Source of the DNA: Micromonospora parathelypteridis
GTDB lineage: Bacteria > Actinomycetota > Actinomycetes > Mycobacteriales > Micromonosporaceae
Direction: 5' to 3'
Assembly (NCBI RefSeq): GCF_014201145.1
Contig: NZ_JACHDP010000001.1
Span: 1-64,000 of the forward strand
DNA: 64,000 nt
Shown piece by piece: positions 1-64,000 of this stretch. The notes beneath the pieces were generated by a model. The model was not told where the DNA came from. It was given only the letters and a program-made list of their open reading frames with translations, and searched no databases. The position numbers and the translations under genes were made by a program. Numbering within the stretch: position 1 is the first letter of the stretch; each line of letters opens with the position of its first letter.

Positions 1-1071
1 CTGGTCGTCGCCGGCCCGTGGTTGACGATGGTCGGCGCGCGGGTCCTGGCCCGGTACGCCAACCGTCCCGCCACGCTCATCGCCGCGCGACGCCTCGCCG
101 ACAATCCGAAGGCCGGCTTCCGTGCGATCAGCGGCATCATGCTCGCGCTCTTCGTCACGAGCGTCGCCGTTGGAGTGATCACCACGATCGTCGCCAATCG
201 TGGGCCGGCACCGGTCGGCTCGACCGAGGCGGGCAGAGTGTCCCTCTACCTCGACCAGAACGCGCCGGCGGTGCCCGACACGCTCATCACCGAGCTGCGC
301 TCGCTCACCGGCGTGCGGGCCGCGACCGCCATCCGGGAGAACCCGGACCGGACGAGCTTCGGCGAGCCCGGGGTGATCGCCTGCGCCGACATCCCGAGCG
401 AGTACGGCCGGTGCGCCGAGGGCGTCACCGTCGCCTCGGTGGCGACCGGCCTCGTCCCCTTCGACGGGTCGGCGTCGTCGGCCCGGGTCTGGCCCGCCGC
501 CGCGTCGGTGTCGCTCGCCGACCTCCCACGGCTGCCGGTGATGTCGATCGACGTCGACACGGACGGGTCCGCCGCCGCCGTCGAGCGCACGCGCACCGTC
601 CTCGAGGCCGCCCTCCCGACCTTCCAGGTGGCGCCCAACGTGCCCGGTGACTTCGAGTCGGATTTCGCCAACACGCTGCGCGGCTGGGAACAGCTGGCCA
701 ACGTCACCATCGTCGCCAGCCTCGCCCTCGCCGGGTGCAGCCTCGCCGTCAGCGTGATCGGCGGACTGAGCGAGCGCAGACGCCCGTTCAGCCTGCTGCG
801 CCTCAGCGGCGCGCCGGTGCAGGTCCTGCGCCGGGTGGTCGCGTTGGAGAGCGCCGTACCGATGCTCGTCGTCGCCGCGGTCGCGATCGGGATGGGCCTC
901 CTCGCCGCGCAGCTGTTCCTCAAGGCGCAGATGGACTACACGCTCATCGCGCCGGAACCCCGCTTCTACGTGATCGTCGTCGTCGGGTTGGCGGCCTGCC
1001 TCGGCATCATCGCCTCCACCCTGCCGCTGTTGGAACGCATCACCGGCCCGGAGACCGCGCGCAGCGAATAG
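1..1071 (+). CDS. FtsX-like ABC transporter permease, C-terminal part (5' end outside window)
   Basis: The frame is open from the first base and ends at TAG, so about 356 C-terminal residues are visible. Hydrophobic segments occur near residues 47-66 and as three helices in the last 130 residues (near 238-260, 280-305 and 320-340). A long extracytoplasmic domain separates the first from the last three, which is the FtsX/MacB permease layout. The family moves lipids, lipoproteins or drugs, or signals cell-envelope stress, with an ATP-binding partner that would lie upstream of the window. The substrate cannot be told. The gene converges on the cobalamin operon with only 3 bases between the stop codons. 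Confidence 0.85.
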   Translation: MVVAGPWLTMVGARVLARYANRPATLIAARRLADNPKAGFRAISGIMLALFVTSVAVGVITTIVANRGPAPVGSTEAGRVSLYLDQNAPAVPDTLITELRSLTGVRAATAIRENPDRTSFGEPGVIACADIPSEYGRCAEGVTVASVATGLVPFDGSASSARVWPAAASVSLADLPRLPVMSIDVDTDGSAAAVERTRTVLEAALPTFQVAPNVPGDFESDFANTLRGWEQLANVTIVASLALAGCSLAVSVIGGLSERRRPFSLLRLSGAPVQVLRRVVALESAVPMLVVAAVAIGMGLLAAQLFLKAQMDYTLIAPEPRFYVIVVVGLAACLGIIASTLPLLERITGPETARSE

Positions 1072-1074
1072 TCG

Positions 1075-2856
1075 TCAGGCCGTGGGCCCGGTGGTCGTGA
1101 GAGCGACCACCGGGCCGAGGACGAAGACGGCCGGCGGGCGGATGCCCTCCCGGGCGGCTAGCGCGCCGATCTCGTCCAGCCGGGCGGGCACCGACCGCTG
1201 GTCGAGTTGCCCGGCGTCCTGCACGGCGAGCACCGGAGTCTCCGGGGCACGACCGTGTTCGATCAGCACAGCCGCGATCTTGGCGATGGTGTCGACGGCC
1301 ATCAGCAGCACGACGGTCCCCCGGGCGCGGGCCAGCGCCGCCCAGTCGACAAGCGAGTCGGGGTGCCCGGGCGGCAGGTGCCCGGAGACCACGGTGACGT
1401 CGTGCGCCACGCCCCGATGGGTCACCGGCACGCCGGCGAGAGCCGGCGCGGCGAAGGCGCTGCTCACCCCGGGGACCACCGTCACCGGCACACCGGCCGC
1501 CACGCAGGCCTGCACCTCCTCGTGACCGCGTCCGAAGACGTACGGGTCGCCGCCCTTGAGCCGGACCACCCGACGGCCGGCGCGGGCGTGCGACACCAGG
1601 GCCGCGTTGATCGCCTCCTGGGCCATCGACGGGCCACGGGGCACCTTGGCGGCGTCGACCACCAGCACGTCGGGGCGCAGCCCGGCGAGCAACCCCTGCG
1701 GGGCGAGCCGGTCGGCCACCACGACGTCCGCGGCGTCGAGCAGCGCCTTCGCGCGTACCGTGATCAGGTCGTCGGGTCCCGGCCCGCCACCGACCACGGC
1801 GACCGAGCCGTGGTCGTGGTGCTGGTCGTGCCCGTGGTGGTCGTGCCCGTGGTGGTCGTGCCCGTGGTGGTCGTGGTGGTGGTGGCCGACCGGGTCGTCG
1901 GGGTGATCGTGTGGCCGTTGCGGGCGGCCCACCTTGTCGGCGAAGCCGGGCATCAGCACCCGGTACGCGCAGGTGTCGCAGTTCATCCGGATGTCCCCGC
2001 CCAGCGCCTCGGCGTAGCGCTCCAGCACCAGATCGGCCAGTTCGTCGCAGTCGCCGATCAGGTCGGCCACCCGCACGTCCAGGTCGGGGTGGGCGGCGGC
2101 GAACTCCGCCGACTGGGCCACGATCCGGTCGGGCAGCACCCCGGCGAACAGGAAGTACGGGGCGACGACGATCCGCCGCGCGCCGAGCCGGCGCAGCCGC
2201 TCCAGCACCGCAGGCACCGACGGAGACGCGAGGGAGACGAACCCCGGCTCGACGCCGGCGTAGCCGCGCCCCTCCCACAGCAGGCGGGCCACCTTGGCCA
2301 CCTCGGCGTTGGCGTCCGGGTCGGTGGACCCCCGACCAATCAGGGCGACCCACGTGTCGGACCGGTCCGCACCGGCCAGCGTAGTGTCGGACCGGTCCGC
2401 ACCAGACGGCGCAGCGTCGGCCCGGTCCGCACCAGACAGCGCAGCGTCGGCCCGGTCCGCACCAGACAGTGCAGCGTCGGCCCGGTCCGCACCGGCCAGC
2501 GCAGCGTCGATGCGCTGTTCAAGGACGTCGTGCAGCAGCGGGTGCGGGCCGAGCGGGCGGCCGTAGCGGTAGCTCAGCCCAGGGTGACGCTCCTGCTCCC
2601 GCGCCATCGCGGCGGGAATGTCGCCCTTGCCGTGGCCGGCGGCGGTGAGCACCAGCGGCAACGCCACCAGCGCCCGGTGCCCGCGCGCGACGAGCGCGCC
2701 GACCGCATCGGTCAGCGGCGGGCGGGACAGCTCGATGAAGCCGCCTTCGACGTCACCGACGTCACCGCGACGGCGGACCCGCTCCACCAGCGCGGCGAAC
2801 TGGTCGACCCCGGCCGCGCTGCGCGTACCGTGCCCGACGATGACCAACCCGGTCAT
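1075..2856 (-). CDS. CbiX-CobA fusion: sirohydrochlorin cobaltochelatase plus uroporphyrinogen-III C-methyltransferase
   Basis: The 593-residue protein starts at an ATG overlapping the cobH stop (ATGA). Residues 1-120 and 165-285 are the two homologous CbiX halves. The first has the VGHGTR motif and the second GRGSTDPDA. Residues 121-168 are five 10-residue repeats of the type SGADRADAAL. MNCDTC at 291-296 resembles the Fe-S motif of long CbiX proteins. Residues 316-349 form a histidine/aspartate-rich stretch expected to hold cobalt. Residues 351-593 are a SUMT/CobA domain (GGGPGPDDLIT and a GGDPYVFGRG loop). The fusion would methylate uroporphyrinogen III to precorrin-2 and, after precorrin-2 is oxidised to sirohydrochlorin, insert cobalt. 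Last gene of the operon. Confidence 0.93.
   Translation of the reverse strand: MTGLVIVGHGTRSAAGVDQFAALVERVRRRGDVGDVEGGFIELSRPPLTDAVGALVARGHRALVALPLVLTAAGHGKGDIPAAMAREQERHPGLSYRYGRPLGPHPLLHDVLEQRIDAALAGADRADAALSGADRADAALSGADRADAAPSGADRSDTTLAGADRSDTWVALIGRGSTDPDANAEVAKVARLLWEGRGYAGVEPGFVSLASPSVPAVLERLRRLGARRIVVAPYFLFAGVLPDRIVAQSAEFAAAHPDLDVRVADLIGDCDELADLVLERYAEALGGDIRMNCDTCAYRVLMPGFADKVGRPQRPHDHPDDPVGHHHHDHHGHDHHGHDHHGHDQHHDHGSVAVVGGGPGPDDLITVRAKALLDAADVVVADRLAPQGLLAGLRPDVLVVDAAKVPRGPSMAQEAINAALVSHARAGRRVVRLKGGDPYVFGRGHEEVQACVAAGVPVTVVPGVSSAFAAPALAGVPVTHRGVAHDVTVVSGHLPPGHPDSLVDWAALARARGTVVLLMAVDTIAKIAAVLIEHGRAPETPVLAVQDAGQLDQRSVPARLDEIGALAAREGIRPPAVFVLGPVVALTTTGPTA
2354..2503. repeat. Tandem 30-bp minisatellite, five units, inside cbiX-cobA
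   Basis: Five head-to-tail units of exactly 30 bp share GTCGG-CCGGTCCGCAC and differ at a few positions. The period keeps the reading frame and encodes 10-residue units in the linker between the two CbiX halves. Copy number could vary without a frameshift. A similar unit occurs near 59,982. Confidence 0.9.
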
Positions 2857-3449
2857 GACTTCTCCTCGACGTAGAGCAGGGCGTTGAGGGCGGCGGCGGC
2901 GACCGCCGAACCACCCTTCTCGCCCACGTTGGACACCCCGGGCAGGCCGCTGGCCCGCAGTGCCGCCTTCGACTCGGCGGCACCCACGAAGCCCACCGGC
3001 AGGCCGACGACCAGGGCTGGCGCGGCGTCCAGGGTGAGTAGTTCGACAAGTGCGGTCGGCGCGCAGCCAACCACCCAGACCGCGCCCGGGCCGACCCGGT
3101 CGAGCGCGATCCGCACCGCCGCCGCCGAGCGGGTGATCCCCGCCGAGCGGCCCAGCTCGGCGGCGGCCGGCTCGGCGACCGGGCAGACCAGCTCCAGCCC
3201 GGCCCGGGTGATACCGGCGGCGACCATCGCCACGTCGGTGACCACGGGGGTACCGGCACGCAGCGCGGCCAACCCCGACTCCAGGGCCGCCTCGTCGCAG
3301 ACCAGCTCGTCGACGTACGCGAGGTCGGCGCTGGCGTGCACCACCCGCTCGGTCACCGCACGGCTCAGCGGCGGCAGGTGCGACAGGTCGACGCGCTCGC
3401 GCAGGATGCGGTACGACTCGACCTCGATCGGGTGCACCACCCGGCTCAT
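2853..3449 (-). CDS. cobH: Precorrin-8X methylmutase (CobH/CbiC)
   Basis: The 198-residue product has the full CobH length. It moves the C11 methyl to C12, turning precorrin-8X (or its cobalt form) into hydrogenobyrinic (cobyrinic) acid. The N-terminus HPIEVESYRIL and the VVHASAD segment with the catalytic-type His38 are characteristic, followed by DVAMVAAGI and a glycine-rich C-terminal part (NVGEKGGSAVAAAA). The ATG start overlaps the ferredoxin stop by ATGA and the stop overlaps cbiX-cobA, so translation is probably coupled. Confidence 0.95.
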   Translation of the reverse strand: MSRVVHPIEVESYRILRERVDLSHLPPLSRAVTERVVHASADLAYVDELVCDEAALESGLAALRAGTPVVTDVAMVAAGITRAGLELVCPVAEPAAAELGRSAGITRSAAAVRIALDRVGPGAVWVVGCAPTALVELLTLDAAPALVVGLPVGFVGAAESKAALRASGLPGVSNVGEKGGSAVAAAALNALLYVEEKS

Positions 3450-3670
3450 CGGGTCCCTCCACCTTCGTCAGGCTCGGCGACGCGGATCGCGTCAAAGGCA
3501 TCGGCGACGCGGATCGCGTCGACCGGGCAGATCTCCAGGCATTCCAGGCATCCGGTGCAGCGGTCGGCGCGGACCGTCAGGCCACCGGCGACGGGTCTGA
3601 TCGCGTGCGTGGGGCAGGTGAGCAGGCAGGCGCCGCAGCCCTGGCAGGCGTCGATGGTCACGATCGCCAT
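3446..3670 (-). CDS. 2[4Fe-4S] ferredoxin in the cobalamin operon
   Basis: This is a 74-residue ferredoxin with two complete CxxCxxCxxxCP motifs (Cys 9, 12, 15, 19 and 38, 41, 44, 48). It is an electron carrier. Its place inside the corrin operon, overlapping cobJ and cobH, suggests it supplies electrons to a corrin step such as ring contraction or cobalt reduction, but the partner cannot be read from sequence. The 3' end holds a short direct duplication (GGCGACGCGGATCGCGTC twice, about 30 bp apart), giving a repeated DAIRVA in the tail. Confidence 0.9.
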   Translation of the reverse strand: MAIVTIDACQGCGACLLTCPTHAIRPVAGGLTVRADRCTGCLECLEICPVDAIRVADAFDAIRVAEPDEGGGTR

Positions 3671-5436
3671 CGGTACCCCCTCGGTGTGACCATCCGGCCG
3701 GCGACCAGCCTGGTGTCGCTGCTGCCGACCACCACGACGCTGTACATGTCGACCACGGTCGGGTCGAGGGTGGCCAGGGTCGCCAGGTGCACGCGTTCGC
3801 CGGGACGACTGGCGTTGCGCACCACACCGACGGGGGTGTCGGGTGGCCGGTGCGCGGCGAGGATGCCGAGCGCCTTGCCGAGCTGCCAGTCACGCGCCCG
3901 GCTGCGCGGGTTGTAGAACAGCGTCACGAAGTCACCCTCGGCGGCCGCGGTCACCCGCCGCTCGATGACCTCCCAGGGGGTGTGCAGGTCGGACAGGCTC
4001 AGGTAGGCGTGGTCGTGGCCGAGCGGCGCGCCGAGCAGGGCCCCGGCGGCCAGTGCCGCGGTCACCCCGGGCACGCCCACCACGTCGATCCGCTCGTCGG
4101 CGTACTCCAGGGCGGGGCTGGCCATCGCGTACACCCCGGCGTCGCCGGAGCCGATCAGCGCGACCGCTTGGCCGGCGGTGGCCTCGGCGACGGCGGCGCG
4201 GGCTCGTTCCTCCTCCGCGCCCAGTCCGCTGGAGAGCACCCGGGTACCCGGGCGGAGCAGATCGCGGACCTGGTCGAGGTACTGGTCGAGGCCGACCACC
4301 ACGGCGGCGCGCCGCAGCTCGGCGACCGCGCGGGGGGTGCGCAGGTCGGCGGCGCCCGGTCCGAGCCCGACGACGGCCAGCCGGCCGCGCGGCGCGTGGC
4401 GGGCCACCGCCACGGTGGCCATCGCCGTCGCGGTCTTGCCCACCAGCAGCGTGGCGTCGCCCGGACGGCCCGCCGAGCCGAGCAGGGCCGCGGCCTCCGC
4501 CACGCTCGGCGTGCCGACCGCGGCGCGGACCACCTCGCTGGGATGCGGCACGTCGACCGCGGCCAGCTGCGTCGCCGGCCAGGTCACCAGGGGTACGCCG
4601 ATCGCGTCGGCGGTGCTGAGGATGCCCGCCTCGTCGGCTTTGACGTCGGCGCTGGCCAGGCAGCGCAGGCTCGCTGGGCTGAGGCCGGCCTCGGCCAGCA
4701 CCCGGTGCAGCAGCTCCGCCACCTCGGCGGCCGGTACGCCCCGACTCGCTCCCACGCCGGCCACCAGCGACGGTGGCCGGAGCACGGCGGTCCGTCCGTC
4801 CAGCGGCACCACGCGGTCGGTGACCAGCAGCCGGTAACCGACGCCGTGCTCGGCGTCGCTGCCGGAAGCGGGCTCGGCGGGCTCGGCGGCGGCGGCGGGC
4901 TCGGTGCCCGGTTGGGGGTGGACGTTCGGGGGCAGGGCCGGCAACGGCCAGTGGGCGTCGGCGATGAGCTGGACCGGCTCGCCGTCCAGGATGGCCCGGG
5001 ACACCGCGGCGACCGCGCCCTGCACGGGCCAGCCGAGGGTGTCCAGCCCCGGCAGGCCGACCGCGTCGGTGGCGGTGGTGATCACCGGTCGGGCGTCCAG
5101 CACTGCGCCGACCTGCTCGGCGAGGTCGTTGCCGCCGCCGGCGTGCCCGCCGAGCAGCGCCACGGCGTGCCGGGCCGCCTCGTCGACGACGACCACGGCC
5201 GGGTCGCTGTGCTTGTCGGCGAGCAGCGGCGCGAGGATCCGCACCACGGCGCCGGTGGCCAGGAACGCGACCACGGCGTCACACTCCGCCCAGGCGGTCC
5301 GCAGCGCGTCGGCCACGGTCTCCCCCTCGACCAGTTGGGCGTGCGGCCAGGCGGCGGCAACGGTGTGCGCATGCCGTCGGCCGGCTGCGGTGGCCGCCAC
5401 CAGTCCGATGCGAACGGGCGGGTTCTGGTCGTTCAC
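3658..5436 (-). CDS. CbiG-CobJ fusion: cobalt-precorrin-5A hydrolase plus precorrin-3B C17-methyltransferase
   Basis: The 592-residue fusion starts at GTG, overlapping the cobL stop by GTGA. Roughly residues 1-330 are CbiG: an N-terminal region with FLATGAVVRILAP and GGHAGGGNDLA, then a C-terminal domain with VAGVGASRGVPA and LASADVKADE. CbiG opens the delta-lactone and releases the C20 fragment. From about residue 350 a tetrapyrrole methylase begins (VVGLGPGAADLRTPRA, GSGDAGVYAMA, FYNPRSRARDWQLG), typical of CobJ/CbiH, which methylates C17 during ring contraction. The stop overlaps the ferredoxin by 13 bases. Fusion of these successive steps occurs in other actinobacteria. Confidence 0.94.
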   Translation of the reverse strand: MNDQNPPVRIGLVAATAAGRRHAHTVAAAWPHAQLVEGETVADALRTAWAECDAVVAFLATGAVVRILAPLLADKHSDPAVVVVDEAARHAVALLGGHAGGGNDLAEQVGAVLDARPVITTATDAVGLPGLDTLGWPVQGAVAAVSRAILDGEPVQLIADAHWPLPALPPNVHPQPGTEPAAAAEPAEPASGSDAEHGVGYRLLVTDRVVPLDGRTAVLRPPSLVAGVGASRGVPAAEVAELLHRVLAEAGLSPASLRCLASADVKADEAGILSTADAIGVPLVTWPATQLAAVDVPHPSEVVRAAVGTPSVAEAAALLGSAGRPGDATLLVGKTATAMATVAVARHAPRGRLAVVGLGPGAADLRTPRAVAELRRAAVVVGLDQYLDQVRDLLRPGTRVLSSGLGAEEERARAAVAEATAGQAVALIGSGDAGVYAMASPALEYADERIDVVGVPGVTAALAAGALLGAPLGHDHAYLSLSDLHTPWEVIERRVTAAAEGDFVTLFYNPRSRARDWQLGKALGILAAHRPPDTPVGVVRNASRPGERVHLATLATLDPTVVDMYSVVVVGSSDTRLVAGRMVTPRGYRWRS

Positions 5437-6683
5437 GGGCGCTCCCCGGTGAGGACGACCACCGGGTTGGTGGCCGCGAGGCGGATCGACCCACCGGGCA
5501 GGTCGGCGAGGCGGGCGGCGGAGAGTTGACTGCCCTCGACCGTGTAGCCGGCGGCGCGCAGGAGGCCCACGGCCGGTGCGACCCGGTCCAGTGCGGCCAG
5601 AGTGAGCACCACCCGCTCGGGCTGGCGGGTCACCACGGCGGCGAGGACGTCGGCGCCGCCACCGCCGACGAAGACCGCGTCCGGCTCCGGCAGGCCGGCC
5701 AGCGCCTGCGGGGCTCGCCCGGTGACGAGCCGGACGGTCACGGCGTGCGTTGCCGCGTTGGCCCGGATGGTCGCGCCGGCCTGCGGGTCCTGTTCGACGG
5801 CGAGCACGGCCGCGCCGAGCAGCGCGCACTCGATGCCGACCGAGCCGCTGCCCGCACCGACGTCCCAGACCAGTCGACCGAGCCGGGGGCGCAGCCGGGC
5901 GACGACGAGGGCACGCACCTCCGACTTGGTGATCATGGAGTCGCGGTGGGCGTACCGGTCCTCCGGCAAGGCCCATCCACCGGCCGGCGCGGCAGCCGGC
6001 TGATTGTCGGAGCGCATCCCGCCGGCCGCGACCCGATCGAGTGCGGATGCGGCGAGGCTGAGCAGGACGTGCGGGTCGGACCAGGTCTCGGCGGCGGCCT
6101 GCTCGGGGGTCACCTCACGGATCCGTTCGGCGTCGGTGCCCAGGTGCTCGGCGACCAGCAGGCGGCGGGACCAGCCGACCAGGCCGGCGCCCACCTCGGC
6201 CGCACCGGCGCCGGGTGCGGTGAGCACCGCGACCAGCGGCAGCGCCCGGCAGGCGTTCAGGGCCGGTCGGAGGTCGCGCCCGTGCGCGGTGACCACGGCG
6301 GCACCGTCCCAGGGCAGCCCCGCGCGGGCGAAGGCGGCGGCCACACTGGACACCGCCGGCACCACCCGCAGCGGCAACCCGGCCGCTCTCAGTCGCCGGA
6401 CGATTCCGAAGAACCCGGGATCCCCGCTGGCCAGCACCACGGCCGGCACCCCGGCGGCGACGGCCTCGTCCAGCCGGTGCAGGGCCGGGGCGAGCGGCCC
6501 GAGGGTGACGGTGTCGGCACCGGCCGGTACGGGTACCGCGGCCAGGTGCCGGGCGGCCCCGACCACCAGCCCGGCGGCGGCCAGCACCGGCGCGAGAGCG
6601 GGGTGCGGCGTGGCGCCCGCGGCATCCAGACCGACCACGGTCACCGGGGACGGCACCCGGGTCGCCGCGTCCACGCCGGTCAC
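5433..6683 (-). CDS. cobL: Precorrin-6Y C5,15-methyltransferase (decarboxylating), CbiE-CbiT fusion
   Basis: The 416-residue product is two enzymes in one. The N-terminal CbiE-type methylase (to about residue 225) has VVGLDAAG and ASGDPGFFGI and methylates C5 and C15. The C-terminal CbiT-type domain (from about 250) starts at MITKSEVRALVVARL and has the SAM-binding loop VWDVGAGSGSVGIECA; it decarboxylates the C12 acetate. The start is GTG, overlapping the cbiD stop (GTGA), and the stop overlaps the CbiG-CobJ start. It acts before CobH. Confidence 0.95.
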   Translation of the reverse strand: MTGVDAATRVPSPVTVVGLDAAGATPHPALAPVLAAAGLVVGAARHLAAVPVPAGADTVTLGPLAPALHRLDEAVAAGVPAVVLASGDPGFFGIVRRLRAAGLPLRVVPAVSSVAAAFARAGLPWDGAAVVTAHGRDLRPALNACRALPLVAVLTAPGAGAAEVGAGLVGWSRRLLVAEHLGTDAERIREVTPEQAAAETWSDPHVLLSLAASALDRVAAGGMRSDNQPAAAPAGGWALPEDRYAHRDSMITKSEVRALVVARLRPRLGRLVWDVGAGSGSVGIECALLGAAVLAVEQDPQAGATIRANAATHAVTVRLVTGRAPQALAGLPEPDAVFVGGGGADVLAAVVTRQPERVVLTLAALDRVAPAVGLLRAAGYTVEGSQLSAARLADLPGGSIRLAATNPVVVLTGERP

Positions 6684-7831
6684 CGCGGCCACCGCCCGGA
6701 CGAGGCGACGACGTGCGCTCCGGCGAAGTCGACCATCGCCACGTCCACGCTGACCGTCGGCCCCGCGAAGCGTCGCAGCACCTGGCGTACCCGCTGGCAG
6801 AGCAGGTCGCCGGCCGGGGCGAGCAGCCCGGCGGTCTCCCACAGCTCGTACGCGTGCCGCCCGGTGTTCGCCTCGGTCACGGCGTCGACGAGCGCCGGGT
6901 CGCCACCGGCCTCGGCGGTCACCGCGCCGAGCAGGGACAGGTCCACCTTGGAGCGGGTGTAGTGGGTCATCAGCACTCCGGCGGCGAGTTTGGCCAGTTT
7001 GCCGGCCATGCCGACGAAGACCACCCCGGTCATCGCGTCGCCCACGGCGGCGGTCACCGCGGCACCGGTGAAGTCGCCGACCTCGACGAAGCAGACCTCG
7101 GGCAGGTCGGGCAGCAGCGCGCGGGCCGCCCGCTCGGTGCGTCCGCCGGTGCAGAGCACCACGGTCCGCTCCCCCTGGGCGGCCATCACGTGCACGGCCT
7201 GTACGACGCTGGCCCGCCAGGACGCGGTGGAGAAGGGACGCACGATCCCGGTGGTGCCGAGGATCGAGATCCCGCCGAGGATGCCGAGCCGTCGGTTGGT
7301 GGTCTTGCGGGCCATGATCTCGCCCCGGGGCACGCTGATCACCACGCGTACGCCGACTTCGGTGAGGTCGACCACCTCGGCCACCGCCTCGCCGATCATC
7401 CGGCGCGGGGTGTCGTTGATCGCCGGGCCGCCGACCGCGAGCCCGAGGCCGGGCTTGGTGACCGTGCCGACACCGGCGCCACCGGCGAGCCGCAGCCCCG
7501 GGACGTCGGTCCAGTCGACGGTGGCGGTCAACTCGGCCCCGTGGGTGACGTCCGGGTCGTCCCCGGCGTCCTTGACCACGACCGCCTCGGCGCGGCCCGG
7601 CGGGGTGCCGGTCAGCTCGCAGCGTGCCACCGGGAAGCGCACCCGCCGCCCGGCGGGCAGACCGATCTCCACCTCGGACTGGGCGGCCCCGGTGACCAGC
7701 GCGGTGACCGCGGCCTTGGCCGCCGCCGTCGCGCAGGCGCCGGTGGTCCAGCCGGTACGCAGCGCGGTGGGCCGGACCTTCGCGGTACGCGGCAGGTCCG
7801 GCTCGCGTAGCGGCGGCTCGGCGTACGTCAC
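6680..7831 (-). CDS. cbiD: Cobalt-precorrin-5B C1-methyltransferase (CbiD)
   Basis: The 383-residue protein has the CbiD N-terminus (LRTGWTTGACATAAAKAA), the KDAGDDPDVTHG motif and the central TTGIVRPFS segment. CbiD adds the C1 methyl group to cobalt-precorrin-5B in the anaerobic-type pathway, acting after CbiG. Start GTG overlaps the cobM stop by 4 bases and the stop overlaps cobL in the same way. Its presence with CbiG indicates the ring-contraction chemistry of the cobalt-early route. Confidence 0.95.
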   Translation of the reverse strand: MTYAEPPLREPDLPRTAKVRPTALRTGWTTGACATAAAKAAVTALVTGAAQSEVEIGLPAGRRVRFPVARCELTGTPPGRAEAVVVKDAGDDPDVTHGAELTATVDWTDVPGLRLAGGAGVGTVTKPGLGLAVGGPAINDTPRRMIGEAVAEVVDLTEVGVRVVISVPRGEIMARKTTNRRLGILGGISILGTTGIVRPFSTASWRASVVQAVHVMAAQGERTVVLCTGGRTERAARALLPDLPEVCFVEVGDFTGAAVTAAVGDAMTGVVFVGMAGKLAKLAAGVLMTHYTRSKVDLSLLGAVTAEAGGDPALVDAVTEANTGRHAYELWETAGLLAPAGDLLCQRVRQVLRRFAGPTVSVDVAMVDFAGAHVVASSGRWPR

Positions 7832-8673
7832 GGTGTGTGCCCCGGTGTGGCTGTCCCCCCGGTGCGGGCGCCGGCCTGGCGGCGCAGCTCGGCACGGGCG
7901 GCCGGCTCGGCCCGCCGGAAGGTGTGGAAGTGCCCGGGGTGGTAGAGGTGCGACCGGGTGCCCTCGGCAGCGAGGGCCGGCCCGACCAGGAACAGGGTGT
8001 GTTTCCACAGCCGGTGCTCCTTGACGGTCGCCTCCAGGGTGCCGACCGTGCAGCGCACCACCAGTTCGTCCGGCCAGGTCGCCTGGTACGCCACCACGGC
8101 CGGGGTGTCCGCCGGGTAGCCGCCGGCCAGCAGCTCGGCCTGCACCTGCCCGGAGCGGGCGGCGGAGAGGAACAGCGCCATGGTGGTGCCGTGCCGGGCG
8201 AAGTCGCGGACCCGTTCGCCGGGCGGCATCGGGGTCTTGCCGCCTTCGAGGCGGGTGAGGATCACCGACTGGGCAACCTCGGGCACGGTCAGCTCCCGCC
8301 CGACGATCGCCGCGACGGCGGTGAACGAGGAGACCCCGGGGACGATCTCGACGGCCAGGCCGAGCGCCCGGCACAGGTCCAGTTGCTCCTGCACCGCGCC
8401 CCACAGCGCCGGGTCGCCGGAGTGGATCCGGGCCACGGTCAGCCCCTGCTCGGCGGCGCGCTCGTAGAGCGGCAGCACGCCCTCGATGGGCAGCTGCGAC
8501 GAGTCGACGATCTCCGCACCGGAGCGGGCGTGCGCGAGCACGTCGGCGTGCACCAGGCTGGCCGCCCAGATCACGATGTCCGCCTCGGCGATCACCCGGG
8601 CGGCCCGCAGGGTCAGCAGATCCGCCGCACCCGGGCCGGCACCGACGAACCACACCTTGCCGTCGCTGGTCAC
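7828..8673 (-). CDS. cobM: Precorrin-4 C11-methyltransferase (CobM/CbiF)
   Basis: The 281-residue tetrapyrrole methylase has KVWFVGAGPGAADLLTLRA at the N-terminus, RIHSGDPALWGAVQEQ and an IVPGVSSFTAVAA loop, all as in CobM/CbiF. It transfers methyl from SAM to C11. The C-terminal 40 residues after LYHPGHFHTFR look like a disordered extension. GTG start and stop both overlap neighbours by 4 bases. Confidence 0.95.
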   Translation of the reverse strand: MTSDGKVWFVGAGPGAADLLTLRAARVIAEADIVIWAASLVHADVLAHARSGAEIVDSSQLPIEGVLPLYERAAEQGLTVARIHSGDPALWGAVQEQLDLCRALGLAVEIVPGVSSFTAVAAIVGRELTVPEVAQSVILTRLEGGKTPMPPGERVRDFARHGTTMALFLSAARSGQVQAELLAGGYPADTPAVVAYQATWPDELVVRCTVGTLEATVKEHRLWKHTLFLVGPALAAEGTRSHLYHPGHFHTFRRAEPAARAELRRQAGARTGGTATPGHTP

Positions 8674-9488
8674 AGTTTTCCTCCTCGGTGGTCGCGGCGG
8701 GCCGGGACCAGCAGCGTCGACAGGTACGGCAGATCGTGCTCGGCGTCGTCGACCGGACCGATCCGTTCGCCGGGCAGCCCCAGGCTGCTCCCGAGCACCG
8801 CGTCGGCGAGCCGGCCCTGTCGGCGCAGCTCGGCGAGCAGGTCCGGGTGCCGCCGCCACCCCTTGTAGACGACCACGGTGCCCGGCCCGGCGAGGGCGTC
8901 GGCGAACAGCGCCAGGCCGGCGGTGGCGGGCAGCAGGGTCAGCGGCTCGCGCCCCTCGGAGAGTGGGGTGCCGCTGCGTGCCGCCAACTCCTGCATCGCG
9001 GTGACACCGGGCACGGTTGCTACCCGCACCGCCGGGCGCAGCGCCCGGACGCTCTGCGCGAGGTAGCCGAAGGTGGAGTAGACGTTGGGGTCGCCGATGG
9101 TGGCGAACGCCAACGACCGTGCGCCCGCGTCGATCGCCTCGACCACCACCCGGGCCGCATCGTCCCAGGCCGCCGCGCGACGCGCGGTCACTCCACCCCG
9201 GTCGTCCAGGGCGAACGGCAGCCGGCGCAGCCGGTCCGCCGCGACGTAGGACCGCACGGTCCGCTCGGCCCGCCCGGCGTCCGCGCCCGACGGCGTCGGA
9301 CCGGCGGTCGCGGTGGGCTCGGCCCGATCCGCCATCACGGGTACGAAGACCACGTCGGCCTCGCCGAGGACCCGCACCGCCTTGACGGTGAGCAGTTCCG
9401 GGTCGCCCGGGCCGACGCCCACCCCGGTCAGCGTGGCGTCGCTCGACCCGGCGTGCGCTGCGGCGGCGGAACCATCGGCGGCACTCAT
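8670..9488 (-). CDS. cobI: Precorrin-2 C20-methyltransferase (CobI/CbiL)
   Basis: The 272-residue protein has GVGVGPGDPELLTVKAVRVL, FVPVMADR and TIGDPNVYSTFGYL, features of the CobI/CbiL methylase that makes precorrin-3 or its cobalt form. A proline/alanine-rich stretch after FVPVMADR is probably a surface loop. ATG overlaps the cobB stop (ATGA). Confidence 0.94.
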   Translation of the reverse strand: MSAADGSAAAAHAGSSDATLTGVGVGPGDPELLTVKAVRVLGEADVVFVPVMADRAEPTATAGPTPSGADAGRAERTVRSYVAADRLRRLPFALDDRGGVTARRAAAWDDAARVVVEAIDAGARSLAFATIGDPNVYSTFGYLAQSVRALRPAVRVATVPGVTAMQELAARSGTPLSEGREPLTLLPATAGLALFADALAGPGTVVVYKGWRRHPDLLAELRRQGRLADAVLGSSLGLPGERIGPVDDAEHDLPYLSTLLVPARRDHRGGKL

Positions 9489-10846
9489 CGGCACGCCTCG
9501 ACCAGCCGGCGGGCCGCGGCGGGGTGACCGGCCCAGTGGGTGTGCAGGTAGGAGGCGTGCACCTGGCCGGTGACGAAGCCGTGCTCCGCGTCGTCCCAAC
9601 GCCACGCCGGCTGATCGCCGTGGCGCGGGTCGGTGGTCGTGCGGTGGAACTCGTGGCCGCGTACGCCCTCGCCGGCGCGGGCCACCGGGGAGTCGCTGAC
9701 CGCCACCGCCTCGCGGTAGCCGAGGGTGAGCCGGCCGGTCATCCGGGCGGTCAGGTCCAGCCGGCCGCACATCGGCACGTCGTCCAGGGATCGTCCGAGG
9801 TAGAGCAGCCCGGCGCACTCGGCCACGATCGGCCCGTCGAAGTCGGCCAGCTCGGCGCGGAGCGCGGCGTTGCCGGCCAGCGCCTCGGCGTACGCCTCGG
9901 GGAAGCCGCCGCCGATCACCACCGCGCGGGTGCCGGCGGGCAGTGCCGCATCGCGCAGCGGGTCGACGGTGACGACGTCCGCGCCGGCCGCGGCGAGCAG
10001 TTCGGCGGTCTCCGCGTACGAGAAGGTGAAGGCCGGACCACCGGCGAGCGCGACAAGTGGCCGCTCTGCGCCGGCCGGCCCGCCGACGGCGGCGACCGGG
10101 TCCCAGGCCGGGGTGGTCAGCGCCGGGGCGGTGCGGGCCAGGTCGAGCACCGCGTCGAGGTCCACGGTGGCCTCGACCAGCTCGGCGAGCGCGGTGACGA
10201 TGGCGAGGGACTCGGGTGCCCGCTCGGCGACCGGCACCAACCCGAGGTGCCGGGCTGGCGCGGCGACCTCGGCGGCGCGGGTGACGGCCCCGAGCACCGG
10301 CACGCCCACCTCAGCGAGGGCGTCGCGCAGCAGCGTCTCGTGTCGGGGTGAGCCGACCCGGTTGAGGATCACCCCGCCGATGCGCACGGCCGGGTCGAAC
10401 GCCGCCATGCCCAGCGTCAGCGCGGCGGCCGACCGACCCTGGGCGGTGGTGTCCAGCACCAGCAGCACGGGCGCCTCGATGAGCCGGGCGACGTGCGCGG
10501 TGGAGGCGTAGTCGCGGCGGCCGACCGCGCCGTCATGGAGACCCATGACGCCCTCCACCACGGCGATGTCGGCGGGCGTGGGGACGCTCGCGCCGTGCCG
10601 CAGCAGCGGGGCGATCCGCTCGGCCCCGACCAGGAACGGGTCGAGGTTGCGGCCGGCCCGACCGGCGGCGAGGGCGTGGTAGCCGGGGTCGATGTAGTCC
10701 GGACCGACCTTGTGCGGGCTGACGGTCAGGCCGCGACGGCGCAGCGCGGCGAGCAGCCCGGTGGCCACGGTCGTCTTGCCGTGACCACTGGCCGGCGCGG
10801 CGACGACCACCCGGGGCAGCGGCCACGGTTCGGTGGGGACGGTCAC
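9485..10846 (-). CDS. cobB: Cobyrinate a,c-diamide synthase (CobB/CbiA)
   Basis: The 453-residue enzyme has an N-terminal P-loop (PASGHGKTT, residues 18-26) followed by HKVGPDYIDPGYH, then a C-terminal class I glutaminase-like domain with the nucleophile in IVAECAGLLYLG and a GHEFHRTT segment. It amidates the a and c carboxylates of the ring using glutamine and ATP. GTG start overlaps the cobO stop (GTGA). Its product is the substrate of CobO, encoded next to it. Confidence 0.95.
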   Translation of the reverse strand: MTVPTEPWPLPRVVVAAPASGHGKTTVATGLLAALRRRGLTVSPHKVGPDYIDPGYHALAAGRAGRNLDPFLVGAERIAPLLRHGASVPTPADIAVVEGVMGLHDGAVGRRDYASTAHVARLIEAPVLLVLDTTAQGRSAAALTLGMAAFDPAVRIGGVILNRVGSPRHETLLRDALAEVGVPVLGAVTRAAEVAAPARHLGLVPVAERAPESLAIVTALAELVEATVDLDAVLDLARTAPALTTPAWDPVAAVGGPAGAERPLVALAGGPAFTFSYAETAELLAAAGADVVTVDPLRDAALPAGTRAVVIGGGFPEAYAEALAGNAALRAELADFDGPIVAECAGLLYLGRSLDDVPMCGRLDLTARMTGRLTLGYREAVAVSDSPVARAGEGVRGHEFHRTTTDPRHGDQPAWRWDDAEHGFVTGQVHASYLHTHWAGHPAAARRLVEACR

Positions 10847-11454
10847 CACTCGATGCCCTTCTGGCCCTTCTGGCCGGCGTCCATCGGGTGCTTGACCTTG
10901 GTCAGTTCGGCCACCAGGTCGGCGGCGGCGACCAGGCGCGGGTCGGCGTCCCGGCCGGTGATCACCACGTGCTGGAAGCCGGGCCGGTCGGCCAGGGTGG
11001 CGACCACCTCGTCGACGTCCACCCAGCCCCACTTCATCGGGTAGGTGAACTCGTCCAGCACGTACAGCCCGTAGCGCTCGGCGGCCAGGTCACGCTGGAT
11101 CTGCCGCCAGCCCTCCAGGGCGTCGGCGGCGTGGTCGGCGTCGCCGCCGCGCTGGATCCACGACCAGCCCTCGCCCATCTTGTGCCAGGCCACCGGTGCG
11201 CCCTGGCCGGTACGCTCGTGCACCTCGCCGAGGGCGCGGAAGGCGTTCTCCTCCCCCACCCGCCACTTGGCACTCTTGACGAACTGGAACACCCCGACCG
11301 GCAGGCCGGCCGTCCAGGCCCGCAGCGCCAACCCGAAGGCCGCCGTCGACTTCCCCTTCATCTGTCCGGTGTGGACCATCAACAGTGGCCGATGCCGCCG
11401 CTGCCGGGTGGTCAACCCGTCGGCGGGCACGCTGCTCGGCTGTCCCTGCGGCAT
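10843..11454 (-). CDS. cobO: Cob(I)yrinic acid a,c-diamide adenosyltransferase (CobO/BtuR)
   Basis: The 203-residue protein has the BtuR-type P-loop GQMKGKST (residues 30-37), FQFVKSAKW, WIQRGGDADHA, the YVLDEFTYPMKWGWVD segment and the TGRDADPRLVAAADLVAE tail. It transfers the 5'-deoxyadenosyl group of ATP to Co(I). It is separated from the upstream chelatase gene by about 75 bases containing a palindromic element, the only real gap in the operon after cobN. Confidence 0.95.
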   Translation of the reverse strand: MPQGQPSSVPADGLTTRQRRHRPLLMVHTGQMKGKSTAAFGLALRAWTAGLPVGVFQFVKSAKWRVGEENAFRALGEVHERTGQGAPVAWHKMGEGWSWIQRGGDADHAADALEGWRQIQRDLAAERYGLYVLDEFTYPMKWGWVDVDEVVATLADRPGFQHVVITGRDADPRLVAAADLVAELTKVKHPMDAGQKGQKGIEW

Positions 11455-11493
11455 CAGCTGTCTCCCCTGCTCGTCACGCCCACGCCCGTTCCT

Positions 11494-11570
11494 CCCGCGA
11501 TCTTGCAGTTTCGGTCTGCCATAAGTGCGTTATGTCCCCTGTGCCGCGACCGGAACTGCAAGATCGCGGG
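11494..11570. repeat. Palindromic intergenic element with 23-bp arms
   Basis: Left arm 11494-11516 and right arm 11548-11570 are near-perfect inverted copies (core CGCGATCTTGCAGTT; one mismatch), with a 31-bp centre. It lies between chlID and cobO and supplies the last codons and the TAA stop of chlID. It could fold into an RNA hairpin that attenuates transcription or protects an mRNA end, or be a mobile palindrome. The sequence does not resemble a simple U-tailed terminator. Confidence 0.85.
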
Positions 11571-13749
11571 CATGGGGGCGGGGGTGGGGGTGGGTTAGGG
11601 CGGTCAGGGGGTGTAGCGGGGCAGTTAGCTGGGTTGCCAGGTGACTCGCCAGGTGCAGGCGTACCGGGCCGGACTCGCAGTCGATCACCACGCACGGGGC
11701 TCCGGTTGCCGCGAGGACCGCTGCCGCTCCCGCCGAACGGTCCAGCGGGCGGTTGCCCGCGGTGGCCCGGCCGTCGGTGACGATGAGAACCAGGGGGCGG
11801 CGCTTCGGGTCACGCAACCGCTCCACCCGCAGCAGGTCGGCCGCCGCGAGCAGCCCCTCGGCCAACGGCGTACGCCCACCGGTGGGCAACTCGGCCAGCC
11901 GGGTCGAGGCGGCCAGCACCGACGAGGTGGCCGGCAGCAACGTACGGGCGCCGGCCCCCCGGAAGGCGATCACCGCGACCTTGTCCCGCCGCTGGTAGGC
12001 GTCGGTGAGCAGAGCGAGCACCGCGTCCTTCACGGAGGTCATCCGCTGCCGGGCACCCATCGAGCCGCTCGCGTCCACCACGAACAGCACCAGGTTGCCC
12101 TCGCGCCCCTCCCGGACCGCCTCGCGCACGTCGTTCGGGCGTAGCCGCAGGGGGCCGCTCAGCCGTCCCCGGGAGGTCTGGTGCGGCGCGGCGGCGCGGA
12201 CCGTCGCCGGCAGGTGCAGCGCCCCGACCCGACCCGTCGGCACCCGGGCTCCGGCGGTGCGCCCCCGGCCGGTGCGGGCACGGGAGCGCCGGCCGGGCAC
12301 CCCGTCACCCACCCCGGGCGCGGTGAGCACCCGCGCCTTCAACCCACCCCGGGGTACGGCCACCGGCTGAGCTCCCCCGCCGCTGCCCCGCCCACGGGTC
12401 GGGTCGTCGTCATCGCCTCGGGCGGCCCCTTCCCGACTGCCGCCGGCCCCCGCGTGCTGACCGTGCCCGCCCTGATCGTCCGTTGGCCATCCGCTGTCGT
12501 CAGCCCCGCTCGGCCCCTCGGTACGCCCGTCCGAGCCAGGGCTGTCCTCGGCCGCCGGCTCCCCGGTCGAACCGGGTTCACCCTGGTCGCCGCTGCCGTC
12601 GGAGCCGCTCGGGTCACCGCCCTGCGCGCCACCGCCCGCCGGACCGGCACCGCCGTCCGGGCCACCGCCGTCGGGGCCACCGCCGTCGGGGCCACGGTCA
12701 TCCGGGCCATCGTCGTCCGGGTCGTCGGGGTGCGCGTCCTGGGCACGCTGCAACGCCTCGTCGAGGCGCTTCTCGTCCAACCCGGGAGTGTCGAACGGGT
12801 CGCGGCGACGACGGTGCGGCAGAGCCAGCCGGGCGGCCACCCGGACGTCGTCGATGGTGACCCGGTCCCGGCCGTGCCAGGCGGCGTGGGCGAGGGCGGC
12901 ACGGGCGGTGACGATGTCGGCGCGCATTCCGTCCACGTCGAACGCGGCGCACACCTCGGCGATCTGCCGCAACGCGGCGTCCGGGAGTCGTACGCCGGGA
13001 AGCCGGCGGCGTGCGGCGGCCACCTGGCGGGCGACCTCCGCGTCGGCGTCGGCCCAGCGGGCGGCGAAGCCGGCCGGGTCGGCGTCGGCGGCGAGCCGGC
13101 GACGGACCACCTCGACCCGGACCTCCGGGTCACGGCTGGCGCCCACCTCGACGGTGAGCCCGAACCGGTCGAGCAGCTGCGGGCGCAGCTCCCCCTCCTC
13201 CGGGTTCATCGTGCCCACCAGCAGGAACCGGGCGGCATGGCTGACCGAGACGCCCTCCCGCTCGACGTGGCTGCGACCCATCGCCGCCGCGTCGAGCAGC
13301 AGGTCGACGAGGTGGTCGTGCAGCAGGTTGACCTCGTCGACGTAGAGGACACCTCGGTGCGCGGCGGCGAGCAGGCCCGGTTCGAAGGCGCGTACGCCCT
13401 CGCCGAGGGCCTTCTCCAGATCCAGTGAGCCGACCACCCGGTCCTCGGCGGCACCGACCGGCAGCTCCACCAGTCGGGCGGGGTGGGTCTCGGCAGCGGC
13501 GCCAACGGGGTGCGGGCCATCCGGACAGGCCGGGTCGGGCTCGGCCGGGTCACAGCCGAAGCGGCAACCGGCGACCCGGCGGACCGGGGGCAGCAACGCG
13601 GCGAGGGCCCGCACGGCAGTGGACTTGGCGGTCCCCTTCTCGCCCCGCACCAGCACCCCGCCGATCGTCGGGGAGACCGCGTTGAGCAGCAACGCCAGTC
13701 GCATGTCGGCCATGCCGAGCACAGCGCTGAACGGATAGGTCGCGCTCAT
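11530..13749 (-). CDS. Fused chelatase AAA+/VWA subunit (ChlI-ChlD), putative CobN partner
   Basis: The 739-residue protein joins an AAA+ motor (Walker [10 protein letters not shown] at 36-44, Walker B-like [28 protein letters not shown]) to a C-terminal von Willebrand A domain with MIDAS motif DASGSM. They are linked by about 180 residues very rich in Asp, Gly, Pro and Ser. In actinobacteria such fused subunits are thought to replace CobS and CobT as the ATP-driven partner of CobN. Its ATG overlaps the cobN stop by 4 bases, which supports that. The last 14 residues and the stop are read from the palindromic element. Confidence 0.92.
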
Positions 13750-16700
13750 GCCCGGTCCTCCAGGTCGCCCTCGCTGGCCAGGTACGTGTCGCGCAGCCGG
13801 TCGAGGGTGGCCGGCTCGGGTTTGGCCCACAGCCCCCGGTCGGCGGCCTCCAACAGCCGCTCGGTGATGCCATGCAGCGCCCACGGGTTGGACTGCTCCA
13901 GGAACTCCCGGGTCGTCTCGTCGAAGAGGTACGCGGCGGCCAGGTGCTCGTACATCCAGTCGTCGACCACGCCCGCGGTGGCGTCGTAGCCGAACAGGTA
14001 GTCCACGGTGGCGGCCAGCTCGAACGCGCCCTTGTAGCCGTGCCGGCGCATCGCGGCGATCCACTTCGGGTTGACCACCCGGGCCCGGAACACCCGCCGG
14101 GTCTCCTCGCCCAGCGTTCGGGTACGCACGTCGTGCGGCATCGCCGAGTCACCCACGTACGCCTGCGGTGACGTGCCGGTGAGGTGACGGACCATCGCCA
14201 CCATCCCGCCGTGGTACTGGAAGTAGTCGTCGGAGTCCACGATGTCGTGCTCGCGGGTGTCCTGGTTCTTCACCGCCACGGCGATCCGGGCGAAGGAACG
14301 TTCCATGTCGGCGCGCGCCTCCCGCCCGTCCAGGCCCCGGCCGTAGGCGTAGCCGCCCCACACCGCGTACACCTCGGCCAGGTCGGCGTCGCTGCGCCAG
14401 GTCCGGGCGTCGATGAGGGGCAGCAGGCCCGCGCCGTACGCCCCGGGCTTGGACCCGAAGATCCGCGCGGTGGCCCGCCGCTCGTCGCCGTGCTCGGCGA
14501 GGTCGGCGGCGACATGCGCCCGCAGGTAGTTCTCCTCGTCCGGTTCGTCCAGGGCGGCGACCCGTCGGACGGCGTCGTCGAGCAGCGCCACGACGTGCGG
14601 GAACGCGTCGCGGAAGAACCCGGAGATGCGCACGGTGACGTCGACGCGGGGCCGGCCCAGCTCGGCGGTCGACACCACCTCGGTGCCGGTGACCCGCCGG
14701 GACCGGTCGTCCCAGACGGGCCGGCAGCCCAGCAGCGCGAGCACCTCGGCGATGTCGTCGCCCTGGGTCCGCATGGCGCTGGTGCCCCACACGGTCAACC
14801 CCACCGACCGGGGGTACGCCCCGGTGTCGGCGAGGTGTCGGGCCAGCAGGGAGTCGGCGAGGGCCACTCCGACGTCCCAGGCGTTGCGGCTGGGGATGGC
14901 CTTCGGGTCGACGGAGTAGAAGTTACGGCCGGTGGGCAGCACGTTGACCAGGCCACGGGTGGGTGAGCCGGACGGGCCGGGTGGCACGAACCGGCCGTCG
15001 AGCGCGCCGAGGGTGTGGGTCAACTCGTCGGTGGTCCGGTCCAGGCGGGGCACCAACTCGGTGGCGGCGAAGTGCAGCACCGCGGCGACGTCCGGGACCC
15101 GCTGGCCGGTCACCTCCTCGACCACCGTCTCGACGGCGTCGGCGTCCCAGCCGAGCGTCTCCATGCCGATGACCAACCGTCGGGCGAGGGCCTCGATCAG
15201 GTCGACGGCGTCGGCGGCGGTGCCGGCCGGGCCGTCCACCACGTCGGTCAACGTGCTGGGCAGCGCCAGCCGTCGGCCCGGCGACGCGAGCAGCTCCTGC
15301 TCGTCGAGGGAGTACGCGACGGCGAGGGCCTGCCGCAGGCCGGGCAGGGCACGGGCGCCGCCCCAGATCTGTGGCGCGCGCAGCACCGCGAGGACCAGGT
15401 TGACCCGCGGCTCACCGGTGGGCGCGTCGGCGAGGATGTGCAGCCCGTCGCGGATCTGCACGTCCTTGACCTCGCAGAGGTACCCGTCGAGGTGCAGCAC
15501 GAAGTCGTCGAAGTCGTCCGCGTCGGGCATCGCCTCGGCGTGCAGGTCGTGGTGCAGCTCGGCGGCACGCACCAGGTCCCAGATCTGCGCCCGCACGGTG
15601 GGCACCTTGGCCGGGTCGAGCGCCTGCACGGTCGCGTACTCGTCGAGTAGTTGCTCCAGCTTGGCCAGGTCGCCGTAGGTCTCGGCGCGAGCCATCGGCG
15701 GCACCAGGTGGTCGATCACCACGGCGTGCGCCCGCCGCTTGGCCTGGGTGCCCTCGCCCGGGTCGTTGACGATGAACGGGTAGACCAGCGGCAGGTCACT
15801 GAGGACCGCGTCGGGTGCGCAGTCGGCGGCCAGGCCGAGGCCCTTGCCGGGCAGCCACTCCAGGGTGCCGTGCTTGCCCAGGTGGACCACGGCGTCCGCA
15901 CCGAAGCCGCCGTCGGCGGCCGGCGCGGACAACCAGCGGTACGCGGCCAGGTAGTGGTGGCTGGGCGGCAGGTCCGGGTCGTGGTAGATGGCGATCGGGT
16001 TCTCCCCGAAGCCGCGTGGCGGCTGGATCAGCAGCACCACGTTGCCGAAGCGCAGCCCGGCGAGCACGATGTCGCCGCCGTCGGTGTAGAGCTCGCCAGG
16101 CGGCTCGCCCCAGTGCTCCCGCATCCGCTCGCGCAACTCGGCCGGCACCTGGTCGAACCACCGCTGGTACGTCTGCCCCGGTATCCGGGCCTCGGCGGCG
16201 GCCAACTGCTCCGGGGTGAGCCACTCCACGTCGTGACCGCCGGCGGCGATCAGCGCGTGGATCAGCGCGTCGCCGTCGTCGGGCACCGGCGCGTCGCCCA
16301 GGTGGTAACCGGCCGCGGCGAGCGCGGCGAGCAGCCGGACCGCCGAGACCGGGGTGTCCAGCCCGACGGCGTTGCCGACGCGGGAGTGTTTGGTGGGGTA
16401 CGAGCTGAGCACCACGGCGACCCGCTTGTGGGCGTTCGGCACGTACCGCAGGCGGGCGTGGCGCACCGCGATGCCGGCGACGCGGGCGGCCCGCTCGGCG
16501 TCGGCGGCGTAGACGCTGAGCCCGTCGGCGTCGATCTGCTTGAACGAGAACGGCACGGTGACGATCCGGCCGTCGAACTCGGGGATGGCCACCTGCATCG
16601 CGGCGTCCAACGGGGACAGCCCGGCATCGCTGTTGGCCCACTGCTCTCGGGTGCTGGTCAGGCAGAGCGCCTGGATGATCGGCACGTCCAGGGCGGCCAG

Positions 16701-17414
16701 CGCGCCGACGTCCCAGGCGTCCTCGTCGCCTCCACCGGAGGCGTCCGCGGCGACCGCGCCACCGGCCGCGAGCACGGTGACCAGCAGCGCGTCGCAGCGG
16801 GCGAAGAGCCCGAGCGGGCCGGCGCCCGCGGTCAGCCCGCGCAGCGAACCGCAGAAGATCGGCAGCGGATTGCCGCCGGCCGCGCGTACCGCCTCGGCGA
16901 GCACGTCGACGAACCCGGTGTTCCCGGCCAGCGCGTGTGCGCGGTAGAAGACGATGCCCACGGTGGGCCGGTCCGGGTCGGCGGGGTGCTCCCCGTGCAC
17001 GCCGTAGGCGGGGGTCGGCGCGGGCGGGGTGAACCCCTCGCCGGTGAGCAACACCGTGTCGGACAGGAACCGGGCCAGCTGCCCCAGGTTGTCCGGCCCG
17101 CCCTCGACCAGGTACGCCAGCGCCTGGGTGACGACACCGGACGGCACGGTGGAGATGGCCATCAGCTCCGCGTCGGGTAGCGCCTCGCCGCCGAGCACGA
17201 CCGTCGGGACGCCGGTGGCGAGCACCGCGGCGAGGCCGTCCGGCCACGCCTGCCGACCCCCGAGCAGGCGTACGACGACGAGATCGACCCCGTCGAGCAG
17301 GGCGGGCACCTCGTCGGCGGCGACCCGCGCGGGGTTGGCCAGCCGGTAGTCGGTGCCGCTGGCGCGGGCGGCCAGCAGGTCGGTGTCGGCGGTGGAGAGC
17401 AACAGGATGCGCAC
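13746..17414 (-). CDS. cobN: Cobaltochelatase large subunit CobN
   Basis: The 1222-residue product has full CobN/BchH length. Recognisable blocks include [15 protein letters not shown], the [17 protein letters not shown] segment and [15 protein letters not shown], ending with [29 protein letters not shown]. It binds the corrin ring and inserts cobalt with an ATPase partner encoded immediately downstream. The start is GTG. It is the first large gene after the riboswitch, 138 bases downstream of a small ORF. Confidence 0.96.
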
Positions 17415-17552
17415 GGCGGGCTCCGGACAGTGACGCCGGGGCGCTCACGGGAGCGACCCGGCATGAGGGATGGGCGCAGGGTTCGGCAGGTACCGCGGTC
17501 CGGCCAGGTCAGCGGCGCGGGGCCGGGGACGACGGGCGGTGCGGTACGGAAC

Positions 17553-17678
17553 TCAGCAGTGAGCGGAGAGGTCGCGCCCGGGAGCCGGTGGGCCGACAAT
17601 GCTGCCGATCGTGGCGGCGGCACGGCAGCCGCACGAGCCACGACGGTATCCGTCGATGAATGAGACGTCCTGCGTCAT
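17553..17678 (-). CDS. 41-residue small ORF between the cobalamin riboswitch and cobN
   Basis: An ATG is preceded at good spacing by GAGGAGGAC and opens a 41-codon frame ending in TGA. The peptide has a GSCGCRAAAT segment and a terminal Cys (three cysteines), no clear transmembrane helix, and no family I recognise. It does not look like CbtB, the small cobalt-transport protein often found downstream of B12 riboswitches. The strong ribosome-binding site and position suggest it is translated; whether it is a functional protein or a leader is unknown. Confidence 0.55.
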   Translation of the reverse strand: MTQDVSFIDGYRRGSCGCRAAATIGSIVGPPAPGRDLSAHC

Positions 17679-17744
17679 CGGGTCCTCCTCGGGTGTCCAC
17701 GCCCTGGGGTACGTCCCGACGGCCGAAGTATCCTGGCTTCCGGA

Positions 17745-17925
17745 TCGACGCTCTTCCCCCGGCCTTCCAACCGCAGACACACGGCCGTGACTCACGAGGG
17801 GGGATCGCTCCCCGGTGACAGTGGCGGGACCGCGTCGGATTCGCACCGACTTCCTTCACTGCCGTCAGGCCGCGAATGCTGCCACACCGTCGCGCCGCCG
17901 GTCAACGCCGACCCCGGCACCGCCA
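17745..17925 (-). promoter_or_regulatory. Cobalamin riboswitch upstream of the cob operon
   Basis: Read on the minus strand, the region contains the conserved B12-aptamer core GTCGGTGCGAATCCGACGCG followed by GTCCCGCCACTGTCACCGGGGAGCG, as in actinobacterial cobalamin riboswitches, and then GAGTCACGG at the B12-box position. The 5' side (GGCGGTGCC near 17,920) is less certain, so the edges are approximate. Binding of adenosylcobalamin would reduce expression of the small ORF and the operon from cobN onward. Confidence 0.88.
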
Positions 17926-17996
17926 GACGGGTGCACTCCATTGATTCTCGCCGATCGCAAGGCGCTCGAAGCCGCGCGTCGGAATGCCCCGGGTCA

Positions 17997-18087
17997 ATGC
18001 GACGCACCCTTTGCTCCGCTTCACCCCGCACGACAGTGACGCCGCCTCTCGTCGCGTCAGTCGAAGCGGCGCAAAGGTTGGGCGCAT
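17997..18087. repeat. Long imperfect inverted repeat between riboswitch and hydrolase gene
   Basis: Arms 17997-18022 and 18063-18087 pair over most of 25 bases (shared blocks ATGCG, CCTTTGC and CCGCTTC), with a 40-base loop that can pair further. It lies in the 526-base non-coding stretch from 17,679 to 18,204, which otherwise holds the riboswitch and no convincing gene. Function is unknown. Confidence 0.55.
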
Positions 18088-18204
18088 GCGCCCTGGCCTG
18101 CGCCGATCGCCTCTGGGCGGTGCCATTCGGCGTGATCACCTACGATTGGCGCTCACCGGAGCAACGTCCGCGATCAATCTCGGGGGTCGATCAGCATCGT
18201 CGCC

Positions 18205-18912
18205 ATGCGATTCCGCCACCTCGCCGGCCGGGTCTGGCTCTGTCCGGGCGATCCCGACCCGGAGGCGGTCCAGGCCGGTGTCGCCGTCGTCGCCGACGAA
18301 CGCGGCAGTGTGATGATCGACGCCGGACAGAGCCCCGCGCACGCCCGCGAGATCCAGGCCGCGTTGACCGCCGCCGGCCTGCCGCAGCCGCGCTGGCTCG
18401 TCTACACCCACCACCACTGGGACCACGTCTGGGGCGCCTGCGCATGGCCCGGGGTGGAGATCGTCGGGCACGAAACGGCCACCGCGCTGCTTCGCGCGGA
18501 GGCCGCCCGACCGTGGAGTCACCACTATCTGCGCGAGCAGGTACGCGCCAATCCCCGCCTCGGCCCGAGCTTCCGGGCCCGGGCACGCGCGGTGGACTCC
18601 TGGAACGACTTCGCCGTCCTGCCGCCGACCCGGACCTTCACCGACGTGGACGAGCTGCCGGTGGGGGTTCGGCTGCGTCACGTCGGCGGCGGCCACGCGC
18701 CGGACTCGACCGTCGTGCTGGTGCCCGACTCGGGCGTGATGCTGCTCGGCGACTGCTTCTACCCACCGCCGGCGCATCTGCGCAGACCCGAGGACGGCCT
18801 CGACCTGGGCCTGGTCCGGCGCCTGCTCGACGACACCTACCACTGGTACGTGTCCAGCCACGCCGAGCCGATGACGCTTGAGCAGGCCCGCTCAGCCGTT
18901 GTGGCTGCCTGA
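18205..18912 (+). CDS. Metallo-beta-lactamase-fold hydrolase
   Basis: The 235-residue protein carries the metal-binding motif THHHWDH (residues 68-74), a later GGGHAPDST histidine, LLGDCFY with the bridging Asp and a SSHAEP histidine near the C-terminus. This is a complete MBL-fold active site. The family hydrolyses varied esters, thioesters and lactams, so the substrate is open. It is divergent from the cobalamin operon and convergent with the regulator gene at 18,986; no functional link to either is visible. Confidence 0.85.
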   Translation: MRFRHLAGRVWLCPGDPDPEAVQAGVAVVADERGSVMIDAGQSPAHAREIQAALTAAGLPQPRWLVYTHHHWDHVWGACAWPGVEIVGHETATALLRAEAARPWSHHYLREQVRANPRLGPSFRARARAVDSWNDFAVLPPTRTFTDVDELPVGVRLRHVGGGHAPDSTVVLVPDSGVMLLGDCFYPPPAHLRRPEDGLDLGLVRRLLDDTYHWYVSSHAEPMTLEQARSAVVAA

Positions 18913-18985
18913 GCAGACGAGCCTCAGCGGACGTGCCGCCCGGCGCGCGGACTGCGGCGACCCTGTGCCGACCCGCCGGGCCCCG

Positions 18986-19945
18986 TCACGTCGACAAGGC
19001 TCCGGCCACGAGCGCCCGGGCTGTGTCCGTCCACCAGTAGAGGACTTCCCGGCCAGATCGGCGCTTGCGGAGCAGGCCGGCATCCGTCAACACGCGCAGG
19101 TGGCCACCGACCGTGCCGAGCGGCAGTCCGGTTGCGGCGACCACCGCCGTGGTGCTGACCGGCTCGGCTGCCTGCACCAGAATGCTGCTCCGCGCGTTCC
19201 CGAGCAGGCGACGCAGAGGATCCGGTGTGGTGGATGCCGCCTCGTTGAAGATCCCCGTCACCGGATAGACGATCCCGAAGCGGTCGGGCAACCTCCAGGA
19301 GATCCAGCCTCCCCGGCAGTGCGCCGCGAAGAACGTCAGCGTCCCGCCCCGCACGTCGGACGGCGGGTAGGGCCGCTCCTCGACCTGCAGCCGTCCGTCG
19401 CCGAGCCACCGCATGCCCGGTCGCATGTCGTTGACGACCCCGGACCATCCGTCCCTGCCCAGGCGGGAGATCCGGGACACCACATCGGCACGCAGCACCG
19501 ACTGCCGGCGCGGCCAGTCCGCCTCGATCGTGTGGCGCCAGACCCAGCGCAACAGGGCGGCCGTCCGGGTCGCCAACCCCGAGCCGAGTAGTTCCTGGGC
19601 CAGCGGGGAACGTACGTGGGCCAGGTCCTCACGGATGCGGTCGTCCGGAAGCGACTCCAGCTCCACGAGCTCGTCGTCCAGCGTCATGTCCGGGCGGGCG
19701 GGCGGCACCGTCAGGAAATCGGCCATCCAGGAGGACGAGATCGCGTGCGCCAGAATAGCCGCGGTCACCGGGTCGCCGTCGAGATAGCCCTGGAAGGCCT
19801 CGACATGCTGGTCCCGCCAGATCCGGTGCCACGGAAGCGGCTGAGCCCGGCGGAGGATATTCAGCGCCCCCAACGTCTCGGTGAGCTGTGACGTGCCGAA
19901 ACGCGCCTGCGCCAGCACTTCGGCGTCCACCAGGAACACTGCCAC
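18986..19945 (-). CDS. ArsR-like winged-helix transcriptional regulator
   Basis: The 319-residue protein starts at GTG with GGAGGCG just upstream. The C-terminal 75 residues form a winged helix of ArsR type (SSILVQAAEPVSTTAVV, LPLGTVGGHLRVLTDAGLLRKRRSGREVLYWW). The longer N-terminal part, beginning FLVDAEVLAQARFGTS, matches the arrangement of DUF5937-type actinobacterial regulators. It is divergent from an MFS transporter 58 bases away, so it probably controls that exporter; the ligand is unknown. Confidence 0.85.
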   Translation of the reverse strand: MAVFLVDAEVLAQARFGTSQLTETLGALNILRRAQPLPWHRIWRDQHVEAFQGYLDGDPVTAAILAHAISSSWMADFLTVPPARPDMTLDDELVELESLPDDRIREDLAHVRSPLAQELLGSGLATRTAALLRWVWRHTIEADWPRRQSVLRADVVSRISRLGRDGWSGVVNDMRPGMRWLGDGRLQVEERPYPPSDVRGGTLTFFAAHCRGGWISWRLPDRFGIVYPVTGIFNEAASTTPDPLRRLLGNARSSILVQAAEPVSTTAVVAATGLPLGTVGGHLRVLTDAGLLRKRRSGREVLYWWTDTARALVAGALST

Positions 19946-19965
19946 GTTTCGCCTCCAGTCGAAAC
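19946..19965. promoter_or_regulatory. Candidate operator in the regulator/MFS divergent promoter
   Basis: GTTTCG and CGAAAC form a perfect 6-bp inverted repeat with an 8-bp centre that includes the regulator's ribosome-binding site. It directly abuts the regulator start. Binding here could give autoregulation and control of the divergent exporter. Confidence 0.4.
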
Positions 19966-20003
19966 TCTAGGGCGGCAACGCGGACCGCTGCAAGCTCCTG
20001 ACC

Positions 20004-21287
20004 ATGCACAGCGACAGCCGACCATACGATCCGACGACCGTGAGCGCGCGGAACTTCACGGCACTGTGGGCCGGTACCGCGGTCACCAACCTGGCCGACG
20101 GCGTCGTCAAGCTGACCCTGCCTCTGGTTGCCGTCTCGATGACGGATTCCCCTGCGCTGGTTGCCGGCACCACCCTGGCCAACACCCTGCCCTGGTTGCT
20201 GTTCGCACTGCCAGCCGGCGCGCTCGCCGACCGAGTCGACCGCCGGTGCCTGATCATCAGGATGGCCGCCGCGCGCGCCCTGGTCCTCGCCGTACTCGTG
20301 GTTGGCATCCTCGCGGACATGCTGCCGCTGGCCGGCCTGTACGCGGGGGCACTGCTCCTCGGCACCGCCGAGGTGTTCGCCGACACCACCCGGATGTCGA
20401 TCGTGCCGATGGTCATACCCCGCAATCGCATGGAATCCGCGTTCGCGAAGTTGACGGCGACCGAGACCGCGGCCAACGAGTTCATCGGGCCGCCTCTGGG
20501 TGGCCTGCTGGCCGCCGCCGGACTGGCCGTCGCGCTCGGCGCCGGCGGCGTCGGCTACGCAGGCGCACTGCTCGCTCTGGCAGTCATGACCGGTCACTAC
20601 CGCAGCGACGGTCACCGCAGATCGGCGACGAACGCTCCCGGCCTCCGTGCCGACATCCGGGAGGGCATCCGATACGTATGGCAGGCAAGAATTCTGCGGA
20701 CCCTGCTGTTGGTGGCCGGCGCGGCGAGCGGATGCTGGGCGGCCTGGATGGCGGTCATCGTCGTCTATGCGGTCGCACCCGGACCGATGGACCTGAGCCG
20801 CTCGGAGTACGGCCTGCTGATCGGCGCCCTCGGAATGGGCGGCGTCCTGGGAGCCGCCGCCGCGCCCGCTCTCACCCGTCGGCTGGGACGGCGGGTCGTC
20901 CTCGCCGCGTCAATGGCGGGCTTCGCCGTGCTGCTGGCAACGCCAGCGTTCTCCTCGTCTCCAAGGCTGATCGCGGTAACGACCTTCCTGGGCGGCGCCG
21001 GCTCCGGCGCGTGGAACGTCACCTACAGCTCGCTGCGCGCACTCGTCGTGCCCGACGAGATGATGGGGCGCTACAGCGGGGTCAGCCGTCTGACCAGCTG
21101 GGGATCAATGCCGCTCGGGGCTCTGCTCGCTGGCCTCACCGCGGAACTGGTCAGCGTAAGAGCGGTCTTCTGGGGCGGAGCTGCTCTCTGCGCCCTCGTG
21201 CTCGCCGCGACGTTACGAACGGTCACATCGCCCGAATTCCGGCAGATGGAAGCCCGCGCGACCGCCTCTCAGGAAGCTGCGCTGTGA
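20004..21287 (+). CDS. MFS transporter, EntS-like exporter
   Basis: The 427-residue protein has about twelve hydrophobic segments and the MFS loop ALADRVDRR between helices 2 and 3. Sequence such as FADTTRMSIVPMVIP and AAWMAVIVVYAV is typical of the MFS_3 subgroup that includes enterobactin exporters. It is divergent from an ArsR-like regulator. The exported compound cannot be deduced; no siderophore or antibiotic genes are adjacent. Confidence 0.88.
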   Translation: MHSDSRPYDPTTVSARNFTALWAGTAVTNLADGVVKLTLPLVAVSMTDSPALVAGTTLANTLPWLLFALPAGALADRVDRRCLIIRMAAARALVLAVLVVGILADMLPLAGLYAGALLLGTAEVFADTTRMSIVPMVIPRNRMESAFAKLTATETAANEFIGPPLGGLLAAAGLAVALGAGGVGYAGALLALAVMTGHYRSDGHRRSATNAPGLRADIREGIRYVWQARILRTLLLVAGAASGCWAAWMAVIVVYAVAPGPMDLSRSEYGLLIGALGMGGVLGAAAAPALTRRLGRRVVLAASMAGFAVLLATPAFSSSPRLIAVTTFLGGAGSGAWNVTYSSLRALVVPDEMMGRYSGVSRLTSWGSMPLGALLAGLTAELVSVRAVFWGGAALCALVLAATLRTVTSPEFRQMEARATASQEAAL

Positions 21288-21291
21288 AAAC

Positions 21292-21627
21292 TCAGCGAGC
21301 GTGCCGTTCCGGGTGGGCTCGGTTCCACACCCGCATCCGCTCCGGGTAACCGGTGCGCGCCGCCTCGTACAGCGGCACCGCGTGCTTGCGGGCGATGGCC
21401 CCCGCCGCGCGTGGCGTGCCGGTACGGCGACGGATCCACTCGCCGTCGTGGGCGATCGCCACCACGGTGGTGTCCGTCGCGGTGGTCTCCGGCTCCAGGT
21501 AGAACTCCACCCCCTGCCGGGAGGCGATGAACGACTCCAGCGCGGCAAGATCATCCCGGGTCGCCTCCCGGTCCAGCTTCGTCGGGGTCGCCTCAGCGCC
21601 CCGTGACCGGCGGTTGAACCAGCTCAT
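21292..21627 (-). CDS. Conserved hypothetical protein, 111 residues
   Basis: The gene has a strong ribosome-binding site (GAGGAGAGGGG) before the ATG. The product is soluble, begins MSWFNRRSRG and contains WIRRRTGTPRAAGAIARKH and a Tyr/Arg-rich tail (YPERMRVWNRAHPERH). No catalytic motif is evident. It converges on the MFS gene with only 4 bases between the stops and is divergent from the sigma-factor gene. Function unknown. Confidence 0.75.
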   Translation of the reverse strand: MSWFNRRSRGAEATPTKLDREATRDDLAALESFIASRQGVEFYLEPETTATDTTVVAIAHDGEWIRRRTGTPRAAGAIARKHAVPLYEAARTGYPERMRVWNRAHPERHAR

Positions 21628-21744
21628 GCCCAGCCCCTCTCCTCGACGCCCCTCCAGTGCAGCACCGATTCCTGGAAATACGCTGCACGCCGGATGGGAG
21701 ACACCTGACCCGTTTCGAGAACCCGGAGCTGGAACCCGCAGCGC

Positions 21745-22338
21745 GTGAGCGGTGTCATGGGTGTGACCGGAACGGAGGTTCCCCTGGACGACGACGCGCT
21801 CGTCACCCGCGCTCGGGCAGGTGACCTGGAGGCGTACGACCTCCTGGTCGCCCGGCACACCGCGTCCGCGTACCGGACGGCGGTGCTGCTCGGGGCGGGC
21901 TCGGACTCCGAGGACGTCACCCAGGAGGCGTTCGTGAAGGCGTACCGCAAGCTGTCCCGTTATCGGGGCGAGTCGTCGTTCCGATCATGGCTGCTCGCGA
22001 TCGTCGCCAACGAGACCCGCAACCTGCACCGGTCCCGCGGTCGGCGCGACGGGCTCGTCCTGCGGGCGGCGGCGGCGAATCCGACATCGGAGGTCGCCGA
22101 GGACGGGGCGGTCAGCGCGGTCCTCGCCGGGGAGCGCCGGGCCGCGCTGGTCGAGGCCCTGCGTCAACTGCCGGTACGGGATCGCGAGGTGATCGTCTGC
22201 CGGTTCTTCCTCGATCTCAGCGAGGAGGAGACGGTGACGGCACTGGGCTGGCCCCGAGGCACGGTGAAGTCGCGTACGTCTCGGGCCCTGGCGAAGCTTC
22301 GCGGCCTGCTCGACCGCGAGGAGGTCCGGTATGGGTGA
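21745..22338 (+). CDS. ECF-type RNA polymerase sigma factor
   Basis: The 197-residue protein has sigma-70 region 2 (DLLVARHTASAYRTAVL, DSEDVTQEAFVKAYRKLSRYRG, FRSWLLAIVANETRNLHR) and region 4 (ALRQLPVRDREVIVCRFF, EEETVTALGWPRGTVKSRTSRAL). Start is GTG at 21,745; an in-frame ATG at 21,757 is an alternative. It overlaps the following gene by 8 bases, a typical sigma/anti-sigma arrangement. Targets are unknown. Confidence 0.93.
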   Translation: MSGVMGVTGTEVPLDDDALVTRARAGDLEAYDLLVARHTASAYRTAVLLGAGSDSEDVTQEAFVKAYRKLSRYRGESSFRSWLLAIVANETRNLHRSRGRRDGLVLRAAAANPTSEVAEDGAVSAVLAGERRAALVEALRQLPVRDREVIVCRFFLDLSEEETVTALGWPRGTVKSRTSRALAKLRGLLDREEVRYG

Positions 22339-23041
22339 CCTCGAACGGGAACTGCGCGACCTGTCCGCCTGGCTGGAGACACCCGACCCGCCCGACGTGA
22401 GCGCGCGCGTGCGCGTACGGCTGCGCAGGCCCGCGCCCCGGTGGCGCTCGATCGCCGCGGTGGCGCTCGTCGCGCTCCTGGTGGCGGTGTTACCGCCGAC
22501 ACGTGCCGCCATCGCCGACGCCGTCACAGGGCTGCTGCGCTTCGCCGGCGTCAGCATTGCCACCTCATCCGCGCCGACGCGGCCCAGCAGCATGCCGTCG
22601 CCGTTGCCCGGGCAGCGGGCCGTCACCCTGGACGAGGCGGAACGGGCCGTGCGGTTCCCGATCCGCCTACCGGCGAAGCTGGGTCCACCCGAGCAGGTGC
22701 TGGTCGCCGACCCCGACCCCACGGGCAACTACCGGGTGGCGACGCTGCTCTACGACGGCGGAGCGTTGCGCGTCGACGCGTTCGACGGCCATCTCAACCT
22801 GGCCTTCCACAAGGAGGCCACCCCACCAGGGGTGGACTGGGTCCAGGTCAACGGCAACTTCGCCGTGTGGGTCGACGGCCCACACGTGCTGTCGTACGTG
22901 GACCGTGCGGGAGAGGTCCGCGAAGAGACCGCCCGGCTGGCCGCCTCGACCCTGATCTGGCAGGACGACGATGTGAGCTACCGGCTTGAGGGCGCCCTCA
23001 CCAAGGCCAAGGCGATCGAGGTCGCCCGGTCGCTGCGGTAG
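22331..23041 (+). CDS. Membrane-anchored protein, probable anti-sigma factor partner
   Basis: The 236-residue protein has a 38-residue cytoplasmic N-terminus, one transmembrane helix (about 40-54, IAAVALVALLVAVLPP) and an extracytoplasmic domain of about 175 residues with repeated beta-strand-like segments (LLYDGGALRVDAFDG, VNGNFAVWVDGPHVLSYVD). Overlap with the ECF sigma gene and the topology suggest it holds the sigma factor at the membrane. The N-terminus lacks a visible HxxxCxxC zinc motif, so the assignment rests mainly on context. Confidence 0.7.
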   Translation: MGDLERELRDLSAWLETPDPPDVSARVRVRLRRPAPRWRSIAAVALVALLVAVLPPTRAAIADAVTGLLRFAGVSIATSSAPTRPSSMPSPLPGQRAVTLDEAERAVRFPIRLPAKLGPPEQVLVADPDPTGNYRVATLLYDGGALRVDAFDGHLNLAFHKEATPPGVDWVQVNGNFAVWVDGPHVLSYVDRAGEVREETARLAASTLIWQDDDVSYRLEGALTKAKAIEVARSLR

Positions 23042-23141
23042 GAACCTGGCGGGCCCGGCCGGTGTCGTGAAGATACGACGGCTCGTCGACGCTCGGTCTG
23101 CTCCAGGCCGAGGTCGAGGCCGGCGTACCGGGAGGGGCGAG

Positions 23142-23639
23142 ATGGGTGCATGGGGCAGGTTGATGCTGGCGTCGTCGATGGTCCTGCTGGCGGGGTGCAC
23201 GACCACGACCAGCGGCGGGTCGGCCACGCCGACCGGCGCGACCGCCAGCGCGGGCTGCGATTCGCGGGTCGAGACGGAGTCGCTGCCCGACTGGGCGGAC
23301 GCCGGGTTCAGCGGGGACGCCCGGGTACCGCACGTGTTCGGTGCGAAGGGTGACATCGTGGCGGTGCTGTTCGCTCATCCGTTGCGGCTGGACCGGAAGG
23401 ACGGGTCGAACAACAAGATCCTGTGGGTGGCCCAGGCCTCCACGACCTCGCCCGACCCGACGTCACCGGCAACCCTGGTGATCACCGGGACACTGGACGG
23501 CACCGACACCAGGGTGACCCGGGAGGTCGCCGGCGGTCCCGGTCCGTCGATCATCGACATGCCGCAGGCCGGTTGCTGGCACCTCGACCTGCGCTGGTCC
23601 GGGCACACCGACACGATGGACCTGATCTACGCCCCATGA
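23142..23639 (+). CDS. Small secreted lipoprotein of unknown function
   Basis: The ATG follows GGAGGGGCG. The 165-residue product has a lipoprotein signal peptide with lipobox LLAGC (Cys19), a Thr/Ser/Ala-rich spacer and a compact domain containing FAHPLRLDRKDGSNNKILWVA and a C-terminal CWHLDLRWSGHTDTMDLIYAP. The last segment resembles small extracytoplasmic beta-sandwich proteins. It lies about 100 bases after the sigma-factor pair and may belong to the same envelope-stress regulon; that is inference. Confidence 0.8.
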   Translation: MGAWGRLMLASSMVLLAGCTTTTSGGSATPTGATASAGCDSRVETESLPDWADAGFSGDARVPHVFGAKGDIVAVLFAHPLRLDRKDGSNNKILWVAQASTTSPDPTSPATLVITGTLDGTDTRVTREVAGGPGPSIIDMPQAGCWHLDLRWSGHTDTMDLIYAP

Positions 23640-23700
23640 GCTGCTGCGATGCGTCCCGAGGCGTCGTGTCCGGGTCGTCCGCTGGGCGGCCTAGGCTGCC

Positions 23701-24372
23701 GTGGTGCTGAAGGACCCGCGGGTGGCGGCGGCCCGTAACAACGCCGAGTGGTGCGACATCGTCTGCCGCAGTCACGGGCTGGCCGGCCGTACCGACGCCG
23801 ACGCCTGGTCGGTCCCCCGCCGTTCCCCGCCGTGGTATCCGGACGCGGTCACCCTGCGGCCGGGTGCCGAAGCCGAGGCGCTGCTGGCCCGGATCGACGC
23901 GGGGTCCGGCGCCTCGGTCAAGGACAGCTTCGCCGACCTCGACCTGTCCGGGTACGGGTTCCGGGTGCTCTTCGACGCGCAGTGGATCCACCGGCAACCG
24001 GCGAAGCCAGCGGTCGACGAACCGCTCGACCCGGTCGCCACGCCCGACGAGCTGGCGGCGTGGGCGGCGGCACACGGCGGCGGGGAGCTGTTCCGCCCCG
24101 CGCTCCTGGCCGACCCGCGGGTACGGGTGCTCGCCCGCCACGACGACCGAGGTGTGCTCACCGGTGGCGCGGTGCTCAACGGCGACGGAGACGGGTATGG
24201 CGTCTCCAACCTGTTCACCCACACCGACGACCCTCTGGACATCTGGCACGGAGTCTGCGCCACCCTGCCCGCAGCAACACTTGTCGGCTACGAATCCGCC
24301 CCGGACCTGACCCCAGCCCTGCAAGCAGGCTTCACCCCAACAGGCCCCCTCCGAGTCTGGCTCCACCCCTAA
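23701..24372 (+). CDS. Conserved hypothetical protein with possible acyltransferase-like fold
   Basis: The 223-residue protein starts at one of two adjacent GTG codons. The N-terminal part has NNAEWCDIVCRSHG and PPWYPDAVTL. The C-terminal half (VRVLARHDDRGVLTGGAVLNGDGDGYGVSNLF, ending TPTGPLRVWLHP) has the strand order of a GNAT-like fold but no clear acetyl-CoA loop. Proteins with this N-terminus are common in actinobacteria; function unassigned. Confidence 0.7.
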   Translation: MVLKDPRVAAARNNAEWCDIVCRSHGLAGRTDADAWSVPRRSPPWYPDAVTLRPGAEAEALLARIDAGSGASVKDSFADLDLSGYGFRVLFDAQWIHRQPAKPAVDEPLDPVATPDELAAWAAAHGGGELFRPALLADPRVRVLARHDDRGVLTGGAVLNGDGDGYGVSNLFTHTDDPLDIWHGVCATLPAATLVGYESAPDLTPALQAGFTPTGPLRVWLHP

Positions 24373-24428
24373 CCCACCCCAACCCCACCCACCAACCCCG
24401 GCCCGGCCCCGTCCGTGCCCCCCTCCGC

Positions 24429-24495
24429 CCTGTTGATCATGAAGTTATTGCCCCGACACGCCGGACGGGATGGCAATAACTTCATGATCAACAGG
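24429..24495. repeat. Perfect 24-bp inverted repeat with 19-bp centre
   Basis: Arms 24429-24452 and 24472-24495 are perfect inverted copies built on TTGATCATGAAGTTATTGCC. It lies between the convergent genes ending at 24,372 and 24,557 and could act as a bidirectional terminator-like hairpin. A related element in opposite orientation occurs at 47,593-47,653, so it belongs to a dispersed palindrome family. Confidence 0.9.
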
Positions 24496-24556
24496 GGCGG
24501 GTCGGGGCCGGGAGGGGCCGGGAAGGGCCGGGCGGGCCCGGGGAGGGCTGGAGGGG

Positions 24557-25453
24557 TTAGGTGAGGTCGGTCAGGTCTTGGGGGGTCAGGGGCAGGGCTG
24601 CGGCCGCTATGTTCTGGGCCAGGTGGTCCGGGTTTGCGGTGCCGGGGATGGCGAGCACGTGTGGACCCTGGTGCAGCGTCCAGGCCAGGCGTACCTGCTG
24701 TGGGGTGACGCCGTGGGCGCGGGCCACCGCCTCGACGGCCTCGCCCTGCACGCCGCTCGCCCCCGACTCCCGACCGGTGCCGGCCACCGCGAAGAACGGC
24801 ACGTAGGCGATGCCCCGCTCGCCGCAGACCCGGACGAACTCGTCCTGCTCCCGGTAGGCGTCCACCCCGTAGTTGTTCTGCACGCAGACCACCGGCGCGA
24901 TGCCCGCCACCTCGTCCAACTGCTCGGGCCGGACGTTGGAGAGCCCGAGGTGCCGGATCAGCCCGGCGGCACGCAACTCGGCGAGGGCCCCGAACCGGTC
25001 GACCAACGGCACCGCGCCCGGTCCCCGGCCGAGGCGCAGGTTCACCACGTCGAGTTGGTCGCGGCCGAGCCGACGCAGGTTCTCCTCCACCTGAGCGCGC
25101 AACTGCGCCGGGGTGAACGCCTCGGTGAAGCCGGCCACCGGGTCGTACCCGAAGCCGACCTTGGTGGCGATCACCAGATCCTCCGGGTACGGGGCGAGCG
25201 CCACGCGGATCAGCTCGGTCGCGTAGCGCGGCGGGCCGCTGCCGACCTGCAGGGTGCCGCCGGGCGAGACGTAGAACGCGGCCGTGTCGATGTGGTTGAC
25301 GCCCAGGTCCACGGCACGGCGCAGCAGCGCGACAGCCCGGTCGCGGTCGGGATTCGCGGTGATCCGCATGGAGCCGAAGCCCATCCGGTGCACGGTGCGG
25401 TCGCCCAGGGTCCAGGTGCCCGCCGCGGCGGCGGTGATCTCGTCGGTTGGCAT
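24557..25453 (-). CDS. Aldo/keto reductase
   Basis: The 298-residue NADPH-dependent oxidoreductase has the family features GFGSMRI, the catalytic Asp/Tyr region (HIDTAAFY), Lys in ATKVGFGYD, GLSNVRPEQLDE and a C-terminal IPGTANPDHLAQN that binds the nucleotide phosphate. The usual catalytic His position (VNLRLG) is changed, as in several actinobacterial members. Substrate unknown. It is downstream of, and co-oriented with, an MFS gene. Confidence 0.9.
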   Translation of the reverse strand: MPTDEITAAAAGTWTLGDRTVHRMGFGSMRITANPDRDRAVALLRRAVDLGVNHIDTAAFYVSPGGTLQVGSGPPRYATELIRVALAPYPEDLVIATKVGFGYDPVAGFTEAFTPAQLRAQVEENLRRLGRDQLDVVNLRLGRGPGAVPLVDRFGALAELRAAGLIRHLGLSNVRPEQLDEVAGIAPVVCVQNNYGVDAYREQDEFVRVCGERGIAYVPFFAVAGTGRESGASGVQGEAVEAVARAHGVTPQQVRLAWTLHQGPHVLAIPGTANPDHLAQNIAAAALPLTPQDLTDLT

Positions 25454-25526
25454 CCGGCGACCTTAGCCAGCACGGGTACGCGGCGCAGTCGGCCGCGCAC
25501 CCGATACCGCTCGGGGACGACGTGGG

Positions 25527-26792
25527 TTAGTTTTTGTGTGCTGACGGAACCGTCTCGGCGGTGTGCGGCGGGCGCAGCACCCGCACCAGCAGCAGGGTCG
25601 GCAGCAGCAGCAGTGGCACCACCAGCAGCGCGCGCAGGGTGCCGACCTCGTCGCCGAGCAGCCCCAGCAACGGCGGCCCACCCAGGAACGCGGTGTAGCC
25701 GATCACCGCGACCACGCTGACCCGCACCGGCGCGTGCGCCTCCTCGTCGGCCGCCGCGCTCATCCCGACCGGGAAGCCCAGCGACGCACCGAGACCCCAC
25801 AGCGCGACGCCGACGATGGCCACCGGCCCCGACCCGGCCAGCACGGCCAGGCCGGCCCCGACGACGGCGAGCCCGATGGTGCCGGTGAGCACCGGCACGC
25901 GACCCCACCGGTCCAGCGCGACCGTACCCGCGGTGCGCCCGACGGTCATTCCGACGACGAAGACACCGAAGACCGCCGCGCCGGCCGCCTCGCTCAGGTC
26001 CCGACCGTCCACGAAGGCAACGGCCAACCAGTCGTTGGCGGCACCCTCGGTGAACGCCGCCACCAGCACGAACAGCCCGATCAGCAGGGTGCGCGGCTCC
26101 CGCCAGGCGGCGAGCTGCGCGCGGCGGCGAGCAGCCGGGGTGTCGTCCGCCGGGTCCCCGGCCGCGTCGCTTCCCGCCATGGGCAGGAACTTCCGGGCGG
26201 CGAGCAGGGTGCCGGTCAACACCACCACCGCTACCGCGACGAGATGCGCGCCGACGGGCACGCCGAAGCGTGCCGCCCCGGCACCGAGCGCCGCGCCGGC
26301 CACCGATCCGAGGCTCCACGCCGCGTGGAAGCGAGGCATGACGGTACGCCCCAACCGCCGTTCCACCGCGGCGGCTTCGACGTTCATCGCCACGTCGCAG
26401 GCGCCGGAGCCGTAGCCGAACGCGGCCAACCCGAGCGCGACGATGGCGAACGACCCGGTCATCGTGGCACCCAGCCCCGCCACGGTCAGGCCGATCGCGA
26501 CGAGCACGGTCGCCAGGGCCACCGTGCGGGCCGCGCCGAGTCGCTGGGCGAGCAGCCCGGAGGTGGGCATGGCGAGCAGCGCGCCGACGCTCATCGCCAG
26601 CAGGAGCAGCCCGAGCCGGCCGGCGGAGAGGTCCAACGCCTCACGGACCGCCGGCACCCGGGAGAACCAGCTACCAACGGCCAGACCGTTGAGGGTGAAG
26701 GTGACAGCGACACCGTTGCGGGCGAGCAACACAGCCCGCGAGGGCGGCGGCGCGGTGTCCGGGGCAACGGGTCGACTGGTGGGGGCGCTCAC
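25527..26792 (-). CDS. MFS transporter
   Basis: The 421-residue product has about twelve membrane segments and begins at GTG after a GAGGAAGAGGA ribosome-binding site. An upstream in-frame start would add 16 residues. Motifs FGYGSGACDVAMNVEAA and AFTEGAANDWLAVAFVD resemble the FucP/YbjJ-like MFS group in actinobacteria, which move sugars or drugs. It is divergent from a LacI-family regulator 159 bases away, suggesting regulation by a sugar-like ligand. Confidence 0.88.
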   Translation of the reverse strand: MSAPTSRPVAPDTAPPPSRAVLLARNGVAVTFTLNGLAVGSWFSRVPAVREALDLSAGRLGLLLLAMSVGALLAMPTSGLLAQRLGAARTVALATVLVAIGLTVAGLGATMTGSFAIVALGLAAFGYGSGACDVAMNVEAAAVERRLGRTVMPRFHAAWSLGSVAGAALGAGAARFGVPVGAHLVAVAVVVLTGTLLAARKFLPMAGSDAAGDPADDTPAARRRAQLAAWREPRTLLIGLFVLVAAFTEGAANDWLAVAFVDGRDLSEAAGAAVFGVFVVGMTVGRTAGTVALDRWGRVPVLTGTIGLAVVGAGLAVLAGSGPVAIVGVALWGLGASLGFPVGMSAAADEEAHAPVRVSVVAVIGYTAFLGGPPLLGLLGDEVGTLRALLVVPLLLLPTLLLVRVLRPPHTAETVPSAHKN

Positions 26793-26840
26793 GAAGGCAG
26801 GTCCTCTTCCTCGGGGTGATCTCCTGGGACGATCGCACAC

Positions 26841-26856
26841 CTGAGAGCGCTACCAC
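26841..26856. promoter_or_regulatory. Candidate LacI-family operator (MFS/LacI intergenic region)
   Basis: CTGAGAGCGCTACCAC contains a CG-centred palindromic core (AGCGCT, 26,846-26,851), the usual form of LacI-family operators (GAGAGCGCT-type). It sits between the divergent MFS and LacI-family genes, 48 bases upstream of the MFS start. Confidence 0.5.
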
Positions 26857-26951
26857 CACAAGCGGATACGCCCCTTACCGGCGCTGGGCCGGGCGGGGCA
26901 TTATGTGAGCAGGCGTTTGTCCGACCGGATGGGCCGCCGCAGGAGGCGACG

Positions 26952-27941
26952 ATGACGACAGCGGCACACCGACCGGCCACCCTCGAGGACGTCGCGCGGG
27001 TCGCCGGGGTGTCCCGGTCCACCGCGTCGCGGGTGATCGCCGGCACGGGGTTCGCGTCGCCGGCCGCCCGGCAGCAGGTCACGGCCGCCGTCGACCAACT
27101 CGGTTACGTCCCCAACCCGGCCGCCCGGGCGCTGGTCCGCGGCGGCGGTGTGCGACTGGTCGTGGCCGCCCTGGGGACCAGCGCGGCGGTGCTGGAAGAC
27201 CCGTACGTCCACCACGTGGTCGGCTCGGCCGCCCGGGTCTGCACGGCCGCCGGTGTCGGGGTGGCCCTGCACTGGCTGCCACTGGGCGACTCACGCGGCC
27301 TCGACCAGCTCGGCGCGGATCGCACCGTCTGCGGGGTGATCCTCGTCAACACCACCGAGGACATGCTGGACGCGGTGCCACGGTCGCTACGCGGCCGGGT
27401 GGTCTCGATCGGCATCGGCTCGGAGACGGTGCCATCGTTCGACGTCGACAACGCCGCCGGCACCGACGCGGTGCTGCGCCACCTGTACACCACGGGTCGC
27501 CGCCGGATCGCCATGGTGACCGGCCCCAGGTGGCTGCCCTGCGCGCAACGCCCCGTGGAGACGTACCGCCGACTCATGAGTCTCACCGGCCTACCGGAGC
27601 GGGAGCTACCCGGGGACTTCACCGCGGCACGCGGGCGGGTGACCGCCGGCGAGGCACTGCACCGCTGGCCGGACGTCGACGCGATCTACGCGATCAGCGA
27701 CGACACCGCGCTCGGGGTGATCGCGGGCCTGCGTGACGCCGGTGTGCGCGTGCCGGGTGACGTCGCGGTCGCCGGCTTCGACGACATCCCGCTTGCTGGC
27801 ATGACCGCCCCCGCGCTGACCACCGCGAGCCACCCGGTGGGGCGGATCGCCGTCGCCGCGGCCACGGCACTGCTGGACGGGCGCCCCGCCGCGCCGGAGA
27901 CTCTGTTCCCGTCCGTTCTGGTAGCCCGCGCCAGCGCCTGA
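26952..27941 (+). CDS. LacI-family transcriptional regulator
   Basis: The 329-residue repressor has the N-terminal helix-turn-helix and hinge (ATLEDVARVAGVSRSTASRVI, GYVPNPAARAL) and a periplasmic-binding-protein-like ligand domain (YAISDDTALGVIAGLRDAGVRVPGDVAVAGFDDIPLA). ATG follows GGAGGCGACG. It probably represses the divergent MFS transporter and itself. The ligand is not evident. Confidence 0.92.
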   Translation: MTTAAHRPATLEDVARVAGVSRSTASRVIAGTGFASPAARQQVTAAVDQLGYVPNPAARALVRGGGVRLVVAALGTSAAVLEDPYVHHVVGSAARVCTAAGVGVALHWLPLGDSRGLDQLGADRTVCGVILVNTTEDMLDAVPRSLRGRVVSIGIGSETVPSFDVDNAAGTDAVLRHLYTTGRRRIAMVTGPRWLPCAQRPVETYRRLMSLTGLPERELPGDFTAARGRVTAGEALHRWPDVDAIYAISDDTALGVIAGLRDAGVRVPGDVAVAGFDDIPLAGMTAPALTTASHPVGRIAVAAATALLDGRPAAPETLFPSVLVARASA

Positions 27942-28037
27942 GCCCGACGGTCAGACAGGGCGGCCCGCCAGGGGTTATTCGTCAGGGCCGCCGGGTAACC
28001 GCGTCGGGCATTCCGGTGACCGCGAGGAGGATGAGCC

Positions 28038-28751
28038 ATGCCCGACTCATCCCCGTCGTACCGGGACCCAGCGCAGGGTGCCCGGCACGGTCGGTTGACC
28101 GCCCGCCGTCACCGGCCGGTGACGGCGGCGCCCACCGGGCTCGTGCCGATGACCGGCCCGGACGGTGAGCGGCTGGCGATGGCGTACGCCCCGCAGCCGG
28201 CAACGGACACTTCGGCGTACCGGTTGGTGTTGCTCCTGCACGGTGCCGGCGGCTCGGCGCGGCAAGGGCTGGACCTGCTGCTGCCCGTCGCGGACGCGCA
28301 CCACCTGCTGCTGGTCGCCCCACAGTCGTCGGCGGCGAGCTGGGACCTGATCGCTGGCGGCTTCGGGGCGGACGTGCGGCGCATCGACGGGCTGCTCGCG
28401 ACCGCCTTCGACGGCTACCCGGTGCGCGACGTGACGCTGGGCGGCTTCTCCGACGGCGCCTCGTACGCGCTGTCGCTGGGCCTGGCCAACGGCGACCTGA
28501 TCGACGCGGTGCTGGCCTTCTCGCCCGGTTTCGCCGCGCCTCCGGCGACTCACGGCCGTCCACGGATCTTCGTGTCACACGGTGTCGACGACCGCGTGCT
28601 GCCCATCGACGTGTGCAGCCGCCGGCTCGTCCCACACCTGCACGGCCTCGGCTACGACGTCACCTACGAGGAGTTTCACGGCGGCCACGAGGTCCCCACC
28701 GCAATCCGCGATACCGCCACCGCCTGGCTGACCACCCCACCCTCACCCTGA
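28038..28751 (+). CDS. Alpha/beta hydrolase, phospholipase/carboxylesterase or polyhydroxybutyrate-depolymerase type
   Basis: The 237-residue protein has the oxyanion region LLLHGAGGSARQGLDLLLP, the nucleophile elbow GGFSDGAS, an Asp in GVDDRVLPIDVC and a late His in FHGGHEVP. These make a full Ser-Asp-His triad. No signal peptide is seen, so it acts in the cytoplasm. The substrate is probably a small ester. Confidence 0.88.
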   Translation: MPDSSPSYRDPAQGARHGRLTARRHRPVTAAPTGLVPMTGPDGERLAMAYAPQPATDTSAYRLVLLLHGAGGSARQGLDLLLPVADAHHLLLVAPQSSAASWDLIAGGFGADVRRIDGLLATAFDGYPVRDVTLGGFSDGASYALSLGLANGDLIDAVLAFSPGFAAPPATHGRPRIFVSHGVDDRVLPIDVCSRRLVPHLHGLGYDVTYEEFHGGHEVPTAIRDTATAWLTTPPSP

Positions 28752-28797
28752 GGACCCCGGTGAGGACCACTCAGCAGCACTCGACCTCGGGGAGACG

Positions 28798-29925
28798 TCA
28801 GACTGCGGGGAGGCCCAGGGCTTCGTCGACGCGGGCGAGGACGGCGGCGTCGTCCTCAGGGTTCACGCCGCGCAGCAGGTCGATGGCCGTGGCACGAACC
28901 TGGCCGATGATCATGGCCAGTGGGAGCGTCTGCGTGGAGCCGAAGAGCTGCCCAGCGGTGTGCACGGCGGCCAGGGCGGCCTCGTCGGCCCGGGTGGCGT
29001 GCCGATCGGCGGTCTCGTCGTGCCCGTCCAGGTCGGCGGCGAGCGCCGCGCCGGCCTGCCGGACCGCCTCGGCCAGCGACCGCAGGGCGGCACCCAGCTC
29101 GGGCGGCGGCGCCGGGGTGTGCAGCCGGCTGAGTGTCACGCCGGCCCGGGCCAGCACCCGGACGTTGCGAACCACATAGTCGATCTGTCGGATCGACTCG
29201 TCCACCGACCTCAGTCGGCCAATGTGGTGGCGCCGCCGGACGTTGAGCCGCAACGCCTCACCGGCAGCCAGCACGCCGTTGCGCAGCCCGTCCACCCGGG
29301 CGTCCATCCCCCGGGCCTGCCGGAGCGCGGCGACCGCGGCGGCCTCGTCGCGGTGGTCCAGCGCGTCGGCGATCTCGCCCAGCAACCCGGCCAGCTCGTC
29401 GAAGGTTCGCCGCACCTCGGCGACCAGCGGTGCCATCGGGTGCCGGACGTCGACCAGCAGGCTGACCGCGAGCGCGACCGCGCCACCGATCAGCGCGTCG
29501 ACGAAGCGGAACGGCACCAGCGACCCGTCCGGCGGCGCGACCACCACCAGGTAGAGCGCGGATACCGCAGCCTGCACCAGCGTCACGGCGGTGGCGCCGA
29601 AGGCCACCGCGAGGAGGACGGTGAGCAGGATGACGGTGAACACCGTCCAGCTGGTACCCGGACCGAGCGCCTGCACCACCAGGTCCGCGACGAGCACCCC
29701 GGCGGCGACCCCGAGAACGACCTCGACGGCCCGGCGGACGCGCTGCCCCCGGGCCTGGCCGAGAACGATCAGCGCTGCGGCTGGCGCGAAGAAGGGTTGC
29801 GGGTGCCCGAGCAGTCGGGTGGCCAGCAGCCAGGCCACGGTCGCCGAGACGGTCGCCTCCAGCACCGGCCGCCAGCCGTGCCGCAGCCGCTCGCCGGCCG
29901 TCCGCAGCCCGCTGAACCGCACCAT
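28798..29925 (-). CDS. FUSC/ArAE-type membrane protein
   Basis: With start at ATG 29,925 (preceded by GGGGGAGGGTGG) the protein is 375 residues; an upstream start would add 33. The first 150 residues hold about six hydrophobic helices with PQPFFAPAAALIVLGQARGQRV and SLLVDVRHP. The rest is an alpha-helical cytoplasmic domain with charged coiled-coil character. This is the FUSC (aromatic acid exporter-like) arrangement. It may export aromatic or amphipathic compounds; substrate unknown. Confidence 0.85.
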   Translation of the reverse strand: MVRFSGLRTAGERLRHGWRPVLEATVSATVAWLLATRLLGHPQPFFAPAAALIVLGQARGQRVRRAVEVVLGVAAGVLVADLVVQALGPGTSWTVFTVILLTVLLAVAFGATAVTLVQAAVSALYLVVVAPPDGSLVPFRFVDALIGGAVALAVSLLVDVRHPMAPLVAEVRRTFDELAGLLGEIADALDHRDEAAAVAALRQARGMDARVDGLRNGVLAAGEALRLNVRRRHHIGRLRSVDESIRQIDYVVRNVRVLARAGVTLSRLHTPAPPPELGAALRSLAEAVRQAGAALAADLDGHDETADRHATRADEAALAAVHTAGQLFGSTQTLPLAMIIGQVRATAIDLLRGVNPEDDAAVLARVDEALGLPAV

Positions 29926-30147
29926 CGCCACCCTCCCCCACACGCGCTGGCCGGGCTTCCGTGACCCGGCTCGGCACCGCGCCGTCAACCCGCGACGCCC
30001 CTGGGTGATCGTCTCCCACCACACGAAGGACCTGCTCGCCGGGGCTGCTCCGCGCCCCGCCCGGCGTGGCGGCGGGACCGGGTGACGGCCGGCTGACCCG
30101 AGCCCGCCGAATGCCGGTGTCTTGATCGCCGACCGGAGGCGGCTCGG

Positions 30148-30777
30148 TCAGCTCCCGGTCAGGGCGCGCAGCAGCGTACGGACCGCGGCGCTCAGGTCGG
30201 CACGGCTGGCCGCGCTCCCGGGCTGTGGGGCGCTGAGCGCGCCCGCGCCGACGAGCCGGTCGAAGAGCAGCCCGTCCACGAAGGCGACGAACTGGTCGCC
30301 CTGCCGGTCGGGGTCGGTGGCCCCGGCCCGGGTCAGCAGGTCCCGGGCCTGCACCCGCAGTCCGGTGCCGTGCTGCAGGATGCCCCGCAGTTCAGGCCGG
30401 TGCACCGCTTCCAGCAGGCAGGCGTAACGGGCCAGGGTCCGACTGCGCCCGGTGCTCAGCCAGCGGTCGAGCACCTCGGCGACGCCGACGGCGAGCCCGT
30501 CGAGGTCGTTGCCGTCGAGACGGGACGCGGGCGGCGGGGGCGGCGGGCCGGTCGGCAGGTCGTACTCCGCCAGGTCGGCCCGGTCCCGTTCGGCGAGCCG
30601 TCCCACCACGGCCTCGATCAACGCCTGTCGGGTCCGCAGGTAGGCGGAGGTGGTGCCGGACGGCATTCCGGCGCGGCCGTCGACCGCCCGGTGGGTCAGC
30701 GCTCGCATCCCACCGTCGGCGATCAACTCGATGGCCGCGTCGGTCAGTAACGCGATCCGGTTCGTGCGGGCCGTCAC
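30148..30777 (-). CDS. TetR-family transcriptional regulator
   Basis: The 209-residue protein has the TetR N-terminal helix-turn-helix (ALLTDAAIELIADGGMRALTHRAVDGRAGMPSGTTSAYLRTRQALIEAV) and an all-alpha ligand domain with a proline run near residue 80. GTG start follows GGAAGAAGGAG. It is divergent from an FAD monooxygenase gene and the space between holds a perfect palindrome, so it probably represses that enzyme. Confidence 0.92.
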   Translation of the reverse strand: MTARTNRIALLTDAAIELIADGGMRALTHRAVDGRAGMPSGTTSAYLRTRQALIEAVVGRLAERDRADLAEYDLPTGPPPPPPASRLDGNDLDGLAVGVAEVLDRWLSTGRSRTLARYACLLEAVHRPELRGILQHGTGLRVQARDLLTRAGATDPDRQGDQFVAFVDGLLFDRLVGAGALSAPQPGSAASRADLSAAVRTLLRALTGS

Positions 30778-30816
30778 GGCACTCCTTCTTCCAGGGTTCC
30801 GCAGGTAGTATCACTC

Positions 30817-30832
30817 TTCTACAGGTGTAGAA
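30817..30832. promoter_or_regulatory. TetR-type operator palindrome
   Basis: TTCTACAGGTGTAGAA is a perfect inverted repeat (7-bp arms, 2-bp centre) between the TetR start and the monooxygenase start. A TAGTAT hexamer ten bases upstream could be the -10 of the monooxygenase promoter. Bound regulator would block transcription. Confidence 0.7.
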
Positions 30833-30843
30833 AGGTGATCGAC

Positions 30844-32007
30844 ATGGACGACTCACACGCGGTGGTGGTCGGCGCCGGCATCGGCGGGCTGAGCGCGGCG
30901 CTCGCCCTGCACCGGCGCGGTTGGCGGGTCACCGTGCTGGAACGTGCCGCCCAGCCGCGCGAGGTCGGCGCCGGCCTGACCCTGATGGCCAACGCACTGC
31001 GCGGGCTGGACGCCCTCGGCCTCGGCCCGGCCGTGCGCCGCGGTGGGCACGCCGAGACGCCCGGCGGCATCCGGGACCGGCACGGGCGGTGGCTGTCCCG
31101 GGTGGACGGGGCGGAGATGACCCGACAGTTGGGCACCACCGCACTCGGCGTACACCGGGCCACGCTGCACCGCACCCTGCGCGAGGCGCTGCCCGCCTCG
31201 TCGCTGCGGACCGGCGCCGAGGTGGAGCACGTGGAGTCCGGCCCGGACCGCGCCAAGGTGCGCTACCAGGGACCCGCCGGCCCGCACACCATCGACGCTG
31301 ACCTGGTGGTCGGCGCCGACGGCCTGCGCAGCCAGGTCCGCGCCCAGCTCTGGCCGCGACACCCCGCCCCGGTGTACGCGGGGTCGACGGCCTGGCGCGC
31401 CGCCATCGCGTTTCCCGACCCGGTCCCGGCCGCGATCAGCTGGGGTCGGGGAGCCGAGTTCGGCATGGTGCCGCTCGGCGACGGCCAGGTCTACTGGTAC
31501 GGCGCGCTCAACGCCCCGCCCGGCGGCCACGCCCCCGACGAGTTGGCGGCCCTGCGGGAACGCTTCGGGGACTGGCACTCCCCCATCCCGGCGCTACTCG
31601 CGGCGACCCCACCCGGAGTCGTCCTGCGCAACGACATCCACCACCTGGCCGTGCCGCTGCCCTCGTACGTGCGGGGACGGGTGGCACTGCTCGGTGACGC
31701 CGCCCACGCGATGACACCCAACCTCGGACAGGGCGCCGGGCAGGCCATCGAGGACGCGGTGGTGCTCGGCGCGGTCTGCGCCGGCGGAGCCGAGGAGGTG
31801 CCGGCCGCCCTGGCGGCGTACGACGAGCAGCGTCGCCCGCGCAGCCAGGCCATCGCGCGGGCCGCTTTCAATGCCGGCCGGTACGGCCAGCAACTGCGCA
31901 ACCCGCTCGCCGTCGCGGTGCGGGACACCGCGTTACGGCTCACCCCGGCCCGGGCCGCCCTGCGGGGCATGGCCCGCTATGCGGACTGGAGTCCTCCGGC
32001 GGGCTGA
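30844..32007 (+). CDS. FAD-dependent monooxygenase (salicylate/3-hydroxybenzoate hydroxylase-like)
   Basis: The 387-residue flavoprotein has the Rossmann FAD motif VVVGAGIGGLSAALALHRRG at the N-terminus, the DG motif (DLVVGADGLRSQVR) and the GD motif (GRVALLGDAAHAMTPNLGQG). ATG 30,844 has AAAGGTGAT at ideal spacing; the GTG nine bases earlier lies inside that site. The family hydroxylates aromatic compounds with NAD(P)H and O2; here it may detoxify the ligand of the TetR regulator. It overlaps the convergent deaminase gene by 31 bases. Confidence 0.92.
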   Translation: MDDSHAVVVGAGIGGLSAALALHRRGWRVTVLERAAQPREVGAGLTLMANALRGLDALGLGPAVRRGGHAETPGGIRDRHGRWLSRVDGAEMTRQLGTTALGVHRATLHRTLREALPASSLRTGAEVEHVESGPDRAKVRYQGPAGPHTIDADLVVGADGLRSQVRAQLWPRHPAPVYAGSTAWRAAIAFPDPVPAAISWGRGAEFGMVPLGDGQVYWYGALNAPPGGHAPDELAALRERFGDWHSPIPALLAATPPGVVLRNDIHHLAVPLPSYVRGRVALLGDAAHAMTPNLGQGAGQAIEDAVVLGAVCAGGAEEVPAALAAYDEQRRPRSQAIARAAFNAGRYGQQLRNPLAVAVRDTALRLTPARAALRGMARYADWSPPAG

Positions 32008-32978
32008 GTCGCCCCCTGGTAAGCCCGCTCCCCCACCGCCACCAGTCGGGCGTGGTCAGCGGCAGTGCCGAGCATGCCGCGCAGGCCGGCGGCGTAGGCG
32101 GTCGCGGCGTCCACTCCGAGCCGGGCGGCGAGCGCGTACTCGTCGGCCAGGGTGATGTCGAAGATGGCCGGGTCGTCAGTGGACACCGAGCAGGCGACCC
32201 CGCCGTCGGTCAGCACGGTCAACGGATGGGGGCGGTCCGCTCGGGCCACCCCGAGGCGCAGGTTGGAGGTGGGCGTCACGTCCAACACGATGCCCCGCCC
32301 GGCCAACTCGGCGACCAGCTCCGGATCGTCCACGGCACGTACACCGTGCCGGATTCGGACCGCGCCCATCGCCAGCACCTCGCGGACCGCCTCCGGCCCG
32401 GCCGCCTCGCCCGCGTGCGGCACGAACGGCAGGCCGCCGTCGCGGGCCAGGTCCACCATCCGGGTGTACGGGATCGTCGGGTGCCGCCCCTCGGCCCCGG
32501 ACAACCCGAAACCGACCACGCCCCGCCCGGCGAAACGGGTGGCGACACGGGCCGCCGCCTCGGTGAAGTCGATGTCGTGGCCTCGGCAGACCTGCGGGGT
32601 CAACCCGATCGAGACCCCGTACGACTCGCGGGCCTCGGCCGCCGCGTCGACCAGGGCGGCGAGCACGTTCGCCCAGCCGTCCAACCCGAGCCGTTCCTCG
32701 GCGTCCACGATCGGTTCCAGGTGGACCGCGCCGTCGCGGGCGGCCTCCGCGGCGTAGGCCAGCAACGCACGCCGGTAGTCCTGCGGCGTACGCAGCACCA
32801 CCGTCATCGCGTTCCAGGTGGCGATGAAGTCGTACAGGTCGTCGAACGTCCCGGGCGTCTCGGCCGGCACCGGGAGGCGATGGCCGCGGGCCAGCGCGGC
32901 GAGCAGCGCCGGGCGGACCGTTCCCTCCAGGTGGACGTGCAGTTCGATTTTCGGGGCGTGGCGCTGAGCCGGCGTCAT
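31977..32978 (-). CDS. Adenosine deaminase-like amidohydrolase
   Basis: The 333-residue protein has the zinc-binding motif ELHVHLEG near the N-terminus, the HAGE motif (VPHAGEAAGPEAVRE), IRHGVRAVDDPELV and the STDDP motif that supplies zinc and catalytic ligands. It would deaminate adenosine or a related 6-aminopurine nucleoside. The start is the ATG after CCGGAGGACCGCG. Neighbours do not point to a special substrate, so adenosine itself is the default. Confidence 0.9.
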   Translation of the reverse strand: MTPAQRHAPKIELHVHLEGTVRPALLAALARGHRLPVPAETPGTFDDLYDFIATWNAMTVVLRTPQDYRRALLAYAAEAARDGAVHLEPIVDAEERLGLDGWANVLAALVDAAAEARESYGVSIGLTPQVCRGHDIDFTEAAARVATRFAGRGVVGFGLSGAEGRHPTIPYTRMVDLARDGGLPFVPHAGEAAGPEAVREVLAMGAVRIRHGVRAVDDPELVAELAGRGIVLDVTPTSNLRLGVARADRPHPLTVLTDGGVACSVSTDDPAIFDITLADEYALAARLGVDAATAYAAGLRGMLGTAADHARLVAVGERAYQGATQPAGGLQSA

Positions 32979-33123
32979 CGCGGTCCTCCGGGGTGGCCGA
33001 GCGGGGGCATCCAGCCTGCCCCACCCCAACCCGGGCCGGCCTCCCCCGCGTGAGGGATCATCACCGCGAAACCGTGCTTGGCCCAAAACTCCAGGGTAGT
33101 CAATTGCGCCGTCGAAGGACCCG

Positions 33124-33151
33124 GTCAAATATGACAGTACGTCGGTACAAT
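33124..33151 (+). promoter_or_regulatory. Possible promoter in the lipoprotein upstream region
   Basis: The 237-base gap between the deaminase and lipoprotein genes is AT-richer than its surroundings. GTCAAA and TACAAT with a 16-base spacer could be -35 and -10 elements for the lipoprotein gene. Otherwise the gap holds nothing recognisable. Confidence 0.3.
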
Positions 33152-33215
33152 CGGCGACTGCGTTGTGACCGATCGCTGACTGCTCGTGGTGAAAGTGATC
33201 ACACACACTGATCGC

Positions 33216-33995
33216 ATGAACAGGAGAGTCAACCGCGGTAAGGCACTCCGCGTCGCGGTGTGTCTCCTTCTTCTCGCCGCACTGAGCAGCTGCATGCAAC
33301 TCAACATGGGGCTCACCGTCAACGCCGACGACACGGTCGACGGGCAGCTGCTGCTGACGGCCCAGAAGTCCCTGCTGAGCCAGCGGAACAAGAACATTCA
33401 GGCGGCGTTCGCCGAGCTGCGACAGGACGTTCCCGCCCTGCCGCAGGGCGAGGAGACCGGCTATGCGGACGACAAACTCTTCGGTACCCAGATCAGTTAT
33501 CACAAGGCGCCGCTGGCAGGTTTCGACACGGAGAGCGTGAAACTTGTCCGGGACGGCGATCTGTACCGTTTCACATTGCCGCTCGACCCGTCGAAATACG
33601 GCGGAAAGGTTGCGCAGCAGAATCCGCAACAGCAGCAGGCATTCCTCACGCTGATGTCGTTCGAGATCTCGGTGACGTTTCCGGGCCGCGTGATCGACAG
33701 CAATGGCACCGTCAACGGCCGGTCGGTCAGCTGGAAGGTGGACCCCAACCAGAACAAGCCGGCCGAGCTGCGGGCGGTTGCCGAGGCGCCACCTCGGCCG
33801 TCCGCCTCGCCGGCCGCCGCCAGCGACGAAGGCGGGATCGGATGTCCGCTGGTCGTCGGCGGCGTGCTCGTTGTGCTGTTGCTCGGCGCGGTGGGCGTAC
33901 TCCTGTTGTTGCGCCGCCGGCGCCCCGCGGCACCGGCGGCGCCCGGCCCGACCCCGCCGCCCGGCCCACCCGCCGGCGCCCCGGGGCCCGGCTGA
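33216..33995 (+). CDS. LppM-domain lipoprotein with C-terminal membrane anchor
   Basis: With the start at ATG 33,216 the protein has 259 residues, a signal peptide and lipobox LSSC (Cys26). The domain CMQLNMGLTVNADDTVDGQLLLTAQ resembles LppM (DUF3153), known from mycobacterial envelope proteins. A second hydrophobic helix (about 209-232) is followed by RRRR and a proline-rich tail. So both ends are membrane attached. It sits immediately upstream of the CIS cluster in the same orientation; a role there is possible but unproven. Confidence 0.82.
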   Translation: MNRRVNRGKALRVAVCLLLLAALSSCMQLNMGLTVNADDTVDGQLLLTAQKSLLSQRNKNIQAAFAELRQDVPALPQGEETGYADDKLFGTQISYHKAPLAGFDTESVKLVRDGDLYRFTLPLDPSKYGGKVAQQNPQQQQAFLTLMSFEISVTFPGRVIDSNGTVNGRSVSWKVDPNQNKPAELRAVAEAPPRPSASPAAASDEGGIGCPLVVGGVLVVLLLGAVGVLLLLRRRRPAAPAAPGPTPPPGPPAGAPGPG

Positions 33996-34140
33996 TCCAC
34001 CTGGTGGCCGGCTCAACCGGCCACGCCCGGCCCCGGCCGCCCCCGAGACGACGGCGACCGGCCACGGTGCTCCCAGCCAGGAGCGCTGACCTCACCACCA
34101 TCTCTTTCCGGTCGCACCATCGCAGAAAAGGGGGATCGTC

Positions 34141-34476
34141 ATGAACGATCTCTTCACCTGGGCAGCCCTGGGGACCATCGCCGGCGCGAGCGCCGCCACC
34201 CTGCTGGCCACCAACGTCATCGGGGGGCTGATCGGCCCCAGCGGCGACAAGCTCCGCAAGTGGATCGCCATCGTCATCGCGCTCCTGCTGTCCTATGTGA
34301 CCGCGGCGTTCGCGGACGAGGCCGGTGGCGAGAAGTGGGTCATCGCGTTCTTCAACGCACTGGTCATCTTCTCCGCCGCGCTCGGCGTCAGCCAGTTCCC
34401 GCCCGGCAACCGGCAGGCGACGCCGACCCAGCTCGCGAGCGGCCGCGAGCCCAAAATCTTCCGCTCCTGGGTCTGA
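34141..34476 (+). CDS. Small membrane protein at the start of the CIS operon
   Basis: The ATG follows AAAAGGGGGATC. The 111-residue protein has three predicted helices (about 6-30, 40-58, 65-82) and a 25-residue soluble tail ending EPKIFRSWV. No family is recognised. It is 11 bases upstream of the next membrane gene and co-oriented with the structural genes. It could be a membrane base for the injection apparatus or a holin-like release factor; neither can be decided. Confidence 0.75.
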   Translation: MNDLFTWAALGTIAGASAATLLATNVIGGLIGPSGDKLRKWIAIVIALLLSYVTAAFADEAGGEKWVIAFFNALVIFSAALGVSQFPPGNRQATPTQLASGREPKIFRSWV

Positions 34477-34487
34477 GGGGTGCCGTC

Positions 34488-35096
34488 ATGATCTTCGGAA
34501 TTCTCAGCGCGGCGGTCCAGGTCATCCTCGGCGCCCTGTTCGGCTTCCTCGCCGGCGGCCCGATCGGCCTGCTGATCGGCGCCGTCGTGGGCCTGCTGAT
34601 CGGCGCGGTCTTCGGCTGGGCGGTGACGTCCGCCGGCGTGTACGCGCCAAACGCCCGCGGCATCTTCCTCTTCGTCGTCGACCACACCTGGAGCCTGCTC
34701 AACACGGTCGTCGGCGCCATCTACCTGGCCGTGCACCTCATCTTCGGGCACTCGCTGGACCGGCCCACCTCGTCCGGCAGCGGCCGGGTCAGCGTGGTGG
34801 AGGGGGTCTCGCCCCGCTACGCCACCACCATCGGCACCGTCTGCGCCGGCTCCAGCTCCGGCATCCAGCGGCACGAGGACGTGCACATCTTCCAGGGTCG
34901 CCTGCTCGGACCGCTCTACATCCCACTGGTGCTGGCGAACTACGTCCTGTTCACCATCGCCCCGGTGTGGCTGCTGTACCACGACCACACCAGCGCGCCG
35001 ATCAACCGGTTCACCCGGTACTTCGAGATCGGTGTCTACCCGCACGTGTGGAACGAGGCCATCGCGTACCGGATCCAGGGGACGCCGCCGCGATGA
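34488..35096 (+). CDS. Glycine-zipper membrane protein with HExxH motif
   Basis: This is a 202-residue membrane protein. Residues 5-46 form two tight helices with GxxxG spacing (ALFGFLAGGPIGLLIGAV), further helices lie near 62-85 and 139-160. Between them is HEDVH at 129-133, a gluzincin-type zinc motif, followed by IFQGRLLGPLYIP. The HExxH-x-x-Q-LGPLY context recurs in small bacterial membrane proteins suspected to be metalloproteases. It overlaps the next gene by ATGA. A protease or zinc-binding role in the CIS locus is inference. Confidence 0.72.
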   Translation: MIFGILSAAVQVILGALFGFLAGGPIGLLIGAVVGLLIGAVFGWAVTSAGVYAPNARGIFLFVVDHTWSLLNTVVGAIYLAVHLIFGHSLDRPTSSGSGRVSVVEGVSPRYATTIGTVCAGSSSGIQRHEDVHIFQGRLLGPLYIPLVLANYVLFTIAPVWLLYHDHTSAPINRFTRYFEIGVYPHVWNEAIAYRIQGTPPR

Positions 35097-35791
35097 CCAC
35101 CGACGGGCGCGGACCGATCGAGACGGCCACCGCCGAGCTGGCCGCCTGGCTGACCAGCGCGGCGGGGGAACCCGTCCCGATCGGCCCGCCCCGCACCGAC
35201 GGCGCCACCGCCGGGCTCACCCTCTGGCCGCTGGAGCTGCGCCCCGCCCGGCAGACCCGCTCCAGCGGCGCGGTCCGCGAACCGTACCGGTTCACGGTCC
35301 GCTACCTGCTGTGCGTGACCGGGCCGGACGGGTTGCCCCGGCTGGACCGGGTGCTCACCGCCGCGACGAGCGACGGCAGCTACCCGGTCGTCCTGGAGGC
35401 CGGCGAGGCCGCACTGTGGACGGCGTTCGGCACGGCACCCCGCCCGGCGCTGCTGATCGACGTACCCGCACAGGTGGACCACCCCACCCCGGCCGCACCG
35501 CCGGTGCTGCAACCGCTGCGGCTGCGACAACTCGAGGTACGCGCCCTCGCCGGCCGGGTGGTCGGCCCCGAGGACCAACCACTGGCGGCGATGCGCGTCG
35601 AACTGCCCAGCACCGGTTCCGCCACCCGCACCGACCCCGAGGGCCGGTTCCTGATCGCCGGCGTTCCACACGACCCGGAGCACCCGAACCCGGTCCGGCT
35701 CCGGCTGACCGGCCGTGGGCTCGTCCTCACCGCCGACGTCGACCCCGCCGAACCCGACATCGTCATCGTCTGCGCGCCACCGACCCACTGA
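35093..35791 (+). CDS. CIS-associated protein with C-terminal carboxypeptidase-regulatory-like domain
   Basis: The 232-residue protein has an N-terminal alpha/beta part (TAELAAWLTSA, YRFTVRYLLCVTGPDGLPRLDRVLTAA, PALLIDVPAQ) and, after residue 150, a CarboxypepD_reg-like beta-sandwich (LAGRVVGPEDQPLAAMRVELP, TRTDPEGRFLIAGVP). By position it may correspond to the tube- or sheath-capping Pvc16/DUF4255 proteins found in CIS loci; the similarity is only general. It starts four bases inside the preceding gene and is 23 bases before the sheath gene. Confidence 0.6.
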   Translation: MTTDGRGPIETATAELAAWLTSAAGEPVPIGPPRTDGATAGLTLWPLELRPARQTRSSGAVREPYRFTVRYLLCVTGPDGLPRLDRVLTAATSDGSYPVVLEAGEAALWTAFGTAPRPALLIDVPAQVDHPTPAAPPVLQPLRLRQLEVRALAGRVVGPEDQPLAAMRVELPSTGSATRTDPEGRFLIAGVPHDPEHPNPVRLRLTGRGLVLTADVDPAEPDIVIVCAPPTH

Positions 35792-35814
35792 CGCCCACCC
35801 GCACAGGAGGACCG

Positions 35815-37074
35815 ATGCCCAGCTACTTCTCCCCCGGCATCTATGTCGAGGAGGTCCCCAGCGGCGCCCGACCGATCGGCCCGGCGAGCACCAGCATCGC
35901 CGCCTTCGTCGGCGTCGCCCCGGACCGCTCCGCCCAACTGGGCAAGGCGGTGCCGGTCAACAACTGGACGGAGTTCCTGCGGCTCTTCGCCGGCGGGGAG
36001 CGGGTGGAGAGCACCCCGTTGGCCCGGGCGGTCTTCGGTTTCCTGGACAACGGAGGCGCCCGCTGCTGGGTGGTCAACGTCGGCGACGGCGGCGCGATCA
36101 CCGGCACCGGACAGCGCCGCGGCGGCCTGCAACTGCTGGAGGCCGTCGACGAGATCTCGATCATCGCCGCGCCCGGCTTCCACGACGCGGTGTCCCACGA
36201 GGCGCTGCTCAGCATGGCCGAGCGCACCCGCACCATGGTCGCGATCTGCGACCCGGCGCCGGACATCGACGACATCGCCGCGCTGACCCGGGTCGCCACG
36301 CCGTCCTCCGGCAAACCCCCCAAGCCGGCCGAGGGGGCGGGCGGAGGCTCGGGCGGTTCCGGTGGCGGCTCGGCCCAGCCGGGCGGCTCCGGCGGGCACG
36401 AGGGGGCCGCGTACCGGCCCCGACAGTCCGAGTTCGGCGCGTTCTACTACCCCTGGCTACGGGTACGCGACCCGATCAGCGGCGAGTTGGAACTCACCCC
36501 GCCGAGTGGGCACCTGGCCGGCATCTGGGCCCGCACCGACGCCCTGCGCGGAGTGCACAAGGCACCGGCCAACGAACCCGTACGCGGCGCCGTCGACCTG
36601 GGCTACCTGGTCACCCGACCGGAACACGACGTGCTCAACCCCAAGGGCGTCAACGTGATCCGCTACTTCGCCGGCGAGGGCATCCGCGTCTGGGGCGCCC
36701 GTACGCTCGCCGCCGAGGCCAGCGAGTGGCGCTACCTCAACGTACGGCGACTCAGCATCGCCATCGAACAGGCCATCGCCAACGGCACCAGGTGGATGGT
36801 CTTCGAGCCCAACGACTTCACCCTCTGGCGCTCGATCCGGCGTGACATCGGGGCGTTCCTCACCCGGGTGTGGCGCGACGGCGCGCTGCTCGGGCGCAGT
36901 CCCGAGGAGGCGTTCTTCGTCAAGTGCGACGAGGAGACCAACCCGGCGGACGTCCGCGACGCGGGCATGGTGATCGCCCACATCGGCATCGCCGTCGTCA
37001 AGCCCGCCGAATTCGTGGTGTTCAAGCTGAGCCAGTGGGCCGGCGGCACCGAGACCGAGACGATCGGAGGCTGA
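35815..37074 (+). CDS. Contractile tail sheath protein
   Basis: The ATG follows AGGAGG. The 419-residue protein has the sheath signature N-terminus (YFSPGIYVEEVPSGARPI, AFVG) and the conserved C-terminal handshake region (RYLNVRRLSIAIEQAIANGTRWMVFEPND, FFVKCDEETNP, ETETIGG). Residues 165-200 are a Gly/Ser/Pro-rich insertion. Only one sheath gene is present, unlike the three of the Serratia antifeeding prophage. The sheath contracts to drive the tube through a membrane. Confidence 0.95.
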   Translation: MPSYFSPGIYVEEVPSGARPIGPASTSIAAFVGVAPDRSAQLGKAVPVNNWTEFLRLFAGGERVESTPLARAVFGFLDNGGARCWVVNVGDGGAITGTGQRRGGLQLLEAVDEISIIAAPGFHDAVSHEALLSMAERTRTMVAICDPAPDIDDIAALTRVATPSSGKPPKPAEGAGGGSGGSGGGSAQPGGSGGHEGAAYRPRQSEFGAFYYPWLRVRDPISGELELTPPSGHLAGIWARTDALRGVHKAPANEPVRGAVDLGYLVTRPEHDVLNPKGVNVIRYFAGEGIRVWGARTLAAEASEWRYLNVRRLSIAIEQAIANGTRWMVFEPNDFTLWRSIRRDIGAFLTRVWRDGALLGRSPEEAFFVKCDEETNPADVRDAGMVIAHIGIAVVKPAEFVVFKLSQWAGGTETETIGG

Positions 37075-37075
37075 C

Positions 37076-37558
37076 ATGCCCACCACAGCCACCCCGCAGC
37101 CCGGCGCCCCGGTCGACCCGTACCGGGCGTACAACTTCCGGCTGCTCATCAACGGCGTCACCAACGGCCACTTCACCGAGATGACCGGGCTGGAGGTGAA
37201 CATCCCGGGGCAGCCGTACCGGGAGCACGGCCTGGGCCGGATGCGGATGGTGCCCGGCCAGGCCGAGTACGAGCCGGTGACGCTGCACTTCGGCCTCACC
37301 GCCTCCCGCGAGTTGTGGGACTGGGTGAACGCCACCGCACAGGGCACCCTCAACCGTCGCAACGTCTCCGTGGTGCTGCTCGACTCGGTGGGGACCGCCG
37401 AGGTGCTGCGGTGGAACCTGATCGACGCCTGGCCCACCCGGTGGCGGGGCGCGCACCTCAACACGCTCAGCCACGAGATCGCCATCGCGTCGTTGACCCT
37501 GCGCTACGAGGGCCTGGAGCTGGAGACCGGCGGTGCCACCGCGCCGGCACCCGCGTAG
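37076..37558 (+). CDS. Inner tube protein (gp19/Hcp-like)
   Basis: The 160-residue protein has the T4 gp19-like tube pattern: DPYRAYNFRLLINGV, TEMTGLEVNIP, KxG-like glycine turn replaced by REHGLGRMRMVPGQAEYEPVTLHFGLT, LWDWVNAT and NVSVVLLD. It stacks as hexameric rings inside the sheath. Only one tube gene is seen, and it follows the sheath by one base. Its 3' end overlaps the next gene by 26 bases. Confidence 0.93.
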   Translation: MPTTATPQPGAPVDPYRAYNFRLLINGVTNGHFTEMTGLEVNIPGQPYREHGLGRMRMVPGQAEYEPVTLHFGLTASRELWDWVNATAQGTLNRRNVSVVLLDSVGTAEVLRWNLIDAWPTRWRGAHLNTLSHEIAIASLTLRYEGLELETGGATAPAPA

Positions 37559-38933
37559 CTGGCTGGCCGGCCGGTTGCGCTCGGCGGCCGGGGCGGTGCA
37601 GCGCCTCGCCGGGCGGGTCGAGCCCGCCGTGCCCCTCCCGGCAAGCCCGCCGTCGGCCCCGCCCACGGCAGCACCGCGCCGCTTCGGGGAACCCCCGCAG
37701 CACTGGCTGGACCTGGTCAGCGCACACGCGCCCGGCCTGCTGCACGACCTGGACCTCGACATGTCGCCGGTCGGCTCCGACGACGCGACGGCCCGCGACG
37801 ACCGGCCCGGCGATACGGGGTCGGTCGGTCGGCTCGGAGGTGGTGTTGCGGGCCCCGCCACGGGTGGCGCGGTCGACGGCAGCACCAGCGTGAGCGGGGC
37901 TGTCGCGGCTGGCCGGCGCGGTGGCGTGAGCGGGCTCGCAGGGCCGGACGGGTCGCGCTCACCGGGCGGGACCGGGCGGTCGGGTCGCACGCCAGCGCCA
38001 GGTGACGGACCGGCCGGCGAGGCCGGCTCACCCGGCAGAGGCGGTGCGTCGGCGTCCGGGCCCGACACGCCGGCTGGGCCATCGGCGCGACCGGGTGCGG
38101 GAGGCGATCCCGCACCGGTCCGCGGGTCTGGGCTGCCCCGGGCCGGCGAAACCGCTCAGCCTGTCCGCCCGCTGGTCCGCCCCGCGATCTCGGGTCCACC
38201 CGCCACACCCGGCAACGACCGCCAGCACCGAACCAACGGCCCCGAAACCACCCGACCCACGCCACGCCCGCCCGCCACCACCGGCGACCTCCTCGCGGAC
38301 CGACTTTCGGTTGGTCACGACGGGTTTCGGGGCGACCGGGACCAATCGGGAGACGACCAGACCCGGAGCAGGGAGGCCCAACCAAGGTTCACCAGCGGCC
38401 AACCCGGGTTCGCCGACGACCACCCCCGGTTCGCGGGCGGTCGGGGTGACCCGGGCGCGACGCGCCCTTCGGGGCCGGACAGCGGGGCGACGCGGCGGGC
38501 ACCGGCCGGGCCGGACCTGGACGCGGTCGACCGGGGGGCACCGTGGACCGGTTCGGCCGGTGCGACGGGGGCGGCGGACGCCGAGGGCACCACGGTCGAC
38601 CGGCGCCGCGATCTGGGCCACGCCGCCAGCGACTGGCCCTGGCTGGCCCTCCCCGACGAACCGGCACGGCCCCGGCAACAGCCGCGGCGACCGGTCGGGC
38701 TGCGGGTCGACGAGGCGGAGACGGTCGGCGGCGGAGCGTGGGCCGGTGGTTGGGGACACGTCCCGACCGGCGGCCGGTCGACCAGCACCGGAACACCGTC
38801 GTCCACGGTCGAGGCGAGGGTCACCGACCCGTGGCCGGCGCTGCCCGACGACGCGACGCTCTGGGCCGTGCCGGGTGACGCATTGAACGATGCCCAGCTC
38901 AGCCGGTTGGATCGCGAACAGGCGGGCGGCTGA
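37533..38933 (+). CDS. Long low-complexity protein at the Afp6 position of the CIS operon
   Basis: The GTG-start, 466-residue protein is mostly predicted disordered: Gly, Pro, Ser, Arg, Asp and Thr dominate. Short ordered islands are RRFGEPPQHWLDLVSAHAPGLL near residues 49-70 and SDWPWLALPDE and DPWPALPDDATLWAVPGD toward the end. It sits between tube and LysM adaptor, where the antifeeding prophage encodes the very short Afp6. It could chaperone the tube, set its length in place of a tape measure, or be cargo. The reading frame is coupled at both ends, so it is likely real. Confidence 0.7.
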   Translation: MPPRRHPRSWLAGRLRSAAGAVQRLAGRVEPAVPLPASPPSAPPTAAPRRFGEPPQHWLDLVSAHAPGLLHDLDLDMSPVGSDDATARDDRPGDTGSVGRLGGGVAGPATGGAVDGSTSVSGAVAAGRRGGVSGLAGPDGSRSPGGTGRSGRTPAPGDGPAGEAGSPGRGGASASGPDTPAGPSARPGAGGDPAPVRGSGLPRAGETAQPVRPLVRPAISGPPATPGNDRQHRTNGPETTRPTPRPPATTGDLLADRLSVGHDGFRGDRDQSGDDQTRSREAQPRFTSGQPGFADDHPRFAGGRGDPGATRPSGPDSGATRRAPAGPDLDAVDRGAPWTGSAGATGAADAEGTTVDRRRDLGHAASDWPWLALPDEPARPRQQPRRPVGLRVDEAETVGGGAWAGGWGHVPTGGRSTSTGTPSSTVEARVTDPWPALPDDATLWAVPGDALNDAQLSRLDREQAGG

Positions 38934-39835
38934 TGGAACGCGTCGCCTTTCTCATCGACTCCTCCGGCGAACGGGTGGACTGCCTGCTCAACCCGGAGAC
39001 CGTGCAGGTGACCCGGCTCGCCGGCGTACGCCATCGGGGTGCCTCCGGCGGGCAGCTCACCGGCTCCGGGCTGGCCGACGATCCGCTGGTCTTCACCGGC
39101 GGCGGCCGGACCGAGCTGGTGCTCGACCTGCTCTTCGACGTCGACTTCGTGGAGGCGCAGGTCCGTCCGGCCGACGTACGGGTGCTCACCCGTCCCCTCT
39201 GGATGCTGGCGGAGAACTCGACCGCCGAGCATGGCTGGCTGCGACCGCCGCTGGTCCGGTTGGTCTGGGGCAAGACCTGGAACGTGCCCGGCGTGATCAT
39301 CGCCGTGGCGGAGCGGTTCGACGCGTTCACCGGCACCGGCTCACCTCGACGCTCCTGGCTGCGGCTGAAGCTGGTCCGGGCCGCCGAGACCGCCGACCAG
39401 GCGGAGGCCGGCTTCGCCGAGGAGTTGGCCGCGGCGAGCACCCCGACCGCCGCACCGGGCAGCGCGGTCATCGCCGCCGGCGACGGCGCGGCAGAGCCGG
39501 GCCGCTCCGGTGTGCGCTTCGACCTGCTGGCCAACGACGCTCTCGGCTCGCCGCTGCGCTGGCGCCTGCTGGCCGAACACAACCGGATCACCGATCCCCT
39601 CGCCGTGCCCGCCGGCACCACCCTCGCCGTCCCACCACCCGCCGGCACCCGAGCCGGCGGCGTCCCGGGCAGCGGTTCGACCTTCGCCGGCGCGGTGGCC
39701 GGGATGGCGCGGACGGTGGCCGGCGCGGTGAGCGCGGGCGCATCGTTCGTGGGCGCCTCGATCGCCGGCAGCACCGGGCCCGGCAATCCCGGACCAGGCA
39801 GCACCGGGCCCGGCAACCCCGGGGGTACGCCATGA
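38933..39835 (+). CDS. CIS tube/baseplate adaptor with LysM domain (Pvc7/gp53-like)
   Basis: The 300-residue protein has an N-terminal CIS tube-type domain (ERVAFLIDSSGERVDCLLNPETVQVTR, ELVLDLLFDVDF, RPPLVRLVWGKTWNVPGVI) and a LysM at about 198-240 (RFDLLANDALGSPLRWRLLAEHNRI, DPLAVPAGTTLAVPPP). A 60-residue tail of Gly, Ala, Pro and Ser ends in a duplicated GPGSTGPGNPG unit, also a direct repeat in DNA. In other systems this protein joins tube to spike and binds other baseplate parts through LysM. Confidence 0.9.
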   Translation: MERVAFLIDSSGERVDCLLNPETVQVTRLAGVRHRGASGGQLTGSGLADDPLVFTGGGRTELVLDLLFDVDFVEAQVRPADVRVLTRPLWMLAENSTAEHGWLRPPLVRLVWGKTWNVPGVIIAVAERFDAFTGTGSPRRSWLRLKLVRAAETADQAEAGFAEELAAASTPTAAPGSAVIAAGDGAAEPGRSGVRFDLLANDALGSPLRWRLLAEHNRITDPLAVPAGTTLAVPPPAGTRAGGVPGSGSTFAGAVAGMARTVAGAVSAGASFVGASIAGSTGPGNPGPGSTGPGNPGGTP

Positions 39836-41424
39836 CCAGCGTCGCGCCCCGGGCGTTGATCGTCCTGCTCGACGGTGCAGAGCTGGCCGGTGCGGCCCGC
39901 CAGCGGGTTCGCTCGCTGCGGGTGGCAGCGCGACTCGACCAGCCCACGCAGGCAGAGCTGGTGCTCGCCACCACCGCCGGGACCGGCGCGCTCGACCCGG
40001 CGGTGCACCCCGGCACGACACTCGACGTACGGCTCGCCGACCATACCGAGGCCCTGTTCAGCGGGGAGGTCACCGCCGTGGAGGTCGAGTACGCCGCCGA
40101 CGGGGCGGCGGTGCTGCGGCTGCGGGCGTACGACCCGCTGCATCGGCTGCGTAAGCGGCAGGGGTTGCGGGTCTTCACCTCGGTGACCGCCGCCGAGCTG
40201 GCCCGGGAGCTGTGCGGCGAGGTGGGGTTGGACGTGACCGCGGAGGTCGACGGACCACGGCTGGAACGGCTGCTGCAGCACCGGCACAGCGATCTGGAGC
40301 TGCTACGCGAGGTGGCCGGCCGGGCCGGGCTGCACCTGGCCGCCGACGGCAGCGGAATCCGGCTGATCACTCTGGCCGGGTACGGCGAGCCGGTCGCGCT
40401 GACCCTCGGCGCGGGCGTGCACACCCTGCGGCTGTCCACCAACGCCGACCAGGCCAGCGGTGCCAGCGCGGCGCTGGGCTGGCACCCGCAGCGGGCCGAG
40501 GTGATCAGCCAACAGGCTGACGAGGCGCGCTGCGGCCGACCCGCCGGCGACCGCCCGGACCCGGCCGACGTGGGTGCCGACGGGGTACGCACCGTCGTCG
40601 ACCAGCCCGGCCGCAGCGACGACGAGTTGGCGGCGCTGGCCCAGGCGCGACTGGACACCCGCGCGGCCACGCTGGTCACCGCCGAGGGGGTGGCCGAGGG
40701 CGACCCGGCGCTACGGCCGGGCCGACGGGTCGACCTGAGCGGTGTGCCCGACCCGGTCGCCGGGGCGTACGTGCTGACCGAGGTGGTGCACACCGTGGAC
40801 GGCAACGGGCATCTGACGCGGTTCTCCACGGTGCCGCCGGCCACCCCGGCGGCGCTGACCGGCGGCGCGGTGGTCACCCTCGGCACCGTCACCGACGTCG
40901 CCGACCCGGACGGGCTGGGCCGGGTCCGTCTGACCCTGCCGGCGTACGGGGACCTGGACGCCGGCTGGCTCGCCGTGCTCTGCCCCGGTGCCGGGCGCGG
41001 CAAGGGTCTGGTGGCGCTCCCCGATCCGGACGACACCGTGCTGGTGGTGCTGCCCGGTGGCGAGCCGGCCTCGGGCATCGTGCTCGGTTCGCTGTTCGGC
41101 GCTGTCGAGCCGTACGACGCGGGCATCGACGACGGGAAGGCGCGTCGCTGGACGCTGCGTACCGCCGGCGGGCAGTCGATCGTCGTCGACGACGTGCAAC
41201 GCAGTCTGCGGCTCGCCACCGAGGGCGGCAGCTTTCTGGAACTGACCCCCGATCTGGCCACTCTGCACGCGGCGTCCGACCTGGTGATCTCCGCACCCGG
41301 CCGGGCCATGGTGGTGCGCGCCCGCAGCGTGGACTTCCTGCACGCGGAGTCGACCGAGGACTCGACGACTGCGGCGCGGCAGGCCCGTTCGCTCGCCCGC
41401 GCCCACCACGAAGGAGGCGGCTGA
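39832..41424 (+). CDS. VgrG-like spike protein (gp27-gp5 fusion, Pvc8)
   Basis: The 530-residue protein has a gp27-like part (about 1-340; VRLADHTEALFSGEVTAVEVEY, YDPLHRLRKRQGLRVF, LQHRHSDLELLREVAGRAGLHL), an OB-fold (DVADPDGLGRVRLTLPAYGD, LVALPDPDDTVLVVLPGGEPASGIVLGSLFG) and a short beta-helix (GGQSIVVDDVQRSL, FLELTPDLATLHAASDLVISAPG). The trimer would form the needle below the tube. It overlaps the adaptor gene and the tip gene. Confidence 0.94.
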   Translation: MTSVAPRALIVLLDGAELAGAARQRVRSLRVAARLDQPTQAELVLATTAGTGALDPAVHPGTTLDVRLADHTEALFSGEVTAVEVEYAADGAAVLRLRAYDPLHRLRKRQGLRVFTSVTAAELARELCGEVGLDVTAEVDGPRLERLLQHRHSDLELLREVAGRAGLHLAADGSGIRLITLAGYGEPVALTLGAGVHTLRLSTNADQASGASAALGWHPQRAEVISQQADEARCGRPAGDRPDPADVGADGVRTVVDQPGRSDDELAALAQARLDTRAATLVTAEGVAEGDPALRPGRRVDLSGVPDPVAGAYVLTEVVHTVDGNGHLTRFSTVPPATPAALTGGAVVTLGTVTDVADPDGLGRVRLTLPAYGDLDAGWLAVLCPGAGRGKGLVALPDPDDTVLVVLPGGEPASGIVLGSLFGAVEPYDAGIDDGKARRWTLRTAGGQSIVVDDVQRSLRLATEGGSFLELTPDLATLHAASDLVISAPGRAMVVRARSVDFLHAESTEDSTTAARQARSLARAHHEGGG

Positions 41425-41762
41425 TGCGCTGGATCCACCGTGACTCCGTGGTCACCTGCGATCACGACGGCCGGGTCGAGAACCGACCCTCGCGGCAGTG
41501 GGTGACCATCACCGGCGTGCCCGTGCTGGTGGACGACGACCCGGAGGGCCGCACGATCGTCGCCTGCCCGAACTACGGCCCGACCATCAAGCCGTGCACG
41601 ACGACACTGACCGTCCGCGTCGGCTACAGCGACTGGATCCGCGTCGACGGACACAAGGTGGTGCTGTCGCACCTGGAGGGGTTCACGAACGGCACTCCGC
41701 CGGGGCTGGTCAAGCACACCGTGCGTGACCCACGTCAGCAGTTCCTGGGGTCGGACCGATGA
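41424..41762 (+). CDS. PAAR-like spike tip protein
   Basis: The 112-residue protein directly follows the spike and has SVVTCDHDGRVENRP, VPVLVDDDP, VACPNYGPTIKPCTTTLTV and GHKVVLSHLEGFTNGTPPG. Cys/His positions (C12, H14, C48, C58, H76) are right for a metal-holding cone as in PAAR proteins. It would sharpen the VgrG-like spike. No effector extension is fused to it. Confidence 0.8.
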   Translation: MRWIHRDSVVTCDHDGRVENRPSRQWVTITGVPVLVDDDPEGRTIVACPNYGPTIKPCTTTLTVRVGYSDWIRVDGHKVVLSHLEGFTNGTPPGLVKHTVRDPRQQFLGSDR

Positions 41763-42193
41763 GGGCCTTCCGCTTCGTCGGCGCCGGCTTCGACGCCGGC
41801 CGTACCGGCGGCCTGGCGCTCACCGCGGCCGGCGGCCTGGCGATGACCGAGGGCGACGAGAGCGTACGACAGGCGCTGTTTCTGCTCCTGTCGACCACGC
41901 CGGGCGAGCGGCTGATGCGACCCGGGTACGGGTCCCGGCTGCACCGGCTCGTCTTCGCGCCCAACGACGACACCACGGCTGGACTGGCCATCCACTACGT
42001 CCGGCAGGCCATCGCCCGCTGGGAGCCCCGGGTCGAGGTGATCGACGTGGACGCCGGACCGGACCCGGACGACGCGTGGCGGCTGGTGATCCGGCTGGAC
42101 TACCGGGTGCGGGCCAGCCTGACGCCCGGGCAGCTGGTCTTCTCCGTGGACCTGCTCCCGGCCGACGAGCACGCGCAGGGAGGAGCGTCATGA
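41759..42193 (+). CDS. gp25-like baseplate wedge protein
   Basis: The 144-residue protein has the gp25/GPW motif: VRQALFLLLSTTPGERLMRPGYGSRLHRLVFAPND, then IARWEPRVEVIDVD. gp25 forms the baseplate core that triggers sheath contraction. It overlaps the tip gene and the baseplate J gene by 4 bases each, the order seen in other CIS loci. Confidence 0.94.
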   Translation: MRAFRFVGAGFDAGRTGGLALTAAGGLAMTEGDESVRQALFLLLSTTPGERLMRPGYGSRLHRLVFAPNDDTTAGLAIHYVRQAIARWEPRVEVIDVDAGPDPDDAWRLVIRLDYRVRASLTPGQLVFSVDLLPADEHAQGGAS

Positions 42194-44868
42194 CACTGCC
42201 CGTGCCGCACCTGGACGACCGCGGGTTCCTCGACCTGGTCACCGAGGCCCGGGAACGGATCCGGCAGTCCTGCCCGGCCTGGACCGACCTGTCCGCGCAC
42301 GACCCCGGCATGGCGCTGGTGGAGGCGTTCGCGCACCTGACCGAGGTGATGATCTACCGGCTGAACCAGTTGCCGGAGAAGGCGTACGTCTCGTTCCTGA
42401 ACCTGCTCGGGATCGCCCGGCACGCACCCACCGCGGCCTGGGCGGACGTCCTGTTCACCCGCAGCGGCACCGACAGCGCCGCGGTGCGGATCCCGGCCGG
42501 TCTGCGGGTCGCGGCGGCCCGCGGCGCGGATCCCCGGCCGGTCGTGTTCGTCACCACCGAGCCGGCCCTGCTGCCCGCCGGCGAGGCGTCGGTGACGGTG
42601 CGGATGCACCACTGTGAACCGGTCGAGGCCGAGCTGCTCGGCATGGGCACCGGCCAGCCCGGTCAGGTGCTGCGGGCCGCCCACGCCCCGCTGGCGCACA
42701 CCGCCGAACCGTTGGATCTGCTGCTCGGGGTGGAGGTTCCGGCCGGCACGGTCGAGTTGGGTGCGGCGGCCCGTGAGCACGACGGCCGCACGTTCGAGAT
42801 CTGGCAGCCGGTGGACAGCTTCGCGGGCCTCGGCCCGCAGGCCAAGGCGTACCTGGTCGACCGCTGCTCGGGCACCGTCACCTTCGCCCCGGCCCTCGAC
42901 CTGCGACCGCCGGACGGGACGGCCCCGGCCGCCTCCGGCGACGCCGAACCAGCCGCGGCAGGCCCCCTGACGGCGGTGACGGTGGCGGCGGTGCCGCCCG
43001 CCGGGCGGCAGGTCCGGCTCTGGTACCGGGCCGGCGGCGGGCCCACCGGCAACGTGGCCGCGGGCACGCTCACCAGCCTGCGCGACCCACTACCCGGGGT
43101 ACGCGTCGACAACCCCGCGCCCGCGGCCGGCGGCCGGGAGATGGAGGCGCTGGAATCGGTGCTGCTGCGCGGTCCGTACGAGTTCTTCGCCCAGCAGCGG
43201 GCGGTCACCGCGCGCGACTTCGAGATGCTGGCGACCAGCTCCGGCGCGGTGGCACGGGCGCGGGCGTTCACCCGCGCCGCGGTGTACAGCTTCGCCCGGC
43301 CCGGGGAGGTCGAGGTGGTGCTGGTGCCGTACGTGCCACCGACGGCCCGCCCCGGTGGCCGGCTGCCGGTGGCGGTGCTGCGCGAGCACGAGGTGCCCGA
43401 GGCGCGACGTCGGGTGGAGGCGGACCTGGAGGAACGCCGCATGGTCGGCATCCGGTCCCGGGCGACCTGGGCCCGGTTCAAGGCGGTGTCGGTACGCGCC
43501 CGGGTGGTGGTCCGCCGGGAGGAGGACGTGGACGCGGTCCGGCGCCGGATCCACGACCGGCTGCACCAGACGTTGAGCCCGCTGCCGACCGCGCTCAACC
43601 CGACCGGCTGGCCGTTCGGCGAGCCACTGCGGGCGTCCAACGTGTATCGGTTGCTGGAGCACGCCGAGCCGGGTGTGCGTTACGTCGAGTCGGTCCGCTT
43701 CGTGGTCGACGAGGCACCCGACGCCGAGGTACGCGCGCTCGCCGTCGACCAGTACCAGCCCCGCACCTGGTACGCCGGGCGCGGCCCGGTGCTGTTCCGC
43801 TCCAGCAACGGCGGTGCGGGTTGGGAGCCGGCCGGCCGTTTCGACGGCGAGACGGTGCTGCGGGTGGCGCCCGCGCCCGCTCCGGTGCGGCCGGGCATCG
43901 TCGCACGTCCCGGCTCGGTGGCGGTGGTGACGCTGCGCGCCTCCGGCGGCTCCCGGGTGCACCTGAGCACCGACCTGGGCGAGACGTGGTCGCTGCTGAC
44001 CGACCTGGATTCGCGGATCTCCGACGTCGCTTGGCTGGACCGCGACGGCGCGGGCGCGCTGCTGGTGGCCACCGACACCGGCCTGTACGAGGTGTCGCTG
44101 CTGCCCGGGGCGGTGCCGCTGCAGATCCTGGTCGACCCGTCCGACGCCGACCGGGGGTTCTACGCGGTGCGCGCGTTCGTCTCCGAGCGGGGCGCGCCGG
44201 GTGTGGCGGTGGCCGCACAGGCCAGCTTCGGGGTGTACCTGTCGACCGCTGGCGGTCGGCCCGGCAGCTTCACCCACGTCGGTCTCTCCAACGTGGACAA
44301 CCGGGTCCTCGCCGTGCAGTACGACGGCCCTGCCACCCTGCTGTGGAGTGGCGCGGGTGAGCCGGACCCGAAGAAGCCCGGCCAGGGCTGCCACCGCACC
44401 AGGCTGTTCGAATCCGACGTGAAATGGCAGTCGGTGCAGGCCGGCTGGATCGGCGGCACCTGCCGGGATCTCGCGTTCGCCGGGCCGCAGGCGGTGGCGG
44501 CCACGCAGAGCGGCGGGGTGTTGCGGCTGGACACCTTGGCCGCCCAGCCACAGTGGCAATCGGTGTCGGTCAACTGCGGTCTGCCGCTGCGTGACCGGAC
44601 CCGGTTCGTGCCGGTCGACGCCATCGCCGTGAGCGGGGGCTCGGGCTCGGCCGGTCACGCGACCGGCGGCTCCGGCGGGGCCGGCGCGGAGCGGTTGATC
44701 CTGGCCGGCGGTGAGCGCGGTGTGCACCGCAGCGCCAACGCCGTCGACTGGACACCCAGCGCCAACCAGGCCACCGCCGACGTGGTGACCGTCCCGGATA
44801 CCTGGCTGCTCTGCTCCGGCGAGCACGACATCGAGGTGGTGCGCCAGGATGCGACGTTCGGCGATTGA
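42190..44868 (+). CDS. Baseplate J-like protein with C-terminal Asp-box beta-propeller
   Basis: The 892-residue protein begins like Afp11/baseplate J (DLVTEARERIRQSCPAWTDLSAHDPGMALVEAFAHLTEVMIYRLNQLPEKAYVSFL) and has the J core at 290-510 (RGPYEFFAQQRAVTARDFEMLA, LRASNVYRLLEHAEPGVRYV). From about residue 540 the sequence changes to repeated Asp-box blades: FRSSNGGAGWEPAG, HLSTDLGETWSLLT, YLSTAGGRPGSF, VHRSANAVDWTPS. This predicts a BNR/sialidase-like propeller on the wedge, perhaps for binding sugars or a membrane partner. The frame is continuous across both parts and overlaps the next gene by 20 bases. Confidence 0.9.
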   Translation: MTLPVPHLDDRGFLDLVTEARERIRQSCPAWTDLSAHDPGMALVEAFAHLTEVMIYRLNQLPEKAYVSFLNLLGIARHAPTAAWADVLFTRSGTDSAAVRIPAGLRVAAARGADPRPVVFVTTEPALLPAGEASVTVRMHHCEPVEAELLGMGTGQPGQVLRAAHAPLAHTAEPLDLLLGVEVPAGTVELGAAAREHDGRTFEIWQPVDSFAGLGPQAKAYLVDRCSGTVTFAPALDLRPPDGTAPAASGDAEPAAAGPLTAVTVAAVPPAGRQVRLWYRAGGGPTGNVAAGTLTSLRDPLPGVRVDNPAPAAGGREMEALESVLLRGPYEFFAQQRAVTARDFEMLATSSGAVARARAFTRAAVYSFARPGEVEVVLVPYVPPTARPGGRLPVAVLREHEVPEARRRVEADLEERRMVGIRSRATWARFKAVSVRARVVVRREEDVDAVRRRIHDRLHQTLSPLPTALNPTGWPFGEPLRASNVYRLLEHAEPGVRYVESVRFVVDEAPDAEVRALAVDQYQPRTWYAGRGPVLFRSSNGGAGWEPAGRFDGETVLRVAPAPAPVRPGIVARPGSVAVVTLRASGGSRVHLSTDLGETWSLLTDLDSRISDVAWLDRDGAGALLVATDTGLYEVSLLPGAVPLQILVDPSDADRGFYAVRAFVSERGAPGVAVAAQASFGVYLSTAGGRPGSFTHVGLSNVDNRVLAVQYDGPATLLWSGAGEPDPKKPGQGCHRTRLFESDVKWQSVQAGWIGGTCRDLAFAGPQAVAATQSGGVLRLDTLAAQPQWQSVSVNCGLPLRDRTRFVPVDAIAVSGGSGSAGHATGGSGGAGAERLILAGGERGVHRSANAVDWTPSANQATADVVTVPDTWLLCSGEHDIEVVRQDATFGD

Positions 44869-45364
44869 ACGGCTGCTGCCCGCCGCCTACCAGCGGGCCT
44901 GTGTGCCCGGCAGCGTGCTCTGGGCGCTGCTCGACGTGATGGAAGGGCTGCACGCCCCCGACGAGGCGATCCTCGCCGAGGTCGATGCGCTGTTCGACCC
45001 GTACCGGGCGCCGGACGGGCTGGTCGTGCAGTTGACCCGCTGGGTGGCGATGGACCACGTGGTGGCCTCGCCCCGACCGGACGCCCCGCTGCCGCTGCCG
45101 GTGGGCCGGCTGCGCGACCTGGTCGCCAACGCCGCGCTGTTGGCCCGGTGGCGGGGCACCCCGTACGGGATGCGCAGAGCCCTGGAGCTGGCCACCGGGC
45201 TGCCCGGCTTCGCGATCGACGAGCCCGCCGAGCAGCCCTTCCACGTCGTGGTGCGGGTGCCGGCTGCCGCCGCCGGCCAGCTCTCCGTGATCACCCGCAT
45301 CGTCGAGGCGGAGAAACCCGCCTCGACCACCGTCGAGATCGTCCTGGAAGAGGAGTCGTCATGA
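44849..45364 (+). CDS. Phage tail protein I-like baseplate protein (Pvc12)
   Basis: The 171-residue protein has the tail protein I pattern: RRSAIERLLPAAYQRAC, LDVMEGLHAPDEAILAEVDALFDPYRAPDGLVVQLTRWV and LARWRGTPYGMRRALELATGL. It joins the J-type wedge to a fibre in other systems. No recognisable fibre gene follows; the next product is a membrane-anchored protein. Confidence 0.92.
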   Translation: MRRSAIERLLPAAYQRACVPGSVLWALLDVMEGLHAPDEAILAEVDALFDPYRAPDGLVVQLTRWVAMDHVVASPRPDAPLPLPVGRLRDLVANAALLARWRGTPYGMRRALELATGLPGFAIDEPAEQPFHVVVRVPAAAAGQLSVITRIVEAEKPASTTVEIVLEEESS

Positions 45365-46290
45365 CCACCGAGTGGGCGGTCGTCGCCGCCGCCGAGCAGT
45401 TCACCCTCGACCCGCGCAACAGCGGCGAGCTGACCTTCACCGTCTCCAACCCGGGAAACGCACCGGACACGGTGGTGTTCGACGTGGCACCCGGCGACGG
45501 CTCCCAGCGGGCCTGGTTCACCGTCGCCGAGCCGCAGCGGGTGGTACCCGGCCAGGGTTCGGTGTCTTTCCTGGTCAAACTCGCCGTGCCGGCGGGCACC
45601 CCGCCTCGGCGCTACGACATGACCGGGTTCGCGTACTCGGCGAACACGGCGCCGGAGGAGAGCTCCCGTTCCAGCGGCCGGGTGACGTACGAGGTGCGGG
45701 CGGTCGCGCCGCCACGGCGTACCCCGTGGTTGTGGATCGCCGCCGCGGCGGCGTTGGTGCTGGTGGTGGTGACCGTGGGGGTGGTGCTGCTGACCCGCGA
45801 CGACACGCCGGCCCCCGGCGAGCCCCGCGTGGTCACCGTCGAGGCGGAGAGCCTGGTGGAGGCCGCAGCCGTGGAGTCGCCGCGCAAGAGCGGCGCGGTC
45901 GTGGTGGCGCAGCCCAACTGCTGCGGGGTGACCTGGTCCGGCGACAAGCAGTTGTTCTTCCAGGGGCTGGCCATCGGTGACCAGGTCACCGTGACGGTGC
46001 AGATCCCGGCCGACGGCACGTGGCGGTTCGCCGCCGTTCGCACGATGTCGTTCGACTACGCCAACACGGTCTTCACCATCGACGGCGCCCAGGTCGGCGG
46101 GGCGTTCCTCGGTTTCAGCCAGACGGTGAGGAAGACCGAATTCCTGGACGTGGGCACGGTCCGGCTGACCAAGGGCCCGCACCGGGTCACCCTGGCGGTG
46201 GTGGGCAAGACGCAGGGCACCAACCGCTACTTCGCGGGCGTCGACGAGATCCGGTTCACCGAGATCGTGGCGCAGGCCGTGGCGCGATGA
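45361..46290 (+). CDS. Single-pass membrane protein with Ig-like and carbohydrate-binding-like domains
   Basis: The 309-residue protein has an N-terminal beta-sandwich (about 5-115) of NEW3/CARDB type (LDPRNSGELTFTVSNPGNAPDTVVFDV), one helix at about 123-144 (WLWIAAAAALVLVVVTVGVVLL) and a C-terminal beta-rich domain (VTVEAESLVEAAAVES, MSFDYANTVFTIDGAQVGG, YFAGVDEIRF) resembling CBM6-like domains. The charge pattern suggests the Ig-like part is cytoplasmic and the carbohydrate-binding-like part outside. Its position after tail protein I is that of a fibre gene, so it may dock the baseplate to the membrane; this is inference. Confidence 0.78.
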   Translation: MTTEWAVVAAAEQFTLDPRNSGELTFTVSNPGNAPDTVVFDVAPGDGSQRAWFTVAEPQRVVPGQGSVSFLVKLAVPAGTPPRRYDMTGFAYSANTAPEESSRSSGRVTYEVRAVAPPRRTPWLWIAAAAALVLVVVTVGVVLLTRDDTPAPGEPRVVTVEAESLVEAAAVESPRKSGAVVVAQPNCCGVTWSGDKQLFFQGLAIGDQVTVTVQIPADGTWRFAAVRTMSFDYANTVFTIDGAQVGGAFLGFSQTVRKTEFLDVGTVRLTKGPHRVTLAVVGKTQGTNRYFAGVDEIRFTEIVAQAVAR

Positions 46291-46748
46291 GTGGCAAGCA
46301 GAAGGCGCTGCTCGGGCTGCTCGCCGTCCTGCTGGTGGGGCTGTTCGTGATCGCGGTCGGCGCGGGCCGGGACGACCCGGGTGATCCGGGCGCCCGGCAC
46401 GGGCTCGTCGACCGGCTGGGTGCGCTGGGGGGCGAGCGTTCCGCGGTGGACCCGGCGACGGTCAGCGCCGACTGTGCCGATGAGGCCGGCCGGTTGGTGT
46501 TCGCCGGCAGCTGCGTGGTGCGGGTCGCCGACCCGGGCGGGCTGCGCACCCTGGTACTGCGCAGCGCGGCGCGGTTCACGGTCGTCGCGTCGGCGCCCGG
46601 CGACGCCGACCTCACCATCCGCGACGAGGTCGAGCCGGCGTCCGACGGCACCGGCGTGGTGGCGAAGGTCGCCGTCGACCAGGCCACCGAGGTGGGCCTG
46701 ACCTGCCCCGGCCTGGGCAGCTGCACAGTCCTCGTGGCCACGTCCTGA
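46287..46748 (+). CDS. Single-pass membrane protein in the CIS cluster
   Basis: The 153-residue product has one N-terminal helix (about 7-26, ALLGLLAVLLVGLFVIAVGA) after MSGKQK and a small extracytoplasmic domain with four Cys (C62, C76, C139, C146) likely forming disulphides. No known family. It starts four bases inside the preceding gene, so it is co-translated with the Ig-like membrane protein. Confidence 0.78.
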   Translation: MSGKQKALLGLLAVLLVGLFVIAVGAGRDDPGDPGARHGLVDRLGALGGERSAVDPATVSADCADEAGRLVFAGSCVVRVADPGGLRTLVLRSAARFTVVASAPGDADLTIRDEVEPASDGTGVVAKVAVDQATEVGLTCPGLGSCTVLVATS

Positions 46749-46800
46749 CCCGATCGTCGTGGCCACGTTCTGACACCCGATCGTCGTGGCCGCGTCCTGA
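46732..46800. repeat. Three imperfect direct repeats at a gene end
   Basis: TCGTGGCCACGTCCTGA-type units recur at intervals of 25 and 27 bases. The first holds the last codons and the stop of the preceding gene; each copy brings another TGA. It looks like slippage or duplication of the gene end. Confidence 0.7.
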
Positions 46801-46820
46801 GCTGAGAGAAAGGTGCTGCC

Positions 46821-47597
46821 GTGGGTGACCTGCGTAAGCCGTTCCTGCTGCTGGCCATGCTCGCGATCGTCCTGGCGATCGGGGTGGAGCTGGGTGCCGG
46901 GCTGCTGCTGGGCGGCGCCGACGCCGGCGCGGCGCTGGCCGACAGCGCGGGCGCGCTGGACGTGGAACTCGACGACGCGTCCGGGGTCAGCGAGCCGTCC
47001 GGCCGGGGCACCGGCTACCTGGCGTTGATCGACGCGGTGGCGGTCTGGAGCACCGGGCTGTTCTGTTTGGGCCTGCTGCTGCCCGAACGCGTCCAGGGTC
47101 GCGTACAGGGCGTGGCCAGCTTGATCTTCTCGATCATCCTGATCATCGTCGGGCTGGTCGCGCTGATCATCGCGTTCGTGGAACTGATGATCATGGTGTC
47201 GCTGTTCCTGGCCATCCCGTTCGGCACGCTGGCGTACCTGGCGCTGTGGGGGTTCTTCCCGGTCGGCGAGGCGGCGGTGCTGCTCGGGCTGGTGCTGCTG
47301 CTCAAGCTGGTGTGGGCCGGGCTGCTGGTGCTGGCCCAGCCGCGTTTCCTGCAGAACAAGGGCCTCGTCCTGCTGATCCTCACCACCCTGCTCTGCACGA
47401 TCGTGTTGGAGTTCCTGCACAACCTGGTGCCGGTGATCCTGGTCAGCATCGTCGACGACGTGGCGGCGCTGATCTTCGCGGTGATCGCGATCATCTGGGG
47501 GCTGGTGCTGCTGATCGGGTCGATCCCGGCGATCGTCAAGGCCGTCCGGGTCACCGCAGCCCTGCCGGCCCGAGCCGGAGCGCCCTCATCCCGGTGA
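46821..47597 (+). CDS. Polytopic membrane protein closing the CIS cluster
   Basis: The 258-residue protein starts at GTG after GAGAGAAAGG. It has about six hydrophobic helices: 7-32, 66-88, 98-125, 128-148, 155-172, 182-206 and 208-232 (some may pair). Between the first two is a 33-residue Asp/Gly/Ser-rich loop. Composition is Leu, Ile and Val rich, and no transporter motif is seen. It is separated from the preceding gene by 72 bases of repeats but shares orientation. Role in the CIS is unknown. Confidence 0.75.
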   Translation: MGDLRKPFLLLAMLAIVLAIGVELGAGLLLGGADAGAALADSAGALDVELDDASGVSEPSGRGTGYLALIDAVAVWSTGLFCLGLLLPERVQGRVQGVASLIFSIILIIVGLVALIIAFVELMIMVSLFLAIPFGTLAYLALWGFFPVGEAAVLLGLVLLLKLVWAGLLVLAQPRFLQNKGLVLLILTTLLCTIVLEFLHNLVPVILVSIVDDVAALIFAVIAIIWGLVLLIGSIPAIVKAVRVTAALPARAGAPSSR

Positions 47598-47653
47598 TCA
47601 TGAAGTTGTTGCCATCCCGCCCGGCGTGTCGTGGCAACAACCTCATGATCGCC
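47593..47653. repeat. Inverted repeat, opposite-orientation relative of the element at 24,429
   Basis: Arms 47593-47613 and 47633-47653 pair with two mismatches (core TGATCATGAAGTTGTTGCC). The centre is close to the reverse complement of the centre of the 24,429 element. It overlaps the last codons of the membrane protein gene and separates it from the convergent cupin gene. Confidence 0.85.
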
Positions 47654-47668
47654 GCACGGGTCGCCGGC

Positions 47669-48043
47669 TCACTCCACCTTGGTCAGGAGGGGTTTGCCCT
47701 TTTCTACTACGTAGGTGGCTAGCTCTACCGCTATTCCGTTGCCTACGTTGCGGGCCTGGTGGTGGACGCCGTAGGGCACCGTCAACGCGTCACCGACGTT
47801 GCACACCACCGGCGGCAGACCCTCGAGTGTGTATTCCAGGGTTCCCTGCAGAACACAGATGATCTCTTCGCCGGGGTGGAAGTGCTTGAACGGCGGCGAG
47901 TCCGGCGTGAATTCGACACGACTCTGGATGACCTCGCGTCCGGGAATGCTGAGATCGTGTTTCTGCAGATCGACACGCCACAGTCCCGGCGCTCCCTCGA
48001 CCGCTGCCGGACTGATGCCCTCGGGTCGATCTCTCCCGCTCAC
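47669..48043 (-). CDS. Cupin-domain protein
   Basis: The product of about 124 residues has both cupin motifs: FKHFHPGEEIICVLQGTLEY (metal-type His/His/Glu) and GDALTVPYGVHHQARNVG with a late His. A second GTG three bases upstream is possible, but GTG 48,043 is better spaced from AGGAGG. It is a single-domain cupin that could bind a sugar acid or act as an isomerase or sensor. It lies downstream of the pectin operon terminator, so it is probably a separate unit. Confidence 0.88.
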   Translation of the reverse strand: MSGRDRPEGISPAAVEGAPGLWRVDLQKHDLSIPGREVIQSRVEFTPDSPPFKHFHPGEEIICVLQGTLEYTLEGLPPVVCNVGDALTVPYGVHHQARNVGNGIAVELATYVVEKGKPLLTKVE

Positions 48044-48091
48044 CACGGCCTCCTACGAGTCGCCGCGCAGACGGCGCCCACTCCCGTTGAG

Positions 48092-48109
48092 ATATCCGCT
48101 CGAGGATAT
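48092..48109. promoter_or_regulatory. Inverted repeat upstream of the cupin gene
   Basis: ATATCC and GGATAT flank a 6-base centre about 50 bases upstream of the cupin start. It is AT-rich for this genome and may be an operator or part of the promoter. Confidence 0.35.
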
Positions 48110-48147
48110 GGGGCCGCAGACCCACCCGGGGCAGAGATGACCGACAA

Positions 48148-48185
48148 GGCAGCCCACGATGCGGCGACGCACGTCGTGGGCTGCC
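48148..48185 (-). terminator. Hairpin terminator of the sugar ABC/LacI operon
   Basis: GGCAGCCCACGA and TCGTGGGCTGCC form perfect 12-bp arms around a 14-base loop, 10 bases past the stop of the PmoA-like gene. There is only a short T-poor tail, as is common for high-GC actinobacterial terminators. Confidence 0.65.
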
Positions 48186-48195
48186 CAGCCCTACG

Positions 48196-49080
48196 TCACG
48201 CAGTGGCACCGTCCGGCCGCCCGACGTGGGCACCGGCTGCGAGGGCAGCGGCGGTAGCGGTGTCCAGGGCGCCGTCGGCGACGACCACCGCGTGCCGGCC
48301 CCGCCGCTCGCTGCCGGCTGCGATGGTGACCGGCCGCTCGAACGCGAACGCCACCCCCACGCCCGGATACATCGCGGTCCGCGTGAACCACCGGTCGCCG
48401 TCGCCGAGACCACTGAAGACCAGGGTGTACGTCCGCCCGTCCGGCCCGGTGCCGGCCAGGGCGACCCATGGTTCGGCGGAACCGTTGACCGCCTCCTCCC
48501 CCGTCGCCGAGGCGCTGAACACCGACGCGGGCGCGGCCGACACCGCCCGCCAGAAGAACCCGCCGTAGCCGGCGCCGTCCGGACGGCCGTTGGTGGCCGG
48601 GCTACCCAGCCGCACGTCCTGCCCGTCCGGGGCGCGCAGCGTGTAGTCCACGTCCAGCCGCCAGGCCGACACGTTCCCGGTCACCGGGACGGCGGTGAGC
48701 TGGCGATCCTCGGTGAGCAGCACCGCCGCGTGCGGGTCGCGCCACTCGAGCCGGTGAGCCAGCCGGTCGGCGGACCGCTCCGACCAGCCCGTGTGCGCGA
48801 TCCGCCCGTGATCGTCGCGCCAGGTGTAGCCGACGTCGCGGACGTAGGTGCGCCCACCCCAGAGGTTGCTGCCGTTGACGTCCTGCACCGCGAGGGAGAC
48901 GCCGAGGTGCCACACGTGGTCGGCGGGCAACGCGTCGGTGACCACCGTGCCGCCCAGCGTGCGTACCGGGTGCAGGTAGGGCCGCGGCCCGTGCCGCGCG
49001 TCCAGCGCAGGGTCGACCACGTACCGCGCCACCTCCGTCCCGTCGACCACCAGCCGCGCCGACTCCTGCTCGGTGTTCAT
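48196..49080 (-). CDS. PmoA-like (DUF6807) family protein
   Basis: The 294-residue protein has PRPYLHPVRTLGGTVVTDALPADHVWHLGVSLAVQDVNGSNLWGG, a signature of DUF6807/'PmoA-related' proteins common in sugar-utilisation loci. Despite the name they are not shown to oxidise methane. There is no signal peptide. ATG overlaps the upstream DUF624-like gene by 4 bases. The role is probably in handling a sugar derivative, but the reaction is unknown. Confidence 0.82.
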   Translation of the reverse strand: MNTEQESARLVVDGTEVARYVVDPALDARHGPRPYLHPVRTLGGTVVTDALPADHVWHLGVSLAVQDVNGSNLWGGRTYVRDVGYTWRDDHGRIAHTGWSERSADRLAHRLEWRDPHAAVLLTEDRQLTAVPVTGNVSAWRLDVDYTLRAPDGQDVRLGSPATNGRPDGAGYGGFFWRAVSAAPASVFSASATGEEAVNGSAEPWVALAGTGPDGRTYTLVFSGLGDGDRWFTRTAMYPGVGVAFAFERPVTIAAGSERRGRHAVVVADGALDTATAAALAAGAHVGRPDGATA

Positions 49081-49796
49081 GACAGCTCCGAGTGGGCGGA
49101 GACCGGCCGGCGGCCGGCAGGGCTGACGGGGACCGGCCGGCGGCCGGCAGGACTGGCGGAGACCGGCCAGCGGCCGGCAGGACTGGCGGAGACCGGCCAG
49201 CGGCCGGTGACGGCGTGCAGGGCGGCCACGGTGTAGCCGGCGAGGATGGGCACCGCGACCGGGGTGACCAGCACGGCGAGCAGTCCGGCCAGCGCGGTGA
49301 CCCCGGTGAGCGCGGCCCAGCGGGCGGGCGCGTCGAGGCAGGCGCGGGCGGCGCAACGGGCCGCCGCCCGCCACCGCCCGCCCCCGTTGCCGCCCACCTC
49401 GACGACGACCAGCCCCGCGTACCCGATCAGGCCGGCCACGATCAGTGCGGTCACCAGCAGCGCCGGCGGGCCGCCCGGCACCCGACCGGTGGCCAGCGCC
49501 GCGAGGTCGGCGGCGAGCAGCCCGGCCACGGTGAGCGCCAGCAGGCTGACCGGCACGCCGGGCAGCACCGAGCGGCCGAACCGGCGCAGGGTGGCCCCCG
49601 CCGACGGCCAACTGCCGGTACGCGTCCAGTCGTGCACCGCCGCGCTGGCCGTGCCGGCCGCCGCCGCCGCGGTGAGCAGGGGTGCTGCCGCCAGCGTCAG
49701 CAGAATGCCGAGCAGCGCCAGGTCGGCGGCGTCGCGGGCGACGTCGCGCCAGTCCCGCCTCCCGCCGGTGTCCGTCGGCTCAACCCTTGATGCCAC
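49077..49796 (-). CDS. DUF624-like membrane protein of the sugar ABC operon
   Basis: The 239-residue GTG-start protein has several hydrophobic segments (LALLGILLTLAAAPLLTAAAAA, VPVSLLALTVAGLLAADLAALA, ALLVTALIVAGLIGYAGLVVV, ALTGVTALAGLLAVLVTPVAVPILAGY). Such YesL/DUF624 proteins accompany sugar ABC importers. The C-terminal 40 residues are repeats of WPVSASPAGR type, encoded by a 30-bp minisatellite. The start overlaps the permease stop by 17 bases. Confidence 0.75.
   Translation of the reverse strand: MASRVEPTDTGGRRDWRDVARDAADLALLGILLTLAAAPLLTAAAAAGTASAAVHDWTRTGSWPSAGATLRRFGRSVLPGVPVSLLALTVAGLLAADLAALATGRVPGGPPALLVTALIVAGLIGYAGLVVVEVGGNGGGRWRAAARCAARACLDAPARWAALTGVTALAGLLAVLVTPVAVPILAGYTVAALHAVTGRWPVSASPAGRWPVSASPAGRRPVPVSPAGRRPVSAHSELS
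49101..49207. repeat. Tandem about 30-bp repeat in the DUF624-like gene
   Basis: Units built on GACCGGCCAGCGGCCGG and GCAGGACTGGCGGA occur about 3.5 times. They keep the frame and encode 10-residue units at the C-terminus. Confidence 0.85.
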
Positions 49797-50682
49797 TGGT
49801 GTTGATCCCTTCGACGAGCATCCGCTGGAACGCGACGAAGAACAGGAAGACCGGCAGCAGCGACAGCACCGACATGGCGAACATCGGCCCGACCGCGCTC
49901 TGGCTGGTCGAGTCGATGAACAGGGTCAACGCGACCGGGACGGTGTAGTCCTCCAGTTGGGACAGGAAGACCAGCTGGCGGAAGAAGTCGTTCCAGGTCC
50001 AGATGAACGAGAAGATCGCGGTGGTGACCAGCGCGGGGCGACTCAGCGGCAGGATGACGTGCCGGAAGATTCCGTACGGGCCGGCGCCGTCGATCCGGGC
50101 CGCCTCGTCCAGTTCGCGGGGGACGCCCCGCATGAACTGCACCATCAGGAAGACGAAGAACGCCTCGGTGGCCAGGAACTGCGGGATGAGCAGCGGCAGG
50201 TACGGCCATTCGCCGCCGACCAGGCCCAGCGTCCGGAACAGGATGTACTGCGGCACGATCAGCACGTGTTGGGGCAGCAGCAGCGTGCCGATCATGACGG
50301 CGAACCACATCCCGCGCATCCGGAACCGCAGCCGGGCGAAGGCGTATGCGGCCAGCAGGCAGGAGAGGCCGTTGCCGACCACGGTGAGCAGGCTGACCAT
50401 GGCGCTGTTGAGGAAGAACCGGCCGAAGCTGACGTCGAAGTTGGACCACCCGGCGGTGTAGTTGCCCGGGGTGAACCGCTCGGGCAGCAGCCCGACGTTG
50501 TTGACGATCTCCTCCTGGGACTTCACCGAGGTGCCCACCATCCAGATCAGCGGGTAGAGCACCACGGCGACGATCGCCACCAGGATCAGCAGTCGCAGCA
50601 CCGGCCGTCCGCCCGGCCGGCGGCGCGCGTTCGGCGGCGCTGCGGTCGGCGCGTCGGCCGTCGGGGTCACCGCCACCATCAC
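49780..50682 (-). CDS. Carbohydrate ABC transporter permease (MalG/MsmG type)
   Basis: The 300-residue protein has six transmembrane helices and the EAA loop ELDEAARIDGAGPYGIFRHVILPLSRPAL that contacts the ATPase. GTG start overlaps the upstream permease stop (GTGA); an ATG three bases later is possible. With its partner it forms the membrane channel for a sugar or oligouronide. No ATPase gene lies in the cluster, so a shared MsiK-type ATPase elsewhere is expected. Confidence 0.93.
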   Translation of the reverse strand: MMVAVTPTADAPTAAPPNARRRPGGRPVLRLLILVAIVAVVLYPLIWMVGTSVKSQEEIVNNVGLLPERFTPGNYTAGWSNFDVSFGRFFLNSAMVSLLTVVGNGLSCLLAAYAFARLRFRMRGMWFAVMIGTLLLPQHVLIVPQYILFRTLGLVGGEWPYLPLLIPQFLATEAFFVFLMVQFMRGVPRELDEAARIDGAGPYGIFRHVILPLSRPALVTTAIFSFIWTWNDFFRQLVFLSQLEDYTVPVALTLFIDSTSQSAVGPMFAMSVLSLLPVFLFFVAFQRMLVEGINTSGIKG

Positions 50683-51662
50683 CGGTCCTCCCCGTCGGAG
50701 TAGTGCACCCAGAACCGCCCGGTGCTGAAGAAGATCGCGGTGATGACCGCGATGGCGAGCAGGAACACCCAGGCCATCGCCGAGGCGTAGCCCATGTCGA
50801 GGTCGGTGAAGCCGGTGATGTAGAGGTTCAGCGTGTACATCAACGTGGAGTCGACCGGGCCGCCGGTGCCGTTGCTGAGCACGAACGCGGCGGTGAAGCC
50901 CTGGAAGCCGTTGATGGTCTCCAGCACCAGGTTGAAGAAGATGACCGGGGAGAGCATCGGCAGGGTGACGTTGCGGAACTGGCGGAACCGCCCGGCCCCG
51001 TCGACCGACGCGGCCTCGTACAGCTCGGTGGGCACCTGCTTGAGCCCGGCCAGGAAGATCACCATCGGCGCGCCGAACTGCCAGATGGCCAGCACCATCA
51101 GCGTCTCCAGGGCCCAGTCGGGGTCGTTGACCCACGGTTTGCCGGTGATGCCGAAGAGGCTCAGCAGCGAGTTGAACGCGCCGTCGCGGTTGAACATGTT
51201 GACCCAGACGATGGCCAGCGCGACGCTGCCGCCGAGCAGGGACGGCAGGTAGAACAACCCGCGGAACAGCCCGACGCCGCGCCAGGCCCGGTTGAGCAGC
51301 AGCGCCACGCCGAGCGCCGCCGCCAACTTCAGGGGTACGGCGATCAGCGCGAAGGTCAGGGTCACCCGCACCGCGTGCCAGTACGACGGGTCGGCGGTGA
51401 ACATCCGTTCGTAGTTGGCCAGCCCCACCCACTCCACCTCGGAGAAGGGGGTGAGGATGTCGTAGTTGGTGAAGCTCAGGTAGAGCGACAGCAACATGGG
51501 GACCGCCGTGACACCCATCAGGCCGATGAGCCACGGCGACAGGAAGACGTACCCCGCCAGACCTTCGCTGTGCCGGAAGCGTCCGGGCCCACGCCTCTCG
51601 GCGTGGGCCCGGCTGTCTCCGGGACCGCTTCGGGTCGGGTCGGGCGCCGTGGTCAACGCCAC
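50679..51662 (-). CDS. Carbohydrate ABC transporter permease (MalF/UgpA type)
   Basis: The 327-residue permease has six helices beginning at LAGYVFLSPWLIGLMGVTAVPMLLSLYLSF, and the EAA loop ELYEAASVDGAGRFRQFRNVTLPMLSPV. GTG start lies 31 bases after the binding-protein gene. The 33-residue N-terminus before the first helix is charged and cytoplasmic. Confidence 0.93.
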   Translation of the reverse strand: MALTTAPDPTRSGPGDSRAHAERRGPGRFRHSEGLAGYVFLSPWLIGLMGVTAVPMLLSLYLSFTNYDILTPFSEVEWVGLANYERMFTADPSYWHAVRVTLTFALIAVPLKLAAALGVALLLNRAWRGVGLFRGLFYLPSLLGGSVALAIVWVNMFNRDGAFNSLLSLFGITGKPWVNDPDWALETLMVLAIWQFGAPMVIFLAGLKQVPTELYEAASVDGAGRFRQFRNVTLPMLSPVIFFNLVLETINGFQGFTAAFVLSNGTGGPVDSTLMYTLNLYITGFTDLDMGYASAMAWVFLLAIAVITAIFFSTGRFWVHYSDGEDR

Positions 51663-51693
51663 GAACGACTCCTCTCCTCGCCTGGTGGGGCGG

Positions 51694-53043
51694 TCAGGCG
51701 ATGGCGGACTTGCACGCCTCGATGAACTGGGTGGCGGCCTCGGCAGAGGTGGCCCGGCCGTACTGCGCGTTCTCGGCGGCCTTGATCAACTCGGATCGCA
51801 CCTTGCTGTGTCCCTTGATCGGCACCTGCGGCGACTTGCCGAACTTCTGGGTCAGCTCGGCCTCGACGGCGATCGACTGCTTCATGGCCGGGTCGGTGGT
51901 GTCGTCGCTGACCACCCGGCGCAGGTCCTGGTTGGACGGCAGGCCACGGTCGGTGCCGAGCAGCTTGACCGCCGCCAGGTCGTTGTTCAGGAAGTTGATC
52001 ACGTCGACCGCGACGTCCTTGTTCTTGCTGCCCTTGAACACCGACCAGTACATCGAGGCCCGGGCCCACTGCGCGCTGGGATCACCGGGGTAGGCGATCA
52101 CGCCCAGCTCGTCCTTGGTGTTCTTCTTCAGGTCCGGCATCTGGTTGGCCCAGACCCAGGAGGTCGCCGACTTACCGGTGACCACCAACTGCTTGGTGAT
52201 GTCGCTGGAGTTGCCCTCGTGGATGACGTCGGCGGTCGGCGTGGCCTTGCGGTCCCGGGCGCCCTTCCACAGGTCGAACCACTTGGTCACGTCCTCGGCG
52301 GTGAAGCCCAGTTCCTTGCCCTTGTAGAGGTCCTTGCCCTGCTGGCGCAGCCAGACCCAGAACGCCTTGTAGTCGGCGCTCGGGTCCTGGGTGCCGGGCA
52401 CCTTCGTCTTGGCGGTGACCTGCTCGGCCCAGGCGATGTGCTGCTCCCAGGTCATCCCGGTGGTCGGCTCGGGCAGGTTGTGCTTGGCCAGCAGCGTCTT
52501 GTTGTAGACCAGACCCTGGGTGTTCTCCCCGGCGGCCAGACCGGCGAGCTTGCCGTCGACCACGCCGTACTGCCAGAGACTCTCGGGGAACTTGGAGGTG
52601 TCCAGCTTGCCGGACTTCTGGTAGGAGGTCAGGTCGAGCGTGGTGCTGCGGGCCGCGTACTCGGCCAGGTAGTTGTCGTCGATCTGGAACAGGTCCGGCG
52701 GGTTGCCGCCGGCGGTGAGCGTGGCCAGCTTGTCGAAGTAGCCCTGGTTGGCCTGCCAGGTCTTCTCGAAGGTCACATTCGGGTGCTTGCTGGTGTAGAG
52801 GGCCAGCGCGTCCTCGGTCAGCTTGGCCCGGGCGTCGCCACCCCACCAGAAGATGGAGAGCTTGACCGGGGCGTTCGGGTCGGCGGCACCGCCGTCGTCG
52901 TCTCCGCAGGCGGCGGCCCCGAACATCAACGGCGCGGCGACCGTTACGGCGAGCAGGCCGCGCAACAGGCGCCGCCGAGGCAGCGGGGTACGGTGATTGC
53001 GCCCGACAGGCGCGTTGGTGGTGGGGGACGTTGCGGGGTGCAT
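51694..53043 (-). CDS. Sugar ABC transporter substrate-binding lipoprotein
   Basis: The 449-residue protein has a twin-arginine-like basic start (RRRLLRG), a hydrophobic core and lipobox AAAC (Cys46), then a family 1 solute-binding fold (KLSIFWWGGDARAKLTEDALALYTSKHPNVTFE, WQYGVVDGKLAGLAAGENTQGLVYNK). It would deliver oligogalacturonides or a related sugar to the permeases. It starts 20 bases after the LacI stop. Confidence 0.93.
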   Translation of the reverse strand: MHPATSPTTNAPVGRNHRTPLPRRRLLRGLLAVTVAAPLMFGAAACGDDDGGAADPNAPVKLSIFWWGGDARAKLTEDALALYTSKHPNVTFEKTWQANQGYFDKLATLTAGGNPPDLFQIDDNYLAEYAARSTTLDLTSYQKSGKLDTSKFPESLWQYGVVDGKLAGLAAGENTQGLVYNKTLLAKHNLPEPTTGMTWEQHIAWAEQVTAKTKVPGTQDPSADYKAFWVWLRQQGKDLYKGKELGFTAEDVTKWFDLWKGARDRKATPTADVIHEGNSSDITKQLVVTGKSATSWVWANQMPDLKKNTKDELGVIAYPGDPSAQWARASMYWSVFKGSKNKDVAVDVINFLNNDLAAVKLLGTDRGLPSNQDLRRVVSDDTTDPAMKQSIAVEAELTQKFGKSPQVPIKGHSKVRSELIKAAENAQYGRATSAEAATQFIEACKSAIA

Positions 53044-53062
53044 GTGCGCTCACTCCTCGGCA

Positions 53063-54241
53063 TTAGGAGGCGACGGCGTCACCGGTGACCGCGGTCGGGA
53101 TGCCCGGGCCCGCAGGGCAATGCGGGTCCGGGCCTTGCGGTGCGGCCAGGGGACGTGCCGGTCGGGCGTGCGGGCCCGGACCGGTCGAGTCGCGGATGAC
53201 CAGGTCGGTCTGGAGCATTACCTGTGCGGTCGTACGACGGACGCCGAGCGCCGTGCCGGCACCGGGCCCCCGCGCGCCGCGCGGTGACTCGATGTCCTGT
53301 TGCAGCAGCATGTCGACGGCCGTCCGGCCGGCGGCCCCGGTGGGTGTGGCCACCGTCGTCAGTTTGGGGCGGGTGAGCCGGCTCAGGGTGATGTCGTCGA
53401 CCCCGACGACGCTCACCTCTTGCGGCACCCGGACCCCGAGCGAGTGCAGCCCCTCGATGAGGCCGATCGCCATCAGGTCGTTGTAGGCGAGCACGGCCGA
53501 CACACCGCTGCGCCGCACCTGCTCGGCGATGGCGGCGCCACCGGTCTCGGTCGGCGCGTTCGGGCCGAGCAAAGTCAGCTCAGCCCCGCCGGCTCGGGCG
53601 GCCGTGCCGGCGGCTCGGCGCATCTCCCGGTTGGTCCACGAGCTGCGCGGGCCGCCGAGCAGGGCGATGCTGCGGTGGCCCAGGCCGATCAGGTGCTCGA
53701 TCGCCGCCCGGGCGCCCTGCCCGACGTCCATCAGCACGCAGGGCAGGCCGGTCACCTGACGGTTCACCACCACCAGAGGCACCTCACGGCTGAGTTGCTC
53801 AATCAGGCTGTTGCTCATCCGTGGGCTGCACAGCAACACCCCGTCCACCTGCTTGGCCAGCGCGTGGACCAGCTCCTCCTCGGCGGTGGGGTCCTCGTTG
53901 GTGTCGGCCACGAAGACGTGGTAGTCGCGGTGTCGGGCCTGACTCTCCGCCGCCTTGATCAGCGGCGGGAAGAACGGGTTCGCGATGTCCGCGATGATCA
54001 GCCCGATGTTGTGCGTACGCCCGGTGATCAGGGCCCGCGCTGCCCGGTTCGGTCGGTAGCCCAGATCCTCCGCGCAGGCGAGCACCCGGACCCGGGTCTC
54101 CGGGTTGACCAGGTGCGGAGCGGAGAAGGTGCGGGAGACGGTGGAGATGTGCACACCGGACGCCCGGGCGACGTCCCGGATGGTGACTGGCACGGCGGCC
54201 CCTTCGTCCGATGTGGCGGCGGTCACGTAGGTGTGGCTCAT
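53063..54241 (-). CDS. LacI-family regulator of the pectin/hexuronate locus
   Basis: The 392-residue protein has the helix-turn-helix (VTIRDVARASGVHISTVSRTFS, RPNRAARAL) and a ligand domain (VSAVLAYNDLMAIGLIEGLHSLGVRVPQEVSVVGVDDITLS). The 50-residue C-terminal tail is proline- and glycine-rich and unusual. It heads the transporter operon and is divergent from the catabolic operon; operators lie between. It probably senses a uronate intermediate. Confidence 0.92.
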   Translation of the reverse strand: MSHTYVTAATSDEGAAVPVTIRDVARASGVHISTVSRTFSAPHLVNPETRVRVLACAEDLGYRPNRAARALITGRTHNIGLIIADIANPFFPPLIKAAESQARHRDYHVFVADTNEDPTAEEELVHALAKQVDGVLLCSPRMSNSLIEQLSREVPLVVVNRQVTGLPCVLMDVGQGARAAIEHLIGLGHRSIALLGGPRSSWTNREMRRAAGTAARAGGAELTLLGPNAPTETGGAAIAEQVRRSGVSAVLAYNDLMAIGLIEGLHSLGVRVPQEVSVVGVDDITLSRLTRPKLTTVATPTGAAGRTAVDMLLQQDIESPRGARGPGAGTALGVRRTTAQVMLQTDLVIRDSTGPGPHARPARPLAAPQGPDPHCPAGPGIPTAVTGDAVAS

Positions 54242-54245
54242 TAAT

Positions 54246-54257
54246 GCAAACGGTTGC
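54246..54257. promoter_or_regulatory. LacI-family operator next to the regulator start
   Basis: GCAAACGGTTGC is a CG-centred near-palindrome of classical LacI-family form, five bases upstream of the regulator start, fitting autorepression of the transporter operon. Confidence 0.6.
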
Positions 54258-54394
54258 TCCAGTGTCAACGGTGGATGGTTACGGCTTTGTTGCACCCGCA
54301 CTCCCCTTGGTGACTTGCGCCCCCGCAAACACTGATAAATACCACCGATTGTGTCGCCATCGTTGACGCCATCGGATCGAGCGTGATTACTTCA

Positions 54395-54410
54395 CTGCAA
54401 ACCTTTGCAG
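54395..54410. promoter_or_regulatory. Palindromic operator upstream of the catabolic operon
   Basis: CTGCAAACCTTTGCAG is a perfect inverted repeat (7-bp arms) 22 bases upstream of the first catabolic gene. It shares GCAAAC with the operator at 54,246, so the same regulator probably binds both. Confidence 0.65.
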
Positions 54411-54432
54411 GATCACTGGGGAGGCGACCCGA

Positions 54433-55761
54433 ATGTCACCGAGAGTCGACGGCCGGGCCCGGTACGCCGTCGTGGGCACCGGCGCGCGGGCGGAGATGTT
54501 CGTCCGGGCCCTGGTGCTCGACCACCCCGACACCACCGAGCTGGTCGCCTTCGCCGACGTCAACCAGGCCCGGATGGACGCGCACAACCGCTGGCTGTCC
54601 GAGCTGGGCCACCGTCCGGTGCCCACGTACCCGGCCGCGGACTTCGCGGCGATGCTGGACAAGGAGCGCGTCGACGTCGTGCTGGTCACCAGCGTGGACG
54701 TCACCCACGACGAGTACGTGGTGGCTGCGCTGCGCGCCGGCCGGGAGGTCGTGACCGAGAAGCCGATGACCGTGGACGCGCCACGCTGCCGGCGCATCCT
54801 GGACACGGTGTCCGAGACCGGCGGCCGGGTGACGGTCGCGTTCAACTATCGCTACAACCCATTGCATGAACAGGTCCGCCGGCTGCTCGCCGAGGGTGCG
54901 GTCGGCGAGATCGGCTCGGTGCACTTCGAGTGGCTGCTCGACGTCCGCCACGGCGCGGACTACTTCCGCCGCTGGCACCGCGACAAGGCCACGTCCGGCG
55001 GACTGATGGTGCACAAGGCCAGCCACCACTTCGACCTGGTCAACTGGTGGTTGGCCGCCACCCCCGTCGAGGTGTACGCGGCCGGCCGGCTCTTCTTCTA
55101 CGGCGAGGACGGTCGCCGACACGGCTACGCCCGCGACTACGAACGGGCACACGGCTCCCCCGCCGCGGTCGACGACCCGTTCGCGCTGCGGCTGGACGCG
55201 CACCCGCGGCTACGCGAGCTGTATCTCGACGCCGAGGCCCAGGACGGCTACCAGCGCGACCGCAACGTCTTCGCCCCGGGGGTCAGCATCGAGGACGACA
55301 TGGCGGTGCTGGCCCGCTACTCGACCGGCGCCACGATGACCTACCACCTCACCGCCTACGCACCCTGGGAGGGCTACCGGGTGATGGTCAACGGCAGCCG
55401 GGGCCGGCTGGAGCTGGAGGTCGCCGAGAACGACTTCGTCGACCGGGGCACCGCCGGCGCGGTCAAGGGCGCCGCCCTGCACGGCACCGAGGCGCCGGCC
55501 GAGGGCGGCGGTGCGACACTCACCCTGCGCCAGTTCTGGGAGCCACCCCAGCAGATCCCGGTCGCAAGCCGGACCCGACACGGGCACGGCGGCGCGGACG
55601 CCCGGATGACCGGTGTGCTCCTCGGTGGCCAACCCGACCCGCTGGACCGCGCCGCCACCGCCGACGACGGCGCGTTGGCCCTGCTCACCGGCCTGGCCGC
55701 CAACCGGTCCTTCGAGACCGGTCAACCGGTCCGGGTCGCCGACCTGCTCACCCCCCGCTGA
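54433..55761 (+). CDS. Gfo/Idh/MocA-family oxidoreductase
   Basis: The 442-residue protein has the Rossmann motif YAVVGTGARAEMFVRAL, the EKP motif (VVTEKPMTVDA) and the catalytic-region LMVHKASHHFDLVNWWL. It oxidises or reduces a sugar or sugar acid with NAD(P). It is the first gene of the plus-strand catabolic operon, 26 bases before uronate isomerase. Size and HHFDLVNWW motif resemble oligosaccharide or uronate-related members. Confidence 0.9.
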   Translation: MSPRVDGRARYAVVGTGARAEMFVRALVLDHPDTTELVAFADVNQARMDAHNRWLSELGHRPVPTYPAADFAAMLDKERVDVVLVTSVDVTHDEYVVAALRAGREVVTEKPMTVDAPRCRRILDTVSETGGRVTVAFNYRYNPLHEQVRRLLAEGAVGEIGSVHFEWLLDVRHGADYFRRWHRDKATSGGLMVHKASHHFDLVNWWLAATPVEVYAAGRLFFYGEDGRRHGYARDYERAHGSPAAVDDPFALRLDAHPRLRELYLDAEAQDGYQRDRNVFAPGVSIEDDMAVLARYSTGATMTYHLTAYAPWEGYRVMVNGSRGRLELEVAENDFVDRGTAGAVKGAALHGTEAPAEGGGATLTLRQFWEPPQQIPVASRTRHGHGGADARMTGVLLGGQPDPLDRAATADDGALALLTGLAANRSFETGQPVRVADLLTPR

Positions 55762-55786
55762 CCCAGGAGACGAGGAGCCCATCCCC

Positions 55787-57220
55787 GTGCCGACGTTCGA
55801 CAACACCGACCTGCTCCTGCCGCCCGAACCCGGCCAGCGCGCGCTGGCCCGGGAGCTGTACGCCCTCGCGGCGGAGCAACCGATCATCTCGCCGCACGGG
55901 CACGTCGACCCGGCCCTGCTCGCCGAGGACCGGCCCTTCCCCGACCCGGCGCAGCTGCTCATCGTGCCCGACCACTACCTGACGAGGATGCTGCTCAGTC
56001 AGGGCGTACCCCCGGCGGATCTGGGCGTGCCCACCCGCGACGGCAGCCCGACGGAGACCGACGGCCGGGTGATCTGGCGGCGCTTCGCCGCGCACTGGCA
56101 CCTGTTCCGCGGCACCCCGTCGCGGCTCTGGCTGGAGCAGACCTTCCGCACCGTGTTCGGGGTGCACACCCCGCTCGGCCCGGCCACCGCCGACGACCTC
56201 TACGACGAGATCGCGGCCCGACTCGCCGAGCCGGACTTCCGGCCCCGGGCGCTGTTCGAGCGGTTCGGCATCGAGGTGCTGGCCACCACCGAGTCGCCAC
56301 TGGACGACCTGGGCCAGCACGCCAAGCTCGCCGCCGACGGCTGGGGCGGACCGGGCGGCCGGGTGGTCACCACCTTCCGCCCGGACGACGTGGTGGACAT
56401 GGAGTTCGAGGGTTGGTCGACGAATGTGGACCGACTCGGTGAGCTGGCCGGCGAGGACACCGGCACCTACGCCGGCTACCTGGCCGCGCTGCGGACCCGG
56501 CGCGCCGCGTTCATCGCCGCCGGCGCGACGTCCTCCGACCACGGCCATCCCACCGCGCGCACGCTCGACCTGGCGCCGGCCGAGGCCGAGCGGCTGTACG
56601 ACCAGGGCCGGCGCGGCGAGGCCGACGCCGCCGACGCGGAAGCGTTCCGGGCGCACATGCTTGTCGAGTTCGCCCGGATGTCGCTCGACGACGGCCTGGT
56701 CATGCAGTTGCACCCCGGTGCGGTGCGCAACCACAACCGTTGGCTGCACGCCCGGCACGGCCGCGACGTCGGCGGCGACATCCCGCAGGCCACCGAGTAC
56801 GTGCACGCGCTCGCCCCGCTGCTGGAGCGCTACGGCAACGACCCCCGCCTGCGCGTGGTGCTCTACACCCTCGACGAGGACACCTTCACCCGCGAGCTGG
56901 CGCCACTGGCCGGCGGGTACGCCGCGCTGCTGCTCGGCGCGCCCTGGTGGTTCCTGGACTCCCCCGAGGTGCTGCGCCGGTTCCGGGAGACGGTCACCGA
57001 GAGCGCCGGCTTCTACAACACCACCGGGTTCGTCGACGACACCCGCGCGTTCTGCTCGATCCCGGTCCGCCACGACGTGGCCCGCCGGGTGGACGCCGGA
57101 TTCCTGGCCCGGCTGGTCGCCGAGCACCGGCTGCCGATGGACGAGGCGGCCGAGACCATCGTCGACCTGGCGTACCGGCTGCCCAAGCGGGTCTTCAACT
57201 TCGAAAGGCAGGCTCGGTGA
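55787..57220 (+). CDS. uxaC: Glucuronate (uronate) isomerase
   Basis: The 477-residue protein matches UxaC: metal ligands in SPHGHVDP (His37, His39), PDHYLTRMLLSQGV, WHLFRGTPSRLWLE, TTESPLDDL, QLHPGAVRNHN and FLDSPEVLRRFRETVTESAGFYNT. It turns D-glucuronate into D-fructuronate and D-galacturonate into D-tagaturonate. GTG start follows GAGGAGCCC. It overlaps the enolase gene by GTGA. Confidence 0.95.
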   Translation: MPTFDNTDLLLPPEPGQRALARELYALAAEQPIISPHGHVDPALLAEDRPFPDPAQLLIVPDHYLTRMLLSQGVPPADLGVPTRDGSPTETDGRVIWRRFAAHWHLFRGTPSRLWLEQTFRTVFGVHTPLGPATADDLYDEIAARLAEPDFRPRALFERFGIEVLATTESPLDDLGQHAKLAADGWGGPGGRVVTTFRPDDVVDMEFEGWSTNVDRLGELAGEDTGTYAGYLAALRTRRAAFIAAGATSSDHGHPTARTLDLAPAEAERLYDQGRRGEADAADAEAFRAHMLVEFARMSLDDGLVMQLHPGAVRNHNRWLHARHGRDVGGDIPQATEYVHALAPLLERYGNDPRLRVVLYTLDEDTFTRELAPLAGGYAALLLGAPWWFLDSPEVLRRFRETVTESAGFYNTTGFVDDTRAFCSIPVRHDVARRVDAGFLARLVAEHRLPMDEAAETIVDLAYRLPKRVFNFERQAR

Positions 57221-58521
57221 GCGTCACCATCACCTCCGTCGACGTGCACGACGTGCGGTTTCCGACCGCCGCTCGGGGCGACGGCTCCGACGCGATCAAC
57301 CGCGGCGACTACTCGGCGACGTACGTCCAGCTCGGCACCGACGCCGGGCCGGTCGGCGCGGGGTTCACCTTCACCAACGGTCGGGGCAACGAGATCACCT
57401 GCGCGGCGGTCCGCGCGCTGGCCCACCACGTACGCGGGCGCACGGTCGAGGAGATCGCCGCCGAGCCGGTGGCGTTCTGGCGCTCACTTAGCGCCGACGT
57501 GCAGCTGCGCTGGCTGGGCCCCGAGAAGGGCGTCATCCACATGGCGACCGGCGCGCTGGTCAACGCGGTCTGGGACCTACGGGCCACCCTGGCCGGCAAG
57601 CCGATGTGGCGGTTCCTCGCCGAGCTGCCCACCGACGAGTTGGTCGCCAGCATCGACTTCCGGCACATCACCGACGCCCTCACACCGGACGAGGCGGCGG
57701 CCATCCTCGACAAGGGGCGCGACGGGCTGGCCGACCGGTTGGCCACCCTGCAACGGGACGGCTTTCCGTCGTACACCACTTCGGTCGGCTGGCTCGGCTA
57801 CCCGGACGACAAGGTGCGGGCGCTGACCCGGGCGGCGTACGACGACGGTTGGCGTGCGATGAAGATGAAGGTCGGCGGCCCGCTCGCCGACGACCTGCGT
57901 CGGGCCCGGATCATCCGGGAGGAGATCGGCCCGGACGCGCTGTTGATGATGGACGCCAACCAGGTCTGGGACGTCGACGAGGCGATCACCGCGATGGCCA
58001 CGCTGGCCGAGGTGGATCCGTACTGGATCGAGGAGCCGACCCACGCCGACGACATCCTGGGGCACGCCCGGATCGCCCGCGCGGTGACCGAGCTGACCGA
58101 CGGCCGGTGCCGAGTGGCGACCGGTGAGGTGGCCGCCAACCGGGTGATCTTCAAGCAGCTGCTGCAGGCCGAGGCGATCGGTGTGATGCAGATCGACGCC
58201 TGCCGCGTCGGTGGCGTCAACGAGGTGCTCGCCGAGCTGCTGCTGGCGGCGAAGTTCGGCGTGCCGGTCTGCCCGCACGCCGGCGGTGTCGGCCTCTGCG
58301 AGTACGTCCAGCACCTGGCGATCTTCGACTACCTGCGGGTGGGCACCGGCCTGGACGGTCGGATGATCGAGTACGTCGACCACCTGCACGAGCACTTCGT
58401 CGACCCGGTACGCACCCGCGGCGGCCGGTACCTGCTGCCCGACCGGCCCGGCTACAGCGCCACCATGAAACCGGCGTCGATCGCCGAGTTCAGCTTCCCG
58501 GACGGCCCGGCATGGCAGTGA
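57217..58521 (+). CDS. Enolase-superfamily sugar acid dehydratase, FucD (L-fuconate dehydratase) type
   Basis: The 434-residue protein has the FucD-type N-terminus (VDVHDVRFPTAARGDGSDAIN, GFTFTNGRGNE), KMKVG base region, metal ligands in DANQVWD, WIEEPT and ATGEVAANR, and the late CPHAGGVGLCEYVQH histidine. It would dehydrate a sugar acid to a 2-keto-3-deoxy acid. In a uronate operon lacking UxuA, its real substrate may be a hexonate such as mannonate or galactonate. It overlaps the next gene by 10 bases. Confidence 0.88.
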   Translation: MSVTITSVDVHDVRFPTAARGDGSDAINRGDYSATYVQLGTDAGPVGAGFTFTNGRGNEITCAAVRALAHHVRGRTVEEIAAEPVAFWRSLSADVQLRWLGPEKGVIHMATGALVNAVWDLRATLAGKPMWRFLAELPTDELVASIDFRHITDALTPDEAAAILDKGRDGLADRLATLQRDGFPSYTTSVGWLGYPDDKVRALTRAAYDDGWRAMKMKVGGPLADDLRRARIIREEIGPDALLMMDANQVWDVDEAITAMATLAEVDPYWIEEPTHADDILGHARIARAVTELTDGRCRVATGEVAANRVIFKQLLQAEAIGVMQIDACRVGGVNEVLAELLLAAKFGVPVCPHAGGVGLCEYVQHLAIFDYLRVGTGLDGRMIEYVDHLHEHFVDPVRTRGGRYLLPDRPGYSATMKPASIAEFSFPDGPAWQ

Positions 58522-60002
58522 CCGTCAACGCCTCCCGGCTCGGCCTGGGCATACTGCGCCGGTTGCCCGCCGAGGCCCGTCCCCTGATCCGTCCGGGCAC
58601 CGTGCCGACCGGCATCGTGCACCTGGGGCTGGGCGCGTTCCACCGGGCGCACCAGGCCGTCTACACCGAGGCGGCGATCGGCGCGGCCGGCGGCGACTGG
58701 GGCATCGTCGCCGTCGCCCCGCGCAGCACGGCCATGGTCGAGGCGCTCACCGCGCAGGACAACCTGTTCAGCGTCAGCACCCTCTCCGCCGCCGGCAACT
58801 CCACCCGTGTCGTGGGCGCCCTGAGCGGCGTACGGCACGCGCCCAGCGACCCGGACGCCGTGGTGGCGCTGCTCGCCGACCCGGCGGTACGCGTCGTCAC
58901 GCTGACCGTCACCGAGAAGGCGTACCAACTCGACCCGGTGACCGGCCAGTTGTCCCCCGACGCGGCGCTCGCCGCGGACCTGGCCGGCGGTCACCCGCCG
59001 AGCACGGTGCCGGGGCTGCTGCTGCGCGGGCTGGCCGCCCGGGCCGCCGCGGACGCCGGGCCGGTGGCCCTGGTGAGCTGCGACAACCTGCCGGCCAACG
59101 GTCGACGTCTGCGCGGCATGCTCGACCAGGCGGTCAGCCGTGCCGTCGGGGTGCCCGGCCTGGTCGAGTGGGTCACCGGCAACGTCACCTGCCCGGGCAC
59201 CATGGTGGATCGGATCGTGCCGGCCAGCACCCCGGAGACGATCGAGGCGGCACGCCGGGCCCTCGGCGTTACCGACCTGGCCGCGGTTGCCGCCGAGCCG
59301 TACGCGCAGTGGGTGATCGAGGACGACTTTCCCGGCGGCCGGCCGGGCTGGGAACACGCCGGGGCGGTGCTCACCGGTGACGCCGGCCCGTGGGAAAGGT
59401 TGAAGCTGCGCTCCCTCAACGGCGTGCACTCGGCCGCGGCGTACCTCGGCGCGCTGGCCGGTCGGGAGACGATCGCCGACGCGTTGGAGATCCCGCACCT
59501 GGCCGACGTGCTGCGGAGGCTGATCGCCGAGGACGTCGCGGCCAGCTTCACCCCACCGGACGGGGTCCGGGTGGTCGACTACGGCGAGCAGGTCCTCGCC
59601 CGGTTCGGCAACCCGGCGATCCGACACCGCACCCTGCAGGTGGCGATGGACGGCTCGCAGAAGTTGCCGCAGCGGGTCCTGCACACCATCGCCGACCTGC
59701 GCGCGGCCGGCCGGTCCGCGCGCTGGGGCGCGCTGGTCGTGGCGTCCTGGTTGCGCTTCGCGCTCGGGTACGCCGACGACGGCCGCCCGTTGCCGTTCCA
59801 GGACCCGTTGGCCGAGCCGATTCGCGCCGCGCTGGTCGCCGGCGCGCAGAGCCCCGAGGGCGCGGTCGACGCGGTCTTCGCGCTGCGCGAGGTCGTCCCG
59901 GTCGAGGTGGCCGAGGACGACGAGGTCCGCACCGACGTGATCACGTGGCTGACCGCGCTGCAACGGCACGGCGTCGAGGCCACACTGGCCGGTGCCCGGT
60001 GA
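58512..60002 (+). CDS. uxuB: Mannitol dehydrogenase-family oxidoreductase, probable fructuronate reductase
   Basis: The 496-residue polyol dehydrogenase has an N-terminal NAD-binding region (IVHLGLGAFHRAHQAVYT), VTEKAY, SCDNLPANG, and the catalytic lysine region MDGSQKLPQRVLHTI. With UxaC it would reduce fructuronate to mannonate (or tagaturonate to altronate). It lies between the dehydratase and a Gfo/Idh/MocA gene, an order fitting hexuronate catabolism. Mannitol dehydrogenase cannot be excluded on sequence alone. Confidence 0.87.
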   Translation: MAVTVNASRLGLGILRRLPAEARPLIRPGTVPTGIVHLGLGAFHRAHQAVYTEAAIGAAGGDWGIVAVAPRSTAMVEALTAQDNLFSVSTLSAAGNSTRVVGALSGVRHAPSDPDAVVALLADPAVRVVTLTVTEKAYQLDPVTGQLSPDAALAADLAGGHPPSTVPGLLLRGLAARAAADAGPVALVSCDNLPANGRRLRGMLDQAVSRAVGVPGLVEWVTGNVTCPGTMVDRIVPASTPETIEAARRALGVTDLAAVAAEPYAQWVIEDDFPGGRPGWEHAGAVLTGDAGPWERLKLRSLNGVHSAAAYLGALAGRETIADALEIPHLADVLRRLIAEDVAASFTPPDGVRVVDYGEQVLARFGNPAIRHRTLQVAMDGSQKLPQRVLHTIADLRAAGRSARWGALVVASWLRFALGYADDGRPLPFQDPLAEPIRAALVAGAQSPEGAVDAVFALREVVPVEVAEDDEVRTDVITWLTALQRHGVEATLAGAR

Positions 60003-60063
60003 CCGGGCCGACACTGGCCGGTGCCCGATGACCGGGCCGACACTGGTCGGCGCCCGATGGCCA
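59982..60063. repeat. 29-bp tandem repeat at the end of the reductase gene
   Basis: Nearly three units of 29 bp built on ACACTGGCCGGTGCCC and GACCGGGCCG start inside the last codons of the reductase gene and continue into the intergenic space. The 29-bp period is not a multiple of three. The reverse complement resembles the units at 2,354. Confidence 0.85.
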
Positions 60064-60082
60064 AACTGACGCGGGCCGGTGG

Positions 60083-61264
60083 GTGGTGAGCGGGGTGGCG
60101 TCGCCGCCCCGGGTGGCGGTGATCGGGGCGAACGGGCACGGCCGGTGGCACCGGCGCGCGATCGCGCCGCTGCACGCCGCCGGTCGACTACGGCTGGTCG
60201 CCCTGGTCGACGTCCGGCCGGTGGAGGACGATCCGGCAGCGCCGGTGCCACCCGGCGTCGGGGTCTTCACCGACCATCGGGCGATGCTCGCCGCCGCCCG
60301 GCCGGAGGTGGTGGTGATCTGCACTCCGCCACACACCCACCTGGCGATCGCCCGCGACGCGCTGGCCACCGGTGCGGACCTGCTGCTGGAGAAGCCGCCG
60401 GTGCTGTCGCTGGCCGAGCACGAGGAGCTGACCTGGGCCCTCGCCGCCGCTGGCCGGGTGGCCCAGGTCGGCTTCCAGGCGCTCGGGTCGGCGGCCCTCA
60501 CCGCGCTGACCGACGCGCTGGCCGCCGGCCGGCTGGGCACGGTCACCGGCATCTCCACCGTCGCCGCGTGGCAGCGGCCGGACGACTACTACGCCCGCTC
60601 CCCCTGGGCGGGTCGACGGAGTCTGAACGGCCGGCCGGTGCTCGACGGCGCACTGGCCAACCCGCTCGCACACGCGGTGATGCAGTGCCTGGCGATCGCC
60701 GAGGCGCTCGGCGGGGCGACGCCCTGGCCGGTCGCGATCGAGGTGGAACGCTACCGGGTCCGGCCGATCGAGGTGGAGGACACCGCCGTGCTGCGGGTCC
60801 TGTTCCGCGCCGGCCCACCCGTCCTGGTGGCGGTGACCCTGGCCGCTGAGGAGTTCGTGGCGGGCGAGGTGGTGGTGACCGGGACGGCGGGACAGGCGGT
60901 GCTGGAGTACCCGACCGACCGGTTGCGGCTGCCCGGGGACGTGGTCACCCGTCGCGTCCCGGGACGACAAGGGCTGCTGGAGAACCTGCTCGCGCACCGG
61001 CTCGACCCGCCGGGGGTGCCGCTGATCGCCCCGCTGGCCCGTACCGCGCCGTTCACCGCACTGCTGGACGCCTTGCGGGACGCGCCGGAGCCTCGGCTCC
61101 TCGACGGCGACCTGGTGACCGCGGTGGGCGAAGGTGGGCAGCGGGTCCGCCACCTGCGGGGCGTGGTCGACGTGCTGCGTCGGGCGGCCGAGCGGGGGGC
61201 GCTCCCGAGCGAGTTGGCGGTGCCGTGGGCAGCCGCCGCGTACCGCGCCGAGTTGGCGGGATAG
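60083..61264 (+). CDS. Gfo/Idh/MocA-family oxidoreductase
   Basis: The 393-residue protein has RVAVIGANGHGRWHRRAIAPLHAAG, a TPPHTHLAIARDAL segment, LLLEKPPVLS and DGALANPLAHAVMQCL. It starts at one of two adjacent GTG codons just after the minisatellite. It is the last gene of the catabolic operon and probably acts on a sugar or oligosaccharide from the same pathway. It is a different subgroup from the 54,433 protein. Confidence 0.88.
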   Translation: MVSGVASPPRVAVIGANGHGRWHRRAIAPLHAAGRLRLVALVDVRPVEDDPAAPVPPGVGVFTDHRAMLAAARPEVVVICTPPHTHLAIARDALATGADLLLEKPPVLSLAEHEELTWALAAAGRVAQVGFQALGSAALTALTDALAAGRLGTVTGISTVAAWQRPDDYYARSPWAGRRSLNGRPVLDGALANPLAHAVMQCLAIAEALGGATPWPVAIEVERYRVRPIEVEDTAVLRVLFRAGPPVLVAVTLAAEEFVAGEVVVTGTAGQAVLEYPTDRLRLPGDVVTRRVPGRQGLLENLLAHRLDPPGVPLIAPLARTAPFTALLDALRDAPEPRLLDGDLVTAVGEGGQRVRHLRGVVDVLRRAAERGALPSELAVPWAAAAYRAELAG

Positions 61265-61283
61265 GGGGCGACGGCAACTCGAG

Positions 61284-61420
61284 TGCAAACATCGCCCGGA
61301 CTTCTTCGGGCCGCATTGGACAGATCCCCGGATATCCCGCCGACAACGGCCGGGGCAATTCCGGTCGAGCCCGGCAACTGCAACATTTCTGCATACACCA
61401 CGTATTGACCCGTATAAAAC
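61284..61420 (+). promoter_or_regulatory. Pectate lyase upstream region: possible promoter and half-operators
   Basis: In the 213-base gap TTGACC (61,405-61,410) may be a -35 element. TGCAAAC at 61,284 and CTGCAAC/TGCAT at 61,378-61,394 echo the half-sites of the operators at 54,246 and 54,395. No full palindrome is present, so co-control by the LacI regulator is only suggested. Confidence 0.3.
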
Positions 61421-61477
61421 TGCGAATCTACCGTTCCTGGTGACTGCCCTACCACCACCAGCGAATGGGATGAGTCG

Positions 61478-62836
61478 ATGCGCAGAATTCTCACCGGCGC
61501 TACGGTGATCGCCCTCCTGCTCGGTGCCGCCCCGGCCGGCGCCGCCCCGCCACCCGCACCTTCCGCCGCCGCCGATCGACTCTCCTGGCTGGCCCGTCAC
61601 CTCGGCCGGCAGGCCCTGCCCGAGCGCGACGGCTGGGCGGCCGAGGGCGCCGGCACCACCGGTGGCTCGGCGGCCACCCCCGAACGGACCCGGGTGGTCC
61701 GCAGCCGGGCCGAGCTGGTCGCCGCGCTGGGCGGCGACAACGCCAGCAACGCCACCGATGCCACGCCGAAGCTCATCTACGTCGACGGCGCCATCGACGG
61801 CTTCGAGGGGCCCGACGGCACACCGCTGAGCTGCTCCGAGCTGGCCGATCCGGCGTACCGGCTGGACGCCTACCTGGCCGCGTACGACCCGGCGGTGTGG
61901 GGACGGGTGCCGCCGACCGGGCCGCTGGAGGAGGCCCGGGTGCGCTCGGTGACCAACCAGACCCGGCAGACCCAGATCAACGTCGGCCCGAACACCAGCA
62001 TCGTCGGACTGCGCGGCGCCCGGTTGACCGGGCTCACCCTCATGGTCGACCGGGCGTCGAACGTCATCGTCCGCAACCTGACCCTCGTCGACGCCCGCGA
62101 CTGCTTCCCGGCCTGGTCACCGACCGACGGCGAAGCCGGCAACTGGAACAGTCAGTACGACCAGATCTCGGTGCGTCGCAGCGAGAACGTCTGGGTCGAC
62201 CACAACACCTTCACCGACGGCGACAACCCGGACAGCGCCCAGCCGGTCCACTTCGGGCGGCCGTACCAGGTGCACGACGGGTCGCTGGACGTCACGCACA
62301 CCGCGAGTCTGGTCACCGCGTCCTGGAACCGCTTCACCGGACGGGACAAGCTGATGCTGATCGGCTCGTCCAACACCGTCGGCCCCGACGTGGGTCGGCT
62401 GAAGGTCACCCTGCACCACAACCTCTTCGACAGCGTCCTGCAACGGCTGCCCCGGGTGCGCTTCGGTCAGGTCGACGTCTACAACAACCACTACCGGCTC
62501 GGTGGGGACGACTTCCAGTACGCGCTCGGCGTCGGCGTCCAGTCGGCGATCTACGCGCAGAACAACTTCTTCACCCTGGACGCGCCGGTCGACCCGGGCG
62601 ATCTGCTCTACGACTGGGGTGGCACCGCGTTGACCGAGCGGGGGTCGTGGGTGCGTCAGGGCAGCGGCCCGGCGCGACCGGTCGACCTGCTGGCGGCGTA
62701 CAACGCGGCGCACGACCCCGACCTGGGCTCCGACGCGGGCTGGACTCCGACCTGGCGCCGCGACCCGGTCCTGCCGGCCCCACTGGTCCCCCTCCTGGTC
62801 GGCCCTCTCGCCGGCGCCGACCGGCTGCCGATCTGA
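61478..62836 (+). CDS. Secreted pectate lyase, polysaccharide lyase family 1
   Basis: The 452-residue protein has a signal peptide (MRRILTGATVIALLLGAAPAGAA) and a right-handed beta-helix of PL1 type: NVIVRNLTLVDAR, WNSQYDQISVRRSENVWVDHNTFTDG, LLIGSSN-like MLIGSSNTVG, VTLHHNLFDSVLQRLPRVRFGQVDVYNNHY. Calcium and catalytic residues lie in these turns. It cleaves homogalacturonan outside the cell, supplying oligogalacturonides to the transporter. Confidence 0.94.
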   Translation: MRRILTGATVIALLLGAAPAGAAPPPAPSAAADRLSWLARHLGRQALPERDGWAAEGAGTTGGSAATPERTRVVRSRAELVAALGGDNASNATDATPKLIYVDGAIDGFEGPDGTPLSCSELADPAYRLDAYLAAYDPAVWGRVPPTGPLEEARVRSVTNQTRQTQINVGPNTSIVGLRGARLTGLTLMVDRASNVIVRNLTLVDARDCFPAWSPTDGEAGNWNSQYDQISVRRSENVWVDHNTFTDGDNPDSAQPVHFGRPYQVHDGSLDVTHTASLVTASWNRFTGRDKLMLIGSSNTVGPDVGRLKVTLHHNLFDSVLQRLPRVRFGQVDVYNNHYRLGGDDFQYALGVGVQSAIYAQNNFFTLDAPVDPGDLLYDWGGTALTERGSWVRQGSGPARPVDLLAAYNAAHDPDLGSDAGWTPTWRRDPVLPAPLVPLLVGPLAGADRLPI

Positions 62837-62878
62837 GGCCTGCCCGCATTGCGGATCAGACAAGCGTTGATCGACTCC

Positions 62879-62932
62879 GTTTCGCCGATATTGCGGTGTC
62901 CGGGCACGCGGACAGCCCGATGTCGGCGAAAC
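62879..62932. repeat. 54-bp palindrome between pectate lyase and HD-domain genes
   Basis: Perfect 10-bp end arms (GTTTCGCCGA and TCGGCGAAAC) with inner TGTCCG/CGGACA pairing form a two-part hairpin 42 bases after the pectate lyase stop. It may terminate transcription or be another member of the palindrome families in this genome. Confidence 0.75.
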
Positions 62933-62991
62933 GGGTCGGGTCGGCGACGAACGGGCACATCGACGTGGAGAAGATCGGCTATAAGTGACGC

Positions 62992-63720
62992 ATGGACTTC
63001 CCGCCGCACCTGGGCAGCATGCCGATGCACGCGATCACCGAGATCCACGGCGAACCGGGCCTGCTGGAGCGCTTCCGGTTGGAGGTCCAGCAGTTCGACG
63101 ACGGTGCCCGGGCGCGGCTGACCGCCGCGCTCGACCTCGCCGCCGAGCTGCACCGCGACGACCGACGCGTCCGGGAGCCGTACCTCAATCACCTGCTGCG
63201 GGTGGCGATCCGGTTGATGCACCACTACCAGGTCCGTGACGTGGACGTGATCGTCGCCGGCCTGCTGCACGACGCGGTCGAGGACCACCCGTCCGAACTG
63301 GCCGACGGTGACCCGGAGGGCGATCCGACCGAGGCCGCGCTGGCCGCGCTCGCCGCGCGCTTCGGCCCGCGGGTGGCCACCCTGGTCGCCGCCGTCACCA
63401 ACCCGCTGTACGACCCCGCGCGGGACCGCAACGCGCAGTACCGGGAGCACCTGGCGGTCAGCCTGGACCGGGAGCCGTGGGCCCGGGTGATCAAGGTGTC
63501 GGACTTCACCGACAACGGGGTGGGCGTGATCCACACGGTCGGGCCGAAGGTCGTGTCGTCGGCCCGGAAGTACCGGCCGATGGTGCCGCTCTTTCGGGAT
63601 CTGATCGGCCGGCCGGACACACCGTTGTCACCGGCGGTGAAGCGGCACATCTTCGGCCAACTCGACCTTGCCGAGGAGCGGTTCAGCGCCATCCTGGACC
63701 AGCCCGCCCGCTCGAACTGA
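62992..63720 (+). CDS. HD-domain phosphohydrolase resembling small alarmone hydrolases
   Basis: The 242-residue protein has HxxRVA-like YLNHLLRVAIRL (His67), the HDxxED motif LLHDAVEDH (His93-Asp98), FGPRVATLVAAVTNP and KVSDFTDN. These match the (p)ppGpp hydrolase part of RelA/SpoT and MESH1-like small alarmone hydrolases; no synthetase domain is present. It may hydrolyse (p)ppGpp or another nucleotide. It is separate from the pectin operon by a palindrome. Confidence 0.82.
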   Translation: MDFPPHLGSMPMHAITEIHGEPGLLERFRLEVQQFDDGARARLTAALDLAAELHRDDRRVREPYLNHLLRVAIRLMHHYQVRDVDVIVAGLLHDAVEDHPSELADGDPEGDPTEAALAALAARFGPRVATLVAAVTNPLYDPARDRNAQYREHLAVSLDREPWARVIKVSDFTDNGVGVIHTVGPKVVSSARKYRPMVPLFRDLIGRPDTPLSPAVKRHIFGQLDLAEERFSAILDQPARSN

Positions 63721-63774
63721 CCCGCTCCGGCGTGCCCGGCACGGGCTGTCCAATTCTTCCCAGAGGAGCAGGAA

Positions 63775-63813
63775 ATGGTCCTGTACCTTCTGCCCGGTCC
63801 GGTGCGGCGCTGA
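63775..63813 (+). CDS. 12-residue leader ORF
   Basis: ATG is preceded at good spacing by GAGGAGCAGGAA and opens only 12 codons (MVLYLLPGPVRR). Its TGA shares an A with the ATG of the next gene. It may couple translation into that gene, which has no ribosome-binding site of its own. Confidence 0.4.
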   Translation: MVLYLLPGPVRR

Positions 63814-64000
63814 TGCTGCGGATCATGCTCTGCGGCGCGCACGACACGGACCGCATCCGTGAGGACTTCGTCAAGGTCGCCGCCGGTTTCGGCGCGGAGG
63901 TGTGGCACTACCTGTCGGGTGACATCCTCTACATCAATCACGGACAGGCGAGCTGGGACACCAATTCCCGGGACACGGTACGCAACGCTCACCTCTGCGT
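63813..64000 (+). CDS. Unrecognised gene, 5' part (continues past window)
   Basis: Open from ATG 63,813 to the end of the window (62 full codons). It begins MLRIMLCGAHDTDRIREDF and has VAAGFGAEVWHYLSGDILYINHG and DTNSRDTVRNAHLC. The alternation of strands and helices and the DTVRNA-type segment suggest a Rossmann-like or TIR-like alpha/beta fold, but too little is visible. Start choice is supported by the overlap with the leader ORF. Confidence 0.6.
   Translation, partial: MLRIMLCGAHDTDRIREDFVKVAAGFGAEVWHYLSGDILYINHGQASWDTNSRDTVRNAHLC

Follow-up and report, generated by a model that had tools for sequence, protein, structure and literature searches.

We identified a contractile injection system (CIS) operon at positions 34141-47597 of a 64,000-nt window of Micromonospora parathelypteridis (the whole stretch of DNA analyzed, from a genome that is a single contig), which lacks a recognizable CIS-type AAA+ ATPase gene and carries three membrane genes, ancC, ancD and memE, that are co-inherited with its structural genes over three phyla. 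Co-inheritance with a set of membrane proteins suggests that this ATPase-less, phage-tail-like machine, which many soil bacteria possess, works docked on the membrane of its own cell and not as a free particle. The operon belongs to a conserved CIS lineage found in Actinomycetota, Chloroflexota and one Acidobacteriota MAG, a breadth that is a lower bound because relatives were scanned as the best 80 of 223. Open reading frames were delimited by stop codons and not by a gene finder, so the profiles built from them include some out-of-frame shadow, and counts for the host family come from a 200-genome sample.

Gene content of the operon

All 15 genes from memA to memE lie on the plus strand. Ten of the 14 junctions are overlaps, two more measure at most 11 bp and the remaining two are 23 and 72 bp. 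A promoter scan returned no promoter-like and four terminator-like signals (3.3 terminator-like expected). The CIS genes named in an earlier note, made from the sequence alone, were all found in place, but its list had missed two genes, a Pvc16-type cap and a disordered protein that we call X.

The cap, or tail terminator (35093-35791), joins a Pvc16-type N domain to a carboxypeptidase-regulatory-like domain and was present in 81/81 loci (relatives being the best 80 of 223). Pvc16_N was matched by 7 of 18 cap-family members (best E = 2.5e-9), the window's own member by itself giving a weak match (E = 0.092), and the best PDB match of the cap profile was 9gts_0A (E = 2.7e-5). Next come the contractile sheath (35815-37074; 419 aa, PF04984 and PF17482), which is the only one in the genome, and the inner tube (37076-37558; PF06841, E = 5.9e-31). 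Protein X (37533-38933; 466 aa) is a disordered, low-complexity linker between conserved ends (HWL near the start and WPxLPDDxxLW...REQxG at the end) with no match in Pfam or NCBIfam.

The proposed LysM adaptor (38933-39835) matched CIS_tube (PF19266, E = 4e-11), but its LysM-like part had no Pfam match. It is followed by a VgrG-like spike hub (39832-41424; PF05954 and PF04717) and by the PAAR-like tip (41424-41762), a gene that is indeed in place and whose profile matches at the same position in relatives, but whose name reflects position and look, with no family in Pfam or NCBIfam. The baseplate comprises a gp25-like wedge or sheath initiator (41759-42193; PF04965, E = 8.1e-25), baseplate J (42190-44868; PF04865) with a C-terminal extension of ~400 residues bearing Asp-box motifs, probably a beta-propeller, and tail protein I (44849-45364; Tail_P2_I PF09684, E = 1.5e-6). 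Flanking these parts are five proteins described in the note as membrane proteins, and hydropathy revealed hydrophobic segments of transmembrane strength in every one.

ATPase, tape measure and fiber genes

An AAA+ ATPase is treated as a hallmark of eCIS loci, described in PMC10020575 as invariably encoded there and as required for CIS activity in Streptomyces; a conserved lineage without it makes the role of the ATPase directly testable. The operon holds sheath, tube, VgrG, gp25 and J in one cluster, as do eCIS of the Afp/PVC type, together with the Pvc16-type terminator, but by homology no CIS-type ATPase was found in the window or in the rest of the single-contig genome, as the note had claimed for the locus. 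The top AAA+ match of the genome scored 41 bits, compared with 238-370 bits for clear homologs in other genomes. An ATPase block just beyond the locus in relatives, which the note had named as evidence against membrane association, was seen in none of the 11 relative loci that we extended (0/11).

Elsewhere in the genome, 5 of 12 relatives do encode a CIS-type ATPase, which could act in trans, and the same search gave an intermediate AAA+ match of 133 bits in G204 and further matches of 130-170 bits in G206. The fetched stretches around some other host-family CIS loci (G003, G183, G141 and G007) also yielded no ATPase, and a missing ATPase next to the operon therefore says little by itself.

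No tape measure or fiber gene was recognized among the genes of the operon, in agreement with the note, and with the Pvc16-type cap this sets it apart from contractile phage tails and R-type bacteriocins. The lack of tape measure and fibers had been regarded as unusual, an interpretation that we dropped: the CIS of S. coelicolor, as described in PMC12237407, likewise has neither, and its CisA is already an example of a membrane protein in the fiber position.

Membrane genes and their linkage to the machine

The two upstream membrane genes proved to be lineage-specific. MemA (34141-34476; 111 aa) has about three transmembrane segments and a holin-like look by hydropathy, and among 81 loci (relatives from the best 80 of 223) its profile matched only in Micromonospora and Actinopolymorpha (L117 and L122). 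MemB (34488-35096) has a glycine-zipper region and an HExxHxxQ motif kept in 52/52 close homologs; over the same loci its profile matched only in Micromonospora and at one Hamadaea locus (L099). The motif is like that of eCIS_core proteins, but memB had no Pfam match at E = 1 and was not assigned to that family. On these distributions we rejected the view that all five membrane genes are part of the machine.

By contrast with this pair, the three downstream genes follow the structural genes. AncC (45361-46290) was present in 60/60 loci and ancD (46287-46748; one transmembrane segment and a small ectodomain with cysteines) in 27/28, relatives in both cases coming from the best 80 of 223 and the ancD profile having been rebuilt from its own matches (weakest member L123, E = 5e-5). 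A separate reading found an ancC frame with a clear transmembrane segment in 55 of 80 fetched loci. MemE (46821-47597) is a polytopic protein of about six to seven helices. Of 200 host-family genomes, exactly the 45 in which a sheath of this lineage is full-length and unbroken carry it, and it was found in none of the 71 having only other sheath types. Reading 10 kb flanks recovered memE at only 38/60 loci and made it seem missing from Arthrobacter, which was overturned by whole-genome searches and extended contigs; the whole-genome search of distant genomes found one copy in each (12/12), and across distant relatives the gene adjoins the operon in three arrangements. None of the ancC, memE, cap and PAAR profiles had a match when run against ten retrieved regions that surround CIS of other types.

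There were exceptions. At G112 and the second locus of G042, both of this lineage, ancC was present but ancD and memE were not found in the fetched stretch, and a genome-wide search of G112 found no memE. In a Thermoanaerobaculia MAG, memE lies 15.7 kb from the operon and ancD was not found. The membrane-associated CIS proposed in the note is partly supported, by ancC, ancD and memE, three of its five membrane proteins, and by the lack of an ATPase block in the extended relative loci, whereas memA and memB vary independently of the structural genes, a pattern that it had itself named as contrary to its proposal.

Alignment, an AlphaFold2 model and Foldseek predict that ancC has a cytoplasmic Ig-like domain, one transmembrane segment and an ectodomain resembling carbohydrate-binding modules (CBMs). 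This ectodomain is exchangeable among relatives (PASTA in 9 of 24, Kelch in one and META in one). The predicted memE model had middling confidence (pLDDT 72) and matched no known fold (best E = 0.11).

Probable envelope docking and competing explanations

The CIS is probably docked at the envelope through ancC, ancD and memE and stands near the cytoplasmic CIS of subtype IId. Streptomyces CIS particles assemble even without the AAA+ ATPase, and here a cytoplasmic sheath-tube with its Pvc16-type cap would do the same. AncC, ancD and polytopic memE would make up a platform in place of tail fibers, and on it the baseplate would rest against the inner side of the cytoplasmic membrane. The exchangeable ancC ectodomain may anchor to, or sense, the cell wall or surface sugars, and sensing could be coupled to baseplate release, upon which the spike would be fired through the envelope of the producing cell. 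In favor of docking we count the co-inheritance of the three genes, the specificity of the profiles, the CBM-like and exchangeable ectodomains, the low AAA+ score of the genome and the precedent of CisA; against it, the G112 and G042 exceptions, the distant memE and missing ancD of the Thermoanaerobaculia MAG, the lack of an ATPase beside some other CIS loci as well, an ATPase that could act in trans in some relatives, the middling memE model and the observation of the closest relatives, subtype IId, free in the cytoplasm.

A rival explanation is a IId-like cytoplasmic CIS, in which free particles would touch the membrane briefly via a CisA-like ancC and kill the producer under stress, ancD and memE being accessory. 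PDB sequence searches placed 8bky/8bl4 (sheath) and 9gtp (J) as the closest solved chains, which we take to be the S. coelicolor CIS, and the C-terminal half of the sheath is ~60% identical to IId-like sheaths of the host family. In the sheath tree the lineage nevertheless forms a separate supported group (95/99) beside those sheaths, in a tree from which named IId references are absent. Both systems have a Pvc16-type cap and, directly after the baseplate genes, a bitopic membrane protein whose outer domain is sugar-binding-like (predicted for ancC; PMC10066040 and PMC12237407 for CisA). CisA is described as single-pass, N-in and needed for contraction (PMC12237407), and caspase-like CHAT genes, which adjoin the locus in 11 relatives (from the best 80 of 223), would fit a role in death. 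However, the S. coelicolor sheath is longer (534-539 aa), its J lacks the C-terminal extension, CisA has a long disordered inner part where that of ancC is Ig-like, and ancD and memE are extra in the Micromonospora lineage. Despite the shared gene place and plan, the ancC profile had no match in IId-like, CisA-bearing loci, the ATPase that PMC10020575 reports as needed for IId activity is absent, and the linkage of ancD and memE is too steady for optional parts, leaving this explanation unlikely. The IId clade also includes CIS of Roseiflexus and other Chloroflexota and Deinococcota, which share Chloroflexota hosts with this lineage and form cytoplasmic particles, but are set apart by an ATPase gene and by particles described as unanchored (PMC12998442).

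A docked CIS would resemble a T6SS in concept, being seated on a membrane complex, and ancC, ancD and memE could form a true trans-envelope complex from which the tube is shot into neighboring cells. Several membrane proteins are co-inherited with one CIS and exchangeable outer domains could recognize targets, but among the operon's genes Pfam gave no match to the TssJLM membrane complex, ClpV or the baseplate protein TssK, a Pvc16-type cap is present instead, and no known toxin/immunity pair was recognized. Such a weapon is improbable; eCIS_core also had no match in the genome, although none in control genomes either, which makes that control uninformative. We give still less credence to a free extracellular particle with membrane proteins for export, release or self-protection: the parts list overlaps that of eCIS, cap included, but neither fiber gene nor ATPase was recognized and the membrane proteins stay linked across phyla. 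A decayed prophage tail was rejected, since phage-tail-derived core parts and a missing ATPase, as in phage tails, are outweighed by intact, overlapping genes, conservation over three phyla, the Pvc16-type cap and the co-inherited membrane module.

Envelope docking would also recall the thylakoid-anchored CIS of cyanobacteria, which acts attached to its own cell's membrane (PMC12998442, PMC10066040), but in a comparison of sheaths only, its 7b5h (All3325) scored 164 bits versus 353 for the best chain. More tentatively, the lineage might represent a separate cross-phylum CIS class with its own non-T6SS envelope complex, its receptor role handed over from fibers to a membrane protein with an outer domain that is swapped like a sensor cartridge, firing without any AAA+ ATPase and, in some lineages, wired to a caspase-like CHAT protease. 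AncC, ancD and memE are concrete candidates for membrane docking of a CIS outside the T6SS world, and the lineage occurs in culturable Micromonospora, Catellatospora, Actinopolymorpha, Arthrobacter and Ktedonobacteria.

Operon layout and the missing ATPase

The contractile injection system (CIS) operon spans 34141-47597 on the plus strand of a genome assembled as a single contig of 7,014,531 bases. Its genes run memA, memB (both membrane proteins), cap (a Pvc16-type tail terminator), sheath, tube, X (a disordered protein of 466 residues, 37533-38933), CIS_tube/LysM adaptor, VgrG, PAAR-like, gp25, baseplate J, tail protein I and three further membrane genes, ancC, ancD and memE. Ten of the 14 gene junctions overlap, two measure at most 11 bp and the remaining two 23 and 72 bp; the LppM-domain lipoprotein gene at 33216-33995, which stops 145 bp short of the operon, was left out of it. 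Pfam matches bore out the sheath, tube, VgrG, adaptor, gp25, J and tail protein I named in the earlier note from the sequence. The cap, missing from that list, is an additional gene: Pvc16_N was matched in 7 of 18 family members (best E = 2.5e-9; 0.092 for the window's own protein), 17 of the 18 have a carboxypeptidase-regulatory-like domain, the top PDB match of the cap profile was 9gts_0A, annotated as a Pvc16 N-terminal domain protein (E = 2.7e-5), and a homologue occurred in 81/81 loci compared.

According to one report, eCIS regions invariably encode an ATPase and a Pvc16_N terminator, and particles still form without the ATPase but lose activity (PMC10020575); relative to that description, the operon has the terminator and lacks the ATPase. 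Using the CIS-type AAA+ of another locus in the same genus (L136, genome G193) as query, we obtained a best match of only 41 bits in the window's own genome, spanning a generic AAA module, and none of 20 Pfam AAA matches compared there was a full-length relative. None of 11 extended relative loci held a homologue. The earlier note's claim of a missing ATPase held up. On its own, the lack of this gene near an operon counts for little, because the fetched stretches around the CIS loci of four other genomes (G003, G183, G141 and G007) also lacked it; among IId-like (Streptomyces-type cytoplasmic) loci of the family, two carried it (L157 and L161, 276 bits each) and one in part (L160). Across 12 genomes with distant lineage members, scores of 238-370 bits marked a clear homologue in five, one gave an intermediate match (133 bits) and the remaining six only generic AAA+ matches (≤65 bits). 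In four of the five clear cases (the fifth being Rhizocola) and the intermediate one, the homologue lay away from the CIS locus, on another contig except in Actinopolymorpha pittospori (0.65 and 8.9 Mb, with the CIS locus at 1.34-1.36 Mb).

Like Streptomyces cytoplasmic CIS, the operon has a cap, lacks a tape measure and encodes a membrane protein where fibres would otherwise be placed; unlike them, it has no ATPase and carries ancD, memE, a J extension and an exchangeable ancC outer domain. We take it as a putative envelope-docked CIS variant. Among the open-access papers listed in literature searches, no title or abstract opening described a CIS lineage that lacks the ATPase and has membrane proteins of this kind.

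A conserved lineage and its membrane genes

Sheath matches (E ≤ 1e-10) were found in 117 of 200 sampled family genomes, with full-length matches above 490 bits in 45 and most others aligning over the C-terminal 200 residues; one further genome, G112, has this lineage's sheath divided between two frames. Among the best 80 of 223 relatives from a scan of species genomes, the closest named ones are Micromonospora, with sheaths 97-98% identical. Gene order from cap to ancC was kept across relatives, within contig reach, in Micromonospora, Hamadaea, Catellatospora, Allorhizocola, Rhizocola, Microlunatus, Actinopolymorpha, Arthrobacter, Ktedonobacter, Dictyobacter, Anaerolineae and a Thermoanaerobaculia MAG, the last with no long X gene evident in its locus. 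A sheath tree with 34 rows grouped all 20 that belong to this lineage (95/99), separate from the same family's IId-like sheaths, and long-branch warnings were confined to rows outside the lineage. Two CIS loci of the family (L049 and L050) each have two sheath genes; one L050 sheath branches beside this lineage, and that locus has a weak cap match. Two Catellatospora tritici scaffolds (L105 and L106) carry CIS loci with identical match positions, either a true duplication or an assembly artefact.

Of the five flanking membrane proteins from which the earlier note had deduced a membrane-associated CIS, the three downstream ones accompany the structural genes. ancC was present in 60/60 loci that contain tail protein I and continue for over 900 bases past it, ancD in 27/28 examined loci reaching past tail protein I, and memE in exactly the 45 family genomes with an unbroken full-length sheath; it was not found in the other 155, including G112 and 71 with only other sheath types. 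Exceptions are G112 and a second locus of G042, which have ancC but no ancD or memE in the fetched stretch. Profiles of ancC, memE, cap and PAAR had no matches in any of ten stretches fetched from the surroundings of other CIS types. A single memE was present in all 12 genomes searched from distant members (six Arthrobacter, an Actinomycetales MAG, Microlunatus, Actinopolymorpha, Anaerolineae, Ktedonobacter and Thermoanaerobaculia), that of Thermoanaerobaculia as two overlapping partial matches inside one 294-residue frame. In 10 of 11 extended loci, the start of memE lies 1.6-4.6 kb beyond tail protein I; in the Thermoanaerobaculia MAG the distance is 15.7 kb. Relative to the operon, the gene is co-oriented in some loci, convergent in others and, in Ktedonobacterales, divergent and upstream of cap. 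Linkage that persists despite such rearrangement would be hard to account for unless the genes share a function. The two upstream genes vary independently: outside Micromonospora, where both occur, memA was found in both Actinopolymorpha loci and memB in a single Hamadaea locus.

memB (34488-35096) has an HExxHxxQ metalloprotease-like motif beside membrane segments, reminiscent of an eCIS-associated metallopeptidase motif; the motif was kept in 52/52 close homologues, and no Pfam peptidase matched.

Anatomy of ancC, baseplate J and X

An AlphaFold2 model of ancC (mean pLDDT 88.7, pTM 0.50) comprises a beta-sandwich, a helix (residues 123-145) and a second beta-sandwich, for which Foldseek returned carbohydrate-binding modules, MiXBM 7ehg first (TM-score by target 0.81-0.83), followed by CBM6 and CBM35 entries. 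A transmembrane peak follows 120-142 residues of ancC in 55 fetched loci. Two arginines precede this segment, acidic residues follow it and a leader is absent, which suggests an N-in topology. In relatives the first part and transmembrane segment are constant and the outer part is variable (PASTA in 9 of 24, Kelch in one, META in one), and a second ancC copy has NHL/lactonase-like repeats there. Two ancC copies with differing outer domains lie in tandem in one operon downstream of tail protein I in four loci (L115, L116, L126 and L131).

S. coelicolor CisA is N-in, required for contraction and reported to lie outside the solved particle (PMC12237407), was earlier detected in particle preparations (PMC10020575) and is described as a transmembrane segment plus sugar-binding domain (PMC10066040). 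Its gene position (PMC12237407) is identical to that of ancC and the plan is common to both; sequence kinship was not found with the ancC profile against IId-like loci. One IId-like locus of the same genus (L133, frame 2374-4617, minus strand) encodes a CisA-like protein with double zinc-ribbon-like Cys motifs, a very long Pro/Gly-rich linker, a transmembrane segment and a sugar-binding-like end.

J carries about 400 additional C-terminal residues with Asp-box motifs, likely a propeller as predicted from sequence: 16 J proteins had 27 Asp boxes in 6309 residues of extension versus 1 in 9045 elsewhere, and J of two relatives gave weak Sortilin-Vps10 matches. J of two IId-like loci ends shortly past the J domain. 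X is of low complexity with conserved ends; our guess is that it may be a longer form of the small Cis6 protein, termed spike plug in PMC12210884.

Neighbouring caspase-like CHAT genes

A TPR-CHAT (caspase-like) gene of about 850-900 codons lies upstream of cap in 11/11 Catellatospora, Allorhizocola, Rhizocola and Actinopolymorpha loci (L104-L111, L113, L117 and L122), called by Pfam in five scanned loci and by profile in the rest; in Actinopolymorpha, memA sits between it and cap. An S8 protease (subtilase) gene was nearby in 2/2 loci examined. Together, these neighbours suggest a protease-controlled death or defence circuit; no title or abstract opening among the open-access papers listed described a link of CHAT to CIS. 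The Thermoanaerobaculia MAG has a weaker TPR-CHAT profile match about 4.4 kb upstream, which may be due to TPR repeats alone.
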